Below, one piece after another: positions 1-64,000 of a stretch of DNA of 64,000 nt. The notes under the pieces are model-generated. The model ran no database searches. It had not been told where the DNA came from and saw only the letters and a list, made by a program, of their open reading frames with translations. Position 1 is the stretch's first letter, and each line of letters begins with the position of its first letter. The stretch is from Bacteroidales bacterium (lineage in GTDB: Bacteria; Bacteroidota; Bacteroidia; Bacteroidales; UBA932). A program made the translations under genes and the position numbers. The stretch is from contig JAGAIM010000087.1 of assembly GCA_017626555.1 (NCBI GenBank), positions 1 to 64,000 of the forward strand, written 5' to 3'.

Positions 1-261
1 ATAATACTTAACTTTCTCCTCAGAAAGGCCTCTGACGCCACTCTGTGCGGTAATTAAAATTTCTTTAATTACCATTTCAGGTTCCAATTCTCCACTTGAA
101 AATATCCTCTTAAAATGATAAGAGATATTCGGCACAGTCACTCCAAACAACTCCGCCATTGCCTTCTGCGTAGCCCAAATAGTTTCATTGGAAGCATCAA
201 CTATCGCCTCCATCTTGACAAGCCCATCACTTGACTGATAAATCACAACATCGTTATTCAT
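1..261 (-). CDS. RhuM-family protein, N-terminal part (cut by window edge)
   Basis: Reading leftward from an ATG at 261 gives 87 uninterrupted codons that run off the window, beginning MNNDVVIYQSSDG. The blocks TIWATQKAMAELFGV and NISYHFKRIF match the N-terminus of the RhuM family (COG3943), a helix-turn-helix-like region that in complete members (about 330 aa) is followed by a Fic/DOC-like part not visible here. Family function is unsettled; members are typical accessory genes next to mobile or defence DNA. Base composition is AT-richer than the Rnf region, and the spacer upstream is extremely AT-rich, consistent with acquired DNA. The family call is reasonably firm; the role is unknown. Confidence 0.75.
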   Translation of the reverse strand, partial: MNNDVVIYQSSDGLVKMEAIVDASNETIWATQKAMAELFGVTVPNISYHFKRIFSSGELEPEMVIKEILITAQSGVRGLSEEKVKYY

Positions 262-595
262 ATAGTAATATTTTACACGTTCCTACTCGCCTTAGCCCCC
301 CGACATTCGCCGATACGGGGCAAAACTACGAAACAAAAAACCAAATGTAAAATATTGACTTTCAGCAACTTTTTCGCTATATAAATTAACAGATAAACCA
401 ATTATACTACACTAAATATTATTATATATATTTATAATATATACTAGTATAATATATATAGATGCCGGCTGGAAAGGGCTGGAGGTCGGCTTGACGGTCA
501 AATCGAGGATCTACGCCACAGTCTTGAAATAGTTGGAAAGGCAAAAAGAGTTGTACCAAAGTTGCAAAAGCCGCTAACTTTGGTACATAAAATCC
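262..595. other. AT-rich spacer, no convincing gene
   Basis: Positions about 405-460 are almost pure A/T (runs of TATA) and probably hold the promoter of the RhuM-like gene. From 461 to about 590 the composition returns to normal. A short frame there (461-532) ends at an in-frame TAG and has no start codon, so it may be the tail of a decayed gene. The only clear structure is the hairpin at 552-587, described separately. Confidence 0.5.
541..587 (-). terminator. Probable terminator of mutT
   Basis: A perfect 12-bp inverted repeat (TGTACCAAAGTT at 552-563, AACTTTGGTACA at 576-587, 12-nt loop) starts 9 bases beyond the mutT stop. On the minus strand it is followed by CTCTTTTTGCC, a short U-tract. 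Position and structure fit a Rho-independent terminator. Confidence 0.65.
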
Positions 596-1012
596 TTACT
601 TGGACACGTTCTTCTGTATTTCTGAATTTAATAACCCTGAAATCTTACCCACCAGCCCTTCATCCGCCGGCAGCCATCTGACAGAGTGCAGAGTTTCAGG
701 AGTAAGCCAGGCCGCGGCCTCGTGTTCATTGAGATGTAAAGAGTCTGACAGAAGCGCGCACACGAAGCAATGCATTGTCAAGTGGAACTTCGGATAGTCC
801 CACTCAACCGTCTCCAGCAACTCGCCGACCTCGATTTCTGCATCAAGTTCTTCCCTGATCTCACGCACCAGCGCTGCCTCCGGGCACTCTCCAGATTCTA
901 TCTTCCCGCCGGGAAACTCCCACCAGCCCTGCCACTCACCATACCCACGCTGTGTGGCGAAGACCTGTCCGTCTTTGACTATGATTGCTGCTACTACCTC
1001 TATCGTTTTCAT
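596..1012 (-). CDS. mutT: Nudix hydrolase, MutT-type 8-oxo-dGTP diphosphatase
   Basis: A 138-aa single-domain Nudix protein, the usual size for MutT. MutT hydrolyses 8-oxo-dGTP to the monophosphate so that oxidised guanine is not used in DNA synthesis. The Nudix box starts at about residue 36 (GGKIESGECPEAALVREIRE) with the catalytic REIREE at 50-55. The usual last glycine of the box is Asp57, a variant I believe is common in this lineage. The N-terminus (IEVVAAIIVKDGQVFATQRG) and the GWWEFPGG block are also typical of MutT. It is a single gene with its own hairpin terminator at the 3' side. A related Nudix specificity cannot be excluded. Confidence 0.88.
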   Translation of the reverse strand: MKTIEVVAAIIVKDGQVFATQRGYGEWQGWWEFPGGKIESGECPEAALVREIREELDAEIEVGELLETVEWDYPKFHLTMHCFVCALLSDSLHLNEHEAAAWLTPETLHSVRWLPADEGLVGKISGLLNSEIQKNVSK

Positions 1013-1429
1013 TATATTTCAAACAAGATGAACAAAGGTAACGTTATTTACAAATCTGTCAAAGAAATCCCCTAGAATTCAAGGAGGTCAGAATCCGTCA
1101 TATATAACCGACGTGTTCCAAGATTTCTCTAGCGTAGTGCTTTATTCTGCTCAACTCCACCGTTGACTATATCGTAAATTTCGTCATTATCAAACTTGAT
1201 ATCTGGTGCATAAAACTTAGGTCTGATCAATCCTCTGCCTGGTCCTGTGTAAGGTAAAATACGTGAACCAGTTACATTACACTAGAATATTATATCTATA
1301 TGGCAGTCTATCATACCTCATAACTATCTCACTCCGGGAAAGAGACCTCTGCCCATAAAAACCGATCCGGCATTTACTGCAAATCTGCAATAAATGCCGG
1401 ATAAGAAAGTCTCCCTAAAGACTCTCGAA
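1013..1429. other. Intergenic region with a decayed reading frame
   Basis: No intact gene. On the minus strand, 1285-1129 is open for about 47 codons without a start codon and reads ..GSRILPYTGPGRGLIRPK.. then KFYAPDIKFDNDEIYDIV.. before a TAG. The composition looks protein-like, so it may be the remnant of a lost gene. I do not recognise the family. The left part (1013-1075) must contain the mutT promoter; the right end holds the lipocalin terminator. Confidence 0.4.
1356..1402 (-). terminator. Terminator of the lipocalin gene
   Basis: A perfect 12-bp stem (ATCCGGCATTTA at 1365-1376, TAAATGCCGGAT at 1391-1402) lies 28 bases past the stop codon at 1430 and is followed on the minus strand by CGGTTTTT. 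This is a clear Rho-independent terminator. Confidence 0.85.
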
Positions 1430-1969
1430 TCAGTCGGTCAGAGCCTCGATATTGCGGCTTTGATCGACCCATATCAATTTGGAGGTGTCGTAGCCGCGGC
1501 TTTCGGCTTCTTCAAGAATCATTTGAAGCAGGTCGGGATCAGGAACCGGAGTACGCGAAAGTATCCAGAGATATTTTTCGGCTTTACTCCCGACCAGCGA
1601 GATCTGATAGTTTTCATCGACCATCATCACGTTGTAATCAGAATAGAAGAAGAGGAAGAACGAGACTCTCAGGCCTCCCGGTTTCCCTTCGGGATCCTTG
1701 TACTTTGCCTTTCCTTCTGCAACTTTGAACTTACCGTCTTTCCATCCTGTGTTGAGAACCACAACCGTGCCGTCATCCTGAAGGATATACTGAGCCATAG
1801 TATTATCCATTCCTTTTTCGAAACTGTGATTGTAACGGGCTACTTCATACCACACGCCGAGATAACGTTCGAGATCGAATTCCTTCACTGTGGAGTTGTC
1901 AAAATCCTTGGTACAGGCCGAAACAGGCAGCACACCAGCCACCAAGGCAGCAATAATCAGACGTTTCAT
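1430..1969 (-). CDS. blc: Outer-membrane lipoprotein, Blc-type lipocalin
   Basis: A 179-aa bacterial lipocalin. Residues 1-19 form a lipoprotein signal ending in the lipobox PVSAC, with Cys19 the predicted lipidated residue. The lipocalin signature G-x-W follows at 38-40 (YLGVWYEVAR), with a second conserved region near the C-terminus (YLWILSRTPVPD). Blc proteins are anchored to the outer membrane and bind lysophospholipids or fatty acids, usually under membrane stress. The length matches E. coli Blc (177 aa). It is monocistronic, with a strong terminator downstream. Confidence 0.92.
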   Translation of the reverse strand: MKRLIIAALVAGVLPVSACTKDFDNSTVKEFDLERYLGVWYEVARYNHSFEKGMDNTMAQYILQDDGTVVVLNTGWKDGKFKVAEGKAKYKDPEGKPGGLRVSFFLFFYSDYNVMMVDENYQISLVGSKAEKYLWILSRTPVPDPDLLQMILEEAESRGYDTSKLIWVDQSRNIEALTD

Positions 1970-2029
1970 AACACTACTAACTTTTAAAGATTAATACGTC
2001 TGGCTGCCGAATCAAAAACCGTTCCTATC

Positions 2030-4567
2030 CTATCTCGAATACAAAGACTCCTTACCCAGAAGATAAGAAGGCTCATATCCTCCGAAATCCACTACAAACT
2101 TTTCAAATACGATTCCCGGATCAAGAGGTTCGACGATAAGTTCATAGACTCCCCCTTCATCAGACGGTAAAGAAAGATTCACTTCCTCCACAACGACCCT
2201 TCTTGCAACTGTAGGATAATAGACATTATAAATATTCTCAGGCTTTTCATTCAGGTCATCATTGAAGCATCTTTCCACAGATGGAGCGCCCTTGAAGCCT
2301 ACCCTGTAACTATGTCCTGCGGCATCGTGGAATGCCAGAGTTGATTTGGTAGCAACAAGGAGGGTCACTTCCGAAAGTCCGGCCGGGAGTTCCATACGAT
2401 AGGTCAGGCGGGCACCGTCAACGGGCACTGTATATGGCATATACGCGACACCTCCCAATGTTCTTCCCATATCCGGAATCAATGTCCACTTACCTTGAGC
2501 GAGGCCCGATGAAGAATATATATGAGGCGCTTCCATCACTACACAACCTTCTCCGTATGTAAAAGAATAGCCATCGTGCAATCCCTCTGCCCTTTCTGTC
2601 CTGAACACCTCAGGAAGAGTATCTTCCGGAAAAGTATCATTCCATATTGTATAGCCGATATGCTTCTGTATCATCATATTTTCCCATTTTCCTCCCGCTA
2701 TGCCATAATTATATTCATCAGTCAACTGGCGGTCACGCGCAAAACAGGCTTCAACCTTGTCTGCCCAGCGGTCTGCTGCCGGGTCACCACACGAATAAAG
2801 ATGATGATTCATAGCCTGAGCATAATACATCTCATATAGATTCGCCATTGCCTGAACCGGGAACAGAATCAATTGAAAATATGCATCCCGGGCTTCATCC
2901 GGCATATTCATATAAAGACGCAGAGCCTCCGCCTCAAGACGTATGAATTCATCGCACACTTGTTTCCACTCTCCCGTGTGCAGATTATAAGTGTCCTTGT
3001 CAAGCAATTCAGGAGTTATGCGCCCAGCATACTTGGAGTAAAGGTTCAGAATGCGCGCAGCCTCGTGCATATTTTCTTCTCCAAACTGCTGACGACAGAA
3101 TGACACTGTATGCTCCTTAAGATTCTCTGCCGTAAAACGCTCTGGATTCCAAGCCATATCAAGGAAAAGAGTAATCGGATATTCCATAGGCTTGAGGTCA
3201 CCCACATTCAACACCCACAGACGATCCACACCGTATGAATATGTAAGTTGCATCTGCTCCCAAAGGTTCTGTACCGGGGTAACATTCAGCCATTTGGAAT
3301 TACGGGGAGCACCGACATAATCCACGTGGTAATACATTCCCCAGCCTCCCTGACGTCCTCTCTCGTGTTCTGCGGGGAGACGACGCACATCGCCCCAGTT
3401 ATCATCAGAGAGAAGTATCGTCACGTCGTCCGGCACCCTCAATCCTTTATCGTAATAATCCTGCACCTCCTTATACAGCGCCCAGACCTGCGGCGTCTCA
3501 GATGCTGGCCTTCCGGTCTCTTTCCGTATGATCTTACGCTGATTGGCAATTATCCTTTCAAGCAAAGCGACATCTGCCTCTTCACTCATAGCCTCGTCAC
3601 CATCTCCTCGCATTCCGATTGTCACAAGGTCCTCTGTTCCTCTCATCCTCTCAATTCCTTCTCTGAAAAAGCCGTCAATGATTTTGGAGTTGGTCTGATA
3701 ATTCCATTCGCCGTATTCGCTACGGTTGCGTGCCCATTCCTGATGGTTGCGTGCCATCGGTTCGTGATGCGAAGTGCCTATGATCACCCCCATCTCATCT
3801 GCAGTCTTACTGTTTAAAGGATCGTCAGCATAGAAAGCCCAACTCCACATCGCAGGCCACAGGAAATTACCTCTCAGACGCAGTATCAGTTCGAAGACTC
3901 TCTCATAAAAACGATGGTCGCCGTATTCTGTTCCGTATGTATGCTTTACCCAGCCTGTAAGGCAAGGAGCCTCATCATTCAGGAATATGCCTCTGTAACG
4001 AACTGCAGGTTCTCCTGCCGTGTACGAGCCACGGGCAATGGAAAGTTCCTTACGCTTTATGACAGGCACATCTGCCCAATCGTACCACGGAGAGACACCG
4101 ATCTGCTCTGAAATCTCATAAACACCATAAACGACACCACGACGGTCACTTCCTGTTATCACCAAAGCCTCACGCACTCCATCAATCGGGTCAATGACAG
4201 TCTTGATCATATATTTCTCATTACAGCCGTCAAGTTCATCAAGATCGATTTGCCCGCACGCTGCAATCTGCCTTACGAGAGAAGACCTGGCCGAACCTAT
4301 GATTATCATCCGGTCTGCCACGACCTCTGCTCCAAGATATGGTTCCACACCTGTCACCCGGCAGAAGTCCTGACAAAGATCTGATGCTGCACGAAGAATA
4401 GCCTTATCCTCATCCGGTGCAATCAATATAGAGATTGGCTTGCCATCGTCCACCAGAGTAAAGCGCTCCTGAGACAGGACAGGGAGAACCGCCTGAGGAT
4501 GGTCGATTGATGCTGCATTGAAAGACAGACAGAAAACAGAGAATAACACTGATATGATCTTTTTCAT
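2030..4567 (-). CDS. GH115 family xylan alpha-glucuronidase
   Basis: GH115 enzymes remove 4-O-methyl-glucuronic acid side chains from glucuronoxylan. The family is recognised from RGVVYGVYEISEQIGVSPW, YRGIFLNDEAPCLTGW and FLWPAMWSWAFYADDP in the N-terminal half, and from its size (845 aa from the chosen start). The frame is open upstream to 4654, but I start at the ATG at 4567 because it begins a classical signal peptide (MKKIISVLFSVFCLSF); the longer version puts 29 unrelated residues in front. The protein should be periplasmic or secreted. It stands alone here, without a SusCD pair or other xylanases, so it probably finishes oligosaccharides imported by another locus. Confidence 0.88.
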   Translation of the reverse strand: MKKIISVLFSVFCLSFNAASIDHPQAVLPVLSQERFTLVDDGKPISILIAPDEDKAILRAASDLCQDFCRVTGVEPYLGAEVVADRMIIIGSARSSLVRQIAACGQIDLDELDGCNEKYMIKTVIDPIDGVREALVITGSDRRGVVYGVYEISEQIGVSPWYDWADVPVIKRKELSIARGSYTAGEPAVRYRGIFLNDEAPCLTGWVKHTYGTEYGDHRFYERVFELILRLRGNFLWPAMWSWAFYADDPLNSKTADEMGVIIGTSHHEPMARNHQEWARNRSEYGEWNYQTNSKIIDGFFREGIERMRGTEDLVTIGMRGDGDEAMSEEADVALLERIIANQRKIIRKETGRPASETPQVWALYKEVQDYYDKGLRVPDDVTILLSDDNWGDVRRLPAEHERGRQGGWGMYYHVDYVGAPRNSKWLNVTPVQNLWEQMQLTYSYGVDRLWVLNVGDLKPMEYPITLFLDMAWNPERFTAENLKEHTVSFCRQQFGEENMHEAARILNLYSKYAGRITPELLDKDTYNLHTGEWKQVCDEFIRLEAEALRLYMNMPDEARDAYFQLILFPVQAMANLYEMYYAQAMNHHLYSCGDPAADRWADKVEACFARDRQLTDEYNYGIAGGKWENMMIQKHIGYTIWNDTFPEDTLPEVFRTERAEGLHDGYSFTYGEGCVVMEAPHIYSSSGLAQGKWTLIPDMGRTLGGVAYMPYTVPVDGARLTYRMELPAGLSEVTLLVATKSTLAFHDAAGHSYRVGFKGAPSVERCFNDDLNEKPENIYNVYYPTVARRVVVEEVNLSLPSDEGGVYELIVEPLDPGIVFEKFVVDFGGYEPSYLLGKESLYSR

Positions 4568-4589
4568 AAGCCGGATTGTTAATGCTTTA

Positions 4590-4597
4590 CAAAAATA
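4590..4597 (-). promoter_or_regulatory. Possible -7 element for the GH115 gene
   Basis: The minus strand reads TATTTTTG, matching TAnnTTTG, the -7 element of the Bacteroidota primary sigma factor. It lies 22 bases before the GH115 start at 4567. No -33 TTTG is visible at the right spacing, so the call is weak. Confidence 0.35.
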
Positions 4598-4659
4598 CTT
4601 GAATATTTTTTCTGTATATGTTAAATTTGACACAAAGATTATTGATATCGACACTTAAT

Positions 4660-5427
4660 ATGAAAATCATAGCACGGACATTTACGATTGCCATTTCAAT
4701 ATTGTTCTGCACAGGGTGCGTGTTCACACAGGACATAGACATCGGACGGATTGAACTCCCTGCGCTGGAAACCAACGACTATATAATTGAATATCAAGGA
4801 TATATATCATCCTATAACATTCTCACAAAGACTCCGGAATGGGTTGCATACGAACTTACAAAGGAGGAAACATACGGAGATGCCGTCAGAGACAACAAAT
4901 TCTTCAGCCAGGACGACCGTGTGCTTCTGCCCCAGCCCGACGATTATGACTATCGTGGCTCAGGATGGACCAGAGGACATCTCGCTCCGGCTGCCGATTT
5001 CAGGTGGAGTGATGATGCTATGTGGGAGACTTTTCATTTCACCAACTGCTGTCCTCAGGACGAAGACCTAAATAATGGAATGTGGAACACCTTGGAAAAG
5101 AAATGCAGGACGTGGGCAAGGAAATTCGGTAAGGTATATATTGTGACGGGACCGATAAATGAAGAAAACAGATATGGAACAATCGGAGACAGCCACGTGG
5201 TTGTCCCTGACGCTTTCTTCAAGGCTATTATGGCTGAAAGGAATGGAGAATGGCATTCGATAGCCTTCATTATGCAGAACAGAGCCGGCAACGGCAACCT
5301 GCAGCGATGCGCTATGACCGTCGATGAACTTGAAGATATCATCGGTCTCGACCTTTTCTGTGCATTAGGAGATATTGAAGAGAGCACAGCAGAAAAAGAA
5401 TACAGCCTCAACTTCTGGAAACTTTGA
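4660..5427 (+). CDS. Secreted DNA/RNA non-specific endonuclease (NUC1 family), predicted lipoprotein
   Basis: A beta-beta-alpha-Me metal-dependent nuclease that cleaves DNA and RNA outside the cytoplasm. Counting from the ATG at 4660 (255 aa), residues 1-20 are a lipoprotein signal with lipobox FCTGC. The catalytic block TRGHLAPAADF follows at about 104-114 with general base His107. The metal-site block TNCCPQDEDLNNGMWNTLE lies at about 128-146. The family consensus is DRGH; here the first residue is Thr. An upstream ATG at 4618 is in frame but adds 14 residues before the signal peptide, so I reject it. It is transcribed divergently from the GH115 gene across a 92-bp spacer. Confidence 0.9.
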   Translation: MKIIARTFTIAISILFCTGCVFTQDIDIGRIELPALETNDYIIEYQGYISSYNILTKTPEWVAYELTKEETYGDAVRDNKFFSQDDRVLLPQPDDYDYRGSGWTRGHLAPAADFRWSDDAMWETFHFTNCCPQDEDLNNGMWNTLEKKCRTWARKFGKVYIVTGPINEENRYGTIGDSHVVVPDAFFKAIMAERNGEWHSIAFIMQNRAGNGNLQRCAMTVDELEDIIGLDLFCALGDIEESTAEKEYSLNFWKL

Positions 5428-5438
5428 GAAACTTTATA

Positions 5439-5446
5439 TATCTTTG
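5439..5446 (+). promoter_or_regulatory. Possible -7 element for the small OMP gene
   Basis: TATCTTTG matches TAnnTTTG and lies 45 bases before the ATG at 5492. The only nearby TTTG (5423-5426) is 12 bases upstream, too close for a -33 element, so only half of the promoter is supported. Confidence 0.4.
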
Positions 5447-5491
5447 TATCCAGACACGTATATGAAACATTAACTATTAAACCTACAGATT

Positions 5492-5959
5492 ATGAAGAAA
5501 ATTATCGTTGCTGCTGCGTTGGCACTCTGTTTCACATTCGCAGCATCCGCCCAGCCAAAGGCTCTCGGAGCAAGATTCGGCTATGGCGTAGATCTCAGTT
5601 ATCAGCACAATTTAGGTGACGCAAACTTCATTGAGGCAGACCTCGGACTTGGAGAATTCGCATTCTTCAATCTTGCAGGAACTTACAACTTTATGATTGC
5701 TCAGCCAGACTGGACAGCACAGGGCGAATGGGGTTTCTACGCTGGTCCCGGCGTTGCACTCGGAGCAGGCAAAGGCATCTTTAATGTCGGAATAGCAGGA
5801 CAGGTAGGACTCGAATATACATTCGATTTCCCTCTTCAACTTTCGATTGACATACGCCCTCAGATCGGATTGGTAAGCGCGACAGCCGCCGACGTAACTG
5901 TCAGAGATTTCGGTATCTGGGGATGGTACCCTCACCTTGGCGTACGTTATAGATTCTAG
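5492..5959 (+). CDS. Small outer-membrane beta-barrel protein
   Basis: A 155-aa protein with a cleavable signal peptide (MKKIIVAAALALCFTFAASA, cut before Q21). The rest alternates polar and hydrophobic residues with many Gly and aromatic residues (GEWGFYAGPGVALGAGKG). It ends in ..HLGVRYRF, the terminal-Phe signature used for BAM-dependent insertion. The size suits a barrel of about eight strands of the OmpW/OmpX or 'porin family' type. No substrate can be read from the sequence. A hairpin follows directly. Confidence 0.75.
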   Translation: MKKIIVAAALALCFTFAASAQPKALGARFGYGVDLSYQHNLGDANFIEADLGLGEFAFFNLAGTYNFMIAQPDWTAQGEWGFYAGPGVALGAGKGIFNVGIAGQVGLEYTFDFPLQLSIDIRPQIGLVSATAADVTVRDFGIWGWYPHLGVRYRF

Positions 5960-5961
5960 TA

Positions 5962-5997
5962 AAACACCGACCCTATGGATTCATAAGGTCGGTGTTT
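5962..5997. terminator. Hairpin between convergent genes
   Basis: A perfect 11-bp inverted repeat, AAACACCGACC (5962-5972) and GGTCGGTGTTT (5987-5997), sits 2 bases after the OMP stop and overlaps the end of the convergent small gene. There is no long U-tract on either side, but the position fits a two-way terminator. Confidence 0.6.
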
Positions 5998-6176
5998 ACA
6001 AAACCGTTTATCTCTTGCATCAATTCGACCGATGCGAGAGATTTTCTTTTTATCTCATCTGTAGCATCCGGAGCCGCGGCTGCCGCCCTATAGAAGTTTA
6101 TAGCCTCTCCGAAACGGCAATTCCGCCTCAACTCCTCCGCCCTATCCAATAATTCTCTTGCCTTCATATCAGTCAT
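5973..6176 (-). CDS. Small helical (TPR-like) protein of unknown function
   Basis: Starting at the ATG at 6176 this is a 67-aa protein (MTDMKARELLDRAEELRRN..) with a pattern of two or three amphipathic helices. The block ELLDRAEELRRNCRFGEAINFYRAA resembles a single tetratricopeptide repeat; I quote it only as a pattern. There is no signal peptide. The frame is open to 6272, but the extra 32 codons are encoded by a widespread intergenic repeat (see 6194-6229), so the longer version is unlikely. It is probably a real small gene, with no specific role assignable. Confidence 0.5.
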   Translation of the reverse strand: MTDMKARELLDRAEELRRNCRFGEAINFYRAAAAAPDATDEIKRKSLASVELMQEINGFVNTDLMNP

Positions 6177-6193
6177 AAAACAAATATTAAAAA

Positions 6194-6229
6194 GATTTCT
6201 CCACTCACTTCGTTCGGTCGAAATGACAA
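6194..6229. repeat. Short interspersed repeat ('STERSEW' type)
   Basis: The stretch GATTTCTCCACTCACTTCG followed by GTCGAAATGACA is a dispersed repeat often met in uncultured Bacteroidota assemblies; on the minus strand it translates as VISTERSEWRNL. A related copy in the other style is at 7707-7732. The assignment is from memory of the repeat, not from a search. Confidence 0.5.
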
Positions 6230-6256
6230 AGGGCATATTCACCCACACCTCTCTCA

Positions 6257-6352
6257 CCCCCTCCAGCATCAACGAAGGGCCTTGTTTTGAACTTTATATT
6301 TTAAAGGGTGATGTTGTTATAGGCGACGTGCCACCCCAGCGTCAACGAAGGG
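6257..6352. repeat. Two decayed partial copies of the hairpin-loop repeat
   Basis: CCCCTCCAGCATCAACGAAGG (around 6257-6279, first 20 bases matter) and GACGTGCCACCCCAGCGTC followed by AACGAAGGG (6324-6352) share the GACGTGCCACCCC start of the complete element at 6397-6455 and share AGCRTCAACGAAGGG with each other. They look like truncated relatives of that element. Confidence 0.45.
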
Positions 6353-6377
6353 TATGGTTGAGAACCTTTTATATATA

Positions 6378-6474
6378 GAAAAATGTGAGCATTGTTGGAG
6401 GTGACGTGCCACCCCCGGCTAGGGGGTGCCCTCGAAGAGGGCGGGGGTCACCGTAAACAATGCTCACATTTTTC
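6378..6474. repeat. Long hairpin carrying a nested repeat element, downstream of rnfA
   Basis: Two perfect 19-bp arms (6378-6396 and 6456-6474, containing AATGTGAGCATTGTT and its complement) enclose a 59-bp insert. The insert has its own folding: GGTGAC/GTCACC ends, a CCCCCGGCTAGGGGG stem and a GCCCTCGAAGAGGGC stem, i.e. a three-way junction. Almost the same insert occurs in the opposite orientation inside another hairpin at 31494-31603, whose arms are different. The rnfA stop (6490) is 15 bases away, so the outer hairpin probably terminates the Rnf operon. Confidence 0.75.
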
Positions 6475-6489
6475 GTATTCCTATAAATT

Positions 6490-7089
6490 CTAAACCAGTC
6501 CCGAGAATCCCATAAAGGCCATCGCCAGAATACTGGCAGTCACAAGTGCGATTGGAATACCCTTGAATGCCTTAGGCACCTCATTGAGAGCCAACTGCTC
6601 GCGAAGACCGGCAAAAAGCACCATCGCAAGACCGAAACCGAGGGATGTAGCGAATGCATATACCGTAGCCTCGCCGAGGTTCATCATACCATCGGCAGCA
6701 GCAGCAAACGGAGATGACTTCTGCACCACTGTCAAAGCCACACCAAGAACTGCACAGTTGGTAGTGATGAGCGGAAGGAAGATACCCAGAGAAGCATACA
6801 GAGCAGGACTGATCTTCTTAAGCACAATCTCCACCATCTGCACAAGAGCAGCGATCACAAGGATGAATGAAATGGTCTGAAGGAACTCAAGACCGAACTT
6901 CACCAGAAGCGAGTTCAGAAGATAAGTCACGACAGTAGCAAGAGTGATCACGAAGCAAACAGCCATCGACATACCTGTCGCAGTGCTGAGTTTGTTGGAT
7001 ACACCGAGGAAAGGGCATACACCAAGGAACTGTGACAGCAGGATATTATTTACGAATATCGCTGAAATGATGATAAGTATATATTCCAT
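6490..7089 (-). CDS. rnfA: Rnf complex membrane subunit RnfA
   Basis: A 199-aa integral membrane subunit of the Rnf ferredoxin:NAD+ oxidoreductase, which couples electron flow from reduced ferredoxin to NAD+ with ion export. About six membrane helices are visible. The conserved blocks NNILLSQFLGVCPFLG and TTNCAVLG carry the Cys residues that, with the matching pair in RnfE, hold a 2Fe-2S cluster inside the membrane in solved Rnf/NQR structures. It is the last gene of the minus-strand cluster RseC-RnfB-C-D-G-E-A and starts 2 bases after rnfE. Confidence 0.95.
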   Translation of the reverse strand: MEYILIIISAIFVNNILLSQFLGVCPFLGVSNKLSTATGMSMAVCFVITLATVVTYLLNSLLVKFGLEFLQTISFILVIAALVQMVEIVLKKISPALYASLGIFLPLITTNCAVLGVALTVVQKSSPFAAAADGMMNLGEATVYAFATSLGFGLAMVLFAGLREQLALNEVPKAFKGIPIALVTASILAMAFMGFSGLV

Positions 7090-7091
7090 AA

Positions 7092-7697
7092 TTACTCAGC
7101 CTTTTTAGATGTTAACTTTCTGAATATTACGATTAGATATCCAAGCGCAAGGAATGCTCCAGGTGCAAGCACGAATGCAAGAATACCGTCACCCTGAATG
7201 AACTTGAAGCCGAATGCAGAACCGCTTCCGAGAATCTCTCTTACCAATCCGAGAAGAGTAAGGGAAAGGGTGAATCCGAGACCGATTCCAATACCGTCAA
7301 GAGCAGAATCCACTACCCCGTTCTTGTTGGCGAAAGCCTCTGCACGTCCGAGGACGATACAGTTCACCACGATAAGCGGAATGAACAGACCGAGAGTCTC
7401 ATAGATATCCGGAACGTATGCCTGCATAACGAACTGAAGCAAAGTCACGAATGTAGCGATCACAACGATATATGAAGGGATGCGCACCTTGTCCGGAATG
7501 TATGGAGCGATAAGAGAAATCGCCATATTAGAGAGTACCAGGACGAACAGAGTCGCAAGTCCCATACTCATACCATTGATGGCCGAAGTGGTAGTCGCCA
7601 ATGTAGGACACATACCGAGAAGGAGGACGAATGTAGGGTTCTCCTTTATGAGGCCTTTAGTTATAAGTTGAAATTTTCCCATTTTCTGTTCCTCCAT
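7092..7697 (-). CDS. rnfE: Rnf complex membrane subunit RnfE
   Basis: A 201-aa membrane protein homologous to RnfA/NqrD, with LLLGMCPTLATT and IVVNCIVLGRAEAFA providing the Cys ligands of the shared 2Fe-2S cluster. Together RnfA and RnfE form the pseudo-symmetric core through which electrons cross the membrane. The start at 7697 overlaps the rnfG stop by one base; an alternative ATG at 7682 (MGKFQLITKG) is also good and would lose five residues. Either start supports translational coupling within the operon. Confidence 0.95.
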   Translation of the reverse strand: MEEQKMGKFQLITKGLIKENPTFVLLLGMCPTLATTTSAINGMSMGLATLFVLVLSNMAISLIAPYIPDKVRIPSYIVVIATFVTLLQFVMQAYVPDIYETLGLFIPLIVVNCIVLGRAEAFANKNGVVDSALDGIGIGLGFTLSLTLLGLVREILGSGSAFGFKFIQGDGILAFVLAPGAFLALGYLIVIFRKLTSKKAE

Positions 7698-8329
7698 TAA
7701 TTATTAGATTCCTCGACTTCGCTCGGAATGACAGGAGCATCGCATTCCTCAGTCAGCGGCATAGGTGTCTGACCGATGGCCTGGAATACCTTGGTAGCAA
7801 GAAGAAGACCGTCAGCGTATGCCCTTGATGTGATGGTCGATGCAGTTATCGCATCCACATCACCTCCGTCCTTCTTCACTGCAAGATCCTTCTGAGCAGG
7901 ATCCCAACCCTTGAACTGATCCGAAAATGCCGGCTCCACACACTTGGCTCCAAGACCTGGAGTTTCAGCCTGCGAAAGCACCTTTGTATTGCAGATGACA
8001 CCGTTCATATCGAAGCCGACCTTGATGGCAATCGGGCCTCCGAATCCTACAGGAGCCACATTGACAGCGCAGCCAACAGTGTTTCCCTGCGCATCGTATG
8101 CAAGATTGTAAGCGTAAGACGCTCCTTCAAAATCCACTGTCCTTTCTTCTTCTATCGTCACAGCGGACTCTGGAAGCACTTCCTTGATGGCCGCTTCATT
8201 CTTAGCCCTTGCTGCAGCATCGATAGGTTCCTTCGTCAAGGCATATACTCCTGCAAGAAGACTTGAACATACTATACATATCGCGAACAGACAGATGGTC
8301 ATATTCTTGAATGATGATTGTACTGCCAT
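7697..8329 (-). CDS. rnfG: Rnf complex FMN-binding subunit RnfG
   Basis: A 210-aa subunit with one N-terminal membrane helix (about residues 10-30) and a periplasmic FMN-binding domain. FMN is attached covalently to a Thr in the motif S/T-G-A-T-x-T. Here the block reads DAITASTITSRAY (about 160-171), so G-A is replaced by A-S and Thr167 is the likely acceptor. The last residues VIPSEVEESNN are not family-like: they are encoded by a dispersed repeat at 7707-7732 that forms the 3' end of the gene. The gene sits between rnfD and rnfE. Confidence 0.93.
   Translation of the reverse strand: MAVQSSFKNMTICLFAICIVCSSLLAGVYALTKEPIDAAARAKNEAAIKEVLPESAVTIEEERTVDFEGASYAYNLAYDAQGNTVGCAVNVAPVGFGGPIAIKVGFDMNGVICNTKVLSQAETPGLGAKCVEPAFSDQFKGWDPAQKDLAVKKDGGDVDAITASTITSRAYADGLLLATKVFQAIGQTPMPLTEECDAPVIPSEVEESNN
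7707..7732. repeat. Dispersed repeat ('VIPSEVEE' type) at the 3' end of rnfG
   Basis: GATTCCTCGACTTCGCTCGG then AATGAC is a well-known dispersed repeat in environmental and gut Bacteroidota; its reverse complement reads VIPSEVEES in one frame. Here it is in frame with rnfG and supplies that protein's last codons. Confidence 0.6.
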
Positions 8330-8332
8330 AAC

Positions 8333-9298
8333 CTATGCCCTCCCGTATTTCTTTGAATGGAACCACTTATTAAGAAGAGGAACCACAGAGTTCATAATAA
8401 GTATAGCGAATGACATTCCTTCAGGATATGCACCGAAGTAACGGATGAGCATCGTGATGATACCTATGCCGACTCCGAAGATGATGCCTCCGACATTGCT
8501 CATTGGAGAAGTCACATAATCAGTCGCCATAAAGATCGATCCGAGAAGAAGACCTCCTGTGAGAATATTGAAGACAGGGTCTGTATATTCGGCAGGATTG
8601 ATAAGCCAGAAGATGCCGGAGAACACTGCTACAGTTGCAATGATCGAAAGTGTGATATAAGGCTTGATCACCTTGCGTGCAAGGAGATAGATGAAGCCGA
8701 TGATCAGAGCGATAGCAGAAAGTTCACCTGCAGAACCACCGATATTATAGAAAAGCATATCCATATAGTCGAGGCTCTCGATCGCCGCTACGCCTCCTTC
8801 CTTTACAAGTCCCAGAGGAGTTGCACCTGAAAGCGCATCCAGACCTCCACCGATAAAGCCCTGAGGCCTTGTCCAGTCGGTCATATATGTCGGGAAGGAA
8901 ATAAGGAGGAACACTCGACCCACGATTGCAGGATTGAAGAGGTTCTGTCCCAGACCTCCGAAAGTCATCTTTGCAACGCCGATAGCGACTACTGCTCCGA
9001 TGAACACCACCCACCAAGGAGTTGTAGCAGGAAGGTTGAGAGCAAGAAGAATACCTGTAACCACTGCAGACATATCTCCGACAGTGCAGGATTTCTTCAA
9101 CAGATATTTAGTGATAAGGAACTCCAGCAGTACGCAGGAAGCCACACTTACGCCAAGCACCAGCAGTTCTGACCATCCGTAGAAGAGGACTGACACCAAT
9201 ACTGCCGGAAGCAAGGCAATCACAACATCCCTCATCAAGGACTTGGTAGAAGTCTTTGTATGAAGATGCGGTGAAGGTGAAACCAAAAGTTTATCCAT
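8333..9298 (-). CDS. rnfD: Rnf complex membrane subunit RnfD
   Basis: A 321-aa polytopic membrane protein (eight or more helices) of the RnfD/NqrB family. It carries a covalent FMN on the Thr of the SGAT motif, seen here as DALSGATPLGL with Thr160. The N-terminal SPSPHLHTKTST block and GQNLFNPAIVGRVFLL are also characteristic. RnfD passes electrons between the flavin of RnfG and the membrane Fe-S site and is the likely ion-translocating part. A 59-bp gap separates it from rnfC; rnfG follows after 3 bases. Confidence 0.95.
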   Translation of the reverse strand: MDKLLVSPSPHLHTKTSTKSLMRDVVIALLPAVLVSVLFYGWSELLVLGVSVASCVLLEFLITKYLLKKSCTVGDMSAVVTGILLALNLPATTPWWVVFIGAVVAIGVAKMTFGGLGQNLFNPAIVGRVFLLISFPTYMTDWTRPQGFIGGGLDALSGATPLGLVKEGGVAAIESLDYMDMLFYNIGGSAGELSAIALIIGFIYLLARKVIKPYITLSIIATVAVFSGIFWLINPAEYTDPVFNILTGGLLLGSIFMATDYVTSPMSNVGGIIFGVGIGIITMLIRYFGAYPEGMSFAILIMNSVVPLLNKWFHSKKYGRA

Positions 9299-9357
9299 TT
9301 TTTGATTAATTTAGTTATCAATTTAAGAGGCTGTCTGTTATAAGACAAAGGGCTTTG

Positions 9358-10722
9358 CTACTTTTTAGCCGTCCTGCCTCGAATAATTCTGATGACGTCG
9401 CCTTTTGCGATACGGATGATGTCCAGAAGAGGAATGTTTGCAGGACAACTGTAAAGACAGCATCCGCACTCGATGCAATCCTGGATTGCATTTTCCTCGA
9501 GTTCATCCATCATATTGTTACGGGCATATTTGTTCAGAAGGAACGGCTCGAGACCCATAGGGCAGGCCTCGGCACATTTTCCGCAACGGATGCAGGCCGA
9601 TTCCACTCCACGCACTGTCTGCTCCGCAGTAAGGTAAAGCAATGAAGATGAACCCTTTACAGTAGTAGCATCCATATTTGCTATAGCCTTACCCATCATC
9701 GGGCCACCGCTGATGATCTTGGCTGCCTTCTCAGGAATACCGCCGGCATATTCTGCGATATAGGACAGTGGCATACCGATACGGAACTTATAGTTGTGCT
9801 GCTTCTCCATAGGGAGGCAGTCACCTGTAATGGTCATAACATTGGTCACGAGAGGGATATTCTTCTGGACAGCCTCATATACAGCGAGGGATGTAGCCAC
9901 ATTCTGAACTACAGCACCTACATCGATAGGAAGTCCCATAGACTTCACCTGACGTCCCATCACAGCATCTATCAACTGTTTTTCACCTCCCTGAGGATAT
10001 TTCTTCTTGAGAGTCATCACAGAGATTCCCTCATATCCCTTGGCACTCCTCTGGAGTTCTGCAACAGCCGCAGCCATAGCCTTGATAGCCTCAGGCTTGT
10101 TCTCTTCGATGCCGATCACTGCCGGACATCCGCCGAGAACCTGCTTCATAATCGCCGCACCTACAACAATCTCTTTGCTTCTTTCAAGCATAATGCGGTA
10201 GTCGGATGTAAGATAAGGCTCACACTCCGCTCCATTGAGGATGAGGCAGTCAGCCTTCTTGCCCGGAGGCGGACAGAGTTTTACGTGTGCAGGGAAAGTC
10301 GCTCCTCCCAGACCGACCACACCGCACATCTTTATCTTTTCGAGTATTGCCTTGTTGTCCTCTGGAATCGCAGTCACGAGAGTGTCGGAAAGATCTGCTT
10401 CTTCAATCCACTCGTCACCCTCCACATCAATCTCGATATGAGTCATATTGTTTCCTGCGAGATCCTTACGCGGACCGACAGACTTCACAGTACCGGACAC
10501 AGATGAATGCACATACGCAGAAATGAATCCGGAAGGCTCTGCGATCACCTGGCCGACCTTTACCTGGTCACCAGCCTTCACGATCGGAGTGGCTGGGGCA
10601 CCAAGATGCTGGGCAACGGATATATATACCTTGGATGGAACAGGCAGAACCTCGATCTTGCAGTCTTTCGAGATTTTGCTGTCACTCGGGTGGATACCAC
10701 CTATTGAAAATGTCTTCATCAT
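9358..10722 (-). CDS. rnfC: Rnf complex NADH-binding subunit RnfC
   Basis: A 454-aa peripheral subunit that binds NAD(H) and FMN and two 4Fe-4S clusters. The NADH/FMN domain shows GVVGLGGATFPAHVK and LNGAECEPYLTSDYR. The clusters are bound by CIRCGKCAEACP (about 377-388) and CIECGCCLYSCP (about 416-427). It is the short form, without the long C-terminal repeat tail of E. coli RsxC. Two adjacent ATGs (10722 and 10719) are possible starts. It begins 4 bases after the rnfB stop. Confidence 0.95.
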   Translation of the reverse strand: MMKTFSIGGIHPSDSKISKDCKIEVLPVPSKVYISVAQHLGAPATPIVKAGDQVKVGQVIAEPSGFISAYVHSSVSGTVKSVGPRKDLAGNNMTHIEIDVEGDEWIEEADLSDTLVTAIPEDNKAILEKIKMCGVVGLGGATFPAHVKLCPPPGKKADCLILNGAECEPYLTSDYRIMLERSKEIVVGAAIMKQVLGGCPAVIGIEENKPEAIKAMAAAVAELQRSAKGYEGISVMTLKKKYPQGGEKQLIDAVMGRQVKSMGLPIDVGAVVQNVATSLAVYEAVQKNIPLVTNVMTITGDCLPMEKQHNYKFRIGMPLSYIAEYAGGIPEKAAKIISGGPMMGKAIANMDATTVKGSSSLLYLTAEQTVRGVESACIRCGKCAEACPMGLEPFLLNKYARNNMMDELEENAIQDCIECGCCLYSCPANIPLLDIIRIAKGDVIRIIRGRTAKK

Positions 10723-10726
10723 AGTC

Positions 10727-11629
10727 CTATGCCTCCTTATTTACAGTTTCAGCAGCCGGAGTTTCAGCAGGCTTTGGTGCTGCAGGAGCCTCCGGTTTCG
10801 GTTTGATTACTGGGAAGTTTACAGCGTGGATTGCTCCTGTAGGGCATTCAGCCACACACTTCTTGCAGAGTTTGCACTTGGTGAAGTCGATGTAAGCGAC
10901 ATTGTTCTCGACAGTGATTGCCTCGAACGGACATACTTTCGCACATTTGCCGCAGCCGATGCAGGCAGCCTTGCAGGCCTTTCTCGCTACCGCTCCCTTG
11001 TCTTTGTTTACGCAAGAGACGAAAACACGCATATTCCTGCGTCCTTTGTTGCGGAGTTCGATTATAGCCTTAGGACAAGCCTTCACACAGGCACCGCAGG
11101 CTGTACATTTTTCCTCATCGACTACAGGAAGACCTGTAGCAGGATCCATAGAGATAGCACCGAACTGACAGGCAGCGACGCAGTCGCCACACCCAAGACA
11201 GCCGAATGAGCAGCCAGTGTCGCCACTGTATAAAGCAGCCTTCACACGGCAGGACTGATATCCGCCGTACTCGTTTGTGCGAGGACGGTTCTCACAAGTT
11301 CCGTTGCAACGTACCACAGCGACCTGAGGCTCCTTTGCGGCAACCTCGACACCAAGCACTGCTGCAACCTTCTGCATTCCGTCATTGCCTCCCACAGGAC
11401 AGAAGCATTTGTCCAGATTCGGAGATGACTCGACGCAGAACTGAGCGAACGCACGACAGCCGGCCTGTCCGCAGCCTCCGCAATTTGCACCAGGCAATAC
11501 CTTCTCCACCTCGTCGATCCTTGGGTCTTCCTCCACCTTGAACTTTTCAGCCACAACATAGAGAACCACCGCCAGAAGCGCACCGAGAACGGTGAGGATT
11601 GCAATAGTCCAGATGATTGTTTGTGTCAT
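10727..11629 (-). CDS. rnfB: Rnf complex ferredoxin-type subunit RnfB
   Basis: A 300-aa subunit that accepts electrons from ferredoxin. An N-terminal membrane anchor (about 5-27) is followed by the RnfB Fe-S domain with Cys50, Cys53, Cys58 and Cys75 (ANCGGCGQAGC..CFCP). Then come several ferredoxin motifs, among them CLGCGDCVAACQ, CTACGACVKACP, CIGCGKCAKVCP and CKLCKKCVAECP. The Pro/Ala-rich tail (PEAPAAPKPAETPAAETV) is a flexible linker. It is one of the first two genes of the Rnf cluster, after the RseC-like gene. Confidence 0.95.
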   Translation of the reverse strand: MTQTIIWTIAILTVLGALLAVVLYVVAEKFKVEEDPRIDEVEKVLPGANCGGCGQAGCRAFAQFCVESSPNLDKCFCPVGGNDGMQKVAAVLGVEVAAKEPQVAVVRCNGTCENRPRTNEYGGYQSCRVKAALYSGDTGCSFGCLGCGDCVAACQFGAISMDPATGLPVVDEEKCTACGACVKACPKAIIELRNKGRRNMRVFVSCVNKDKGAVARKACKAACIGCGKCAKVCPFEAITVENNVAYIDFTKCKLCKKCVAECPTGAIHAVNFPVIKPKPEAPAAPKPAETPAAETVNKEA

Positions 11630-11666
11630 TACAGATATAATTTAGTTGTTTGTATGCATATTGAAA

Positions 11667-12083
11667 TCAGTCGATATAAAATTCGAACTGATCCGACAAT
11701 CTGTCTCTCAGAAGCCAGATGAACAAGTAATAAACACCGACACCGGCAATGGCAATGCCTCCTCTGAGATATTCGTTATCGATAACGGCAGACAAAGATA
11801 ATATTAAAATCATTAAAATCATCAAAGGAATCACGTATGATATCCACACCGCCTTCAATCCCATCGTCATCTTAGTCTTGACAAGTACCTCTTCACCGAC
11901 AGAACGCTGCGTATATGGATCCGTAGGCACCATAATTATCTTGTCCTGCTCCTCCGACATTCCGCACAATCCCTTTGCGTGACACTCTGAGCAGGCACTG
12001 GAAACCACGATCTCCACAGTAGTGAAATCCGGTGTGATTTCGACTATCTTTCCGGTATGAACAATTTCATTCTTCTTTGCCAT
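11667..12083 (-). CDS. rseC: RseC/SoxR-reducing-system family membrane protein
   Basis: A 138-aa protein with a small N-terminal domain carrying a four-Cys cluster (SACSECHAKGLCGMSE, about 28-43) and two membrane helices (about 78-98 and 105-126). This is the RseC layout. In enterobacteria RseC works with Rsx/Rnf to keep the SoxR Fe-S cluster reduced; in Bacteroidota the gene is regularly the first of the rnf operon. The adjacency here supports a role as an Rnf assembly or redox partner. It starts 4 bases after the DUF3108 gene. Confidence 0.88.
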   Translation of the reverse strand: MAKKNEIVHTGKIVEITPDFTTVEIVVSSACSECHAKGLCGMSEEQDKIIMVPTDPYTQRSVGEEVLVKTKMTMGLKAVWISYVIPLMILMILILSLSAVIDNEYLRGGIAIAGVGVYYLFIWLLRDRLSDQFEFYID

Positions 12084-12087
12084 ATCA

Positions 12088-12963
12088 TTATTTTTTCTTT
12101 TGTACCAAAGATGTGAAAGGATGCTTCAAACCTTCCCAGCCCGTCATACGCCCCGACGCTGTTCCCACAAGCAGAGGCGCCTCAAAATAGACAGGAAGCC
12201 TGTTTTCGTCATCCGTAACCCATATAAGCATATCCTCCTCGCCTTTGAACACCTCGCCTTCAAGCAACTTGGCAGCAAACTTGATGGTGTTGACCGAGCC
12301 TAAGCCCTTCACCTTTATAGTCTCTCTGCCATATAGAATGAAATATACATTATATACATCATCGTCTATGGCAAAGGTCATCGGATACTTCCTTCCCGGC
12401 TCCACAGCATCGAAATCCATATTCCTCGCATAAAAGAAAAGCGCAGGAAGGTCGAAAGTACAGGGCGTGAGAGGAATCTGCAGGAATCTCGTACCTTTCT
12501 TGGAAGAATACACCTCGGCTTCTATCTGTGGATCTGCGGCAGCCCAGTCATAGTGATAGGTATTTCTGGCTTCATATCCGCCCTCATACGTATCGCGTGT
12601 GAATTTCAGAGGTCTCAGACCATCTCTGGTAAACCAGGACTTGAAATCTTCCCTTACTTTGAAGAATATGTCGAACATTTTCGTTGTCTTTCCAAAGACA
12701 GAGCAGAGGAATGCCTTATGCCCATTGTATGTCAAGGTATCCAGAGAAACTGTTGCATTGCCGACATCAGTATTGATTGCTCCCCATTTATAGTGCAGTA
12801 CAAAATCCATCCTCTCCCCGGCCTTGAAAGCAAGATCTTCTTCAGTAACAGCCTTTACAGGCACACAGGATGTACCTTTCAAATCAAGATTCTCCTGTGC
12901 GTGCGTAAGGCCGCAAGCCATACACATACACAGGAGAACAAATAGATTCCGTATAATACTCAT
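12088..12963 (-). CDS. DUF3108 periplasmic protein
   Basis: A 291-aa protein with a signal peptide (residues 1-22, ..ACGLTHA) and a DUF3108-type beta-rich body: FKAGERMDFVLHYKWG, VFGKTTKMFDIFFKVRE, YEARNTYHYDW and LPVYFEAPLLVGTASGRM. Members of the family are exported beta-rich proteins related in fold to lipid-carrier proteins, with no settled function. It lies between dnaB and the rseC-rnf cluster, 4 bases from rseC, so it is probably co-transcribed with them. Confidence 0.8.
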   Translation of the reverse strand: MSIIRNLFVLLCMCMACGLTHAQENLDLKGTSCVPVKAVTEEDLAFKAGERMDFVLHYKWGAINTDVGNATVSLDTLTYNGHKAFLCSVFGKTTKMFDIFFKVREDFKSWFTRDGLRPLKFTRDTYEGGYEARNTYHYDWAAADPQIEAEVYSSKKGTRFLQIPLTPCTFDLPALFFYARNMDFDAVEPGRKYPMTFAIDDDVYNVYFILYGRETIKVKGLGSVNTIKFAAKLLEGEVFKGEEDMLIWVTDDENRLPVYFEAPLLVGTASGRMTGWEGLKHPFTSLVQKKK

Positions 12964-12987
12964 AGCATCAACCTTTTATGTTGAAGG

Positions 12988-14508
12988 CTACATAAATTCA
13001 TCATTTGTGCCGAACTCGTTCATCGACATCGGATCAGGGCCGAACGGCACATCATCATTCATAGCCGAAGCCACCGGCATCGAATTGGCCTGGCTCACAA
13101 GGCTTTCCTGCTCGTCAACGAAACGCACCTCATCTGCACGGAAACGCATATCCACATCAGCGATGGAACCGTTCCTGTGCTTCGCGATGATGATCTGTGT
13201 CCTTCCTACGTCATCCGGATCATCTGAAAGTCCCTGATAATCATAACGATGGATAAAGATAACCATATCGGCATCCTGCTCGATTGATCCTGACTCTCGA
13301 AGGTCGCTCAATTGCGGACGGCGGTTGCTGCCCTGACGGTTTTCTGACTGACGCGACAACTGTGAAAGAGCGATGATCGGAACATTCATCTCCTTTGCCG
13401 TCGCCTTGAGGGTTCGCGAGATTGCTGCGACTTCCTGCTCTCGCATTCCACGAAGTTCGGACGGTCCCTGCATCAACTGAAGGTAATCCACGACTATCAG
13501 CCTTACACCTTTCTGCTTCACCAGTTTCTTCACTTTGGAGCGGAACTCCATCACTGGAAGAGACGGAGTGTCATCTATATATATAGGAGCCTTTGCGAGC
13601 CTCTTGAGTTGGATATCGAGTTGCTGCCATTCCCAATCCTGGAGTTTGACTCCTCCCTTAATCTTGTCCGCACTCAATTTGGTCTCGGACACCATCATAC
13701 GGTTGGCAAGTTGCTTGGCAGGCATCTCAAGAGAAAATATGGCCACCGGCATATTGAAATCCACAGCCGCATTACGAGCCACATTGACAACGAAGGCTGT
13801 CTTTCCGACAGAAGGGCGCGCCGCAAGGATTATCAGGTCTGACGCCTGCCATCCGAGGGTAATCTTGTCTATGGATGGGAAGCCCGAAGGCACTCCGCTC
13901 AGACCATCTGAATCCTGACGTTTCTGAAGATCCTCCAAAGCCTCGTTGATGACCTTTCCGATCTCCTGCACATCCTTCTTTACATTGTTCTGTATGGCAG
14001 CGAAAAGTTTTGTCTGTGCAGTATCTATGAGATCGTCGATATTCACCGACTCATCATACGAAGTCTTAAGGATATCGTACGAGGCAGTGATCAGTTCCCT
14101 CTGGATGCATTTCTGCTTCAGGACTCTTATGTAATACTCAATATGAGCAGCCGCTCCGATCTTCTGAGAAAGCCGTGCAAGAGTAATGGTGCCGCCTATG
14201 GATTCCAGATTGCCCTGTTCCTTAAGTTTCTGAGACACAGACAAAAGATCCAAGGCGATATGTTCATTGTTCAGTGAACTCATCGCCTCGAATATCATTC
14301 TGTGCTTTTCGCTATAGAAACAACCCGGAGTGAGTTCATCCATAGCCTCATCCACACAGTTCGGCTCAATCAGGAGCGCTCCAAGGACAGCCTCTTCCAC
14401 ATCAAGAGCCTGAGGCGGTCTGTTTCCCATCTCAAGCCCAAGTGTATCAAGATTGACCGACGGATTCTTCTTCCTGACAGAGGTCCTTCTTTTACCCTCT
14501 TCAGCCAT
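12988..14508 (-). CDS. dnaB: Replicative DNA helicase DnaB
   Basis: A 506-aa RecA-fold hexameric helicase that unwinds DNA at the replication fork. The N-terminal DnaB domain begins ALDVEEAVLGALLIEPN. The C-terminal motor has Walker A ARPSVGKTAFVV, Walker B RLIVVDYLQLM and the arginine-finger region LSQLSRQSENR. The last 40 residues form a low-complexity acidic tail rich in Met and Asp. No intein is present. It ends 24 bases before the DUF3108 gene and begins 8 bases after the zinc-ribbon gene. Confidence 0.97.
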   Translation of the reverse strand: MAEEGKRRTSVRKKNPSVNLDTLGLEMGNRPPQALDVEEAVLGALLIEPNCVDEAMDELTPGCFYSEKHRMIFEAMSSLNNEHIALDLLSVSQKLKEQGNLESIGGTITLARLSQKIGAAAHIEYYIRVLKQKCIQRELITASYDILKTSYDESVNIDDLIDTAQTKLFAAIQNNVKKDVQEIGKVINEALEDLQKRQDSDGLSGVPSGFPSIDKITLGWQASDLIILAARPSVGKTAFVVNVARNAAVDFNMPVAIFSLEMPAKQLANRMMVSETKLSADKIKGGVKLQDWEWQQLDIQLKRLAKAPIYIDDTPSLPVMEFRSKVKKLVKQKGVRLIVVDYLQLMQGPSELRGMREQEVAAISRTLKATAKEMNVPIIALSQLSRQSENRQGSNRRPQLSDLRESGSIEQDADMVIFIHRYDYQGLSDDPDDVGRTQIIIAKHRNGSIADVDMRFRADEVRFVDEQESLVSQANSMPVASAMNDDVPFGPDPMSMNEFGTNDEFM

Positions 14509-14516
14509 CGGTACTA

Positions 14517-15326
14517 TTATTCAAATTCCGGATTTACAAGGATTCTTCCGCAATACTCGCAGACAATCATCTTCTTGTTTGAAGCGATATCGATAAGTCT
14601 CTGCGGAGCGATAGTATTGAAGCATCCACCGCAGGCATTGCCATTGAATACAGACACCACTGCAAGATGATTGTTGCAACTCTGTCTGATGTGGTCGTAT
14701 GCGCTCATTGTCCTTTCATCGATCTTTGCTGCGCACGCCTCCCTGTTGGCACGAAGGATTTCCTCATCCTTTGAAGTTGACTCTACGATAGTTGCAAGTT
14801 CCTGCTTCTTCGCCTTGAGGTCTTCTGCCCTTACGGCAATCTTCTCTTTCACCACCTCGAGTTCATTCTTCTTCGAGAAGATATGCTCCTTGGTCTCGTT
14901 GATATGCTTCTCTGCAATCTGTCGGAGCAGACCCTGATTCTCGATTTCCTTATTAAGGGAGTCATACTCACGGCTGTTTGCCACATTCTCGAGTTGAGAT
15001 CTGTATTTCTCGATCTGAGCGTCACACTCTGTGATTCCGAGTTTATTCTCTGTTATGAACTTGCTGTATTCCTCGATCATCTCCGAAACACGCGCAGCCT
15101 TAGCCTTGAGTTCAGCGATCTCTGTCTCAAGAGCCTCTACCTCCATAGGAAGTTCGCCTCTGAGTTGGAGAATCTTGTCAATTGCTGTATCTGCCTGCTG
15201 GAGAGCATAGAGTGTCTGAAGTTTCTCGCTGACACTAAGGTCTGAATCCGCGAAATTCTTCTGGATGGACACAAACGTCTCTCTCTGGTCGATCGGAGTT
15301 TCGATCTTCTTTGTCTTTTTAGCCAT
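14517..15326 (-). CDS. Coiled-coil zinc-ribbon protein (zf-RING_7 / CdsZ-like)
   Basis: A 269-aa protein with a long coiled coil (about residues 30-200, heptads of Leu, Ile, Glu and Lys) and a C-terminal zinc ribbon with two CxxC pairs, CGGC and CEYC (about 232-262). This is the common 'C4-type zinc ribbon domain' protein of many bacteria, called CdsZ in Chlamydia. Its role is unclear, with nucleic-acid binding suggested. In Bacteroidota it usually lies beside the Nif3-family gene, as here (6 bases away). Confidence 0.85.
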   Translation of the reverse strand: MAKKTKKIETPIDQRETFVSIQKNFADSDLSVSEKLQTLYALQQADTAIDKILQLRGELPMEVEALETEIAELKAKAARVSEMIEEYSKFITENKLGITECDAQIEKYRSQLENVANSREYDSLNKEIENQGLLRQIAEKHINETKEHIFSKKNELEVVKEKIAVRAEDLKAKKQELATIVESTSKDEEILRANREACAAKIDERTMSAYDHIRQSCNNHLAVVSVFNGNACGGCFNTIAPQRLIDIASNKKMIVCEYCGRILVNPEFE

Positions 15327-15331
15327 ATCGC

Positions 15332-16114
15332 TTAAAAATAAAATATCGGGTTACTATATATATTCTGAGTAATGCGAACCGCAAAGGTAGGAAAATTTTT
15401 CTTTATCAAAGAAAATAAAATATCAACTATCTCTATTTCACTTTCATAATGTCCTATATCCATAATCATAAAGCCATCCTCGGTGAAGAAATTGTGATAT
15501 GATATGTCACCGCTGATATACAATTGGGCTCCGGATCTTCTGGCTGCACCTATCAAGGATCCTCCAGAACCTCCGCACATAGCGACTCTGGTTATCATTC
15601 CTTCAAGAGGCTTCGAGGTTCTCATCGCCTTCAATGAGAAGCGTTCTTTCACCAGACGTATCGCCTCGTCGGCTGAAATCGGCGTATGCAGATCTCCCAC
15701 GACTCCCAGACCGGTTCCCTCACCATCTTCGTCAAGAATGGATACGTTCTCCAGTCCCAGTCTTGCTGCCATCGCGCCGCTCACTCCCGCTACTACCTTA
15801 TCAGCACTGGTATGAGCCGCATATATGCTTATACCTGCCTGTATGGCCTTGATGACCGCCTGGCCCACCTGATTGTCGGGAGATATCTTCTTCAATCCCG
15901 AAAATATAAGAGGATGATGCGTCACAATCATATCGGCTCCGCAAGCGACCGCCTCGTCCACGAGTTCAGGAGTGCAGTCCAGCCCTAAGAGCACACCGGA
16001 CACCGAGGCATCAGGAGAACCTATGCACAAGCCACTGTTATCCCACCCCTCCTGAAGAGAAAGCGGGGCGAAATCTTCAATCACTCTTATGACATCCTTG
16101 ACCTTGTATTCCAT
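15332..16114 (-). CDS. Nif3-like dinuclear metal centre protein
   Basis: A 260-aa Nif3/YbgI (DUF34) protein, a hexameric ring with a two-metal site. Metal-ligand blocks are THHPLIF, YAAHTSADK, GDISYH and DIGHYESE. Some relatives act as GTP cyclohydrolase I-like enzymes, but the general function is unproven. The frame is open to 16255; I start at the ATG at 16114 because MEYKVKDVIRVIEDFAP is the family N-terminus and the extra 47 residues overlap the MerR gene. Neighbours suggest one transcript from the M23 genes down to dnaB. Confidence 0.9.
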   Translation of the reverse strand: MEYKVKDVIRVIEDFAPLSLQEGWDNSGLCIGSPDASVSGVLLGLDCTPELVDEAVACGADMIVTHHPLIFSGLKKISPDNQVGQAVIKAIQAGISIYAAHTSADKVVAGVSGAMAARLGLENVSILDEDGEGTGLGVVGDLHTPISADEAIRLVKERFSLKAMRTSKPLEGMITRVAMCGGSGGSLIGAARRSGAQLYISGDISYHNFFTEDGFMIMDIGHYESEIEIVDILFSLIKKNFPTFAVRITQNIYSNPIFYF

Positions 16115-16124
16115 ACCTGCAGCA

Positions 16125-16442
16125 TTAAAGTTCTTCACGTATCTCCGCCAGTTGGGCACGTATGGTCTTGAGAGACTCAAGCACGCGAGCCTTGCTGACC
16201 ACATCTTTCCTGTCTCCCTTGAGTCTTTTGGCTGCCCCCTCCAGAGTAAGCCCATCGACCTTCACCAGCACGTGTATGTGCTTGAGAGTCTCCAGATCCT
16301 CTTTGGTGAAGAGACGGTTACCCTTGGCATTTCTCTTGGGCTTGATATATTTCGGGAATTCATTGGCCCAGAAGCGGACCAAAGATGTGCTTTCCCCCAA
16401 GAGCCCGGCAACTTCGCCGATTGTATATAGATATTTTTCCAT
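16125..16442 (-). CDS. MerR-family transcriptional regulator
   Basis: A 105-aa protein with the winged helix of the MerR family: YTIGEVAGLLGESTSLVRFW (helix-turn-helix), GNRLFTKEDLETLKHIHVL (wing and linker), and a short C-terminal coiled coil. There is no Cys-rich effector-binding domain, so it is probably a constitutive or protein-responsive regulator of the short type common in Bacteroidota. It lies between the peptidase pair and nif3. Confidence 0.9.
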   Translation of the reverse strand: MEKYLYTIGEVAGLLGESTSLVRFWANEFPKYIKPKRNAKGNRLFTKEDLETLKHIHVLVKVDGLTLEGAAKRLKGDRKDVVSKARVLESLKTIRAQLAEIREEL

Positions 16443-16481
16443 AATATTGTTGTTACAGACATCCTTGGTCAGACGATTGCG

Positions 16482-17432
16482 TCAATCCAAGGACTGCCCG
16501 GTACTCACCGCCATTATCAATATATTCATATATTCCTCCGGACTCACCGAAGCGAAAAGATGATTCACAGGATCGAGGACAAGCGTATCCTTCAACACTT
16601 CATAATGCAGATGCGGCGCAAATGAATTGCCCGACACTCCTACATATCCTATCCTTGTTCCCTTCTCAAGCCTTCTGCCTTCCCTCACCTCGACATCCGC
16701 CAGATGGGCATATCTTGTCACATATCCGTTTCCGTGGTCTATCTCCACCACATTCCCGAGTCCTTTTCGCGAACGGATCACATCCTTTACCACACCGTCA
16801 GCCGCAGCATAGACAGGTTCACCTGAATGAGCGATGATATCCAGACCGTTGTGCCGTATGCTGACCTTGTAGAACGGATTGATCTTGTCGCCTACCGAAG
16901 CCCCAGTCTGAGCAAATGAGAAATCCTTTATCGGATTGGTCATAGGAGGCATCACGAATCCGGAATCAGTCACAGCCTGCATTATCCGTGCGAAGTTATC
17001 CTCAACTCTCCCGGCAGCACTTTCTGCCTTATCCAATTTCTTTTCAGCATATATCACGATATCCTTATCAGGTATCGAATCCAGCCCCATCAGGAAATCC
17101 AGGCCCGACACGGGATCAATATCAGGCGCCGACATATTGAATATCTCCTCATATATCCTGTCATCCTTAAGTCTCAGACCTTCAATGACATCCGAAAGGA
17201 GTTGCTCCTTATCCTTAAGTCCGGGATATTCCATCTCATACATCCTGTTTTCGTCCTTAAGCCTCTGCTGCTCATCGGTACTGAAGAACAATGCGACTAT
17301 CAGATAATAGACGACAGCCATAGAAACAGTAGCGACAAAAAACACCAGTATCTTGCGCAAAACCGCCCACACTGATGTTCTTTTCTTTCTGAACTTTATA
17401 TCTTCTTTATCGAATATGTACTGACTGCTCAT
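16482..17432 (-). CDS. M23 family metallopeptidase (second of a tandem pair)
   Basis: A 316-aa membrane-anchored LytM-type protein. A single helix at about 22-50 is followed by a coiled-coil linker and the M23 domain (about 190-300). The zinc ligands are present: RHNGLDIIAHSGEPV (HxxxD) and HLHYEV. Peptidases of this type cut peptidoglycan cross-links or, when degenerate, activate amidases; here the ligands are intact. The start overlaps the preceding paralog by 4 bases, so the two are translationally coupled. The N-terminus KFRKKRTSVWAVLRK is basic, as expected for the cytoplasmic side. Confidence 0.9.
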   Translation of the reverse strand: MSSQYIFDKEDIKFRKKRTSVWAVLRKILVFFVATVSMAVVYYLIVALFFSTDEQQRLKDENRMYEMEYPGLKDKEQLLSDVIEGLRLKDDRIYEEIFNMSAPDIDPVSGLDFLMGLDSIPDKDIVIYAEKKLDKAESAAGRVEDNFARIMQAVTDSGFVMPPMTNPIKDFSFAQTGASVGDKINPFYKVSIRHNGLDIIAHSGEPVYAAADGVVKDVIRSRKGLGNVVEIDHGNGYVTRYAHLADVEVREGRRLEKGTRIGYVGVSGNSFAPHLHYEVLKDTLVLDPVNHLFASVSPEEYMNILIMAVSTGQSLD

Positions 17433-18451
17433 ATACGGCCATTGTCTTTTCTCCTGTGCGAAGGATGCATTGTGATCTTTTCGGATGCGTCTGCCGTATT
17501 CTGTACCATAGCAGCATATTCTTCAGGAGTGATAGACAGATCGTAATAGTTTGAAGGATTGACGAAATTGCCCTTGTAAAGCACTTCATAATGAAGATGA
17601 GGTCCGGAAGATCTTCCCGAATTTCCGCTCTGACCGATACATTCGCCCCTCTTCACCTTCATTCCCTCGACCACACCGACAGACTTAAGATGCGCATATC
17701 TGGTCTTGTAACCGAATCCGTGATCTATGACCACCTGGTTGCCATACCCGAAAAACTCGAACTTCACACTCTCTATGACTCCATCACCTGTCGCATATAC
17801 AGGATTGCCCGGCTTCATCGCAAAATCCACACCCGTATGGCGGCTGGTCCTTCCTGTAAAAGGATCGGAACGATAGCCGAATCCGCTCGAAAGTCTGAAT
17901 TTCGACGGATCAGGATTGACTGGCGGAATGGCAGGGATGCACATTGCCATATCTCCAGCCCTTTTCGACAGGAGTGCCACCTCGTCAAACGAGCGGCTCT
18001 GGACATACGTCTTCTTGGTCAGGACATCCAGTCTGACGGCGGTATTCTTCAGGAGCCCGTTCCGGCAAACGTCATCATAATGTGAATACCGATTCACTCC
18101 TCCGAAACCTGCATTACGAACTTCTGCAGGAATCTCGTTCATACCGAAGATAGAGCGATATATATCATCATCCCTCATCTGGAGAGATGCAAGAGCATCA
18201 TCATATTCATCAAGTTGCCTGTTCATCACCTCCACCTTCGAACACCATTCGGCATTCTTCTTCTTCAGGAGAAGGGTCTTCGGGGACTCCAGTCCAAGCA
18301 CGGAACCATAGAGCCAGAAGTACAACGCAGACATAGCCAGACTGACCACAAACAAAGCAGCCGTCCTGGCAAAACGCGACATTCTGGAACGCTTCTTGAC
18401 TTCATACAACAGCGTTCTCGGATTCAATACGTATTTTTTATTTTTGGACAT
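17429..18451 (-). CDS. M23 family metallopeptidase (first of a tandem pair)
   Basis: A 340-aa paralog of the next gene. It has a short basic cytoplasmic start, one membrane helix (about 25-45), a coiled-coil region, and an M23 domain with SRHTGVDFAMKPGNPVY (His and Asp zinc ligands) and GPHLHYEVL. I prefer the ATG at 18451 (MSKNKKYVLNP) to one three codons earlier. It resembles Bacteroidota envelope M23 proteins linked to cell elongation or division. It is the first gene of the long minus-strand run and is divergent from alaS across 177 bp. Confidence 0.9.
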   Translation of the reverse strand: MSKNKKYVLNPRTLLYEVKKRSRMSRFARTAALFVVSLAMSALYFWLYGSVLGLESPKTLLLKKKNAEWCSKVEVMNRQLDEYDDALASLQMRDDDIYRSIFGMNEIPAEVRNAGFGGVNRYSHYDDVCRNGLLKNTAVRLDVLTKKTYVQSRSFDEVALLSKRAGDMAMCIPAIPPVNPDPSKFRLSSGFGYRSDPFTGRTSRHTGVDFAMKPGNPVYATGDGVIESVKFEFFGYGNQVVIDHGFGYKTRYAHLKSVGVVEGMKVKRGECIGQSGNSGRSSGPHLHYEVLYKGNFVNPSNYYDLSITPEEYAAMVQNTADASEKITMHPSHRRKDNGRI

Positions 18452-18559
18452 ACGGGACAAAGGTACAAAAAAACTCAGACACTTCTATAAAAAATAATAA
18501 AAAACACAGAATAGCGCATATATTGTCATCGCGCTATGGTCTTTTACGGAAAAAAGTTG

Positions 18560-18567
18560 TATTTTTG
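18560..18567 (+). promoter_or_regulatory. Possible -7 element for alaS
   Basis: TATTTTTG matches TAnnTTTG, 61 bases before the alaS start. A second near-match (TTACTTTG) is at 18572-18579. No well-spaced -33 TTTG is visible. Confidence 0.4.
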
Positions 18568-18628
18568 CAAGTTACTTTGCCGTTCTATGGCTTGACGGCA
18601 GTCGGATTGCAAATAAAATTGAAAATAT

Positions 18629-21244
18629 ATGACTTCTAAAGAAATCAGAAAGGCCTTCCTGGACTTCTTTGCGTCCAAAGGTCATCAGATCGTGCCTTCG
18701 GCACCTATGGTTGTGAAGAACGACCCGACACTTATGTTCACCAATGCAGGTATGAACCAGTTCAAGGACTGGTTCCTCGGCAACAGCCCGGCAAAATGGA
18801 AGAGGGTTGCCGACAGCCAGAAATGCCTCAGGGTGAGCGGAAAGCACAACGACCTTGAAGAGGTGGGACGTGACACATACCACCATACAATGTTCGAGAT
18901 GCTCGGAAACTGGAGTTTCGGAGACTATTTCAAGAACGAGGCTATCGACTGGGCGTGGGAACTTCTCACCGAAGTATATAAACTCGACAAGGACAGACTG
19001 TATGCGACAGTGTTCGAAGGTTCAGAGGCAGACGGCACCACACTCGACGTGGAGGCTATGGAGGCCTGGAAGAGGCATCTTCCTGAGGACCGCATCCTCC
19101 TTGGAAACAAGAAGGACAATTTCTGGGAAATGGGTGACACAGGTCCTTGCGGCCCTTGCTCCGAAATCCACATCGACCTCCGCAGCGACGAAGAGCGTGC
19201 AGCCGTTCCGGGCGCATCACTCGTAAACAAGGACCATCATCTCGTGATCGAGATCTGGAACAACGTGTTTATGCAGTACAACCGCAAGGCAAGCGGCGAA
19301 CTCGAACTCCTTCCTAACAAGAACGTGGATACCGGAATGGGCTTCGAGCGCCTCTGTATGGCCCTCCAGGGCAAGCAGTCCAACTATGACACTGACGTGT
19401 TCACAGGAATGATCGCGAAGATCGAGGAACTCTCCGGACACAAGTACGGCATCGACAAAAGTGAAGATATCGCGATGCGCGTTATCGCCGACCACATCCG
19501 TGCAATCAGTTTCTCTATCGCAGACGGCCAACTTCCGTCCAACGTGAAGGCTGGCTATGTGATCCGCCGAATCCTCCGCCGTGCGGTAAGATACGGATAC
19601 ACATTCCTCGGATTCAACGAACCGTTCCTCTGCCGCCTTGTGCAGCAACTTATCGATGATATGGGTGAATTCTATCCTGAGATCGTGAAGCAGCAGACAC
19701 TCATCGAGCGCGTGATCAAGGAAGAGGAAATGGCTTTCCTCCGCACTCTCGACAGAGGTATCCGTCTGATGGACAACATTATGGCCAAATCTGCAGAGAC
19801 CAAGGTCATTTCAGGAGAAGATGCATTCGTACTTTACGATACATTCGGATTCCCTATCGACCTTTCGGAACTTATCGCTTCTGAAAAAGGCTACAGAATC
19901 GACCTTGACGGCTTCCAGGTGGAACTGCAGAAGCAGAAGGACAGAGCACGTAACGCTACAGCCATCGAGTCCGGCGACTGGGTTGAGTTCGCTCACTGCG
20001 ACAACATCGAGTTTCTCGGCTATGACGCTACCGACATCGAGGGCGTACAACTCACTCGTCACCGCACAGTGAAGGCAAAGAACAAGACAATGTATCAACT
20101 CGTGTTCGAGCGCACACCGTTCTATGCCGAGATGGGAGGTCAGGTAGGAGATACCGGCTACATCATTTCTGAGAGCGGCGAGAAGATCAATATCGTCAAC
20201 ACCATCAAGGAAAACAACCTCACAATCCACGTTGCAGAACGCATTCCTGCAGACTGCACCGAGAGTTTCAGCCTGCACGTTGATACTGAAAGAAGGATTC
20301 AGATCGAGAACAACCATACAGCCACCCACCTCCTCCACCAGGCTCTCCGCGAGATCCTCGGAACACACGTGGAGCAGAAAGGTTCATTCGTATGCGACAA
20401 GTCTTTCCGCTTCGACTTCTCACACTTCGAGAAACTTACAGAAGAGCAGATACGTCTTGTCGAGAACCGTGTGAACACCCTCATCAGAGACAACAACCCT
20501 CTCGACGAGAACCGCAACGCCACTATGGAGCAGGCACAGGAAATGGGAGCAATGGCACTCTTCGGCGAAAAATACGGTGACACAGTACGCGTTGTGAAAT
20601 TCGGAGACTCCTGCGAACTCTGCGGAGGAACACACGCTGCCGCAACAGGCCGCATAGGCTTCTTCAAGATAGTTTCGGAATCGGCTATCGCAGCCGGAGT
20701 ACGCCGTATCGAGGCCGTTACCGGAGTTCACGCAGAGGCTATGGTAGAGCAGATGGAAAACACCATCCGCACAGCAAAGGCTTTCTTCAATAATGTGCCT
20801 GACCTCGCCGGAGCCATCAGGAAAATGGTCGAGGAGAACGAGGCATACAAGAAGCAGATGGAAGAAATCGCCAAGGAAAAGACTCTTGCACTCAAGGAAA
20901 GCCTCAAGGGTATGGCCGTAGAAATGAACGGCATCAACATCGTGAAGATCGACACTCCTATGGACCCTGCAATGCTCAAGAATGCAGCGTTTATGCTCCA
21001 GAAGGAGGCACAGAATCTTGTCATCGCCGCGGCATTCGAGGCAGCAGGCAAGCCACAACTTCTCCTGATGTACTCAGACGACCTCGTGAAGGCCGGTCAT
21101 AATGCCGGTGCCGATGTAAGAGAGGCTGCAAAACTCATTCTCGGCGGCGGTGGCGGACAGCCTGGTCTTGCTACAGCAGGCGGAAAAGACCTGAGCGGTC
21201 TGAAGGATGCTTTGACAAAGATGATTGAAGCAGCAACAAGATAA
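18629..21244 (+). CDS. alaS: Alanyl-tRNA synthetase
   Basis: An 871-aa class II synthetase that charges tRNA-Ala; length is as usual. The catalytic N-terminus shows [30 protein letters not shown] and [17 protein letters not shown]. The editing domain has the zinc motifs [13 protein letters not shown] and [13 protein letters not shown], which remove mischarged Ser or Gly. The C-terminal C-Ala domain ends with [16 protein letters not shown]. The gene is rich in CTC, TTC and AAC codons, as expected for high expression. It is followed after 3 bases by the permease-Fmt fusion. Confidence 0.98.
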
Positions 21245-21247
21245 GCA

Positions 21248-23710
21248 GTGAAGAAACTTGACAGATTCATAATAAAATCGTTTGTAGGACCGTTCGTGGC
21301 GATCCTTCTGGTTGTCGTGTTCATACTCGTGATGCAGTTCCTCTGGCTCTACATCGACGAGTTGGTCGGCAAAGGATTGAGTATGAAGGTCATACTTGAA
21401 TTCCTTGCCTGGGGAAGTGCTACAATGCTTCCGTTGTCGCTGCCCCTTGCCACTCTGCTGGCCTCTATGATGACCCTCGGTACGCTCGGAGAGAACAACG
21501 AGATTCTCGCCATCAAGGCAGCGGGAATATCCCTTCAGCGTGTACTTGTGCCGCTGGGAATAATCTGCGGTATCATAAGCGTAGGAGCATTCTTCGTCTC
21601 AAACGATCTTATCCCTGTAGCCTACAACAAGATATATACGCTCAGGGATGACATCGGAAAGACCAAGGACGAAATCAAGATACCGACGGGCACATTCTAC
21701 AACGGTATCGAAGGTTATATCCTCCGCGTGAACGAGCGTGATGATGAGACCGGAATGATGGACGGAGTTATGGTATATAATCATACCAAGAACAAGGGAA
21801 ACACAAGCCTGACCATCGCGGACTCCGCAGTTATGAAGATGTCCAAGGACAAGACATATCTCACATTCATCCTGTACGACGGCACCAACTACGAAGAGAC
21901 CAATACCAAGAAATACAAGGACACCACCCTGCAGTTGCAGAAGATCGACTTCCACAAACAGGAGATGGTCATACCTTTGGAAAACTATGCATTCCAGAAG
22001 TCTGACTCCAGTCGCTTCGATGACCAGGTGAAATCAATGAACCTCAAGCAGTTGCAGCACGGGCAGGACTCTATCGGAGCATTGAGCAAGGCCGGAAAGG
22101 AAGAAGACCTCAACTCGATGAAACGTTCCCGGACATTGAGGTACAACGCCCAACTCGACACCGCCACGAATTCGACTCCTCAGACACCTTTCGAAAGGGA
22201 GGACATCGGACAATGGAAGTCGATCAAGGATGAGATTGCATCTCTGGAGAGAGCCAGAAAGAATGCAGAAGAACTTCAGACGGCTCTTGAGTCATATTCA
22301 AGAAGCAGGTACCATCACAATTATCTTCTCAGGCTCATCGATATCGAGATCCTCAAGAAATTTGCACTTTCCATTGCCTGTCTCATATTCTTCTTCATCG
22401 GAGCACCTCTGGGAGCCATAATCCGCAAGGGAGGTCTCGGAGTTTCAGCCATAATTTCGGTACTGTTCTTTGTCGCATATTGGGTGATAGATATTTCAGG
22501 AACAAAACTGGCACGAGACGGAGCAATCGGGGCATTCCACGGTGTCTTCTTCTCGACCTACGTACTTTTCCCTACCGGTCTGTTCCTCTCGTGGAAGGCA
22601 ATCAATGACTCAGCAATCTTCAGTACAGACTCAATCAAGAACGGATACAGAAAATTAAAGGCCAAGATAATGGGATTATTCAAGAAGACGCGTATCGTAT
22701 ATATGGGTACGCCTGAATTTGCCGTTGCTCCACTCGATGAGTTGATCAGGAACGGCTACAATATCGTGGGAGTAGTCACAGTCGCCGACAAGGCAAGCGG
22801 GCGCGGACTGAAAGTAAACGAAAGCGCTGTGAAGAAATATGCTGTCGAGCACAACATCCCTGTACTTCAGCCGGTGTCGCTGAAAGACCCGGACTTCCTT
22901 GAAGCGCTGAAAGCCTGGAAGCCTGACATATTCGCAGTTGTAGCCTTCAGGATGCTGCCGAAGGTGGTGTGGGAGATTCCTAAACTCGGAACATTCAATC
23001 TGCACGCAGCCCTGCTTCCTCAATACAGGGGAGCCGCTCCTATCAACTGGGCAGTAATCAACGGTGAGAAAACCACCGGTGTGACTACATTTATGATCGA
23101 CGACGGTATGGATACCGGAGGCATTATGTACAGATATGACTGCAGGATAGAGCCGGAAGACAATGCCGGTGATGTTCACGACAAACTTATGGTTATGGGA
23201 GCAAAACTGGTCGTGAACACAGTGGAGGCCATAATTGACAGGAATTACGAACTCCGCGTACAGAAGAGTTTCATCCAGGGATCGGAAATCCTCCACCCTG
23301 CTCCTAAACTCACACGTGAACTCTGCCATATCGACTGGGATGACAAGACCAGGAACATACACAATCTCATCAGAGGTCTCAGCCCTTATCCAGGAGCATA
23401 TACCGAACTGGGAAAAGACGGCAGGACACTGCAGATGAAGATATACAGATCAGCAAGAATTACCGGCGAAGAATATCAGGCTATGCTTGAACAGAACGCT
23501 ATCACGAACGCTGCTCCCGGCACCATCCTGTCAGACGGCAAGACTTATCTTGCCATTGCCACTGCCGACGGTGCAATTTCGGTTACAGAACTCCAACTTG
23601 CAGGAAAGAAGAAGATGGATGTCAAGGACTTCCTGATCGGCTTCAGGGATCCTTGCTCATACAATGTAACAAAAGGAACGTCTTCAGAAATAACGGGCAG
23701 GTATGTATAG
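21248..23710 (+). CDS. Fusion of LptF/G-type permease and methionyl-tRNA formyltransferase
   Basis: One 820-codon frame with two complete domains. Residues 1-470 are a YjgP/YjgQ (LptF/LptG) permease of the lipopolysaccharide exporter: three helices at the N-terminus, a periplasmic domain, and three helices at about 370-465. Residues 475-805 are Fmt, which formylates Met on initiator tRNA: RIVYMGTPEFAVAPL, NLHAALLPQYRGAAPINW (catalytic His), DDGMDTGG, and the C-terminal OB domain. With six helices the permease ends in the cytosol, where Fmt must act. An internal ATG (residue 475, at 22670) begins exactly where an independent Fmt would start, so Fmt may also be made separately. No stop codon separates the halves. 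Confidence 0.9.
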   Translation: MKKLDRFIIKSFVGPFVAILLVVVFILVMQFLWLYIDELVGKGLSMKVILEFLAWGSATMLPLSLPLATLLASMMTLGTLGENNEILAIKAAGISLQRVLVPLGIICGIISVGAFFVSNDLIPVAYNKIYTLRDDIGKTKDEIKIPTGTFYNGIEGYILRVNERDDETGMMDGVMVYNHTKNKGNTSLTIADSAVMKMSKDKTYLTFILYDGTNYEETNTKKYKDTTLQLQKIDFHKQEMVIPLENYAFQKSDSSRFDDQVKSMNLKQLQHGQDSIGALSKAGKEEDLNSMKRSRTLRYNAQLDTATNSTPQTPFEREDIGQWKSIKDEIASLERARKNAEELQTALESYSRSRYHHNYLLRLIDIEILKKFALSIACLIFFFIGAPLGAIIRKGGLGVSAIISVLFFVAYWVIDISGTKLARDGAIGAFHGVFFSTYVLFPTGLFLSWKAINDSAIFSTDSIKNGYRKLKAKIMGLFKKTRIVYMGTPEFAVAPLDELIRNGYNIVGVVTVADKASGRGLKVNESAVKKYAVEHNIPVLQPVSLKDPDFLEALKAWKPDIFAVVAFRMLPKVVWEIPKLGTFNLHAALLPQYRGAAPINWAVINGEKTTGVTTFMIDDGMDTGGIMYRYDCRIEPEDNAGDVHDKLMVMGAKLVVNTVEAIIDRNYELRVQKSFIQGSEILHPAPKLTRELCHIDWDDKTRNIHNLIRGLSPYPGAYTELGKDGRTLQMKIYRSARITGEEYQAMLEQNAITNAAPGTILSDGKTYLAIATADGAISVTELQLAGKKKMDVKDFLIGFRDPCSYNVTKGTSSEITGRYV

Positions 23711-24362
23711 AGACATCGTGATAATAGGGGACGGGAAATTCCCTGAAACGGAATATCCGCGCTACCTGATCCGCTCGGCTGACTTCATTATATGCTGTGA
23801 CGGAGCATTGAGAAAGTTTCTGCGTAACAGTAAAGCCATTTTCGGACAGGAGAGACTGCCGGATCTTGTGATCGGAGATATGGATACTCTTCCAAAGACG
23901 ATGCAGAATAAATATGCCGACATCATCATCAAGGAGAGCGAACAGGAACACAACGACCAGACAAAGGCTGTCAGATGGGCTCTGAACAATCTCAATGAAA
24001 TCGGATCCATCCACATACTGGGCGGCACGGGCGGACGCGCCGACCACACCATAGGCAATGTTTCCCTGCTTATGGAATACACCCGGATGTTCGACCTCGG
24101 AGACATATCCATCGAGATGGTTTCTGATGACGGTACCATATTCCCGATCAACGACACTATAGAGTTCGAGTGCGGCCCTGGAAGGTCAATATCCATATTC
24201 ACGCCAGACAACACACTCAGAATCAAGTCGGAAGGACTTATGTACCAGACGGACGACGTTGTTTTCGATAATTGGTGGAAGGCGACACTGAACAAAACCA
24301 TACAGGACAAAGTCAGGTTGGAACTGAGTCACAGGTCGATTGCACTGATAATGTTGGACTAA
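23703..24362 (+). CDS. thiN: Thiamine pyrophosphokinase
   Basis: A 219-aa enzyme that transfers pyrophosphate from ATP to thiamine. Recognised from VIIGDGKFP, IICCDGAL, DLVIGDMDTLP, EQEHNDQTKAVRWAL and ILGGTGGRADHTIGN, the Asp-rich catalytic blocks of the family; the C-terminal beta-sandwich (GRSISIFTP) binds thiamine. The start overlaps the end of the permease-Fmt gene by 8 bases in another frame, implying coupled translation. No TPP riboswitch is visible nearby. Confidence 0.9.
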   Translation: MYRDIVIIGDGKFPETEYPRYLIRSADFIICCDGALRKFLRNSKAIFGQERLPDLVIGDMDTLPKTMQNKYADIIIKESEQEHNDQTKAVRWALNNLNEIGSIHILGGTGGRADHTIGNVSLLMEYTRMFDLGDISIEMVSDDGTIFPINDTIEFECGPGRSISIFTPDNTLRIKSEGLMYQTDDVVFDNWWKATLNKTIQDKVRLELSHRSIALIMLD

Positions 24363-24451
24363 CGGCTGAAACAAATAATTTTATTAGGAAATCCGCGATT
24401 TTAATTATAATTTTGACCAAGAAATCAAAACCTGATTTTAATCTTTAAGAT

Positions 24452-25711
24452 ATGAGCGATATAAAGTACTTCCCTTCCATCGAGGCTATCGATAAGGCCG
24501 CTGAGGTTCTTTCCGAGATTCTCGAGCCTACACCTTTCCAAAGGAACGCCAACCTTTCAGACATCTATGATGCAGAGGTATATCTCAAGAGAGAGGATCT
24601 GCAGATGGTGAGATCATACAAGATAAGAGGGGCTTACAACAAGATCAGGACAATCGACCCGGCACTAGTGAAGAACGGCATCGTATGTGCCAGCGCCGGC
24701 AACCACGCTCAAGGTGTAGCATTCTCCTGCAGCAAACTTCATATTATGGGATCCATCTTTATGCCGGTTACAACTCCAAGGCAGAAGATCGAGCAGGTAA
24801 GGATGTTCGGAAAGGAATACATTGAGATAATCCTCACCGGAGACACATTTGACGCTGCCAACTCAGCGGCAATCGAATATGCAGCGGCAAACAACAAGAC
24901 CTTTATTCCTCCATTCGACGATCCTAAGGTGATGGAAGGCCAAGGCACAATCGGACGTGAGATCGTCAATCAATGCAAAGAACCTCTTGACTACATTTTC
25001 GTTCCTATCGGAGGAGGCGGACTTGCATCCGGACTGGGAGCATACGTCAGCAGAATATCGCCATCGACCAAGATAATAGGCGTAGAGCCTGGCGGAGCAC
25101 CTTGTATGAAAGCGGCCATAGAAAACGGAGGTCCCATCAAACTCGAACATATTGACAAGTTCGTTGACGGTGCAGCAGTACAACTTGCCGGTACACATAC
25201 ATACGAAGTCTGCCGACAGGTTCTCGATGACATCGTCATTGTCCCGGAAGGAGCGGTATGTACCACAATCATCCATATGTACAACAAGAGCGCAATAGTT
25301 GTGGAGCCGGCAGGAGCACTTGCTGTTGCAGCACTCAAATTCTATAAGGATAAGATCAAGGGCAAAAGGGTTGCCTGCGTGGTCAGCGGAAGCAACAACG
25401 ACATCATCCGTATGGAGGAAATACGCGAAAAATCCCTTCTCTATGAAGGTCTCAAACATTATTTCATAGTAAACTTCCCGCAGAAATCCGGTGCTGTACT
25501 CTCTTTCATTCGTGATGTCATCGGCCCTACCGACGACCTTGTGCATATCCAATATATCCGAAAGACCAACAAGAACTTCGGCCCTGCCCTCATTGGTATC
25601 GAATTGGCTGCAAAAGAAGACTTCGGACCGTTTATGAGCAGACTCAAGGCTCACGGAATCTCATACGAATACATCAACGAAAACAACCAATTATTTGAAA
25701 TATTAATCTGA
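24452..25711 (+). CDS. ilvA: Threonine ammonia-lyase
   Basis: A 419-aa PLP enzyme that deaminates threonine to 2-oxobutyrate, the first step towards isoleucine. The PLP lysine lies in VRSYKIRGAYN, the phosphate-binding glycine loop is GGGGLASGLG, and SAGNHAQGVAFSC is the substrate loop. A short C-terminal ACT-like domain (about 340-419) suggests the single-ACT type of IlvA. A TAATTTTG -7-like element sits at 24408-24415 without an obvious -33. ilvE follows 7 bases downstream, making an isoleucine/valine unit. Confidence 0.93.
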   Translation: MSDIKYFPSIEAIDKAAEVLSEILEPTPFQRNANLSDIYDAEVYLKREDLQMVRSYKIRGAYNKIRTIDPALVKNGIVCASAGNHAQGVAFSCSKLHIMGSIFMPVTTPRQKIEQVRMFGKEYIEIILTGDTFDAANSAAIEYAAANNKTFIPPFDDPKVMEGQGTIGREIVNQCKEPLDYIFVPIGGGGLASGLGAYVSRISPSTKIIGVEPGGAPCMKAAIENGGPIKLEHIDKFVDGAAVQLAGTHTYEVCRQVLDDIVIVPEGAVCTTIIHMYNKSAIVVEPAGALAVAALKFYKDKIKGKRVACVVSGSNNDIIRMEEIREKSLLYEGLKHYFIVNFPQKSGAVLSFIRDVIGPTDDLVHIQYIRKTNKNFGPALIGIELAAKEDFGPFMSRLKAHGISYEYINENNQLFEILI

Positions 25712-25718
25712 TAAGGCT

Positions 25719-26753
25719 ATGGCAAATATCGACTGGAGCAAACTCACATTCTCCTACACAAAGACAAACACAATCCTCAGAAGCACCTTCAAGGACGGTG
25801 CCTGGACTCCTGTAGAGAGTCTTACCGACGACTACATCAGCCTCAGCGCATACGCTGGCGCACTTCATTATGCCATTGAGTGCTTTGAAGGACTTAAGGC
25901 ATTCCGTGGAAAAGACGGCAGAATCCGCCTTTTCAGACCTGAAGAGAATGCGAAACGTCTTCAGAGATCTGCAAAGTTCCTTGGAATCGAGGCTCCGTCT
26001 ATAGAAATGTTCGTAGATATGTGTAAGCAGGCAGTAATGGAAAACATCGATTTCCTCCCGCCATACGAAGTATCCGGAGCATCACTTTATCTTCGCCCTA
26101 CCCTCATTGGATCGAATCCTCAATTAGGAGTCCAGTCGTCAAAGGAGAGCACATTCATTATGCTTTGCTCGCCTGTAGGAGCATACGTAGGCGGAGCACT
26201 GGATGCAGTCGATGTCGTTATCGCAAGAAACTATGACAGAGCCGCTCCAAACGGTTCCGGAGCATTCAAGGTAGGAGGCAACTATGCTTGTTCACTCTAC
26301 TCGCTCAATGTCGCTCACGAACTTGGCTACAAAGCAGTCCTTTATCTTGACCCGGCCACAAGAAAGTATATCGATGAATTCAACTCATCCAACTTCTTCG
26401 CAATCAGGGGCAATTCATACATCACCCCGAAGTCACCATCAATCCTTCCATCCATCACCAATATGTCCCTTGAAACTGTAGCGGCACATCTAGGAATGGA
26501 AGTGGAAAGAAGGCCTGTCCCTGTAGAAGAACTCAGCACATTCGAAGAGGTGGGAGAATGCGGTACTGCAGTAGTAATCACCCCGGTACACAAACTTGTT
26601 GACAAACCATTCCTCGAATCAGAAGAAGAGACCGTTTACACATACGGAGACGGCCAGTGCGGCCCTAAGTCCCTCAAACTCTACAACTACATCAGAGGCA
26701 TCCAGAGAGGCGAAATCGAAGACATCTTCGGCTGGAACGTATTCGTTGACTAA
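25719..26753 (+). CDS. ilvE: Branched-chain amino acid aminotransferase
   Basis: A 344-aa class IV PLP transaminase that interconverts Leu, Ile and Val with their keto acids. Key blocks: IECFEGLKAFRGKDGRIRLF, SLYLRPTLIG, GSGAFKVGGNYA (PLP lysine region) and EVGECGTAVVITPV. The length matches the long bacterial/eukaryotic-like BCAT form. It shares a transcript with ilvA and is followed by a strong terminator. Confidence 0.95.
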   Translation: MANIDWSKLTFSYTKTNTILRSTFKDGAWTPVESLTDDYISLSAYAGALHYAIECFEGLKAFRGKDGRIRLFRPEENAKRLQRSAKFLGIEAPSIEMFVDMCKQAVMENIDFLPPYEVSGASLYLRPTLIGSNPQLGVQSSKESTFIMLCSPVGAYVGGALDAVDVVIARNYDRAAPNGSGAFKVGGNYACSLYSLNVAHELGYKAVLYLDPATRKYIDEFNSSNFFAIRGNSYITPKSPSILPSITNMSLETVAAHLGMEVERRPVPVEELSTFEEVGECGTAVVITPVHKLVDKPFLESEEETVYTYGDGQCGPKSLKLYNYIRGIQRGEIEDIFGWNVFVD

Positions 26754-26767
26754 ATCACACGCCACAT

Positions 26768-26816
26768 AAAATTCAGGCTTCTGCACCGGGACACCCCTGT
26801 CAGAAGCCTGAATTTT
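26768..26816. terminator. Strong terminator after ilvE (probably bidirectional)
   Basis: A perfect 16-bp stem, AAAATTCAGGCTTCTG (26768-26783) and CAGAAGCCTGAATTTT (26801-26816), with U-tracts on both sides, lies between the convergent ilvE and the methylase gene (stop at 26834). Confidence 0.9.
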
Positions 26817-26833
26817 TATGTATGATACCGAAT

Positions 26834-27838
26834 TTATGCTTTCTCCAAGATGTGCATATACTCTGTAGTCCTGTCTGCCTTATGATTACGATTCTCTTCT
26901 TTATCTGCCCTAAACCTATGATGTTCCTGTGAAACCATATCATAATGACCATAACGCGCCATTATTGATTTTACATCCTGCATAGACATCAGACCTTCAT
27001 TATTATAAGAAAGAAAGATAAAGCGGAATTCTGCATCTCTAATCAGAGACTCTAACGATTCATTCACAGTCCTCCTGCTGCAATACATAGAACGATTATA
27101 AGGTCTTAATCCTGTCTTACCCTTTGGCTCAAAAGGCTTATATTCGGCTATCGTATTCAACAAATGATAGTTTGCACCATATTGTCGGGAATTATATGGA
27201 GGATCAAGATACAGGATATCACCCGCTATTTCTTTTATAAGAACATTAGCATCCGTGCTATATACTTTATGCTCATTCCCATCGAGAGTATATGATGACG
27301 GCAACAGGATCAGTGGTTTCTGGGCTGTAGTCTTCAGATGTTTCAGGAAGGCACCATAAACAGATGCCGTATTTGCAACTCTGTCTGAACTTTCAATAAG
27401 ACTGGATAAAAGGAAAAAGTACATATCCTCCGATATGGCACCAGAATTCTTCCACCTTTCAATCTTTTGTCTGATGGCATCTATCTTCCTTCCATTATCA
27501 TCCGAATAATACTGCCGTCCGCTACCGCTACCCAAACAATAATTATTATAGATTATACCACTGTCAACCAAAGGAAGAGCATTAAGTTCAGCAATTAATT
27601 CTCCCTTTCCAACAAGTTCCTTATTATTGCCTATATAATTACGATTCAAGACATAACTATAATACTCCCAATCATTTGAGATAACCCTACTGACCCTTGG
27701 TTTGAATGACCGTCCGACAACCCCAGTACCGGCAAAAAGATCACAGAAGACCTTATCGGAAAGTTCTCTTCCGACAACATCCTCCACAGCAGCGGTTATA
27801 AATGGCAATAGAGAGGTTTTCGAACCGATGTAATTCAT
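26834..27838 (-). CDS. Solitary adenine-specific DNA methyltransferase (D12 class)
   Basis: A 334-aa N6-adenine methylase of the alpha (D12) arrangement: MNYIGSKTSLLPFI at the start, SAM-binding DLFAGTGVVGRSF, and catalytic DPPYNSRQYGANYH at about 220. The overall wording (VISNDWEYYSYVLNRNYIG, SSDRVANTASVYGAFLK) is close to what I remember of the CATG methylases M.NlaIII and M.HpyI; that specificity is an inference. No restriction gene is next to it, so it looks like an orphan. The gene is AT-richer than its neighbours, suggesting acquisition, yet it contains no CATG or AGCT. It is 27 bases upstream-side neighbour of an LptF/G gene. Confidence 0.88.
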   Translation of the reverse strand: MNYIGSKTSLLPFITAAVEDVVGRELSDKVFCDLFAGTGVVGRSFKPRVSRVISNDWEYYSYVLNRNYIGNNKELVGKGELIAELNALPLVDSGIIYNNYCLGSGSGRQYYSDDNGRKIDAIRQKIERWKNSGAISEDMYFFLLSSLIESSDRVANTASVYGAFLKHLKTTAQKPLILLPSSYTLDGNEHKVYSTDANVLIKEIAGDILYLDPPYNSRQYGANYHLLNTIAEYKPFEPKGKTGLRPYNRSMYCSRRTVNESLESLIRDAEFRFIFLSYNNEGLMSMQDVKSIMARYGHYDMVSQEHHRFRADKEENRNHKADRTTEYMHILEKA

Positions 27839-27865
27839 CTTAATAAGTCTTATAAACCAGAAGCG

Positions 27866-28963
27866 CTACTTCGGTGCTATCCTGTACAGGAAGCCGGCGA
27901 TGATGGCGAATACTATGTTCGGCAGCCAGAGCGCCACGGCTGGCGGAAGGGTGTCGGTGTGGACGAACATCTCACTGAACTTAAGGAAGAGTATGTAGGT
28001 AAATGCCAGGGCTATACCGATACCAATGTTCCATCCGATTCCTCCACGACGCTTCTTTGACGACAATGCCACACCCATTATGGTTAGGATGAAAGCAGAG
28101 AAAGGAATGGCAAATCTGGTATTCTTCTCAATCAACGCCATCTTGACATTAGCATCTCCACGCATCTTCTGAACCCTTATCATCTCATCAAGTTCATAAT
28201 AATCCATAGTCTGCACAGTCTTCTCATTGAAGTAGAAATCCTTGACACTCAACGGGATGACGGTATCCAATTGTCTTCCGCTGCGGATATTGTCCGTCAG
28301 GTCGGAGTTATAATCTCTGATGAAATATTTCTTGAGCCTCCAACTCTGCTTAGTAGTATCATATACAGCGGTCTCTGCAGAAATCTTGGAAACGAGTTGG
28401 TTGTCTTCTATCTTTTCAAGCGTAAATCTATATGCAGTATTGTTCCAGGAACTGAACGACTCCGCATAGACAAACTCACCCGGCGCAATCTGATAATGCA
28501 CATTTCGTCCCACGCTTTTGGTCTTGTCCTTGAAATACTGATTCTCAAAATCCACCCTCGTCTTGTTGGCATCAGGTATGACAAACAGATTGAGGCAAAG
28601 GGAGAAAGCCGCAATAAGGGCTGCAGAGAACATATACGGAACCATCATCCTGTGGAAACTGATACCGCAGGAAAGGATGGCAATGATTTCCGAATCCGCA
28701 GCCATCTTTGAAGTGAAGAATATCACCGTTATGAATACGAACAGAGGGCTGAACATATTCATAAAATACGGAACAAAATTCACATAATAGTCGAATATGA
28801 TGGCCTTCAGGGGGGCTTCCTTTGCCACAAAGTCATCAATTCGCTCACTTATATCGAAGATTATGACGATGCCGATGATCAGGATCAGCGCCACGAAGAA
28901 GGTGCTGATGAACTTCCTGATTATATACAGGTCTATCTTCCTTGGTCTGAGGTCAAACTCCAT
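27866..28963 (-). CDS. LptF/LptG family permease
   Basis: A 365-aa YjgP/YjgQ protein with the typical pattern of three N-terminal and three C-terminal helices around a periplasmic beta domain. Marker blocks: RKIDLYIIRKFISTFF, FFTSKMAADSEIIAILSCG, and AIPFSAFILTIMGVALSS. With LptB and a partner permease it extracts lipopolysaccharide from the inner membrane. It is a separate copy from the permease fused to Fmt at 21.2 kb, so the two are candidates for the LptF and LptG halves. It follows tgt after 4 bases; tgt-lptF is a usual Bacteroidales pair. Confidence 0.9.
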   Translation of the reverse strand: MEFDLRPRKIDLYIIRKFISTFFVALILIIGIVIIFDISERIDDFVAKEAPLKAIIFDYYVNFVPYFMNMFSPLFVFITVIFFTSKMAADSEIIAILSCGISFHRMMVPYMFSAALIAAFSLCLNLFVIPDANKTRVDFENQYFKDKTKSVGRNVHYQIAPGEFVYAESFSSWNNTAYRFTLEKIEDNQLVSKISAETAVYDTTKQSWRLKKYFIRDYNSDLTDNIRSGRQLDTVIPLSVKDFYFNEKTVQTMDYYELDEMIRVQKMRGDANVKMALIEKNTRFAIPFSAFILTIMGVALSSKKRRGGIGWNIGIGIALAFTYILFLKFSEMFVHTDTLPPAVALWLPNIVFAIIAGFLYRIAPK

Positions 28964-28967
28964 TTCC

Positions 28968-30098
28968 TTATAATCTAGTAGTTATCCTACGAACTGTCTC
29001 GTCTTTCCAGGCCCTGAAATCACCGGCTTTGATATGCTTGCGAGCCTCACGCACAAGATCCAGATAGAAAGCCAGATTGTGCTCGCTTGCTATCTGACCT
29101 GCAAATATCTCCCCTGAAACAAACAGATGACGCAGATATGCTTTTGTATATGTATGATCCACGAAGGATGTTCCTTTAGGATCAAGCGGCGAAAAATCAT
29201 CCGCCCACTTCTTATTCTTCATATTCATTATACCGTCCCAAGTGAACAGCATACCGTTACGTCCGTTTCTGGTTGGCATAACACAATCGAACATATCCAC
29301 TCCTCGTGCAATTCCCTCCAGGAGATTTGCCGGTGTACCCACACCCATCAGATAGCGAGGCTTGTCGTCCGGCATAATCGGACAAACCACCTCCAGCATC
29401 TCATACATCTTCTCTGTAGGTTCTCCCACAGCAAGTCCTCCTATGGCATATCCCTCACGGTCAAGTGCTGCAGCGTGTTCTACAGCCTCGCGGCGAAGAT
29501 CCGGATATACGCATCCCTGGATGATAGGGAAAAGAGCCTGCGAATACCCATAAAGAGGCTCTGTCTCATCAAAATGCTTCACGCACCTTTCCAACCACCT
29601 CTGAGTCAGTCTCAAAGACTTCTTCGCATAATTATAATCAGCATCTCCAGGACAGCACTCATCCAGAGCCATAACTATATCGGCTCCGATTATACGCTGA
29701 GTGTCCATATTGTTCTCCGGTGTGAATATATGCTTCGACCCATCTATATGTGAACGGAAGATACATCCGTCCTCGGTAAGTTTCCTTATAGGGCTGAGAG
29801 AGAATACCTGAAATCCACCGCTATCGGTAAGAATCGGCCGGTCCCACGATTCGAATTTGTGAAGACCGCCGGCCGCCTTCAGGACATCCAATCCCGGACG
29901 GAGATAAAGATGATATGTATTGCCCAGGATGATCTCTGCCTTGATATCATCCTTCAAGTCTCTATGATATATACCCTTGACAGAACCGACAGTACCCACC
30001 GGCATAAAGATCGGAGTCTCGATCTGACCGTGGTCAGTTGTAATCACTCCGCATCTTGCAGCGGAACCCGGGTCATTATGTGTCTTTACGAATTTCAT
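28968..30098 (-). CDS. tgt: Queuine tRNA-ribosyltransferase
   Basis: A 376-aa tRNA-guanine transglycosylase that swaps guanine 34 for preQ1 in GUN-anticodon tRNAs. Visible blocks: TDSGGFQVFSLSPIRK (nucleophile region), GGLAVGEPTEKMYEML, and RYLMGVGTPANLLEGIARGVDMFDC read in two parts. The zinc-binding Cys-x-Cys region of the classical enzyme seems reduced: no CxCxxC is visible near the C-terminus. The upstream ATG at 30128 adds ten residues; MKFVKTHND at 30098 fits the family start. Confidence 0.92.
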   Translation of the reverse strand: MKFVKTHNDPGSAARCGVITTDHGQIETPIFMPVGTVGSVKGIYHRDLKDDIKAEIILGNTYHLYLRPGLDVLKAAGGLHKFESWDRPILTDSGGFQVFSLSPIRKLTEDGCIFRSHIDGSKHIFTPENNMDTQRIIGADIVMALDECCPGDADYNYAKKSLRLTQRWLERCVKHFDETEPLYGYSQALFPIIQGCVYPDLRREAVEHAAALDREGYAIGGLAVGEPTEKMYEMLEVVCPIMPDDKPRYLMGVGTPANLLEGIARGVDMFDCVMPTRNGRNGMLFTWDGIMNMKNKKWADDFSPLDPKGTSFVDHTYTKAYLRHLFVSGEIFAGQIASEHNLAFYLDLVREARKHIKAGDFRAWKDETVRRITTRL

Positions 30099-30116
30099 TC
30101 GAAACAATTTAACCGT

Positions 30117-30154
30117 CAAAGATAACAACTTTTACTCAAAATCTCTTATCTTTG
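30117..30154. promoter_or_regulatory. Divergent -7 elements for tgt and the MFS gene
   Basis: The minus strand reads TATCTTTG (30117-30124, towards tgt) and the plus strand reads the same octamer at 30147-30154 (towards the transporter). They are 22 bases apart and point away from each other. Neither has a clear -33 TTTG at 19-21 bases, so each promoter is half-supported. Confidence 0.45.
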
Positions 30155-30202
30155 TCCAGATACTTCACCATAACCTGAAATAACAAACGAATTTATAGCA
30201 CT

Positions 30203-31486
30203 ATGAACAAATCAATCAAACTAAGGCTCATTGCAATGAACATACTGCAATGGGCTGTATGGGGTTCATACCTCACTTCGATGGGAAGTTATCTTGCATC
30301 AGTAGGCCTCGCCACACGAATCGGCATATTCTACTCAATGCAGGGTATCGTATCGATATTTATGCCGACCCTTATGGGTATCGTTGCCGATAAATTCATC
30401 CCTGCTCAGAAACTTCTCGGCCTTTGCCACGGAATTGCAGGAGCAGCAATGGTCGGCGCAGGTTTCTATGGAATGACAGCAGGAGCAGACATCTCATTCG
30501 GAATCCTCTTCGGACTTTACGCTGTCAGCGTGGCGTTCTATATGCCTACGATTGCATTATCCAACTCCGTGGCATTCAACATCTTGGAGAATAACGGATA
30601 TGACACCGTAAAAGACTTTCCACCTATCCGCGTATTCGGAACCATCGGTTTCATCTGCGCTATGCTTTTCGTCAACTTTATGACTAACGGCGAAGGCATA
30701 CAGTACCAGCACTCATACAATCAGTTCCTCGTTTCGGGAATCATAGGTCTGGCAATGCTTGTATATTGCTTCACACTTCCGAACTGCCCTTGCAATACAG
30801 GTTCGGATCACAAGCAGACTCTTGCAGAACGCTTCGGACTCAACGCATTCTCGCTCTTCAAGGACAGACAGATGGCGATCTTCTTCATCTTCTCAATGCT
30901 CCTTGGAGTCGCTCTTCAGATCACAAACGGCTTTGCAAACCCATTCATCTCACACTTCCAGGAAGTTCCTGAATTTGCAGACACCTGGGGTGCACGCAAC
31001 GCCAATGCCCTCATTTCGATCTCACAGGTATCCGAAACCCTCGGAATACTCCTTATCCCTGTAGCAATGAGACTCTTCGGAATAAAGAAGGTTATGCTCA
31101 TAGCAATGTTTGCGTGGGTACTTCGTTTCGGACTCTTCGGTGCAGGAAACCCAGGCTCCGGAGTATGGATGCTCATCCTCTCGATGATTGTCTATGGTGT
31201 GGCATTCGACTTCTTCAACATCTCAGGTTCCCTTTATGTCAATATGAGAACTACATCGAAGATCCAGAACAGCGCGCAGGGCCTCTTTATGCTTATGACC
31301 AACGGTATAGGAGCCACCATCGGAACCCTCAGCGCACAGGCTGTAGTAAACCATTTCGTTTACAATGCCGCTGAGCCGAACTGGAGCGCAGCCTGGTATG
31401 TATTCGCAGCATACGCATTGGTTGTGGCAATCCTGTTTATGATCCTGTTCAAGGAACCTAAGGATTCGACAGTCAAGGTCGCTTAA
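30203..31486 (+). CDS. Nucleoside MFS transporter (NupG-like)
   Basis: A 427-aa major facilitator with about 12 membrane helices. The N-terminus (LRLIAMNILQWAVWGSYLTS) and GIVADKFIPAQKLLG place it in the nucleoside:H+ symporter (NHS/NupG-XapB) group, common in Bacteroidota. It should bring nucleosides into the cytoplasm. Its queuosine-related neighbour tgt is on the opposite strand, so a link to queuosine precursor uptake is possible but not shown. It ends at the nested hairpin 31494-31603. Confidence 0.82.
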   Translation: MNKSIKLRLIAMNILQWAVWGSYLTSMGSYLASVGLATRIGIFYSMQGIVSIFMPTLMGIVADKFIPAQKLLGLCHGIAGAAMVGAGFYGMTAGADISFGILFGLYAVSVAFYMPTIALSNSVAFNILENNGYDTVKDFPPIRVFGTIGFICAMLFVNFMTNGEGIQYQHSYNQFLVSGIIGLAMLVYCFTLPNCPCNTGSDHKQTLAERFGLNAFSLFKDRQMAIFFIFSMLLGVALQITNGFANPFISHFQEVPEFADTWGARNANALISISQVSETLGILLIPVAMRLFGIKKVMLIAMFAWVLRFGLFGAGNPGSGVWMLILSMIVYGVAFDFFNISGSLYVNMRTTSKIQNSAQGLFMLMTNGIGATIGTLSAQAVVNHFVYNAAEPNWSAAWYVFAAYALVVAILFMILFKEPKDSTVKVA

Positions 31487-31493
31487 TCAGATA

Positions 31494-31603
31494 ATCAAAC
31501 AGATCCGGCCGACTGGTGTTCCGGTGACCCCCACCCTCTTCGAGGGTACCCCCTAGCCGGGGGTGGCACGTCACCTTCAACCAGTCGGCCGGATCTGTTT
31601 GAT
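31494..31603. terminator. Two-way terminator hairpin with a nested repeat element in its loop
   Basis: Perfect 24-bp arms (31494-31517 and 31580-31603, containing AGATCCGGCCGACTGGT and its complement) flank a 62-bp insert between the convergent MFS and M3-peptidase genes. The insert (31518-31579) is the reverse complement, with about two differences, of the insert at 6397-6455. It too folds into a three-way junction closed by GGTGAC/GTCACC. The arms are unrelated to those of the other copy. Confidence 0.85.
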
Positions 31604-31611
31604 ACGTAAGA

Positions 31612-33705
31612 CTATCTGGTCAGTCCGAGTTTATTCATAAGAGCCTGTGGCTCAGGATCGTGACCGCGGAAATTGCGATAAATCACGGCCTCATCCTCGG
31701 CTCCTCCCTTTGAAAGGATATTCTCACGGAATGAGTGTGAAACCTCTGTATTGAAGATACCTTTCTCCTTAAAGAGAGAGAATGCATCTGCCTCAAGCAC
31801 CTCAGCCCACTTATATGAATAGTAGCCGGCTGAATATCCGCCAGAGAAAATATGAGAGAACGATGTTGAGAATGCCGATCCTGGCACAGACGGCATAATA
31901 GCGTAAGGAGCAAGCACCTTCTGCTCGAACTCCACTGCGTTCTCTGCAGGAACCTCAGTAAGCGAATGCCAAGCCATATCAAGGTAGCCGAAATGGAGTT
32001 GGCGCACCTGACCGTAACCTGCAAGATAATTCTTTGCAGCCACCACCTTCTCGATCAGTTCTGCAGGTATCGGCTCGCCTGTCTGATAATGCTTTGCAAA
32101 TGAGTTCAGATACTCCGGTTCGAATGCCCAGTTCTCCATAATCTGCGAAGGAAGTTCTACAAAATCACGTGACACATTGGTTCCTGTAAGCGAACCGTAT
32201 CTTCCTTCTGCAAAAATACCGTGAAGAGCGTGACCGAACTCGTGAAGGAAAGTGGTAAGTTCATCGTGAGTGATGAGAGCCGGTGCATCAGCAGTAGGCT
32301 TGGTGAAGTTCATAACCGTACTGATGAAAGGCCTGTACTCTACACCATCCCTGATGCTCTGGCCGCGGAATTCTGTCATCCACGCACCACCTCTCTTGCT
32401 TGCGCGAGGGAAGAAATCGGCATAGAAAAGAGCGAGATGACGACCGTCAGCATCATTGACTTCATATACCTTTACATCCTCGTGATATACAGGCACATTA
32501 TCAAGTTCCTTGAAAGTGATTCCATAGAGACGTGTAGCAAGTCCGAGGACGGCATCTATACAGTTTTCAAGTTGGAAATAAGGCTTAAGTTCCTCAGCGC
32601 TAAGAGAATACTCCTCCTGCTGATACTTCTCTGACCAATAACTGAAATCCCAAGGCATCAGTCTTGAATCCTCAAAGCCATTCTTCTTTGCATACGCAAG
32701 CACATCAGCGACATCCTTCTTCGCAAATTCCATCGAAGGCTCGAGGAGATTCTTGATGAACTCGTTTACAGTCACCTTATTCTTAGCCATCCTCTCTTCG
32801 AGAGCATAATCCGCGTATGTCTCATAACCAAGGATATTTGCAATCTTTATCCTGAGATCGACAATCTTCTTCACAATATCTGTATTGTCGTTTTCTCCCC
32901 CGATCGCCCTTGTATTATAAGCAGTCCACATCTGCTTGCGGAGATTCCTCTCCGTGCTGTACTTCAGGAACGGGCTGTAACTTGGGGCATCAAGCGTGAA
33001 AGCCCAGCCTTCAAGACCTTTTTCCGAAGCAGTTTCGGCAGCCATTGTCTTTACAAACTCAGGAAGACCTCCAAGTTGAGTAGAATCAGTAATATTCAGG
33101 ACGTACGCATTGGTAGCGGCCAGAACATTCTTGCTGAACTGGAGAGTCGCGAGTGAGAGTTCCTCTGACCACTTGCTGTAAAGAGCCTTATCCTCATCGG
33201 AAAGGTTGGCTCCGCCACGGACAAAACTTTTGTATGTATCATCAAGCAAAGTCATCTGATCCGGAGCAAGACCCAGCGCGTCCTTCTGCTCATATACGGC
33301 CTTCACCCTCTGGAAAAGATCGTTGTTGAGGGACACATACATAGAATACTCTGTGAGCATAGGGGACACACTTTCGGCGATCTGCTGCATTTCGTCATCA
33401 GTATCAGCCTCCATAAGATTGAAGAAGATACCGGCTACATTATTCAATGTCTGTCCGGAAACTTCCATCGCTTCGATTGTGTTCTCGAATGTAGGTTCTT
33501 CCTGATTTGCCACAATGGCATCTATTTCAGCCTTTGCCTCGGCTATTCCGGCTTCGAATGCCGGGAGATAATGTTCATTTCTGATCTTGTCGAATTCAGG
33601 AGCGCCGAATGGTGCCGACGACTCTTTCAATAATGGATTTTCCATACTGTTGCAACTGCAGATTAATGCAAGCGCTGAGCCTGCGATAAGTAGTTTCTTT
33701 GTCAT
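31612..33705 (-). CDS. dcp: M3 family oligopeptidase / dipeptidyl carboxypeptidase, predicted lipoprotein
   Basis: A 697-aa zinc peptidase of the thimet/Dcp family. The active site is FLHEFGHALHG (HExxH), with the third ligand Glu in the following MENWAFEPE region. The N-terminus is a lipoprotein signal with lipobox ALICSC near residue 17, so the enzyme is exported and should degrade short peptides in the periplasm. The size is normal for Dcp. In a genome with protease-type Sus operons it would finish imported peptides. Confidence 0.92.
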   Translation of the reverse strand: MTKKLLIAGSALALICSCNSMENPLLKESSAPFGAPEFDKIRNEHYLPAFEAGIAEAKAEIDAIVANQEEPTFENTIEAMEVSGQTLNNVAGIFFNLMEADTDDEMQQIAESVSPMLTEYSMYVSLNNDLFQRVKAVYEQKDALGLAPDQMTLLDDTYKSFVRGGANLSDEDKALYSKWSEELSLATLQFSKNVLAATNAYVLNITDSTQLGGLPEFVKTMAAETASEKGLEGWAFTLDAPSYSPFLKYSTERNLRKQMWTAYNTRAIGGENDNTDIVKKIVDLRIKIANILGYETYADYALEERMAKNKVTVNEFIKNLLEPSMEFAKKDVADVLAYAKKNGFEDSRLMPWDFSYWSEKYQQEEYSLSAEELKPYFQLENCIDAVLGLATRLYGITFKELDNVPVYHEDVKVYEVNDADGRHLALFYADFFPRASKRGGAWMTEFRGQSIRDGVEYRPFISTVMNFTKPTADAPALITHDELTTFLHEFGHALHGIFAEGRYGSLTGTNVSRDFVELPSQIMENWAFEPEYLNSFAKHYQTGEPIPAELIEKVVAAKNYLAGYGQVRQLHFGYLDMAWHSLTEVPAENAVEFEQKVLAPYAIMPSVPGSAFSTSFSHIFSGGYSAGYYSYKWAEVLEADAFSLFKEKGIFNTEVSHSFRENILSKGGAEDEAVIYRNFRGHDPEPQALMNKLGLTR

Positions 33706-33718
33706 ATCTTTTAAATGA

Positions 33719-34135
33719 TTATTGATCTTTCAATTCCGTACCAATCCGCAAATTTACTGAAAGATTATTAATTTTCATTATGGAAAATATTTTCGTCCTC
33801 GTCAATATATATTTTATATCGTAACAGGTAAACACATTGTGCTTGCCGGAACGTCTGCAGGAAGTACTCATCCCCGGTACGAATCCCATCATTTCGATAT
33901 CCACAAGTTCTGCCGAATCCATCCCCTTCTCCAGAAGTGAGTCAAGAATTTCATAATTCCGGTTCAGAATGCCTATGACCTTATTCCTGAATGCACGCCC
34001 AGCCTTGGCCATATTGTTGTGATGCCTTGTGCGGCAGTCTTCACAGCAGAACTTCTTGTCCGTTCTGCCGTATCGTATCTGATTGCCGCACTCAAGGCAC
34101 AGCGACCTTTTCCTTTCGTTCACTTTGTAGTCCAT
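33719..34135 (-). CDS. Zinc-ribbon protein of unknown function
   Basis: A 138-aa protein from the ATG at 34135 (MDYKVNERKRS). A zinc ribbon is clear near the N-terminus: CLECGNQ.., then FCCEDCRTRHHN, the form seen in proteins that bind nucleic acid. The remaining part has a helical stretch (MAKAGRAFRNKVIGILNRN) and a basic C-terminus. I do not recognise a named family, though similar short proteins are common in Bacteroides. The frame extends to 34210, but the extra 25 residues are A/K-rich and unlikely. It lies 13 bases from the M3 peptidase gene on the same strand. Confidence 0.6.
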   Translation of the reverse strand: MDYKVNERKRSLCLECGNQIRYGRTDKKFCCEDCRTRHHNNMAKAGRAFRNKVIGILNRNYEILDSLLEKGMDSAELVDIEMMGFVPGMSTSCRRSGKHNVFTCYDIKYILTRTKIFSIMKINNLSVNLRIGTELKDQ

Positions 34136-34417
34136 AGCGCAAAGTTGAAACGTTTCGAACTCATTATCAATAGTTTGCAAAAAGTTTTTCTTTTTCTTAT
34201 GCGAATTCATTCTTTTTTATCTCCAGAGCAGAACACAAAAAAAATCTTATCCTCATTAAAAAAGATTCAAAAGACATAAGAAAAAGAAAAACCTGCAATG
34301 CACAATGCCGGAAGGCATACGGAAAGGAGAATATTTGACTTACTTTGCATCAGACCTACCAAGCGCGCATTATGGTGTGGGGAAGAAGAAGTGTAACTTT
34401 AAAAGAGAATTTTCATT

Positions 34418-34759
34418 ATGGAATATCTTAACAAGATCGAATTAAAAGGACGCGTCGGCACCGTACGTACAAATGAATACAACGGTAGCAAGGTCGCCAA
34501 TTTCTCATTGGTATCGGAATATCTTTACAAGACACGTGAGGGAGTTGCTGTTTCAGAAACCACCTGGTTCAACGTAGTGGCCTGGAGCAACAAAGAGATG
34601 CCTGATATCGACCGGATCACGAAAGGGATGCCGGTATATGTGTCAGGAAGAATGCGTCAGGCAAATTACACCACGGCAGAAGGAACCGAAAAGCAATACT
34701 ACGAGATTCTGGCCGGCAAGGTGAGATTCCTGACCGATGAACCGGGTGAGCCGTTCTGA
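34418..34759 (+). CDS. ssb: Single-stranded DNA-binding protein (short form)
   Basis: A 113-aa OB-fold SSB: NKIELKGRVGTVRTNEYNG, VANFSLVSEYLYKTREG, ETTWFNVVAWS and GMPVYVSGRMRQ. It is shorter than the usual 150-180 aa because the flexible linker is nearly absent, but the last residues EPGEPF still resemble the acidic protein-binding tip. It may be a second SSB used in repair or competence rather than the main replication protein. It stands alone, with its own hairpin downstream. Confidence 0.9.
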   Translation: MEYLNKIELKGRVGTVRTNEYNGSKVANFSLVSEYLYKTREGVAVSETTWFNVVAWSNKEMPDIDRITKGMPVYVSGRMRQANYTTAEGTEKQYYEILAGKVRFLTDEPGEPF

Positions 34760-34775
34760 CTATAGTCTATCTCTG

Positions 34776-34808
34776 CATCCGGCAGGTCAGAAAAGCATCT
34801 GCCGGATG
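34776..34808 (+). terminator. Hairpin after ssb
   Basis: CATCCGGCAG (34776-34785) and CTGCCGGATG (34799-34808) form a perfect 10-bp stem 17 bases after the ssb stop. The U-tract is weak, so termination is only likely. Confidence 0.6.
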
Positions 34809-34857
34809 TCACTCATCCTAATATTATATCATTATGTCACAAACATTTGTCCTAAAG

Positions 34858-34888
34858 GTTGAAAATTAGATTTTTTGAGGTATCTTTG
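34858..34888 (+). promoter_or_regulatory. Promoter of pflB
   Basis: GTTG (34858-34861), 19 bases, then TATCTTTG (34881-34888) fits the Bacteroidota consensus TTTG-N19-21-TAnnTTTG with one mismatch in the -33 box. Transcription would start near 34895, giving a leader of about 30 bases before the ATG at 34925. Confidence 0.75.
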
Positions 34889-34924
34889 CGGCCGATTTTG
34901 AAAGAGAGATTAATTACAGATTTT

Positions 34925-37150
34925 ATGGTTCAGAAATTCAACGACGGCAGATGGAGCCGCAGAATCGATGTTGCAGATTTCGTTTACAGCAACATCACCC
35001 CTTACGAAGGTGACGCATCATTCCTTCAGGGACCTACAGAGCGCACTAAGAAACTTTGGAACAAGTGCGTAGAGGCTCTCGCAGAAGAGAGAGCAAACGG
35101 TGGCGTTCGTTCAATCGACGCAAAGACTATCTCAACAATCACTTCACACGCAGCAGGTTACATCGACAGAGAGAACGAACTTATCGTTGGTCTCCAGACA
35201 GATGAACTCCTCAAGAGGGCGATCAAGCCTTTCGGAGGTCTCAAGGTGGTAGAGAAGGCCTGCCTCGAGAACGGTGTGGAACTTGATCCTAAGGTGAAGG
35301 AAATCTTCACACACTACAGAAAGACACATAACGACGGCGTATTCGACGTATATACTGAAGAGATCCGCAAGTACAGGTCACTCGGCTTCCTCACAGGACT
35401 TCCTGACAATTACTCAAGAGGCCGCATCATCGGTGACTACAGAAGGCTTGCCCTCTACGGTATCGACAGGCTTATCGAGGCTAAGAAGGAAGACCTCAGG
35501 AACCTCACTGGCACAATGACCCGCTCACGCATAACTCTCCGCGAGGAGGTTGCGGAGCAGATCAGGGCACTTCAGGAGATCAAGATTCTGGGAGGATACT
35601 ATGGCCTCGACCTCAGCAGACCGGCTACAAACGCACAGGAGGCAGTACAGTGGCTTTATATGGCTTACCTTGCTGCTGTAAAGGAGCAGGACGGAGCAGC
35701 GATGTCACTCGGTAACGTATCTTCATTCCTCGACATCTTCATCCAGTACGACCTCGATAACAACATCATCGACGAGACATTCGCACAGGAACTTATCGAC
35801 CAGTTCGTGATGAAACTCAGAATGGTACGCCATCTCAGAATGAACTCATACAACGACCTCTTCGCAGGCGACCCTACCTGGATCACCGAGTCAATCGGAG
35901 GACGTTTCACAGGAGGCAAGAGCAAGGTGACAAAGACTTCGTTCCGTTTCCTCCAGACTCTTTACAACCTCGGACCTGCACCGGAGCCAAATATGACAGT
36001 TCTCTGGCATCCTGGACTTCCGGAAGGCTTCAAGGAGTTCTGTGCAAAGGTTTCCATCGAGACAAGTTCAGTTCAGTACGAGAACGACTCTCTTATGCGT
36101 AAGGTAAGAGGCTGCGACGACTACGGTATCGCTTGCTGCGTATCATATCAGGCTATCGGAAAGGCTATCCAGTTCTTCGGAGCACGTGCAAACCTTGCAA
36201 AGGCTCTCCTCCTTGCAATCAACGAGGGACGATGCGAGAACACAGGAACACTTATGGTAGAGGGCATCAAGCCTCTTTCAAGCGATGTTCTCGACTTCGA
36301 CGAGGTAATGGATAACTACAAGAAGGTCCTCCACGAGGTGGCACGCGTGTATAACGAGACAATGAACATCATCCACTTTATGCACGACAAGTATGACTAC
36401 GAGAAGTCACAGATGGCGTTCATTGACACAGATCCTAAGATCAACCTCGCATACGGAGTTGCAGGTCTTTCCATCGTTGCTGACTCGCTTTCTGCAATCA
36501 AGCACGCTAAGGTGACTGCACGTCGCAACGCAGACGGTCTCACAGAGGGCTTCGACATCGTAGGAGATTTCCCTATGTTCGGTAACGACGACGACAGAGT
36601 TGACGTACTCGCTCGTGACGTTGTACAACTCTTCGACACAGAACTCCGCGCACGCAAAGTTTACAAAGGTGCAGAGCCTACCCTTTCACTCCTTACCATC
36701 ACATCAAACGTGATGTACGGAAAGAAGACAGGTGCTACTCCGGACGGTAGAGCGAAGGGCGTAGCATTCGCACCAGGTGCAAACCCAATGCACGGACGTG
36801 ACACACACGGAGCGATCGCATCACTCTCATCAGTAGCGAAACTCGACTACCACGATGCAAAGGACGGTATCTCGAATACATTCTCAATCGTGCCTAAGTC
36901 ACTCGGTCCGACTCAGGAGGATAAGATCGACAACCTCATCACAATGATGGACGGATATTTCACAAAGGGTGCACACCACCTCAACGTGAACGTCCTCAAC
37001 AGAGAGATGCTCGAGGATGCAATGGAGCACCCTGAGAAGTATCCTCAACTCACTATCCGAGTTTCAGGATACGCTGTGAACTTCATCAGACTCAGCCGCG
37101 AGCAGCAACTTGAGGTTATTTCAAGAACATTCCACGAATCGCTCAGATAA
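34925..37150 (+). CDS. pflB: Formate acetyltransferase (pyruvate formate-lyase)
   Basis: A 741-aa glycyl-radical enzyme that turns pyruvate and CoA into acetyl-CoA and formate during fermentation. The active-site cysteine pair is in [15 protein letters not shown]. The radical glycine is in [15 protein letters not shown] (Gly715 counted from the start used here). I start at 34925 ([13 protein letters not shown]): the open frame reaches 34859, but that part holds the promoter. Codon use is strongly biased, as for a highly expressed gene. The activase gene follows with a one-base overlap. Confidence 0.97.
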
Positions 37151-37875
37151 TGCTGAAGGTTCATTCATACGAATCTATGGGAACATACGACGGGCCGGGA
37201 CTCAGGCTCGTCGTTTTTCTGCAGGGCTGCCCTTTCCGCTGCCTCTACTGCGCCAATCCCGACACGATATCCTTTGAAGGAGGCACTCCGACAGATGTGG
37301 AGGAAATAGTATCTATGGCCGTAAGTCAGAAGCCGTTCTTCGGAAGAAGAGGAGGCGTCACATTCTCAGGCGGAGAACCTACTATGCAGGCAAAGGAACT
37401 GCTCCCGCTTTATACCAGACTCAAGGAGGAAGGCATAAACATCTGCATAGACACCAACGGAGGAGCCTGGAACAGCGATATAGAGGAACTGCTCAAGCAG
37501 ACAGACCTCGTCCTTCTCGACTGCAAGCAGTTCAATGACAGCAGACACGAAAGCCTTACAGGACGCAGCAATGCCCAGACGCTGAAAACGGCACAATGGC
37601 TGGAAGAGAACGGCAAACCATTCTGGCTGAGGTATGTCCTAGTCCCAGGCATCAGCGATTTCGAAGAGGATATCAGAGCCCTTGGAGAGCATTTCAAGGA
37701 CTACAGAATGCTCCAGAGAGTGGAAATACTTCCGTACCACACCCTCGGCAAGCACAAATACGAATCGCTCGGTTGGGAGTACAGACTCAATGACACTCCG
37801 CACAACACACCAGAGCAACTCGACAGAGCGCTGGCCTTGTTCAATGAATATTTCGACTGCGCGGTTATGAATTAG
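37150..37875 (+). CDS. pflA: Pyruvate formate-lyase activating enzyme
   Basis: A 241-aa radical-SAM enzyme that installs the glycyl radical on PflB. The cluster Cys residues are C27, C31 and C34 in FLQGCPFRCLYCANPD. Further family blocks are GGVTFSGGEPTMQ and DTNGG. Length equals E. coli PflA. It overlaps the pflB stop by one base and is followed by a strong terminator. Confidence 0.97.
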   Translation: MLKVHSYESMGTYDGPGLRLVVFLQGCPFRCLYCANPDTISFEGGTPTDVEEIVSMAVSQKPFFGRRGGVTFSGGEPTMQAKELLPLYTRLKEEGINICIDTNGGAWNSDIEELLKQTDLVLLDCKQFNDSRHESLTGRSNAQTLKTAQWLEENGKPFWLRYVLVPGISDFEEDIRALGEHFKDYRMLQRVEILPYHTLGKHKYESLGWEYRLNDTPHNTPEQLDRALALFNEYFDCAVMN

Positions 37876-37877
37876 AC

Positions 37878-37925
37878 AAAAAAGAACCTATCTCGTCTGA
37901 ACAGGTGAAGAAAGGTTCTTTTTTT
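37878..37925 (+). terminator. Terminator of the pfl operon
   Basis: AAAAAAGAACCT (37878-37889) and AGGTTCTTTTTT (37913-37924) form a 12-bp stem that runs into a T-tract, two bases after the pflA stop. It is a textbook Rho-independent terminator. Confidence 0.92.
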
Positions 37926-37956
37926 GCTATATTTGCCAAGGAAGATCGGAAGAACT

Positions 37957-38946
37957 ATGAAAACAAAGGACGTTGCGCTTGTCCTCTCCAGCGGAGGACC
38001 CCGCGGATGGGCATATATCGGTGCCATCGAAGAACTTGAAAGCCGGGGTTACAACATAACCTCGATCGCAGGCACTTCAATAGGTTCCCTCATAGGAGGA
38101 ATCTATGCTGCCGGCAGACTTCCCGAAGTCAAGGAATGGCTTTTCTCGCTCGATGCCTGGAAAGTATTCACCCTGATGGACATATCTATAAGCAAGAACC
38201 ATCTGGTGAAGGGAGACAAAGTCATCGGGGCGATCAAGGAAATTGTCCCCGACATAAACATCGAAGATCTTCACATACCGTACAGAGCAGTTGCCGCCGA
38301 CCTGTACACCGGAGAGGAAGTGGTCTTTGACAGAGGCCCGTTGTTCGAGGCCATAAGGGCTTCCATCTCCATACCATCCCTTTTCAGGCCTGTCAAATAT
38401 GGATTCCGCACTCTCGTGGACGGAGGCATTGTCAACACGATGCCTATCGACAAAGTACCGAGAAACGGGCAGGACATCCTTGTGGCATTCGATGTGAACG
38501 ATGTCGATGTGGAAGCAATCAGAGGCATCATAATCAATGAAGCGCAACAGGAAGAAGACAGACTCAGAAAAGAAAGGGAACTTGACGCCGAGACCAGAAG
38601 TGTATTGAATTCGGTCCGCCACAACTCCAGCCTGACTCTGAAGGATAAACTTATGCTCGCCAAGTCACAGGGCGAAAAGATCATCCAGCACAAACTTTCT
38701 TCCGAGGATAATGAGCCGGAACTTTTCTTTGAGGAAAACTACTATAGCATCCTCTCACGTACATTCTCGCTGATGAACCACGTCATAGCAAAGACCGCAG
38801 CCGAAAGGTACAAACCGGAAGTTCTTGTAAAAATGCCTTTCGATGCATACGGAGAAATCGCCGACTATGCCAAGGCACGTGAGATATCAGAAGTCGGACG
38901 CGTGCTGATGAAAGAGGCACTGGACAGATATGAGGGAATCGCATAA
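37957..38946 (+). CDS. Patatin-like phospholipase
   Basis: A 329-aa serine lipase of the RssA/patatin type. The oxyanion block is SSGGPRGWAYIGAIEE, the nucleophile elbow GTSIGSLIGG, and the catalytic Asp sits in LVDGGIVNTMP. No signal peptide, so it should act in the cytoplasm or at the membrane. The frame opens at 37924, but MKTKDVALVLSS at 37957 fits the family start. TATATTTG at 37928-37935 is a possible -7 element. The Fe-S operon starts 33 bases after it. Confidence 0.88.
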   Translation: MKTKDVALVLSSGGPRGWAYIGAIEELESRGYNITSIAGTSIGSLIGGIYAAGRLPEVKEWLFSLDAWKVFTLMDISISKNHLVKGDKVIGAIKEIVPDINIEDLHIPYRAVAADLYTGEEVVFDRGPLFEAIRASISIPSLFRPVKYGFRTLVDGGIVNTMPIDKVPRNGQDILVAFDVNDVDVEAIRGIIINEAQQEEDRLRKERELDAETRSVLNSVRHNSSLTLKDKLMLAKSQGEKIIQHKLSSEDNEPELFFEENYYSILSRTFSLMNHVIAKTAAERYKPEVLVKMPFDAYGEIADYAKAREISEVGRVLMKEALDRYEGIA

Positions 38947-38979
38947 ACCATCACAGAAAACAAACTAAACTACAACTAT

Positions 38980-40476
38980 ATGCTTAGAAAAATCAGAATC
39001 ATTCTGGCATCCGTCTTTTTCATCGGTGTCACACTTCTGTTCCTCGACTTCACAGGAACATTGCACACCTGGCTGGGATGGATGGCCAAAATCCAGTTCC
39101 TGCCGGCAGTTATGGCTATGAATTTCGTAATCGTTGCCGTACTTATATTGCTCACACTGCTTTTCGGCAGAGTCTATTGCTCGGTTATATGTCCTTTGGG
39201 AATAATGCAGGACATAATTTCCTGGATCCACGGCAAGACAAAGAAGAAAAACCGCTTCCGTTTCTCCTGGTCCCCTGCCCGGAACTGGCTCAGATACACT
39301 GTACTCATACTGTTCATTGCGGGACTGATTCTCGGAGCCCACTCGATAGCAGTATTGATCGCGCCATACAGCGCATACGGACGCATTGCCGGCAATCTTT
39401 TTGCGCCTCTTTACCAGTGGGGCAACAATGCTCTGGCCTGGATTGCAGAGAGAGCAGGAAGTTACGCATTCTACAGTGTCGATGTATGGATCAAATCCAT
39501 CTCCACATTCATAATAGCGGCTGTGACATTCGTCATCATCGGTATCCTCTCGTGGAAACACGGCAGAACCTGGTGCAACACCATCTGTCCTGTAGGAACC
39601 GTACTGGGATTCTTCTCGAGATTCAGTCTTTTCGCACCTGTCATAGACACAGAGAAATGCCGCAACTGCGGCCTCTGCGGCAAGCAGTGCAAGGCATCCT
39701 GCATCAATATGAAGGAACATCAGATAGACTACAGCAGATGTGTAGCCTGTATGGATTGCATCGACACCTGCAAGGACGGAGCGATCAGTTATGCACGTAG
39801 GAAAAGGAACATCAGCGTTCAAGAGTCTGAAAACAAAGAATCTCACGACCAAGGCCGAAGAGCATTCCTGACCTCGGCTGTCATAGCCACTACTGCAGTC
39901 ACCGCAAAATCCCAGGAGATGAAGGTTGACGGCGGATTGACCGCTATAGAGAACGCTGAAAAACCGGAAAGGCAGACTCCGCTCGTGCCGGCAGGATCTC
40001 TGAGCCTCAAGAATTTCTCAGACCACTGCACATCCTGCCAGTTGTGCGTAAGCGTATGCCCGAACCAGGTGCTCAGGCCTTCGACATCACTTCTGACCCT
40101 GATGCAGCCTGAAATGTCGTTCGAAAGAGGATATTGCCGCCCTGAATGCACAAGATGCTCCGATATATGCCCTGCAGGAGCCATACGCCCGATAACAAGG
40201 GAGGAAAAATCATCGATACAGATAGGACACGCCGTGGTCAATCTGGACAATTGCGTGGTAAATACCGACGGAGTAAGTTGCGGCAACTGCGCCCGTCACT
40301 GTCCTGCCGGTGCGATAAGGATGGTGAGGAAGAATCCGGATGACCCTAAGTCGCTGATGATTCCTACTGTCAATGAAGAAAGATGCATCGGATGCGGTGC
40401 CTGCGAGAATCTGTGTCCTGCAAGGCCTTTCACCGCAATTCACGTTGAAGGACACGAAGTACATAAAACGATTTAG
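38980..40476 (+). CDS. Membrane Fe-S protein, NapH-like with ferredoxin domains
   Basis: A 498-aa protein. The N-terminal part (about 1-210) has four or five membrane helices with CPLG and CPVG motifs (VICPLGIMQDI, TICPVGTVLGF), like the quinol dehydrogenase NapH. Then CRNCGLCGKQC and CVACMDCIDTC bind two 4Fe-4S clusters. After a linker beginning with a twin-Arg-like GRRAFLTSAVIATTAV, a second part carries CTSCQLCVSVCP, CTRCSDICP, CGNCARHCP and CIGCGACENLCP, like NapG. It looks like a NapH-NapG-type fusion that moves electrons from quinol to a partner, probably the reductase 3 bases downstream. Confidence 0.82.
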   Translation: MLRKIRIILASVFFIGVTLLFLDFTGTLHTWLGWMAKIQFLPAVMAMNFVIVAVLILLTLLFGRVYCSVICPLGIMQDIISWIHGKTKKKNRFRFSWSPARNWLRYTVLILFIAGLILGAHSIAVLIAPYSAYGRIAGNLFAPLYQWGNNALAWIAERAGSYAFYSVDVWIKSISTFIIAAVTFVIIGILSWKHGRTWCNTICPVGTVLGFFSRFSLFAPVIDTEKCRNCGLCGKQCKASCINMKEHQIDYSRCVACMDCIDTCKDGAISYARRKRNISVQESENKESHDQGRRAFLTSAVIATTAVTAKSQEMKVDGGLTAIENAEKPERQTPLVPAGSLSLKNFSDHCTSCQLCVSVCPNQVLRPSTSLLTLMQPEMSFERGYCRPECTRCSDICPAGAIRPITREEKSSIQIGHAVVNLDNCVVNTDGVSCGNCARHCPAGAIRMVRKNPDDPKSLMIPTVNEERCIGCGACENLCPARPFTAIHVEGHEVHKTI

Positions 40477-40479
40477 GCT

Positions 40480-41847
40480 ATGAAAAAAGATATAAACAGA
40501 AGAGATTTCTTCAAGACCGCCGGCAGCGCAGTCCTTGCCGTGGGAGGTCTGGGAGCCATAGCAGGTTGCAAGGGAGGATCATCATCCGCTACGTCAGTAA
40601 CGGACGGTACAGCCGAAGACGGTGATATGACATACCGCACCAACACTGTAAGCGGCGACAAGGTCAGCATCCTCGGATACGGATGTATGCGCTGGCCAAT
40701 GATCAAGAACGAAGAAGGCAAGGACATCATCGATCAGGAAAGCGTTGACAGACTGATAGATTATGCCATAGAACACGGCGTAAACTATTTCGACACTGCT
40801 CCGGTATATCTTCAGGGTCAGAGCGAAGCAGCCACTGGCCTTTCCCTCAAAAGATACCCTCGCGAGAGTTATTTCATCGCGACCAAACTATCCAACTTCA
40901 GCAATGCATCCAAGGAAAACTCCATACAGATGTACCGCAACTCGCTGAAGAATCTCCAGACCGACTATATCGACTATTATCTCCTCCACTCACTTTCCGG
41001 AGGAGAAGCATTCAGCAGACGATTCGGAGATACAGGAATAATGGACTTCCTGCAGGAGGAACGCAAGGCTGGCCGCATCCGTAACCTCGGCTTCTCGTTC
41101 CACGGCGACAGAAAAGGATTCGACGAAATGATGGCTCTGCACGAGAAATATCATTGGGATTTTGTCCAGATCCAACTAAATTATGTTGACTGGAGGCACG
41201 CCACAGGCCGCAATGCAGATGCGGAATACCTTCAGGGTGAACTCGATAAACGAGGCATCCAGTCAATTATTATGGAACCGCTTCTAGGAGGCCGGCTCTC
41301 AAAGGTACCACAGCATATCGCCGACCGCCTGAAGGAACGTAATCCTCAAGGCAGTGTCGCTTCGTGGGCGTTCCGTTTCGCAGGAACACACCAGGGAGTC
41401 CTCTGCGTCCTGAGCGGAATGACCTATATGGAGCATCTTCAGGACAATATAAAGACCTACTCCCCTCTCGTCCCTCTCACGGAAGATGAACTGGGATTCC
41501 TTGATGAGACCGCGGAACTTATGCAGAAATATCCTACCATACCTTGCAACGACTGCAAATACTGTATGCCTTGCCCGTATGGAATCGATATCCCGGCCAT
41601 CCTCCTGCACTACAACAAATGCGTTAATGCCGGAGAAATAGCCAAAAGCATAGAAGACGAGAACTACAGAAAGGCAAGACGCGCCTACCTCGTTAGTTAC
41701 GACAGAGCCATCCCGAAACTTCGTCAGGCTGCACGTTGCATAGGGTGCAACCAATGCTCCGGACACTGTCCTCAAAGCATCGACATCCCGAAACAACTCC
41801 ACAGGATCGACCGATATATCGAAGACCTGAAGCAGGACAGGTTATAA
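40480..41847 (+). CDS. Exported aldo/keto reductase with C-terminal ferredoxin domain
   Basis: A 455-aa protein. The N-terminus has a twin-arginine signal (NRRDFFKTAGSAVLAVGG) ending in a lipobox (AIAGC, Cys30), so a folded lipoprotein is likely. An aldo/keto reductase barrel follows: YFDTAPVYLQGQSE (Asp and Tyr), FIATKL (Lys) and YLLHSL (His) give the catalytic tetrad. The C-terminus has CNDCKYCMPCPYGIDIP and CIGCNQCSGHCPQSIDIP, a two-cluster ferredoxin module. Because NADPH is not expected outside the cytoplasm, electrons probably come from the membrane Fe-S protein encoded upstream. The substrate is unknown. Confidence 0.87.
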   Translation: MKKDINRRDFFKTAGSAVLAVGGLGAIAGCKGGSSSATSVTDGTAEDGDMTYRTNTVSGDKVSILGYGCMRWPMIKNEEGKDIIDQESVDRLIDYAIEHGVNYFDTAPVYLQGQSEAATGLSLKRYPRESYFIATKLSNFSNASKENSIQMYRNSLKNLQTDYIDYYLLHSLSGGEAFSRRFGDTGIMDFLQEERKAGRIRNLGFSFHGDRKGFDEMMALHEKYHWDFVQIQLNYVDWRHATGRNADAEYLQGELDKRGIQSIIMEPLLGGRLSKVPQHIADRLKERNPQGSVASWAFRFAGTHQGVLCVLSGMTYMEHLQDNIKTYSPLVPLTEDELGFLDETAELMQKYPTIPCNDCKYCMPCPYGIDIPAILLHYNKCVNAGEIAKSIEDENYRKARRAYLVSYDRAIPKLRQAARCIGCNQCSGHCPQSIDIPKQLHRIDRYIEDLKQDRL

Positions 41848-41938
41848 AATAAACACCAAAGATTGTTGCGTATTATAGAAACAATTGTCATCTTTGCTGA
41901 ACAAAAATGCGCATTTACGCAAAAATATTCAGTAACGT

Positions 41939-43192
41939 ATGAGGATAAAGCGTGATTTATACCTAAACAAACTCATTAGGAGTATGCACAATGGAATGAT
42001 AAAGGTTGTAACCGGAATCCGTCGTTGTGGTAAGTCGTATTTGCTTTTCAACCTGTTTAGCGACTATCTGAAAACTCAGGGAGTAGATGATGAGTATATA
42101 ATCAAGGTAGATTTGGAGGACCGTCGCAACAAGAAACTCCGCAACCCTGATGCTTTGCTTGAATACATTGATACCCACATAGCAAAAGAAGGGATGCATT
42201 ATGTGATGCTTGATGAGGTGCAATGGGTGGATGAGTTTGAGGATGTGCTGAATAGTTATCTTAAAATTCCCAATGTAGATGTATATGTGACAGGCAGTAA
42301 CTCCAAATTCCTATCAAGCGACGTTATTACAGAGTTTCGTGGTCGTGGAGATGAGATAAAAGTTGCACCTTTATCGTTCAGTGAGTTTTTCTCTGTCTTT
42401 GAGGGTTCTCGCGAGGAGGCTATGGAGGATTATATGACCTTTGGCGGACTCCCGATGATTGCAACAATGCAGGACACTGAGGAGAAGATGAAATATCTTC
42501 AGACACTCTTTAAGAAAACATACATTACCGACATATTGGATAGATACAAAATCAAGAATGAAGAGGAATTGGAGGAGCTTATCAATATTCTTTCATCTTC
42601 AATCGGAGGACTTATTAACCCAAACAAGTTAGTAAACACCTTCAAGTCGGTCAAGAATGTTTCTATATCTCCAAATACCATAAGTTTCTACCTTGAAATA
42701 CTACAAGAGGTATTTATGGTTGAAAAGTCTATTCGATACGACATTAAAGGCAAGAAGTATATTGACACTCCTGCCAAATACTATTTCGCAGATTTAGGGT
42801 TACGCAATGCACGTATCAATTTCCGTCAGCACGAGGTAACACATTTGATGGAAAATCTCATATACAATGAGCTTCGTACTCGTGGATTGATGGTCGATGT
42901 TGGTGTTGTAGTAGTAAACACCAAAGATGAGGAGGGTAAAAGCCAACGTAAACAATTGGAGGTTGATTTTGTATGCAACGAAGGTAGTAAACGATGTTAC
43001 ATACAATCAGCATTAAGGTTGCCTAATGAGGAAAAACGAGAACAGGAACTACGTTCGCTGACGCACATATCGGACAGCTTTCAGAAGTTTGTAATCACCG
43101 AAGACCCTATAAAACGGTATCAAGACGAAAACGGCGTTGTGTTTATGAACATCTATGAGTTCCTGCTTGACAGAGATAGTTTGAAAGTTTAA
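41939..43192 (+). CDS. AAA-family ATPase with DUF4143 domain
   Basis: A 417-aa protein of a very common Bacteroidota family. Walker A is TGIRRCGKSYLLF, Walker B HYVMLDEVQW, sensor VYVTGSNSKFLSS, and the C-terminal DUF4143 part contains KYYFADLGLRNARI and a nuclease-like DFVCNEGSKR region. Function is unproven; a link to DNA or defence is often assumed. Codon use is AT-rich and unlike the neighbours, and three of the four AGCT sites in the window lie in this gene (42576, 42870, 43076). It looks recently acquired. Confidence 0.88.
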   Translation: MRIKRDLYLNKLIRSMHNGMIKVVTGIRRCGKSYLLFNLFSDYLKTQGVDDEYIIKVDLEDRRNKKLRNPDALLEYIDTHIAKEGMHYVMLDEVQWVDEFEDVLNSYLKIPNVDVYVTGSNSKFLSSDVITEFRGRGDEIKVAPLSFSEFFSVFEGSREEAMEDYMTFGGLPMIATMQDTEEKMKYLQTLFKKTYITDILDRYKIKNEEELEELINILSSSIGGLINPNKLVNTFKSVKNVSISPNTISFYLEILQEVFMVEKSIRYDIKGKKYIDTPAKYYFADLGLRNARINFRQHEVTHLMENLIYNELRTRGLMVDVGVVVVNTKDEEGKSQRKQLEVDFVCNEGSKRCYIQSALRLPNEEKREQELRSLTHISDSFQKFVITEDPIKRYQDENGVVFMNIYEFLLDRDSLKV

Positions 43193-43550
43193 GCCAATGG
43201 TAAAAAAAACAAAGGTAGAATAAACGCATTTAATTGCTACCGCAAACCGCAGAAATTCGCACGATTCCCCAATCGTTGCCTCGCTCTTTTCAAAAAATGA
43301 ATAATTAATATTTTTCGTTAAGTTTGAATATCGCCATCTTACATCATTGCTTTGCCCGATGTAAAGTTAGTGAAAGTGATAAGATACCATTGAATTTGTT
43401 TGATTATTGCAAAAAGTTGAACAAATTTCCGGCCTGGAATCGCCCTTGGGACTACTTCCAAGGGCGATTTTCGGATTTATCCGCATACTTTTTCGTTACA
43501 CGGATAAATCTTCGGAACTTTGCCTCCGTAAACCTTTGAAGATGAATTTT
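43193..43550. other. Spacer between the ATPase and the broken Rpn gene
   Basis: No intact gene. It contains an A-rich stretch after the ATPase stop and a perfect 12-bp hairpin AATCGCCCTTGG / CCAAGGGCGATT (43438-43449 and 43458-43469, 8-nt loop) followed by TTT. That hairpin is probably the terminator of the ATPase gene or a leader hairpin of the Rpn gene. Confidence 0.5.
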
Positions 43551-44290
43551 ATGGAGACAACAGAAAAAGAACCGAAGAGGAACGGTCGTGTGAAGGGCTA
43601 TGCGAACCTGCTGTGCGACTTTATGTTCAAGCGTCTTTTCGGAAGCGGGCCATCTACTACACGACCTATCCTCTAAACGCCCAAGGTAGAAAGGCGAGGG
43701 ACCTCTACTTCAAGGAGAAGGCCGAGGGAAAGACCGATGCGAAGTTCCGTTGGGACTATGATCTCAAGCCCGTTATCGTCGTGGCCATCCTGAACTTCAG
43801 GTTCGAGCATACTGAGGACTGGCCGTCGGAGCGTTTCCGCTCGTCATACCGTCTGAGAGAGGATGACTTTGGCGAGCCTATGTCAGACGTCCTGCGCTTC
43901 GTGTTCCTTGAACTGAAGAGGTTCAGAAAGCGTGTCTGGGAACTGGAGACGATGTATGACAAGTGGATCTGGCTCCTGGGGCATATGCAAGAACTGGAAA
44001 CGATTCCGGAGAATTTTACCGAACTTGTGTTCAAACGCTTGTTTTTAATGTCCGAATTGGGTAATTTTACGGCAGAAGAATACACTTCATACTTAAAATC
44101 TTTGGACAATATGGGTGACTACGACAACATAATCCGGACGGCGGCAGAAGATGCGCACTCACGTGGCTTGGAAGAAGGGAAGCACGCAAAAGCGTTTGAG
44201 ATGGCAAGGAACCTGAAGGCTCTTGGGGTTGATATATCTGTTATCGTCCAGGCGTCGGGGCTGACGGAGGAGCAGGTCGCAGGACTGTAA
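43551..44290 (+). pseudogene. Rpn-family putative transposase/nuclease, broken by an internal deletion
   Basis: The start (GYANLLCDFMFKRLFGS) is in one frame up to about 43645, and the rest (RAIYYTTYPLNAQGRKARDL to the stop at 44290) is in another. Complete members of this PD-(D/E)XK 'Rpn family recombination-promoting nuclease/putative transposase' group have roughly 70 residues between these two blocks, with the catalytic D..ExK. They are missing here, and the junction also shifts the frame. The C-terminal part (WDYDLKPVIVVAILNF, FVFLELKRFRKR, MGDYDNIIRTAAEDA) is otherwise well preserved, so the loss is recent. A 225-aa fragment starting at 43613 could still be translated but would lack the active site. 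Confidence 0.8.
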
Positions 44291-44308
44291 ACAAATCTTC
44301 AGTAAAAG

Positions 44309-44355
44309 AACATTCCAGGATCAAAAATAGATCTGGATTTTGATCCTGGAATGTT
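44309..44355 (+). terminator. Terminator after the Rpn remnant
   Basis: AACATTCCAGGATCAAAA (44309-44326) and TTTTGATCCTGGAATGTT (44338-44355) form a perfect 18-bp stem followed by TTT. Confidence 0.88.
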
Positions 44356-44385
44356 TTTCAGTTCACCTATGAGTGTTTTAGGGTT

Positions 44386-44417
44386 AGAATCAAAAAATGA
44401 GGCTATTTTTTGATTCT
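44386..44417 (-). terminator. Terminator of the left Sus operon
   Basis: AGAATCAAAAAAT (44386-44398) and ATTTTTTGATTCT (44405-44417) form a perfect 13-bp stem with a 6-nt loop, 13 bases beyond the M64 peptidase stop on the minus strand. Confidence 0.7.
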
Positions 44418-44430
44418 GATGTATTCCTGA

Positions 44431-46323
44431 TTATTTATCAATCAGGATCGGCGGAGCGAGCGGAACAAACTGCTCTGAGACATAGTCTGACCTGGTCTCA
44501 GGAGCCTGACCGGTCGCCCTTACGATATCTTTCGCGATGAAGTCATCCATATTGAATGTCTTTCCTGAAGACTTCATAATCCTTCTCACGATAGCCTCAC
44601 GCGAAGGAGCATTGTAATATGGCCTATTGTCTTCCATACAACTGATATACTCCGGCCTCCAGGCTCCGTAATAATAAAGACACGCGCCCTCGAACATATC
44701 TACAGCCTCATATCCCGGACGATCGAAGTAATGCGCCCAATGAACCTGAGACCTGTCACCTGTAATGTCTATATTGTATCCGTAATAAGGATCCCTAGAC
44801 CTCCACGACTTGATCTGACTCTTGATGTCGCTAGGGAGTTCTGACTGGGTATATCTGTACTCGTCGAGAAGCCTTCCGAATCCGTGTCCGCCACCCTCGT
44901 GTGAGACTACGGCCTCGAAAGAATCCTTGCCCATAGGGCACATTGACACAGAGCGTCCGTTATATTCCATCATACAAGTGCCGGCATAAGCATTTACATT
45001 GATCAGAAGGAATACTGTAGTATTCTCCAGATACTCTTCTGTCACGCCGGGAACTTTCTTTGCATAACTGAACACTTTATCATAATTGCAGGAAGTACCT
45101 GTGCTGGTACCGCCCTCAAGGGTAGCGCTGAATGCAGTGTTCCTTTCCTGCTTCTTGACAGTATTCATATCCCTCAGGATCGTTGCCCCGCGTTCCTGAG
45201 AGTAAACTGCAACAGTGCTGATCCTGAAATAGTCTTTGTATGTAGGATATGGCTCTACGCTGAAGAACGCATTTACAGCCGTCTCCACTGCCTGATCAAA
45301 GGCTCCTCCCTCAGTATAATCCTCTTCGATGAATCCGTCACCCATAAAGATAAGGTGGATAGGCTTTGGCGCACCAGCACTTTCCGCTTGATAGAGAGAC
45401 ACCTCTCCATCCTTATATGCTCCTCCGTCACCGGTAGTGAATGTACGCGTCTCGCTCTCTGCAAATGCTCCGAAAGCGTCTATGGCCTGTACCTTCCAGA
45501 GATGCTCCTTACTCTTGGAAAGGAACTGGCTGTGCTTTGTCCTGGTAGCCTGTGTCTCGGTACTTGACCAGGTCGTTCCGCCATCATCGGATATCATAAG
45601 TCTGTAGGAGACCACATCACCGTCCGGATCTGAGGAAGGTTTCCAAGTGAAATATGCATTGATTTTGGTATCGACAGCGCCGTCCTCAGGTGAAACAAGT
45701 TCAGGCTTTGCTGGCGGATCATTAGGGAGCGACTGACTGACAGTCAGCATTGTAAATGACTTGCCGTAATCAACAGTCAGGAATGTCCTGTCTCTCGGAG
45801 TACGGTCAGTGATAGGAGACGGAGTGAGTCTGACATCGGTCTCGCCGGCTGTTCCTGATATAGGATTTGCGGCAATCCAATCAATTTCTTCCGGAATCTC
45901 TATCTTCCAGTCGTATGCTGATACGATCGTAAAGTCAATAGGGGTTCCCTCCGAGTCAAACTCGAAAAGCATCTGGTTGGCAGAAAAATCCACTCCGGCC
46001 TGAGTAAGATTGACCTGGGTCATAGCGCTGCCTCCAGCGATTGTAAGGATTTCCTTTCTTTCAAGTCCCTCGTTCTTGTCTGTCCTGACAGTGACCTGTG
46101 CAGATCCGCTTCCTGAAGAAGGATCGACAGACACCCACTCAGGAGCAGTGATGGTCCATCCGCAATTGGCTGTAATATCCATCGTCTTACTGCCACCATC
46201 CTTTGTCCAGGTAAGTTCGGTCTTCGATGCCACTATGCTGTCTTCCTCCTTGCAGGAATCAGCAACAGTCATAAACAATAACGTCGATACAATCGCCAAC
46301 AGAACTCTGAGATATTGTTTCAT
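44431..46323 (-). CDS. Surface M64 (IgA-type) metallopeptidase with BACON domains
   Basis: A 630-aa predicted lipoprotein (MTVADSC, Cys24). Two BACON modules (about 30-110 and 115-200) and a fibronectin-like module (about 205-295) precede a Peptidase_M64 domain (about 315-580). The zinc site reads SHEGGGHGFGRLLDEY, so His-Glu-Gly-Gly-Gly-His, with one residue more than the classical HExxH of the family. M64 includes IgA-specific enzymes; BACON modules bind glycans or mucin. As last gene of the left Sus operon it should cut host or dietary glycoproteins at the cell surface for uptake by the SusCD pair. Confidence 0.87.
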   Translation of the reverse strand: MKQYLRVLLAIVSTLLFMTVADSCKEEDSIVASKTELTWTKDGGSKTMDITANCGWTITAPEWVSVDPSSGSGSAQVTVRTDKNEGLERKEILTIAGGSAMTQVNLTQAGVDFSANQMLFEFDSEGTPIDFTIVSAYDWKIEIPEEIDWIAANPISGTAGETDVRLTPSPITDRTPRDRTFLTVDYGKSFTMLTVSQSLPNDPPAKPELVSPEDGAVDTKINAYFTWKPSSDPDGDVVSYRLMISDDGGTTWSSTETQATRTKHSQFLSKSKEHLWKVQAIDAFGAFAESETRTFTTGDGGAYKDGEVSLYQAESAGAPKPIHLIFMGDGFIEEDYTEGGAFDQAVETAVNAFFSVEPYPTYKDYFRISTVAVYSQERGATILRDMNTVKKQERNTAFSATLEGGTSTGTSCNYDKVFSYAKKVPGVTEEYLENTTVFLLINVNAYAGTCMMEYNGRSVSMCPMGKDSFEAVVSHEGGGHGFGRLLDEYRYTQSELPSDIKSQIKSWRSRDPYYGYNIDITGDRSQVHWAHYFDRPGYEAVDMFEGACLYYYGAWRPEYISCMEDNRPYYNAPSREAIVRRIMKSSGKTFNMDDFIAKDIVRATGQAPETRSDYVSEQFVPLAPPILIDK

Positions 46324-46364
46324 TACGACAATAAATTAGTTTAAATTATGGTTAATTTGTTTAA

Positions 46365-46407
46365 CGACAAAGCCTTCCGACCCATTTTTGAGTCGGAAGG
46401 TTTCGTC
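46365..46407 (-). promoter_or_regulatory. Intercistronic hairpin before the M64 gene
   Basis: AGCCTTCCGAC and GTCGGAAGGT pair, extending with a few mismatches to about 16 bp (46365-46381 with 46392-46407). It lies between the 556-codon lipoprotein gene and the peptidase gene. The U-tract on the minus strand is weak, so partial termination or RNA processing is more likely than a full stop. The right operon has a similar hairpin at the same relative place. Confidence 0.55.
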
Positions 46408-46422
46408 AGATTATTAGTTTGG

Positions 46423-48087
46423 CTACTTTGTAAAGCCACTTCTAAAGTTTTCTTTAAGTTCCTTTACGTGAGTCTTTGCATTTGACATCTGTCGTGTTGC
46501 CGACTCTTCCATTGGCACATACGTCAATTTAGAGCCGTCAGGGCAATATGAGTAGGCGCCAAGATAGGCATCAGTATAGACACCATATTCGCAGTATGAT
46601 ATCTCAGTGAAATAACCTTCTTCATCAAATTTGACTCTAATAGGATCCGCACCGTTGCCTCCTCCAAAGAATACCAATGTTTCTCCGGAATCAAATTGGT
46701 AGAATCCCATTCCGAATGCAGAATCATCATAAATCGCGCCCTTGAACAAGAATGTTCCGTCAAAAACAATTGTAGAAGTCGCATAATCAACTGTTCCTAC
46801 AAGTTGTGGATTAGCAAAGGCTGCTCCTCCATTCAGTTCGAACCAGTCGGCCGACATAACTATAGTACTGTTGTCAAGTTTTTCAAACATTGATATAAAC
46901 TGACTGGTTTCAACCCCTTCCTCAGTATCCCACGCATAGTCTATAAGATAATAGCCCGGTTTAAGATCAACCAGGAAGTTGCTGTACCTGAGTTTTGAAG
47001 GTTCAAATGCAGTGGTCACATTACCCCAAACATCATAGAATGCTCCAGCCGCTACAAGTACATCAAACTCACCGGTAGGCATCTTAGGAAGATAAACAGT
47101 AACAGTCTTGCCATCCTCTCCCAAAGTCCACTCCGCATAAAGAATGCTCTGGCCTTCAGCCTCAAGATAGACCACTGAAATAGGATTCTTGACCTTACTA
47201 TTCACCATCACTTCTGTAGGGAGAGTAAACACAATATTGGCATCTTCAGCCGCCCAATTGACATTATCTGCAGGTTCAGTAAAGTTTGATTCCGTGATAG
47301 GGATAGCGACACTGTCAGTATCCCATCCAAGATTCACATACTCCCCGGTCTGATCGAGTCCTGACACGCACTGCGCACACTTGTTTCCCGATAGGTCAGT
47401 CACGAGACCCTCCTCGAAACTTACATAGTATCCTGCACCGTTTCCAGCCTCAGGGCATACCAAAGTCACAGTGTTTGCCTCAACTGTAATGTTCTCCTCC
47501 GCAATAACCTGATCCTTGACATAATAAGCACTGACACCCCAGGCAATGACTGAGACATAAGCCTTTCCTTTACCACGGACCACTGTCTCGTCGAAAGCGA
47601 GAGTGAGTACATTCTTGTCAAATGACGCACCTGCAGGCTGAGGAATCCAGGTATCGTTCATTGTGACATCAAGGGTCACAACTTCACCGATAAGACCTGT
47701 TTCAGTGATGGCTGCAGCAAAGACCTGATATGTCTCTGCAGGGAATTCAGTACAGTCAACTGTAACCGTATTTTCGAATGAATCCTCTTCACTGAGTGAA
47801 GTGTTGAATGAACCGCTTGCGTCTGCAAGGGCTTCTTCCACAAGGATGTCGTATGCCGAAGGTACAGGATTATCTGATCCTGCGAAAACTGCGTATGCAT
47901 ACTGTGACGCATTCTCAGATGCAGTGATCTCGAAGGACAGAGTCACATCATCAGCAACCTTCTGTTTCAAAGTCACTGAAGGCTTTTCCTTGTCCTTGTT
48001 CTGGTTGTTCAGGACGTTTGCCTCCTCACAAGAGATGAGTATAGAGGCAGCGGCCAGAAAACCAGCAAGATATTTTATTGTCTTCAT
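46423..48087 (-). CDS. Surface lipoprotein with Ig-like domains (left Sus operon)
   Basis: A 554-aa predicted lipoprotein from MKTIKYLAGFLAAAS, lipobox SILISC (Cys20). The acidic linker after Cys is usual for surface-exposed Bacteroidota lipoproteins. The next part (about 35-105) is a beta-sandwich (KPSVTLKQKVADDVTLSFEI). It is followed by two Ig-like repeats of the Big_5 type (ASFDKNVLTLAFDETVVRG; FTLPTEVMVNSKVK) and a C-terminal beta-rich region. No catalytic motif is visible. By position it should be a SusE/F-like ligand-binding protein that feeds the SusCD transporter. The ligand is unknown. Confidence 0.65.
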   Translation of the reverse strand: MKTIKYLAGFLAAASILISCEEANVLNNQNKDKEKPSVTLKQKVADDVTLSFEITASENASQYAYAVFAGSDNPVPSAYDILVEEALADASGSFNTSLSEEDSFENTVTVDCTEFPAETYQVFAAAITETGLIGEVVTLDVTMNDTWIPQPAGASFDKNVLTLAFDETVVRGKGKAYVSVIAWGVSAYYVKDQVIAEENITVEANTVTLVCPEAGNGAGYYVSFEEGLVTDLSGNKCAQCVSGLDQTGEYVNLGWDTDSVAIPITESNFTEPADNVNWAAEDANIVFTLPTEVMVNSKVKNPISVVYLEAEGQSILYAEWTLGEDGKTVTVYLPKMPTGEFDVLVAAGAFYDVWGNVTTAFEPSKLRYSNFLVDLKPGYYLIDYAWDTEEGVETSQFISMFEKLDNSTIVMSADWFELNGGAAFANPQLVGTVDYATSTIVFDGTFLFKGAIYDDSAFGMGFYQFDSGETLVFFGGGNGADPIRVKFDEEGYFTEISYCEYGVYTDAYLGAYSYCPDGSKLTYVPMEESATRQMSNAKTHVKELKENFRSGFTK

Positions 48088-48112
48088 AATCAATTCAATT
48101 TAAAGTTCAATA

Positions 48113-49063
48113 TTACTTACGAGTCATAACAACGTCACCGAATGCCATCCAATATCCGTAGTATTCCCCACTTACGCCCCATACGGTAGCAACCAGATAA
48201 TAACCTTTCTCGAATGTAATGGTATTCATATCCTCACTCCAAGTAGCCTTGATCTGGTAATCGTGATCTGTTGACATTTTACCGTCGGCAGTCGGTGTTC
48301 CGGCAGCAAACTTCACTTCAACATCCTCATCAATACCATTGAATGACCAGATATTAGCCATAAGTTCACCGCTCTTGGTAGAAAGAATTTCTTCTTCGGC
48401 ATTGTAGTTCAGATACCATACAGGCTGTTTTACCGGAGTATATTTTCCACCGTATGATGTAAGATCTTTCATCTGGCCACCAAATCCCCAGCATACAAGA
48501 ATCTTCTCAAAATTGACATCCTCTTCTTCAGTAGAGAATCCACCACTGATGTTCACATCGAATGTAGAACCGTCAGAAGCCTTGGCAACCCAATTTCCCA
48601 TAAGTCTTTCGTAAGGGTTGTTGTCGTTGTCGGCAAGTTCGATTGAAGCCTTTCCAGTACCGGCAAGGGCAGCACCATTTACATTAGCGATGGAAAGATT
48701 GATGAATCTCGAATCATTGATCTCCTGATTGTCAAAAATCTGGAATTCAAGATATGCAGGAGCCTCCGGATCACCGGCATACTTGAGACCTTCAGTCTGA
48801 GTGAAGTGTACAAGTTCCTCGATCTTGACCCCAGTTCCCTCGACCTCTGCAACGATGTCGAAAGTGATAGGATATGACTTTGGCTCGCCTGTGAACTGGA
48901 TAGGAATCTTCACAAGTCCTGCGCTTTCTTTATATACATAGGTATCTTGTGCAAAACCGATAGTCGCATCACCTTTCCCCTGAGGCTCCTCCTGTTCGCA
49001 AGACGTAGCGAAAGCAAGCACGAGGGCTGAAGATGCGATCATAATATTTCTAAATAATTTCAT
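48113..49063 (-). CDS. Surface lipoprotein, Calx-beta-like (left Sus operon)
   Basis: A 316-aa lipoprotein (lipobox FATSC, Cys22). Residues about 33-150 resemble a Calx-beta/DUF1735-like module (GFAQDTYVYKESAGLVKIPI .. ASIELADND), often found next to SusD in Bacteroidota. The rest is a beta-rich domain with many aromatic residues (GYYLVATVWGVSGEYYGYW). It is likely a surface accessory protein of the SusCD complex that binds the substrate or the partner lipoprotein. It lies 25 bases after susD. Confidence 0.65.
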   Translation of the reverse strand: MKLFRNIMIASSALVLAFATSCEQEEPQGKGDATIGFAQDTYVYKESAGLVKIPIQFTGEPKSYPITFDIVAEVEGTGVKIEELVHFTQTEGLKYAGDPEAPAYLEFQIFDNQEINDSRFINLSIANVNGAALAGTGKASIELADNDNNPYERLMGNWVAKASDGSTFDVNISGGFSTEEEDVNFEKILVCWGFGGQMKDLTSYGGKYTPVKQPVWYLNYNAEEEILSTKSGELMANIWSFNGIDEDVEVKFAAGTPTADGKMSTDHDYQIKATWSEDMNTITFEKGYYLVATVWGVSGEYYGYWMAFGDVVMTRK

Positions 49064-49088
49064 CTCATTTCAGATTTTAAAGGTTCGA

Positions 49089-50600
49089 CTAATTGTTTGT
49101 ATAACCTGGATTCTGAGTCATCTGAGGGTTAGCCTGCATCTCATCCACAGGGATCGGCCACACAAAGAGAGGACTGTCCGCTTCCATTGAAAGACCCGCG
49201 TACTTCTCACCCGGCATCACAAGTTCAGGATTCTGTCCCGCAGACCTTGTGAAACCTATATGCCAACGCTTGAGGTCGTTCATACGATGGCCTTCACCGA
49301 AGAGTTCACGTACTCTTTCCTGACGGAGTTCTACCACAAGAGCGTCTCCGGAATAGTCAGTATTCTTCCAACCTGCTATACGTGCTGCCCTTAAATCGTT
49401 GATATACTTGCTTGCAACGAGATCCTGCCCGCCCTTATTGACAGCAGCCTCAGCAGCGATAAGATACATCTCCGAAATCCTGAAGATCTTAGGCATATTC
49501 ACATAGTTGGTTACCGCAGAATAAAGTTTAGGGTTTCCAGGGTATTTTACAAGAAGCGTGAGGGTTCCCACAACCGGAGTAGTGATATTGCGGGTATCGA
49601 ACCAAGACTGATAACGGATATCGTTCTCCTTATCATACAGATTAAGAGCCCAGTCTTCCGGAACATACTGAGGGTTATCCTCTCCTTCCTTGCCTGAAGT
49701 ATTGTAGATAAAGTATGAGAATGCGTTTCCAAGGTCATCCGGACCAGTCATTGCAGCCTGCCAGATAGTCTCTGAAAGATTGTCATTTGTCCAGCCGTCC
49801 GCGAATGTCCTGACATCTGTAACGAGTCTGTACTTTCCTGAATCGATAAGCGACTTTGCCTTGAGAAGCGCTGTATCATAATCGTGCATCATAAGAGCCA
49901 CACGCGCCTGAAGAGCAGTCACCACATCAGCAGTAATATATGCAGAACCGACTGACCCGGCAACAGTCACATATTTCTCAGCCTCTGCAAGATCTGCAAG
50001 AATCTGATCGTAGGTAGCCTGAAGTGTCGGACGTGAAGGATACTTCGATGAATCTCCGGTAGGTGCATACTCGAGGACTACAGGCACGCCAAGAAACTCC
50101 TCGGCAGTGTCAGGATCGTAGTCTGCGCAGAAATAGCAGCAAAGTTGATAATACATATGAGCCCTGAGGTAGCAAGCCTCTCCGTAATAGAGTTCTACTG
50201 TCTTTGTGTCAGCCTCGTCGAGGGTGCCGGCAGCAAGAAGTTTCTGAGTACCTTCTATAAGGAAGTTGGCGTTGGAAATGATGCTGTATAATCCGAACCA
50301 CGCTGAACTTGCCATACCTTCAGAAGTGGTCACCGAATAATGGTACCAGGCTCCCTGGAAGTTACCGAAATTCTTTACGGCGTGGTAAAGGTCTGCCTGA
50401 AGATCAGGCACGTAAACATACGCACCGGTGAATACACCCTTTGTTCCGGAGTACAGACCATTGCGGAATGCCTCGCAGTCTGCAACACTTTCCATAGCCT
50501 CTTCAGTATTGATTGCATTGTCCGGGAACTTGTCCAGACTGCAGGCGCTGAAGGTTATGAGGGCTGCAGCAATTATAAGGATTGTCTTTATATTTTTCAT
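49089..50600 (-). CDS. SusD/RagB-family surface lipoprotein (left operon)
   Basis: A 503-aa SusD homolog: lipobox ITFSAC (Cys20) and the TPR-based fold of the family (EACYLRAHMYYQLCCYF; RISEMYLIAAEAAVNKGG; LRQERVRELFGEGHRMNDLKRW). SusD acts as the lid of the SusC barrel and captures ligand at the cell surface. An ATG four codons earlier (50612) is equally possible. It follows susC after 16 bases. The ligand is unknown; neighbours suggest peptides or glycopeptides. Confidence 0.93.
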   Translation of the reverse strand: MKNIKTILIIAAALITFSACSLDKFPDNAINTEEAMESVADCEAFRNGLYSGTKGVFTGAYVYVPDLQADLYHAVKNFGNFQGAWYHYSVTTSEGMASSAWFGLYSIISNANFLIEGTQKLLAAGTLDEADTKTVELYYGEACYLRAHMYYQLCCYFCADYDPDTAEEFLGVPVVLEYAPTGDSSKYPSRPTLQATYDQILADLAEAEKYVTVAGSVGSAYITADVVTALQARVALMMHDYDTALLKAKSLIDSGKYRLVTDVRTFADGWTNDNLSETIWQAAMTGPDDLGNAFSYFIYNTSGKEGEDNPQYVPEDWALNLYDKENDIRYQSWFDTRNITTPVVGTLTLLVKYPGNPKLYSAVTNYVNMPKIFRISEMYLIAAEAAVNKGGQDLVASKYINDLRAARIAGWKNTDYSGDALVVELRQERVRELFGEGHRMNDLKRWHIGFTRSAGQNPELVMPGEKYAGLSMEADSPLFVWPIPVDEMQANPQMTQNPGYTNN

Positions 50601-50616
50601 AATCGTCTTCATTTAT

Positions 50617-53589
50617 TTAGAATACCAATTCTGCTCCGAATACAAACTGGCGTGAGTTAGGATACATACCAGATGTTGCGTTAGAGGCTCCCACTTCAGG
50701 GTCATATCCTGCGAAGTCGGTTACTGTCCAGAGGTTACGTGCCGTAAGATAAATCTTGAGTCCTGAAAGAACCTTGCTCTTCTGGATCATCTCAGACGGG
50801 AACGCGTATGATACGGACAGATTCTTCAGACGCATAAACGATGCGTTGGAGAAACGTGCTGTATCGTGATAGAACTGTGTTCCGTATTTAGGGATATCGG
50901 TCACGTCACCAGGCTTCTGCCAGATGTCAAGCATCTTTGTCTCGAAGTTGCTTGAGAAAAGGAGGTTCTGAGGGTTCATTGTATAGTAACGCTCGTTGAT
51001 GAAGATCCAGCGTTCTCCGATCCAAGAGAAATCGGCATTGATTCCCAGACCCTTCCAAGAGAAGTTGGTAGAAAAACCTCCTGACCAAGGGGCATTTGTA
51101 TCCATTCCGCAGAACTGCATAATGTCATCAGAATAGGTCTTGGTAAGGTTGCCGTTGAGGTCATACCACATAGGAGCGCCGTCCTGAGGGTCAACGCCTG
51201 CACGTACCTGTGTATAAACAAGAGATGAAGGCATACCTACCTGATATTTGAGAGAGTAGTCAGGGAATGCAAGTTCGTCAAGACCCTGATAGAGTTTGGT
51301 GATCTTGTTCTTGTTGTAGTTCACGTTTGCCCTGACTCCCCAATAAACGTTCTTTGTGTGAACGAGGTCGAGTTCCACATCAAGATCAACTCCGGTATTC
51401 TTCATCTCAGCGATGTTACCCATTCCGCTTGCGTGACCTGTAGTGCCGGAGAAAGGAAGTTCCATAAGAAGGTCTGAAGACAATCTGTCATAGAACTCCA
51501 GGCCGAGGGTGAGTCTGTCCCAGAGACGAGTATGGAGACGTACGTTGAGTGTAGCAACTGTCTCCCAAGTGAGGTCTGCGTTAGGAACCTGTGCGAGTGC
51601 CCATCCTGCCTTTCCGTTATATTTAGGGCCGGCACCGACGAGACCAAGAGACTCATACCAACTGTTAAGGCCTGCATTACCTGTGGTACCGTAACTTACG
51701 CTGAGGCTGAGGTCGTTCACCCAATTCACATTCTGAAGGAAAGGTTCGCTTTTTGCTTTCCACATACCGCCGAACGAGTAGAATGTAGCGTATCTGTGGT
51801 TCTTGCCGAAAAGTGATGAACCATCGGTACGAACCGATGCATCAAGGAAGTATCTGTCTGCGTAGTTGTAGTTGACATTTCCAAAGAATGAGTTGAATGC
51901 ACACTCTGAAGTACCGCCGGCCCAGTCACTGATGTCTGTAGTCGAGCCGAAGTTCACGATACGGTCATCAGTAAGTCCTGTACCGGTAGCATTGAAACTC
52001 TCGGTATGACGGATGAACGACTCGTGGCCTGCAAGAGCAGCGAAGAAATGCTTCTTGTTGATATCGGTCTTGTACTCCACAGTATTTGTTGAAGACAACT
52101 GATAATATCTTTCAAATGCCTGAGAGTTACGTCCTCTTGCAGAGAATGGTTCATACGAAGGATAGTTGATGGCCTCTCCCTTGTAGTCATATCCGTCGAT
52201 AGCCTGCTGGGCACGGATCGTAAGACCCTTCATTGGAGTAAGGAGGAAATAAGTCTGACCCATAAGGCTGAGATTCTCCTTCATATTGGTATTCTTCTCA
52301 TAATACTTGTTGAGGTCGATCATATTATCCCAAGGATATACCTCGTAAGGATCTCCCCAAGAGATTGTTCCATCCGGATTATAAATGATCTCGTATGGTG
52401 ACTTGTAAGGAAGTGCAGTCACAGCCTGAAGGATAGGTGACTGAGTGTACCAACCTGTAACGATGGTCTGATAGCCTGAATATGTCAAGGCGACATTTGC
52501 GCCGAACTTGAGCCAGTCAGTAACCTGAGTGTCGAGATTTGTACGGAAAGTGAAGCGATCGACACCTGAGTTAGCCTTTGCCGTACCTTTCTCAGAATAG
52601 TAACCAAGTGATACATAGTAGTTTGTCTTCTCAGATGCACCACGGATGGAAGCATCTGCCTGAAGGACAGGAGCCGCATCATTGAAGAGATAGTCAGTCC
52701 AGTCGAAGTTGATGCCGTTTCCAAGAACAAAAGCCTTCTCTGCCTGATAAGCCGGGTCGAATTTAAGTTCCGGAACACATATCTCTTCGAACTGGAACAA
52801 CTGCTCGGAAGTCATCATCTCCATATTATAGTTGGTAAGCATCGAGATACCATACTGACCTCGGAATGAAACGCTTGGCTTCTCACCCTGCTTACCCTTC
52901 TTCGTAGAGATGAAGATGACTCCGTTAGCCGCACGCGAACCATAAATCGCTGTAGAAGAAGCATCCTTAAGAACTGAAATGTTCTCAATATCCTGAGGGC
53001 TGATGCTGTTGAATACATCCGAACTTACCGGCACACCGTCAAGGATGTAAAGAGGAGCCGTGCTGAGATTGAGCGATGACTCGCCACGGAGCCTCACACT
53101 GACGCTGCTCTGAGGCTCTCCTGAAGTGTTGAAGATCTGAAGACCCGCAACCTTTCCCTGCAGGGCATCTCCGATGTTAGCAGAAGGTCTGGATGCAATC
53201 TCGTCTGACGATACTGTAGTCACGGAACCAACGATGTTACCGATCTTCTGACCGGTACCGTAACCTACGACGATAGTGGCATCAAGGAACTCTGCATCTT
53301 CCTCGACCTGAATGGCGATGAACGTCTTGCCATTGATATCGACAGTCTGGGTCGCATATCCGATGATGGATACGATAAGTTGACCGTTCGAAGGCGCATT
53401 TACCTTGAATTGTCCATCAGCATCAGTCGAAGTTCCGGTCTGTGTGCCGGCTACCATTACGGTAGCGCCGATAACCGGCTGGTCATTACTGTCAGTAACG
53501 ACACCGCTCACAGTGATGTTCTGGGCAAATGCGGAAACCGAAGCCAGCAACATCACCATTACCGTGAAAAAAAGTCTGATTCTTTTCAT
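50617..53589 (-). CDS. SusC/RagA-family TonB-linked outer-membrane transporter (left operon)
   Basis: A 990-aa receptor: signal peptide (residues 1-22, ..SVSAFA), N-terminal carboxypeptidase-regulatory-like domain (ITVSGVVTDSNDQPVIGATV), plug (about 110-230, with LYILDGVPVSSDVF and STAIYGSRAANGVIFISTKK) and a 22-strand barrel ending in FGAELVF. It imports the bound substrate with TonB energy. The region upstream of its start is the left inverted repeat, and I see no TAnnTTTG promoter pointing to it, so it appears silent in this orientation. Confidence 0.95.
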   Translation of the reverse strand: MKRIRLFFTVMVMLLASVSAFAQNITVSGVVTDSNDQPVIGATVMVAGTQTGTSTDADGQFKVNAPSNGQLIVSIIGYATQTVDINGKTFIAIQVEEDAEFLDATIVVGYGTGQKIGNIVGSVTTVSSDEIASRPSANIGDALQGKVAGLQIFNTSGEPQSSVSVRLRGESSLNLSTAPLYILDGVPVSSDVFNSISPQDIENISVLKDASSTAIYGSRAANGVIFISTKKGKQGEKPSVSFRGQYGISMLTNYNMEMMTSEQLFQFEEICVPELKFDPAYQAEKAFVLGNGINFDWTDYLFNDAAPVLQADASIRGASEKTNYYVSLGYYSEKGTAKANSGVDRFTFRTNLDTQVTDWLKFGANVALTYSGYQTIVTGWYTQSPILQAVTALPYKSPYEIIYNPDGTISWGDPYEVYPWDNMIDLNKYYEKNTNMKENLSLMGQTYFLLTPMKGLTIRAQQAIDGYDYKGEAINYPSYEPFSARGRNSQAFERYYQLSSTNTVEYKTDINKKHFFAALAGHESFIRHTESFNATGTGLTDDRIVNFGSTTDISDWAGGTSECAFNSFFGNVNYNYADRYFLDASVRTDGSSLFGKNHRYATFYSFGGMWKAKSEPFLQNVNWVNDLSLSVSYGTTGNAGLNSWYESLGLVGAGPKYNGKAGWALAQVPNADLTWETVATLNVRLHTRLWDRLTLGLEFYDRLSSDLLMELPFSGTTGHASGMGNIAEMKNTGVDLDVELDLVHTKNVYWGVRANVNYNKNKITKLYQGLDELAFPDYSLKYQVGMPSSLVYTQVRAGVDPQDGAPMWYDLNGNLTKTYSDDIMQFCGMDTNAPWSGGFSTNFSWKGLGINADFSWIGERWIFINERYYTMNPQNLLFSSNFETKMLDIWQKPGDVTDIPKYGTQFYHDTARFSNASFMRLKNLSVSYAFPSEMIQKSKVLSGLKIYLTARNLWTVTDFAGYDPEVGASNATSGMYPNSRQFVFGAELVF

Positions 53590-53689
53590 CTGGTTGAACT
53601 TTTAGTTGTTAAACATAAATATTAAATAAATTCATTTTAGTACGCTACACTACATACTAACTTGCACTATAAATCGAGCGTTTTTCAGA
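53583..53689. repeat. Left inverted repeat of the invertible promoter switch
   Basis: This 107-bp stretch is repeated in inverse orientation at 54495-54594. Block A (53583-53626) is identical over 44 bp, covers the first 7 bases of susC and its leader. Block B (53662-53689) matches over 27 of 28 bp: TTGCACTATAAAT, one variable base, GAGCGTTTTTCAGA. The part between is less similar but shares TACACTACA. Block B borders the segment carrying the recombinase and is the better candidate for the crossover site. Confidence 0.9.
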
Positions 53690-53710
53690 CGCACAAAAAC
53701 TTCATAAATT

Positions 53711-54310
53711 ATGTCAGTATATGCCTATATCAGGGTCAGCACAGAGATGCAGACCTATGCCAGCCAGAAATATGAAATCGAAAGATACTGCAAGCAGCAG
53801 CGGCTCACAGTAACAGAATGGGTATCAGAATCCGTATCAGGAACAATTGCAGTAGAAAAAAGGGTATTAGGAGGTTTGCTGGATCGGATGAAGGAAGGTG
53901 ATGTCCTCATCTGCTCCGAACTATCTCGCCTCGGACGCAATATGCTTATGATAATGTCCATACTGAACATTTGCGCAAGCAAGTGTATATCAATCCATTC
54001 CATTAAGGATCACTTTGACCTTACGGACAATATAAATTCGAAGATCATAGCCTTTGCCTTTGCTCTTGCGGCAGAAATTGAAAGGAATCTGATATCCCAG
54101 AGAACAAAAGAAGCACTTGCTGCAAAAAGAATGGAAGGGATACGCCTCGGACGTCCGCCGGGAAGTTCAAAAAAGAAGGTTACATTCTGTAAGGAATATG
54201 ATAAAGTAGTAGGTATGATGGAGGGTGGAAAGTCACTTTCTTATATAGCCAAATCTCTGGGAATCCATAGAAACACGTTAAAAAGATACCTTGACGATAT
54301 TAAATCATAA
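53711..54310 (+). CDS. Serine site-specific recombinase, Mpi-like DNA invertase
   Basis: A 199-aa small serine recombinase. The catalytic Ser10 is in VYAYIRVSTEMQ, the arginine block is ICSELSRLGRNMLMI, and ALAAEIERNLISQRTKEALAA is the long E-helix. The C-terminal helix-turn-helix is SYIAKSLGIHRNTLKRYL. The wording closely resembles Mpi, the invertase that flips capsule promoters in Bacteroides fragilis. Its start lies 22 bases from the left repeat and it is enclosed by inverted repeats, so its own promoter segment is the likely substrate. No clear promoter for the gene itself is visible. Confidence 0.93.
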   Translation: MSVYAYIRVSTEMQTYASQKYEIERYCKQQRLTVTEWVSESVSGTIAVEKRVLGGLLDRMKEGDVLICSELSRLGRNMLMIMSILNICASKCISIHSIKDHFDLTDNINSKIIAFAFALAAEIERNLISQRTKEALAAKRMEGIRLGRPPGSSKKKVTFCKEYDKVVGMMEGGKSLSYIAKSLGIHRNTLKRYLDDIKS

Positions 54311-54449
54311 TCATAATGTAAAGTTATAAATTTAAACTATTTTACGAGTTCCGATTACCTTTATTTCGTTTTAGAATGAAAGAACTAAAACATTTAAACA
54401 AAATGATTTATATTTTATTTACACAAACACTCGTAACGGACACATAAAA

Positions 54450-54481
54450 TTTGGAATTGAAAGATAATATGATTATATTTG
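54450..54481 (+). promoter_or_regulatory. Consensus promoter inside the invertible segment, facing the right operon
   Basis: TTTG (54450-54453), exactly 20 bases, then TATATTTG (54474-54481) is a full match to the Bacteroidota consensus TTTG-N19-21-TAnnTTTG. Transcription would start near 54488, just inside the segment, and read through the right repeat as a leader of about 100 bases to susC at 54589. It is the best promoter in the window. Confidence 0.85.
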
Positions 54482-54494
54482 CGATTCGAGTTGT

Positions 54495-54594
54495 TCTGAA
54501 AAACGCTCCATTTATAGTGCAAAGTGTAGTGTAACAATAACACGAATTTATTTTAATATTTATGTTTAACAACTAAAAGTTCAACCAGATGAAA
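54495..54594. repeat. Right inverted repeat of the invertible promoter switch
   Basis: The inverse partner of 53583-53689. Block B is 54495-54522 (27 of 28 bp, differing at 54509), block A is 54551-54594 (44 of 44 bp). It forms the 5' leader of the right susC and covers its first six coding bases. The two leaders would therefore be nearly the same RNA whichever operon is on. Confidence 0.9.
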
Positions 54595-57500
54595 AAGATC
54601 AAACTATTTTTCATTGCAATGGCAACGCTTGTGTCGGCTCTGGCCTATGGTCAGAACCTGACAGTGACAGGTGTTGTCTCGGATTCTTCCACTGGTGAAG
54701 GCGTGCCTTACGCATCAATTCAACTCAAGGGTACGATGACTGGAGTCAGCACTGACGGCGATGGACGCTATTCAATCTCTGTGCCTGCTGACGGAGTGCT
54801 TATCTTCTCTTCTGTAGGATACGTCTCACAGGAGATCCAGGTATCTGGGAAAGCCAAACACGACGTTCTTCTTTCACCTGATACCCAGGCGCTCGAAGAA
54901 ACCATCGTGGTCGCATTCGGTACAGCGACAAAAGAATCATTCACAGGATCGGCTACAGTCGTAAAGTCTGACGACATCGCAAAGGTGCAGTCATCAGATG
55001 CTACACGTGCTCTCGAAGGAGTTGTTGCCGGTGTCCAGATGACCACATCTTCAGGATCGCTCGACAGTAAGCCAAGCATCATCATCCGTGGTATCAGTTC
55101 AATCTCTGCAGGTACAGCACCTCTCTACATCGTGGACGGTGTGCCTTACAGCGGTGATATGAACAATATCAACTCTGCGGATATCGAGTCGATGACAGTC
55201 CTCAAGGACGCTGCTTCAAACGCCCTCTACGGTGCCCGCGGTGCCAACGGTGTGATTATGATCACCACCAAGAAGGCAAAGGCTGGCGACGCTCAGGTAA
55301 ACTTCGAGGCTAAGGTGGGTCTCAACACAAAGGCTCTTCAGAACTACGACTACATCCAGGATCCTGCTACATACTATGAGACTCACTACGGTGCTCTCTA
55401 CAACTACTACAGGAACGAGCAGGGTCTTTCACATCTTGAAGCAAATGCAAAGGCTGCCACAAACGTTGCAGGTCCTGCTGCTGACGGTGGCCTCGGTTAC
55501 CTCATCTACACTGTTCCGGAAGGACAGGCATTCATCGGTACCAACGGTAAGATCAACCCTAACGCAACATACGGAAGGACAGTCAATTACAACGACCAGG
55601 AATACCTCCTCATAGGTGACAACTGGATGGACGAGACTTACAAGCAGTCTATCCGCCAGGAGTACAACCTCAACGTTTCCGGTACTTCAGGAAAGGCTTC
55701 ATTCTTCGGATCGATCGGTTACCTCAACAACAAGGGTATCGTTGACGGAGCGGATATGTATCGTTACACTGCACGTATGAAGACCGACTATCAGGCAAAG
55801 AAATGGCTGAAGGTTGGAATGAATATGGGTTACACCAAGTTCAACTGGAACAACGGTAACTCTGACGAGGGTTCTGCAGGTTCGACAGGTAATATGTTCA
55901 GATTCGCAGCAACTATGGCTCCTATCTATCCTGTTTACATCAGGGACGCACAGGGAAATATTCTCAGAGACCAGAACGGTTTCCTCAGATATGACTATGG
56001 TGATGGAAAGAACGCTGGTATGATCCGTCCTGCATCTCCAAACTCCAATGCCCTCCAACTTGCAACTCTCGATATGAACAACGCAGAGGGTAATGCATTC
56101 ACAGGCAACGGTTTCACAGAGATCACATTCCTCAAGGACTTCACTCTCAACGTGAACGCTGGTTTCGGTGTTGATGAGACAAGAAGCCGTTCAATCAACA
56201 ATATGTATTACGGACAGTTCGCACCTACAGGCGGTACAATCCAGGTAGGTCACAGCAGAAGTTACTACTTCAACTTCCAGCAACTCCTCTCTTGGAACAG
56301 AAGTTTCGGTGCACACAACGTAAACGTTCTCCTCGGACACGAGTCATATCTCAGCCAGAGTTACTCAGTAAGCGGTTACAAGACCAACCTCTTCTCATTG
56401 GACAACACCGAACTTAACGGTGCCGTTGTCGATGGACAGGCTGCAGCATCAACAAGAAGCGAATACAACAACGAAGGTTACTTCGCACGCGCACAGTACG
56501 ACTATGACAACAGAGTATTCCTCAGCGCTTCATATCGTCGCGACGCATCTTCACGCTTCCATCCTGATCACAGATGGGGTGACTTCTGGTCATTTGGTGC
56601 CGGCTGGCTCATCAACCACGAGCCTTGGTTCAACGCTCCTTGGATCGATATGCTCAAGATCAAGGCATCTATCGGTAGCCAGGGTAACGACAACATCGGT
56701 AACTACCGTTACACCGACCTTTACTCTATCTCAAACAACGAGGGACAGATCGCTATCGCATTCGGTTCAAAGGGTAACAAGGAGATTTCTTGGGAGACCA
56801 ACACCAATATGAACGCCGGTGTTGACTTCGACTTCTTCAAGGGCAGACTCAGCGGTACAATCGAGTACTTCTACAGAAAGACTTCAGATATGCTCTTCTG
56901 GTTCACAGTGCCTGCATCACTCGGATACTCAGGATATTATGACAATATCGGAGATATGAGAAATGCCGGAGTCGAGTTAGCCCTCAACGGTGTGCTCTTC
57001 AACAAGAAGAATTTCTACTGGGATGTAAATGTGAACGCTACACACTACACCAACAAGATCACTATGCTCCCTGCAGAAAGAAAGACACGTAATATCGAAG
57101 GCTACGAAGGTTATGCAAGCGGCAACAAGTTCATCGGTGAAGGCCTTTCACTCAACACATTCCTTATGCCTAAGTATGCAGGCGTTGACAAGACCAACGG
57201 TCTGCCTATGTGGTACAAGGATGTTTACCAGTTGGACGAGGATGGCAACCAGGTACTTGATGCAGACGGCAACCCTATCGTAACAGGACGTGAGACCACT
57301 ACTTCTTATTCTGATGCTACTGAGTATCTCTGCGACAACCCTACTCCACTCCTTTACGGTGGATTCGGTACAAGCCTCAGATTCTACGGCTTTGACGTTG
57401 CAGCACAGTTCACATACTCTATCGGAGGTCTTACATACGACTCAGGTTACGCTTCACTCGTAGGCGCACCTTCACAGCCAGGTAGCAACGTTCACGTTGA

Positions 57501-57831
57501 CGTCCTCAATGCTTGGAGCGAGACTAACAAGGATTCTGATATGCCGCGTTACCAGTATCTCGACGAGAACATCAACGCTACTTCAGACCGCTTCCTCGTT
57601 GATGCAAGTTACCTCAACATCCAGAACGTACAGGTAGGTTATACTCTTCCTCAGAGACTCACTATGAAGATGAAGATCAGCCGAATCAGAGTATTCGCAT
57701 CTTGCGACAATGTATTCTACTGGTCATACAGAAAGGGTCTCGACCCACGATACAGTTTCACAGGTGCAACTAACTATGCAAACAACTCACCTGTAAGAAC
57801 AATTTCAGGAGGTCTTAACATCACATTCTAA
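54589..57831 (+). CDS. SusC/RagA-family TonB-linked outer-membrane transporter (right operon)
   Basis: A 1080-aa SusC homolog with signal peptide (MKKIKLFFIAMATLVSALAYG), regulatory-like domain (LTVTGVVSDSSTGEGVPYAS), plug (LYIVDGVPYSGDMN; NALYGARGANGVIMITTKK) and barrel. The start resembles the left SusC, but the barrel differs in length by 90 residues, so different ligands are expected. Codons are strongly biased to CTC, AAC and TTC, as in highly expressed genes. The consensus promoter at 54450-54481 points at it, so this operon should be on in the sequenced orientation. Confidence 0.96.
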   Translation: MKKIKLFFIAMATLVSALAYGQNLTVTGVVSDSSTGEGVPYASIQLKGTMTGVSTDGDGRYSISVPADGVLIFSSVGYVSQEIQVSGKAKHDVLLSPDTQALEETIVVAFGTATKESFTGSATVVKSDDIAKVQSSDATRALEGVVAGVQMTTSSGSLDSKPSIIIRGISSISAGTAPLYIVDGVPYSGDMNNINSADIESMTVLKDAASNALYGARGANGVIMITTKKAKAGDAQVNFEAKVGLNTKALQNYDYIQDPATYYETHYGALYNYYRNEQGLSHLEANAKAATNVAGPAADGGLGYLIYTVPEGQAFIGTNGKINPNATYGRTVNYNDQEYLLIGDNWMDETYKQSIRQEYNLNVSGTSGKASFFGSIGYLNNKGIVDGADMYRYTARMKTDYQAKKWLKVGMNMGYTKFNWNNGNSDEGSAGSTGNMFRFAATMAPIYPVYIRDAQGNILRDQNGFLRYDYGDGKNAGMIRPASPNSNALQLATLDMNNAEGNAFTGNGFTEITFLKDFTLNVNAGFGVDETRSRSINNMYYGQFAPTGGTIQVGHSRSYYFNFQQLLSWNRSFGAHNVNVLLGHESYLSQSYSVSGYKTNLFSLDNTELNGAVVDGQAAASTRSEYNNEGYFARAQYDYDNRVFLSASYRRDASSRFHPDHRWGDFWSFGAGWLINHEPWFNAPWIDMLKIKASIGSQGNDNIGNYRYTDLYSISNNEGQIAIAFGSKGNKEISWETNTNMNAGVDFDFFKGRLSGTIEYFYRKTSDMLFWFTVPASLGYSGYYDNIGDMRNAGVELALNGVLFNKKNFYWDVNVNATHYTNKITMLPAERKTRNIEGYEGYASGNKFIGEGLSLNTFLMPKYAGVDKTNGLPMWYKDVYQLDEDGNQVLDADGNPIVTGRETTTSYSDATEYLCDNPTPLLYGGFGTSLRFYGFDVAAQFTYSIGGLTYDSGYASLVGAPSQPGSNVHVDVLNAWSETNKDSDMPRYQYLDENINATSDRFLVDASYLNIQNVQVGYTLPQRLTMKMKISRIRVFASCDNVFYWSYRKGLDPRYSFTGATNYANNSPVRTISGGLNITF

Positions 57832-57843
57832 AGGAGAACAGAT

Positions 57844-59517
57844 ATGAAAACATTAAAATATTTATCACTCGCCGCAGGACTTGTGCTTGCTGTCGGATGT
57901 ATCAAGGAGACTTTCCCTCAGGGAAGTACCCAGACCTCCGCTCAGGTGGCTCAGTCGTCATCAGCGTTGAATGCGATGGTCAATGCCATCCCATCTTCAA
58001 TGACTACTACCGACTTCCTCGGATACCTCACAAATTATGGTGACCATACAGACTTCGGATATCCGGGAATTGCTTTCCGTACAGAGAATATGCTTGAGGA
58101 CCTTGTAACAAGTGGTGAGAACCCTTACTACAACCGTGCTCTCGCATACGCACAGAACCAGGCTCAGGGATCAGTTTATATCTACTGCGCATATTTCTGG
58201 GATGCATACTACACATATATCAAGTCTTGTACTGATATCATCTCTACAATCGACCCTGAGAATGCAAACGCAGAGGCTCTCAATTTCCTCGGTATCGCTC
58301 ACGCATACAGAGCATTGTTCTACCTCGACCTTGCACGTCTTTTCGAGGCAAAGCCTAACAAATACACTGACGTAAGCAATGTTCTTGGCCTCACAGTGCC
58401 TCTCGTAACAGAGGAGACTACAGAAGAGAGTGCTATCAACAACCCACGTGTTCCAAGAGAAGAAATGTACGCATTCATTCTTTCTGAACTTGCAAAGGCA
58501 GAAACATACATCGACCAGGCAGCAACAGGTTACACCAAGCCAAGCCTCGGAGCGATCTATGGTCTCTACGCACGTACATATATAGAGATGGGTGCTGCAG
58601 GTGATCCCGGCGCATACGCAAAGGCTGCAGAATATGCTGACCTCGCAATCCAGAAGAGCGGCAAGACTCCTCTTACACAGGAGCAGTGGGAGGATCCTGC
58701 AAACGGATTCAACAACGGTGCTGCCAACAACTCTTGGATCTGGGGTCTCACAGTATCTGCAGAGAACGTAGGTAACATCTTATGCTTCACTGCACATATG
58801 GCTTCAGAAGGTACTTGGGGATATGCTCCTCGCTCACAGATCTGCGTAAGCAAGCGTCTCTATGAGCAGATCAGCGACAAGGACTTCAGAAAGCACTCTT
58901 GGCTCGACCCTGAATACATCGCAAACCCTGCAGCAGGCAAGCCATACGACTACAAATTCGCAGGAGACGAATCAGATAAGGCTGCTTTCCTTAACGGAGG
59001 TATGAACCCTAAAGCAATTGCATACCAGAACATCAAGTTCCGTCCGAAGAACGGCGAGACTATCGACTACACCAACGGTAACCCTACCGACTTCCCTATT
59101 ATGCGTGTAGAGGAGATGTACTTCCTCAAGGCTGAGGCTCTCGCAGGTGACGGTAAGATCGCTCAGGCTCAGACTGTCCTCAACGACTTTATGAAGACCC
59201 GTATCCTTGACGGTTCATACAGTTGCTCAGCATTCACAGACTTCGAGTCATTCACTGACGAACTTCTTCTCCAGAAGAGAATCGAGTTCTGGGGCGAGGG
59301 TATCCTGATCTATGACTACAAGCGTCTTGACGAAGGTATCACAAGAGGTTACAAGGGCACAAACCAGGCAGCGGTTTACTGCTACAACTGCGAAGGACGT
59401 TCACCACAGTGGAACATCGTTATCACTCGTGGAGAGTTCCAGTCCAACAAGGGTATCACAGACGCTACCAACAACCCTGACCCATCAGACGCACTTACAC
59501 TGTGGGATGGAAAGTAA
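57844..59517 (+). CDS. SusD/RagB-family surface lipoprotein (right operon)
   Basis: A 557-aa SusD homolog with lipobox LAVGC (Cys19). Family blocks are IAHAYRALFYLDLARLFEA, PIMRVEEMYFLKAEALAG and LLLQKRIEFWGEGILIYDYKR. It is the surface lid and capture protein for the SusC encoded 12 bases upstream. It is not closely similar to the left SusD. Ligand unknown. Confidence 0.94.
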   Translation: MKTLKYLSLAAGLVLAVGCIKETFPQGSTQTSAQVAQSSSALNAMVNAIPSSMTTTDFLGYLTNYGDHTDFGYPGIAFRTENMLEDLVTSGENPYYNRALAYAQNQAQGSVYIYCAYFWDAYYTYIKSCTDIISTIDPENANAEALNFLGIAHAYRALFYLDLARLFEAKPNKYTDVSNVLGLTVPLVTEETTEESAINNPRVPREEMYAFILSELAKAETYIDQAATGYTKPSLGAIYGLYARTYIEMGAAGDPGAYAKAAEYADLAIQKSGKTPLTQEQWEDPANGFNNGAANNSWIWGLTVSAENVGNILCFTAHMASEGTWGYAPRSQICVSKRLYEQISDKDFRKHSWLDPEYIANPAAGKPYDYKFAGDESDKAAFLNGGMNPKAIAYQNIKFRPKNGETIDYTNGNPTDFPIMRVEEMYFLKAEALAGDGKIAQAQTVLNDFMKTRILDGSYSCSAFTDFESFTDELLLQKRIEFWGEGILIYDYKRLDEGITRGYKGTNQAAVYCYNCEGRSPQWNIVITRGEFQSNKGITDATNNPDPSDALTLWDGK

Positions 59518-59544
59518 CAGTCAAACAAATTAAATTGAATCATT

Positions 59545-62043
59545 ATGAAACTCAATAAGATTTTATTTTCATTGATGGCGGCATTCTCTCTTCTGGCAGT
59601 TTCTTGCCAGGAGGAGATTGCATACACGCCAGGTGAGCCGGATCTTGAGGGTTGCTACGGAGTATATTTCCCTACTCAGGAGGCAGCCGGTGACCACACT
59701 ATGGATCCTAGCGAGGTTCCTGCAGTGCAGTTCACTGTAAAACGTCTCAAAGAAGATGGCAACATCACTGTTCCTGTGAATGTAACGGCTTCAGAAGAGG
59801 GCATCTTCCAGGTGTCAGAACTTACTTTCGCTGATGGTCAGTCTGAATCGAATGTCACTGTAACCTTTGACAATGCACAGCCAGGTACAGAATACACTTT
59901 GAAACTTGAGATCAATGACCCTCAGTATGCATTGAAATATGGAGCAAATCCGACATTCCTTACATATTCTGTAATTATCGAAAGGTATGACCTTATGGGT
60001 ACTGCTCTTTACAGGGAAGACCTCCTTACTGCACTCTTCTCTTTCAATGGTGATCCTAATCCGGAATGGGAGGTAGAAGTATATACTAAGGAAACAAACC
60101 CCGGATATTACTACCTCAAGAATGTCTATCAGCCTGGCGTATCTCCTCTGTTTGACCCGAATGGGACTGTTACAGATACGTATATGATCATTGATGCAAC
60201 AAATCCGCAGAGAGTAATTCTTCCGTTCCAGTACCTTGGATGTAACCTCGGATATGGTGAGTGTGCTGCTGGTTCATACGCTCCTGAAGGAGGATTCAAT
60301 GTGGATCCGTCAGCGGCTCTTTACGGAACCCTCATCAATGGCGTGATAACTTTCCCTAACGACGGCCTTCTTTTCGGTATGAGCGAATATAACGACTTCG
60401 GTTTCTATCTTGGCAACGGTTCAGGTATGTTCCGAGTTATCCTTCCTGGCGCAGTCCTCGTTGACTACACCATTGAAATGTCGTCACAAATAACAGAAAA
60501 CGGAGTGATGCCGCTCGAGTTCACATTCGGAGCAGATATTGAAACTATCAAATATGCTGCTTACGCTGGTCAACTTAGCAAGGAAGAACTTGCTGAGAAA
60601 GTCACAGAAGTTGCAGCCAGCACAACAGCCGCAACTGTAAGTAAGCCTGCAGCAGATGGTGAAGGCAATGTACCTGCAGCGGTTGTCAACCTTTCATTTG
60701 AGAAGACAGGCGAATACACAATTGTTGCTGTTGGATATGACAAAGATAATACCGCTCAAAATTCCGCATCTCTCGTTATAGAGTATGTTGCTGCAGGAGA
60801 TGAGGTACCTGTTGTTATCAGTGCCGGACTTGGCTCTGCTGACAAGTATGTTCCGCTTGGTAAGAGTCCGGAAACTGCAGTTGAGTTCTATATTTATGGA
60901 AGCGATATCAAGGATCTCAAAATCGGTCTTTTCACAACAGCAAGCCTAATGGCAGATCAGCAGGGATGCATCGGATCTGTATTGGCAAGTCAGTCGGCTC
61001 CTGCTGAGATTCTCGATGAAGTAAACAATGGAGTATATGTTGATGTATTCGAAGGTCTTACACCTGGAACAGAATATTATCTCATCGTTTATGCAGCAAA
61101 CGGCTACGAAGAGAAAATGATCCTTTCAGACCCAATCACCACAGCAGGTGATCCACTTCCTGTTTACCAGACCTATACTATGAATGATATTGCTGACGAA
61201 CTTCTCCCAATGACATCTGAGGGATACTTCGGAGAATACAACTATTATTCAAAGAACCTAGGTCTCAAAGTTCCTCAAACCCTCAGAAATTATCAGGGCA
61301 CCGTAACTATATCAGATTCAGAAAAGCCTGATATTCCTGCAGAAGAGGATCCTAACGGATATGGTCTGCCTACAGAGTATGTTGACGTGAAGGGTCTCTA
61401 TAGTAGCGATGCTGAATATTGGGGATTTGATGACACTATGCCGTTCGAGTTCTACGATGGAGTATTATACTCTATAGCTTGGGGATTTGATCAAGCAGAA
61501 ACAGGTTACTATCCTGCAACTATGTATGCAACCCCTGCAGGTTCACTCAATTTCTACAACTACACTATGATTGGTGCATTTGTTAAAGAGGGTTATATCG
61601 CCTTTGTTGACGGTACGGACGGTCAGATTCTTCCTACTTTCTATCTTGGAATGTTCAGTGATGAAGCCTACTCATCATTTGCAGGTGTAGGTGCAGCATA
61701 CGGAGATGCACTTTTGATCGATCCTGCAGTTGACGATAACGGACTGGTTCCTGAAAAGGCTGCTGCTTCAGCGATTAGCAGGGCTGATCTTGACAATATT
61801 CAGTTCACTCTCGCATCGGATGCAAATTACGTAGAAACCGAGCGCGGACACATTCATTCTACTATTGATAAAGTTCTTGCTACCAAGCAGACTCCTAAGT
61901 CTGTCGGTAAGATGGCTGGAATCAAGGGTGAATGGAGCGCTCCAGTTATTGAGTTCACTGCTGTAGAGGCTGAGCCTGTTTTCAAAAACTACAACACAGA
62001 TTACAAAAAGATCAATGATGCAAAACCTGCATTGTACAGATAA
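59545..62043 (+). CDS. Large surface lipoprotein of the right Sus operon
   Basis: An 832-aa lipoprotein (lipobox LLAVSC, Cys21). The N-terminal part (about 45-150) resembles the Calx-beta-like module of the left operon's 316-aa protein: VQFTVKRLKEDGNITVPVNV then LKLEINDPQYALKYG. A fibronectin-like module lies near 410-530 (GLTPGTEYYLIVYAANGYEE). The C-terminal third is rich in Tyr, Gly and Asp. No enzyme motif is seen. It probably combines the roles of the two left lipoproteins as a ligand-binding partner of SusCD. One of the four AGCT sites is here (61476). Confidence 0.68.
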   Translation: MKLNKILFSLMAAFSLLAVSCQEEIAYTPGEPDLEGCYGVYFPTQEAAGDHTMDPSEVPAVQFTVKRLKEDGNITVPVNVTASEEGIFQVSELTFADGQSESNVTVTFDNAQPGTEYTLKLEINDPQYALKYGANPTFLTYSVIIERYDLMGTALYREDLLTALFSFNGDPNPEWEVEVYTKETNPGYYYLKNVYQPGVSPLFDPNGTVTDTYMIIDATNPQRVILPFQYLGCNLGYGECAAGSYAPEGGFNVDPSAALYGTLINGVITFPNDGLLFGMSEYNDFGFYLGNGSGMFRVILPGAVLVDYTIEMSSQITENGVMPLEFTFGADIETIKYAAYAGQLSKEELAEKVTEVAASTTAATVSKPAADGEGNVPAAVVNLSFEKTGEYTIVAVGYDKDNTAQNSASLVIEYVAAGDEVPVVISAGLGSADKYVPLGKSPETAVEFYIYGSDIKDLKIGLFTTASLMADQQGCIGSVLASQSAPAEILDEVNNGVYVDVFEGLTPGTEYYLIVYAANGYEEKMILSDPITTAGDPLPVYQTYTMNDIADELLPMTSEGYFGEYNYYSKNLGLKVPQTLRNYQGTVTISDSEKPDIPAEEDPNGYGLPTEYVDVKGLYSSDAEYWGFDDTMPFEFYDGVLYSIAWGFDQAETGYYPATMYATPAGSLNFYNYTMIGAFVKEGYIAFVDGTDGQILPTFYLGMFSDEAYSSFAGVGAAYGDALLIDPAVDDNGLVPEKAAASAISRADLDNIQFTLASDANYVETERGHIHSTIDKVLATKQTPKSVGKMAGIKGEWSAPVIEFTAVEAEPVFKNYNTDYKKINDAKPALYR

Positions 62044-62070
62044 TATTGAAAATCTGCAGTAAATATTTTT

Positions 62071-62102
62071 AAGTCTAGGAGAGAGGGATCTCTCCTAGAC
62101 TT
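62071..62102 (+). promoter_or_regulatory. Intercistronic hairpin before the S8 peptidase gene
   Basis: AAGTCTAGGAGAGA (62071-62084) and TCTCTCCTAGACTT (62089-62102) form a perfect 14-bp stem with a 4-nt loop, between the lipoprotein stop and the peptidase start. There is no long U-tract after it, so it may lower expression of the peptidase or set the RNA processing point. Confidence 0.6.
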
Positions 62103-62128
62103 CTACGTTTAATAATAATTATGAAACT

Positions 62129-64000
62129 ATGATTAAGAAATTATCCTTCCTTGGTCTTATGGTGGCAGGACTGGCTCTCGCTTCGTGCCAGGAGACCTTG
62201 AATGAAGAAAGTCTCAATGCGATAGATGCCAGATCCAAGATCGTCCACACCAGATCCGGGGCATCCGCAACAAGCCTGCTCGTGAAATTTTCATCAGAGC
62301 CGTCTGAAACACAGATACAGATGCTTGCTGAAGCAGGAGTGAAATCATTTGAGAAAGTGTTTCCTTCCGTGCCGGGCAAAGAAGAACTGGAGAAGAGGTT
62401 CGGTCTCGACAGATGGTATTCAGTCACTATAGAAGAAGGACGTGACATTGAGGCCGTGGCACTGGAACTGGCTTCGGACAAAAGGATAAGCACAGTCGAG
62501 TACGACATCTATATGGAGCCTGCTTGTGACAGAGTTTCATATCCATACGAGGGGCAGGAAGCGGCTACAAGGGCATCTATGAGCGAACTGGGGTTCAACG
62601 ACCCGCTGCTTATCGACCAGTGGAACTATTATAACCTCGGCGACAAGTCGGTGGCTACTTCTGCATACGAAGGAGGAGATATCAATGTCAAGGACACCTG
62701 GAATACACTCACTGCAGGAGATCCTTCCATCATCGTTGCTGTGGTGGACGAGGGTGTTGCATACAGCCATCCGGATCTTGCTCCGAATATGTGGGTAAAT
62801 GAAGCGGAGAGAAGCGGCGCAGCCGGAAAGGATGATGACGGCAACGGATATGTCGATGACATCTACGGATATAATTTCGTTGACGGCACTGCTGAGATCA
62901 ATTTCGACGGAACCGACTATGACACAGGACACGGAACGCACTGTGCAGGCGTAATAAGCGCAGTGAACAACAATGGAATCGGTGTGTCAGGAGTAGCCGG
63001 AGGTTCCGGAAAAAATGACGGCACGAAGATTATGACCTGTCAGATTTTCTCGGGCAACGGCGGCGGACTCCAGACTATGATTTCCAAAGCGATCAAATAT
63101 GCGGCAGATAACGGCGCATCCATCATTTCCTGCTCATTCGGACAGCCTGGTTCGGGTTTCCAAGGTGATGCAAGTTATACCAAGAAAAATGCAGCGGAAG
63201 TGGATGCCATCAGATATTTTGAAGCGACGAAGAACAATGACATCGTTGATGGAGGAATCGTGATTTTCGCTACAGGTAACGAAGCGGCACCATACGCCTC
63301 ATATCCTGGCGCTCTCAACGACATCGTCAGTGTATCTGCTTTCGGACCGGACTATCTTCCTACACACTACACCAACTACGGCCCTGGCTGCAACGTGGTG
63401 GCACCGGGAGGAGAGGCTTATCTTCCGCCTTGGACAAGTTACAAGGGAATGATTCTTTCGACATTGCCGCTTAAGATCGAGCCAAGTGGATATGGATATA
63501 TGCAGGGAACTTCTATGGCCTGCCCTCACGTTTCCGGCATTGCCGCTCTGGGTCTTGCTTACGCGAAGAAACTCGGAAAGAAATATACGCTTCAAGAGTT
63601 CAAGAATATGCTGATCTCCTCTGCTAACGATTTCGACAGCAGACTTAACGGAAGCAAGAGTTATTACAATAAGATAAAGCCTGATCTTAACCTCGGCAAG
63701 TTTATGAAGAAGATGGGAACAGGCTCGATCGACACCTGGATATTTATGATGAAGATCGAGGGTGTGCCTTGCCTTATTGCAGAGACCGGAAGAAACCAGT
63801 GGATCGATGTATCAGATTATTTCGGCACATCATCTGTCAACCTCACCTATCTTTCAGTGGAAGTATCCGATGAAGACAAGGCGGCGCTGGGACTTGCAGA
63901 GGATCCGTATATGCAGTACGGCCGACTCTACATCCACCCGACCAAAATGGGCGCGGGTAAGATCAAGGTCAGAGCAGTGGGCGGTGGAGAGATTGTAGGA
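62129..64000 (+). CDS. S8 subtilisin-like serine peptidase lipoprotein (cut by window edge)
   Basis: From the ATG at 62129 there are 624 open codons to the window edge. The upstream ATG at 62121 is followed by a stop after two codons, so it is not used. Lipobox LALASC (Cys20) indicates a surface lipoprotein. A propeptide-like part (about 45-125) precedes the S8 domain. The catalytic triad is present: Asp in AVVDEGVAYSHPDL, His in GHGTHCAGVIS and Ser in GTSMACPHVSG. After about residue 520 a beta-rich C-terminal region begins and continues outside the window. It is the terminal peptidase of the right Sus operon, the counterpart of the M64 enzyme on the left. Confidence 0.92.
   Translation, partial: MIKKLSFLGLMVAGLALASCQETLNEESLNAIDARSKIVHTRSGASATSLLVKFSSEPSETQIQMLAEAGVKSFEKVFPSVPGKEELEKRFGLDRWYSVTIEEGRDIEAVALELASDKRISTVEYDIYMEPACDRVSYPYEGQEAATRASMSELGFNDPLLIDQWNYYNLGDKSVATSAYEGGDINVKDTWNTLTAGDPSIIVAVVDEGVAYSHPDLAPNMWVNEAERSGAAGKDDDGNGYVDDIYGYNFVDGTAEINFDGTDYDTGHGTHCAGVISAVNNNGIGVSGVAGGSGKNDGTKIMTCQIFSGNGGGLQTMISKAIKYAADNGASIISCSFGQPGSGFQGDASYTKKNAAEVDAIRYFEATKNNDIVDGGIVIFATGNEAAPYASYPGALNDIVSVSAFGPDYLPTHYTNYGPGCNVVAPGGEAYLPPWTSYKGMILSTLPLKIEPSGYGYMQGTSMACPHVSGIAALGLAYAKKLGKKYTLQEFKNMLISSANDFDSRLNGSKSYYNKIKPDLNLGKFMKKMGTGSIDTWIFMMKIEGVPCLIAETGRNQWIDVSDYFGTSSVNLTYLSVEVSDEDKAALGLAEDPYMQYGRLYIHPTKMGAGKIKVRAVGGGEIVG

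Follow-up and report, generated by a model that had tools for sequence, protein, structure and literature searches.

The DNA between two divergent SusCD-peptidase operons of this gut-type Bacteroidales bacterium very probably forms, as judged from its sequence, a self-contained promoter-inversion switch that would turn on either one operon or the other. An earlier note had described inverted repeats, a recombinase gene, and a single outward promoter between these operons in the window (the whole stretch of 64,000 nucleotides that was analysed), and all of these features were confirmed base for base. Its further proposal, that the promoter segment may be invertible and serve both operons, is supported by the identity of the crossover cores, the one-sided promoter, and both orientations in relatives. 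In the mechanism expected from the enzyme family, recombinase dimers would occupy the two inverted TGCACTnnTAAACG-NN-CGTTT sites, and cutting at the central dinucleotide, rotation, and rejoining would flip the segment of approximately 0.83 kb between the cores. The single promoter 3' of the recombinase gene would drive whichever SusCD-peptidase operon faces it, and the operon on the other side would be left with a leader that lacks such a consensus promoter. As assembled, the segment would have the operon with the S8 peptidase ON and the operon with the M64 peptidase OFF. We infer that the segment flips inside one population and that the operons are expressed.

Layout of the locus

The recombinase gene (positions 53711-54310, plus strand; ORF, Pfam, and NCBIfam evidence) codes for a small serine recombinase, or DNA invertase, of 199 amino acids. 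The protein has a Resolvase domain (PF00239, E-value 9e-32), a C-terminal helix-turn-helix domain (HTH_7, PF02796), and the catalytic Ser10 in the YIRVS motif of the sequence MSVYAYIRVS, as is characteristic of this enzyme type. Comparisons with PHROGs and PDB gave family-level matches. The Mpi-like nature ascribed to the enzyme holds insofar as NF009949 ('Mpi family') is the closest curated NCBIfam family. Its score of 259.9 bits, however, lies under the curated cut-off of 272, and the enzyme belongs to a separate clade, of which all 6 members scored (window included) reached 242-263 bits, as compared to 306-340 bits for five sister proteins. The clade was found across one genus, which probably is Candidatus Cryptobacteroides, and in some family relatives. 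From a longer set of recombinase matches 80 places, mostly the better-scoring ones, were taken, and 68 clade loci were examined; one copy (L098) was left out of the recombinase tree because it contains a stop codon.

The left operon, on the minus strand, begins with SusC-A (50617-53589; ORF, Pfam, NCBIfam), which in this orientation lies away from the promoter, and continues with SusD-A (49089-50612; ORF, Pfam), two genes judged lipoprotein-like by eye (48113-49063 and 46423-48093; ORFs without Pfam match), and a gene for a BACON domain and an M64 peptidase (44431-46323; Pfam). The right operon, on the plus strand, begins on the promoter side with SusC-B (54589-57831; ORF, Pfam, NCBIfam), followed by SusD-B (57844-59517; ORF, Pfam), a large gene that looked lipoprotein-like by eye (59545-62043; sub-threshold fn3 match), and an S8 subtilase (62129-64000; Pfam), whose ORF continues beyond the window to contig position 64090. 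Of the 68 clade loci, 45 encode SusC on both flanks, and 10 more have it on the single flank that is not truncated by a contig end. This recurrent position between divergent susC genes speaks against a mobile element, such as a resolvase-type transposon or phage remnant, that lies between the operons by chance. Such an element would account for the Resolvase-family protein and the inverted repeats, but the genome itself contains one recombinase match only (E ≤ 0.001), and none of 5 pattern matches in viral contigs was confirmed as a relative. We therefore disfavour a mobile element as hardly credible. A plasmid search yielded matches of less than 60% identity among the matches listed.

The inverted repeats consist of two blocks on each side. 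The inner blocks (53662-53689 on the plus and 54495-54522 on the minus strand) match at 27/28 positions, are spaced 805 bp apart, and represent the left and right crossover sites, with the core dinucleotide AG at 53677-53678 and, on the minus strand, at 54506-54507. The outer blocks match at 44/44 positions and comprise the leader and start codon of susC-A (53583-53626, minus strand) and of susC-B (54552-54595, plus strand). Thus, the two blocks and the 805-bp spacing given in the earlier note were correct, but its repeats of about 100 bp are not continuous: in each arm, a stretch of poor similarity separates the site block (28 bp) from the leader block (44 bp). The inverted-repeat alignment scored 78.8, whereas 500 shuffled versions reached at most 16.2. 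As a separate observation, contig C135 has two occurrences of the leader 18-mer, next to genes that were judged by eye to be two-component regulators.

As in known invertons, the inverted repeats enclose an outward promoter. It is of the Bacteroidales type (TTTG-N20-TATATTTG; 54450-54481, plus strand) and is aimed at the right-hand susC. Of 59 loci, 50 carry the motif 3' of the recombinase gene, a count that is partly fitted because the regular expression was chosen after earlier alignments had been viewed; with the identical expression, the mirrored left side gave 0 of 48, and shuffled sequences a mean of 3.45 and a maximum of 9. In the remaining 9 of the 59 loci the motif was not found on the right side. 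Of 43 two-site loci, 19 have the strict -7 box TANNTTTG on their right side and 2 on their left, and the combined score for TTTG and the TA-box reached 10/10 on 16 of 59 right sides, compared to a maximum of 8 in the left control (n=48). Beyond the sites, the delimited leaders contain the motif in 1 of 42 cases on the left and 0 of 53 on the right, and TANNTTTG in 0 of 95. A promoter of the recombinase gene itself was not found; of 48 upstream regions, 3 contained the motif. Generic scans of the window for sigma-70 promoters (5 found, 4.5 expected) and for terminators were uninformative.

Paired crossover cores

The central dinucleotide of the crossover site differs between genomes, yet it is the same in both inverted sites of all 49 two-site loci. 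The first scan, with a site threshold of 10 bits (shuffled regions: 95th percentile 8.8, maximum 20), recovered 43 such loci, and all 43 had identical cores, as compared to 12.2 under random pairing (maximum 24 in 20,000 permutations). A wider scan added a second site in six loci, again with identical cores (6/6), and agreement was 40/40 when the threshold was raised to 14 bits. At 25 dinucleotide offsets not overlapping the core, only 8-38 of the 43 pairs agreed. The flanking positions of paired sites nevertheless agree above random pairing at nearly all offsets, so the site arms share history. At least 14 core changes were counted on the recombinase tree, and the cores of paired loci (GG, AG, GT, TC, GA, and TT) are all non-palindromic; therefore, inversion should be forced. 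The locus combines an invertase gene inside the segment with identical cores in inverted sites, as expected of a Hin-type system. For Hin, the available part of one study reports that a core mutation preventing base pairing blocks recombinant ligation and mostly restores the parental form (PMC4513852).

A second site was not found in 19 of the 68 loci, even by the wide scan. In 7 of these, the side that lacks the site has a contig end no more than 310 bp away; in the other 12 it has none so near. These 12 loci, together with the stop codon in one recombinase copy, would fit a fossil or very rare switch that inverted during evolution but is effectively fixed in living cells. This alternative appears distinctly improbable, as core identity has been maintained in every pair across the core changes on the tree.

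In the genome of the window, exact site matches are confined to the two sites of this locus. Five weaker site-like matches were found at 2 mismatches, as compared to 1 for the control, and one of them has an AG core. By these site counts, the genome does not show one enzyme with many distant invertible promoters, the pattern known for Mpi, and the recombinase would act on the two sites that flank it, not on sites throughout the genome.

Orientation and operon exchange among relatives

A comparison of flank DNA confounds inversion with slot exchange, so orientations were read against chromosomal anchors. Shared chromosomal places were found for 148 genome pairs, which are not independent (47 genomes); 73 pairs had the same and 75 the opposite orientation. 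Anchor orientation was assigned by majority, all hits and reciprocal best hits both gave 73/75, and G201 and G363 were left out of the anchor counts; the far-flank comparison used 80 of 85 listed regions. Pairs anchored on both sides were split into 10 same and 17 opposite, and the three larger neighbourhoods into 10:6, 8:8, and 5:3, and three small ones (3, 2, and 2 genomes) had a single orientation. Thus, conservation of the arrangement across species without any inverted form, which would have spoken against the earlier proposal, is not the case: related genomes harbour both orientations at a shared chromosomal place. Even among pairs whose anchor proteins average at least 90% identity, 7 had the same and 4 the opposite orientation, and this also argues against a switch fixed in living cells, as does an excess of contig ends near the recombinase. 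Such ends lie within 420 bp in 11 of 67 loci (1.8 expected; the limit was set after the ends had been seen), and their excess suggests mixed orientations, which would cause it.

In genome G608, the whole M64 operon of the window and the gene beyond it are found on the promoter side, and similarity to the window reaches the core and drops to background inside the segment. This pair is one of 3 among 15 scored pairs in which the operon stays on the side of its anchor and the recombinase is turned round. In 4 further same-anchor pairs, however, the operons occupy opposite slots, and in 2 opposite-anchor pairs the same slot. As operons also exchange slots, homologous recombination could account for part of the scatter in orientation. 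The main source of the orientation differences might be not the recombinase but homologous recombination between the repeated leaders, along with the exchange of entire operons, and a SusCD pair that is 96-98% identical but located in different slots in G322 and G437 agrees with this view. We consider it unlikely as the main cause, since it does not explain the three pairs with a reversed recombinase, and operon exchange does not predict identical cores in both sites. Where both flanking SusC share at least 50% identity, 4 pairs are parallel and 2 swapped, and between G570 and G041 the swap extends over one operon of five matching genes and over the first gene of the other. DNA comparison of 125 flanks, some of them without SusC, found members of 13 out of 32 flank families to both sides of the switch, and in 31 of the 82 flank pairs that matched the two flanks lay on opposite sides. 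In addition to promoter inversion, the locus might, with about even chances, be a two-slot expression platform: an invertase with a private code would pick the slot that is transcribed, and over evolution each slot would receive new SusCD-peptidase operons, interchangeable and with the common leader retained, so that chromosomal place and switch stay while operons move between the two slots, both capable of being ON, and between species.

Relation to known switches and biological implications

Hin uses a 2-bp core and has its invertase gene inside the segment, as has the window locus, but it controls an operon on a single flank, whereas the window locus has operons on both. Hin-type switches also include a Fis-bound enhancer. 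At sapA of Campylobacter fetus, one promoter is flipped between opposed surface-protein genes in an either/or manner, which resembles the proposed switch, but the inversion involves a large segment and S-layer genes, depends on RecA, and is not known to have a dedicated invertase inside the segment. Mpi of Bacteroides fragilis, reportedly the subject of work by Coyne in 2003, is like the window enzyme a serine recombinase that flips surface-gene promoters in Bacteroidales. Besides the lower family score, the window system differs from Mpi in having two local sites, not many distant ones, and its gene inside the segment. The available part of one source assigns 13 regions to Mpi and also describes, for B. 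fragilis, SusC/SusD shufflons of Tsr0667 and promoters of Tsr19, which are shufflon-type clusters or combine one local and one distant promoter; the source names Tsr19 as a tyrosine recombinase, and the name of Tsr0667 points to the same (PMC4747536). With Salmonella Hin, as far as the available text goes, the window switch shares two inverted sites, strand exchange at core base pairs, and the catalytic Ser10 (PMC3798978, PMC4513852). Invertible regions beside SusC/SusD genes also were reported from gut metagenomes (PMC10939037), and inverton catalogues list the Bacteroides promoter motif inside invertons (PMC11892184), both as in the window. The portions of these two sources that were available showed no case of two operons arranged around a resident serine recombinase, and a literature search retrieved no two-operon SusC switch among the matches listed and the text accessible for them. 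The locus would thus belong to a known kind, invertible promoters beside SusC/SusD, as a putative variant with a self-contained serine-recombinase switch between two operons.

Phase variation in gut Bacteroidales has, according to the available parts of these sources, been described mostly for capsules, shufflons, and single promoters of Bacteroides (PMC4747536, PMC11892184, PMC10939037). The proposed switch would be a dedicated either/or device for SusCD-peptidase surface machines in a genus that, by the records seen, is known from metagenome-assembled genomes. The core dinucleotide, variable between genomes and fixed within a locus, lends itself to a comparison of serine-recombinase specificity across a series provided by nature. 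The two-slot platform, if true, would be the equivalent, in a commensal, of antigen expression sites. If the switch works as proposed, each strain would comprise two cell types, with possible effects on nutrition, phage receptors, and immune targets.

Anatomy and crossover sites of the probable switch

The elements claimed in the earlier note, i.e. repeats, recombinase gene, promoter, and divergent operons, are all present in the window. Inner inverted repeats at positions 53662-53689 and 54495-54522 (27/28 match) enclose 805 bp, and a second inverted repeat block (44/44 match) takes in, on either side, the susC leader together with its start codon. The observed inverted-repeat score was 78.8 versus a maximum of 16.2 in 500 shuffles. 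The gene between the inner repeats encodes a small serine recombinase of 199 amino acids, and immediately inward of the right site there is a single promoter of Bacteroidales type (TTTG-N20-TATATTTG), which is directed out of the segment. The left operon codes for SusC, SusD, two lipoprotein-like proteins, and an M64 peptidase, the right operon for SusC, SusD, a large lipoprotein-like protein, and an S8 subtilase.

Alignment of the repeats of many loci delineated the crossover site as TGCACTnnTAAACG-NN-CGTTT, a partial dyad. The left site of one locus (L054, G288:C17) fits this pattern on both strands and forms a nearly perfect dyad with both half-sites in full. In three loci (L099, L100, and L103) the left site is located 1.0-1.3 kb from the recombinase, so that their segments contain extra DNA. 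A matrix scan that ignored the two central bases detected a pair of sites in 43 of 68 loci, and this core dinucleotide was identical between the paired sites in 43/43, compared with 12.2 (maximum 24) under random pairing in 20,000 permutations. A wider scan of the remaining 25 loci recovered six further site pairs, whose cores agree in 6/6. Among genomes, the cores of paired loci vary (GG, AG, GT, TC, GA, and TT; none is palindromic), with at least 14 core changes on the recombinase tree when one site per locus is counted. Strand exchange between inverted sites requires such identical cores. In Hin, ligation is reported to be blocked when the core is mutated so that it can no longer base-pair, and mostly the parental sequence is given back (PMC4513852). 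The two arms also share history, because the flanking offsets of the two sites mostly agree above random pairing. However, agreement at the 25 offsets not overlapping the core is incomplete (8-38 of 43, with the highest values in the conserved half-sites), and the complete agreement found at the core alone goes beyond what shared arm history gives.

Recombinase relatives and probable self-containment

The recombinase has one match in its own genome at E<=0.001, and among relatives with a name, those closest to the protein come from two Candidatus Cryptobacteroides genomes (71%). When 398 genomes of the family and 400 of the genus were searched, there were 47 matches with E<=1e-60 and 109 with E<=1e-50, and 80 of the matched places were sampled as loci. 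In the resulting 80-row tree, a fully supported branch splits 67 recombinases, including that of the window, from 13 sister proteins. Against the curated Mpi model (cut-off 272), five sister proteins scored 306-340, five clade members 242-263, and the window 259.9. Among the 68 clade loci (64 of the genus, three of the family, and the window), SusC matches occur on both flanks in 45; in 10, one flank has a match and the other is truncated where the contig ends; the remaining 13 do not fit. One recombinase copy (L098, G363:C47) contains an internal TAG stop, and its left site was not found; it is possibly a frozen switch. Another locus (L131, G166:C52) carries a pair of sister-type recombinase genes that point in opposite directions, lie approximately 300 bp apart, and have equal scores.

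Whereas Mpi is a genome-wide master, the enzyme of the window does not look like one on the basis of site counts. Its own genome contains two exact matches to the site pattern, both at the switch. At two mismatches there were five site matches (one with an AG core) versus one for the reversed control. In 20 relatives, 26 of 28 site matches with at most one mismatch lie at the switch; four of these relatives lack any match at this level because the pattern is strict. In G608, contig C69 starts, as judged by eye, inside a crossover-type site (L243, 1-310), and an inverted partner, also matched in the relatives' site scan, follows ~260 bp further on. The contig also shows, again by eye, a SusC-like ORF and an outward stretch resembling a promoter, but no recombinase, and the neighbouring genes resemble chromosomal genes flanking the switches of G322 and G437. 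This locus is perhaps a short satellite inverton with a GA core. In addition, an 18-base leader stretch of the window (53606-53623) has two exact copies on contig C135 of G000, at least one of which adjoins regulator-like genes (by eye), with no recognized susC alongside.

Promoter position and orientation among relatives

The promoter pattern [CT]TTG-N22-24-TTTG was found in 50 of 59 right ends (44 with the pattern ending 21-27 bp inward of the right core and six with it ending at 86-88 bp), but in 0/48 mirrored left ends (shuffles: mean 3.45, maximum 9). The strict -7 box is less common (19/43 right, two left). Among leaders that could be delimited from the site to the start of susC, 1/42 on the left and 0/53 on the right contain the pattern, and 0/95 contain TANNTTTG. 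Thus, only one consensus promoter was identified for the two operons, and it lies within the segment. This promoter is presumably active, and expression of the two operons would be mutually exclusive.

Neighbourhoods were compared at 66 loci, up to ~20 kb per side where contigs allowed, and pairs were scored where two genomes have two or more genes beyond the operons (anchors) in common. Relative to the anchors, the recombinase has the same orientation in 73 pairs and the opposite one in 75 (47 genomes; the pairs are not independent). Both orientations therefore exist among species at shared chromosomal places, as expected for the invertible segment that the earlier note had proposed. Pairs with anchors on both sides gave 10 same and 17 opposite, and those with a mean anchor identity of at least 90% gave seven and four. 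The three larger neighbourhoods are mixed in orientation (10:6 with the window counted, 8:8, and 5:3), and the recombinase tree requires a minimum of 4, 5, and 3 changes in them, respectively; three small ones (3, 2, and 2 genomes) have a single orientation each. A two-state reading of orientation is contradicted by one edge of 148. In G608, the window's entire left operon (73, 72, 58, 57, and 75% identity) and one gene beyond it are on the promoter side; similarity to the window continues as far as the core, where the two differ (AG in the window vs GG). In G041, the flank that the promoter does not face holds a homologue of the S8 operon of the window. In 11 of 67 loci, versus 1.8 expected, the contig ends no more than 420 bp from the recombinase, but this excess is only suggestive of flipping, since long repeats alone could contribute and the limit was set afterwards. 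Inversion would be catalysed by the recombinase and probably takes place within populations.

Exchange of operons between slots

Orientation alone is not the whole story, as operons also change slot, i.e. their position left or right of the switch. G322 and G437 have left-hand chromosomal genes in common, and a 96-98% identical SusCD pair occupies opposite slots. Among 15 pairs scorable for both anchors and operons, nine can be explained by inversion of the segment or by no change at all, and six require a slot change of an operon. Moreover, 48 of 61 SusC arms with at least four genes in view have a match to the S8 or M64 peptidase of the window. Together with the slot changes, these matches make the locus look like a platform that may carry exchangeable cargo of one functional type.
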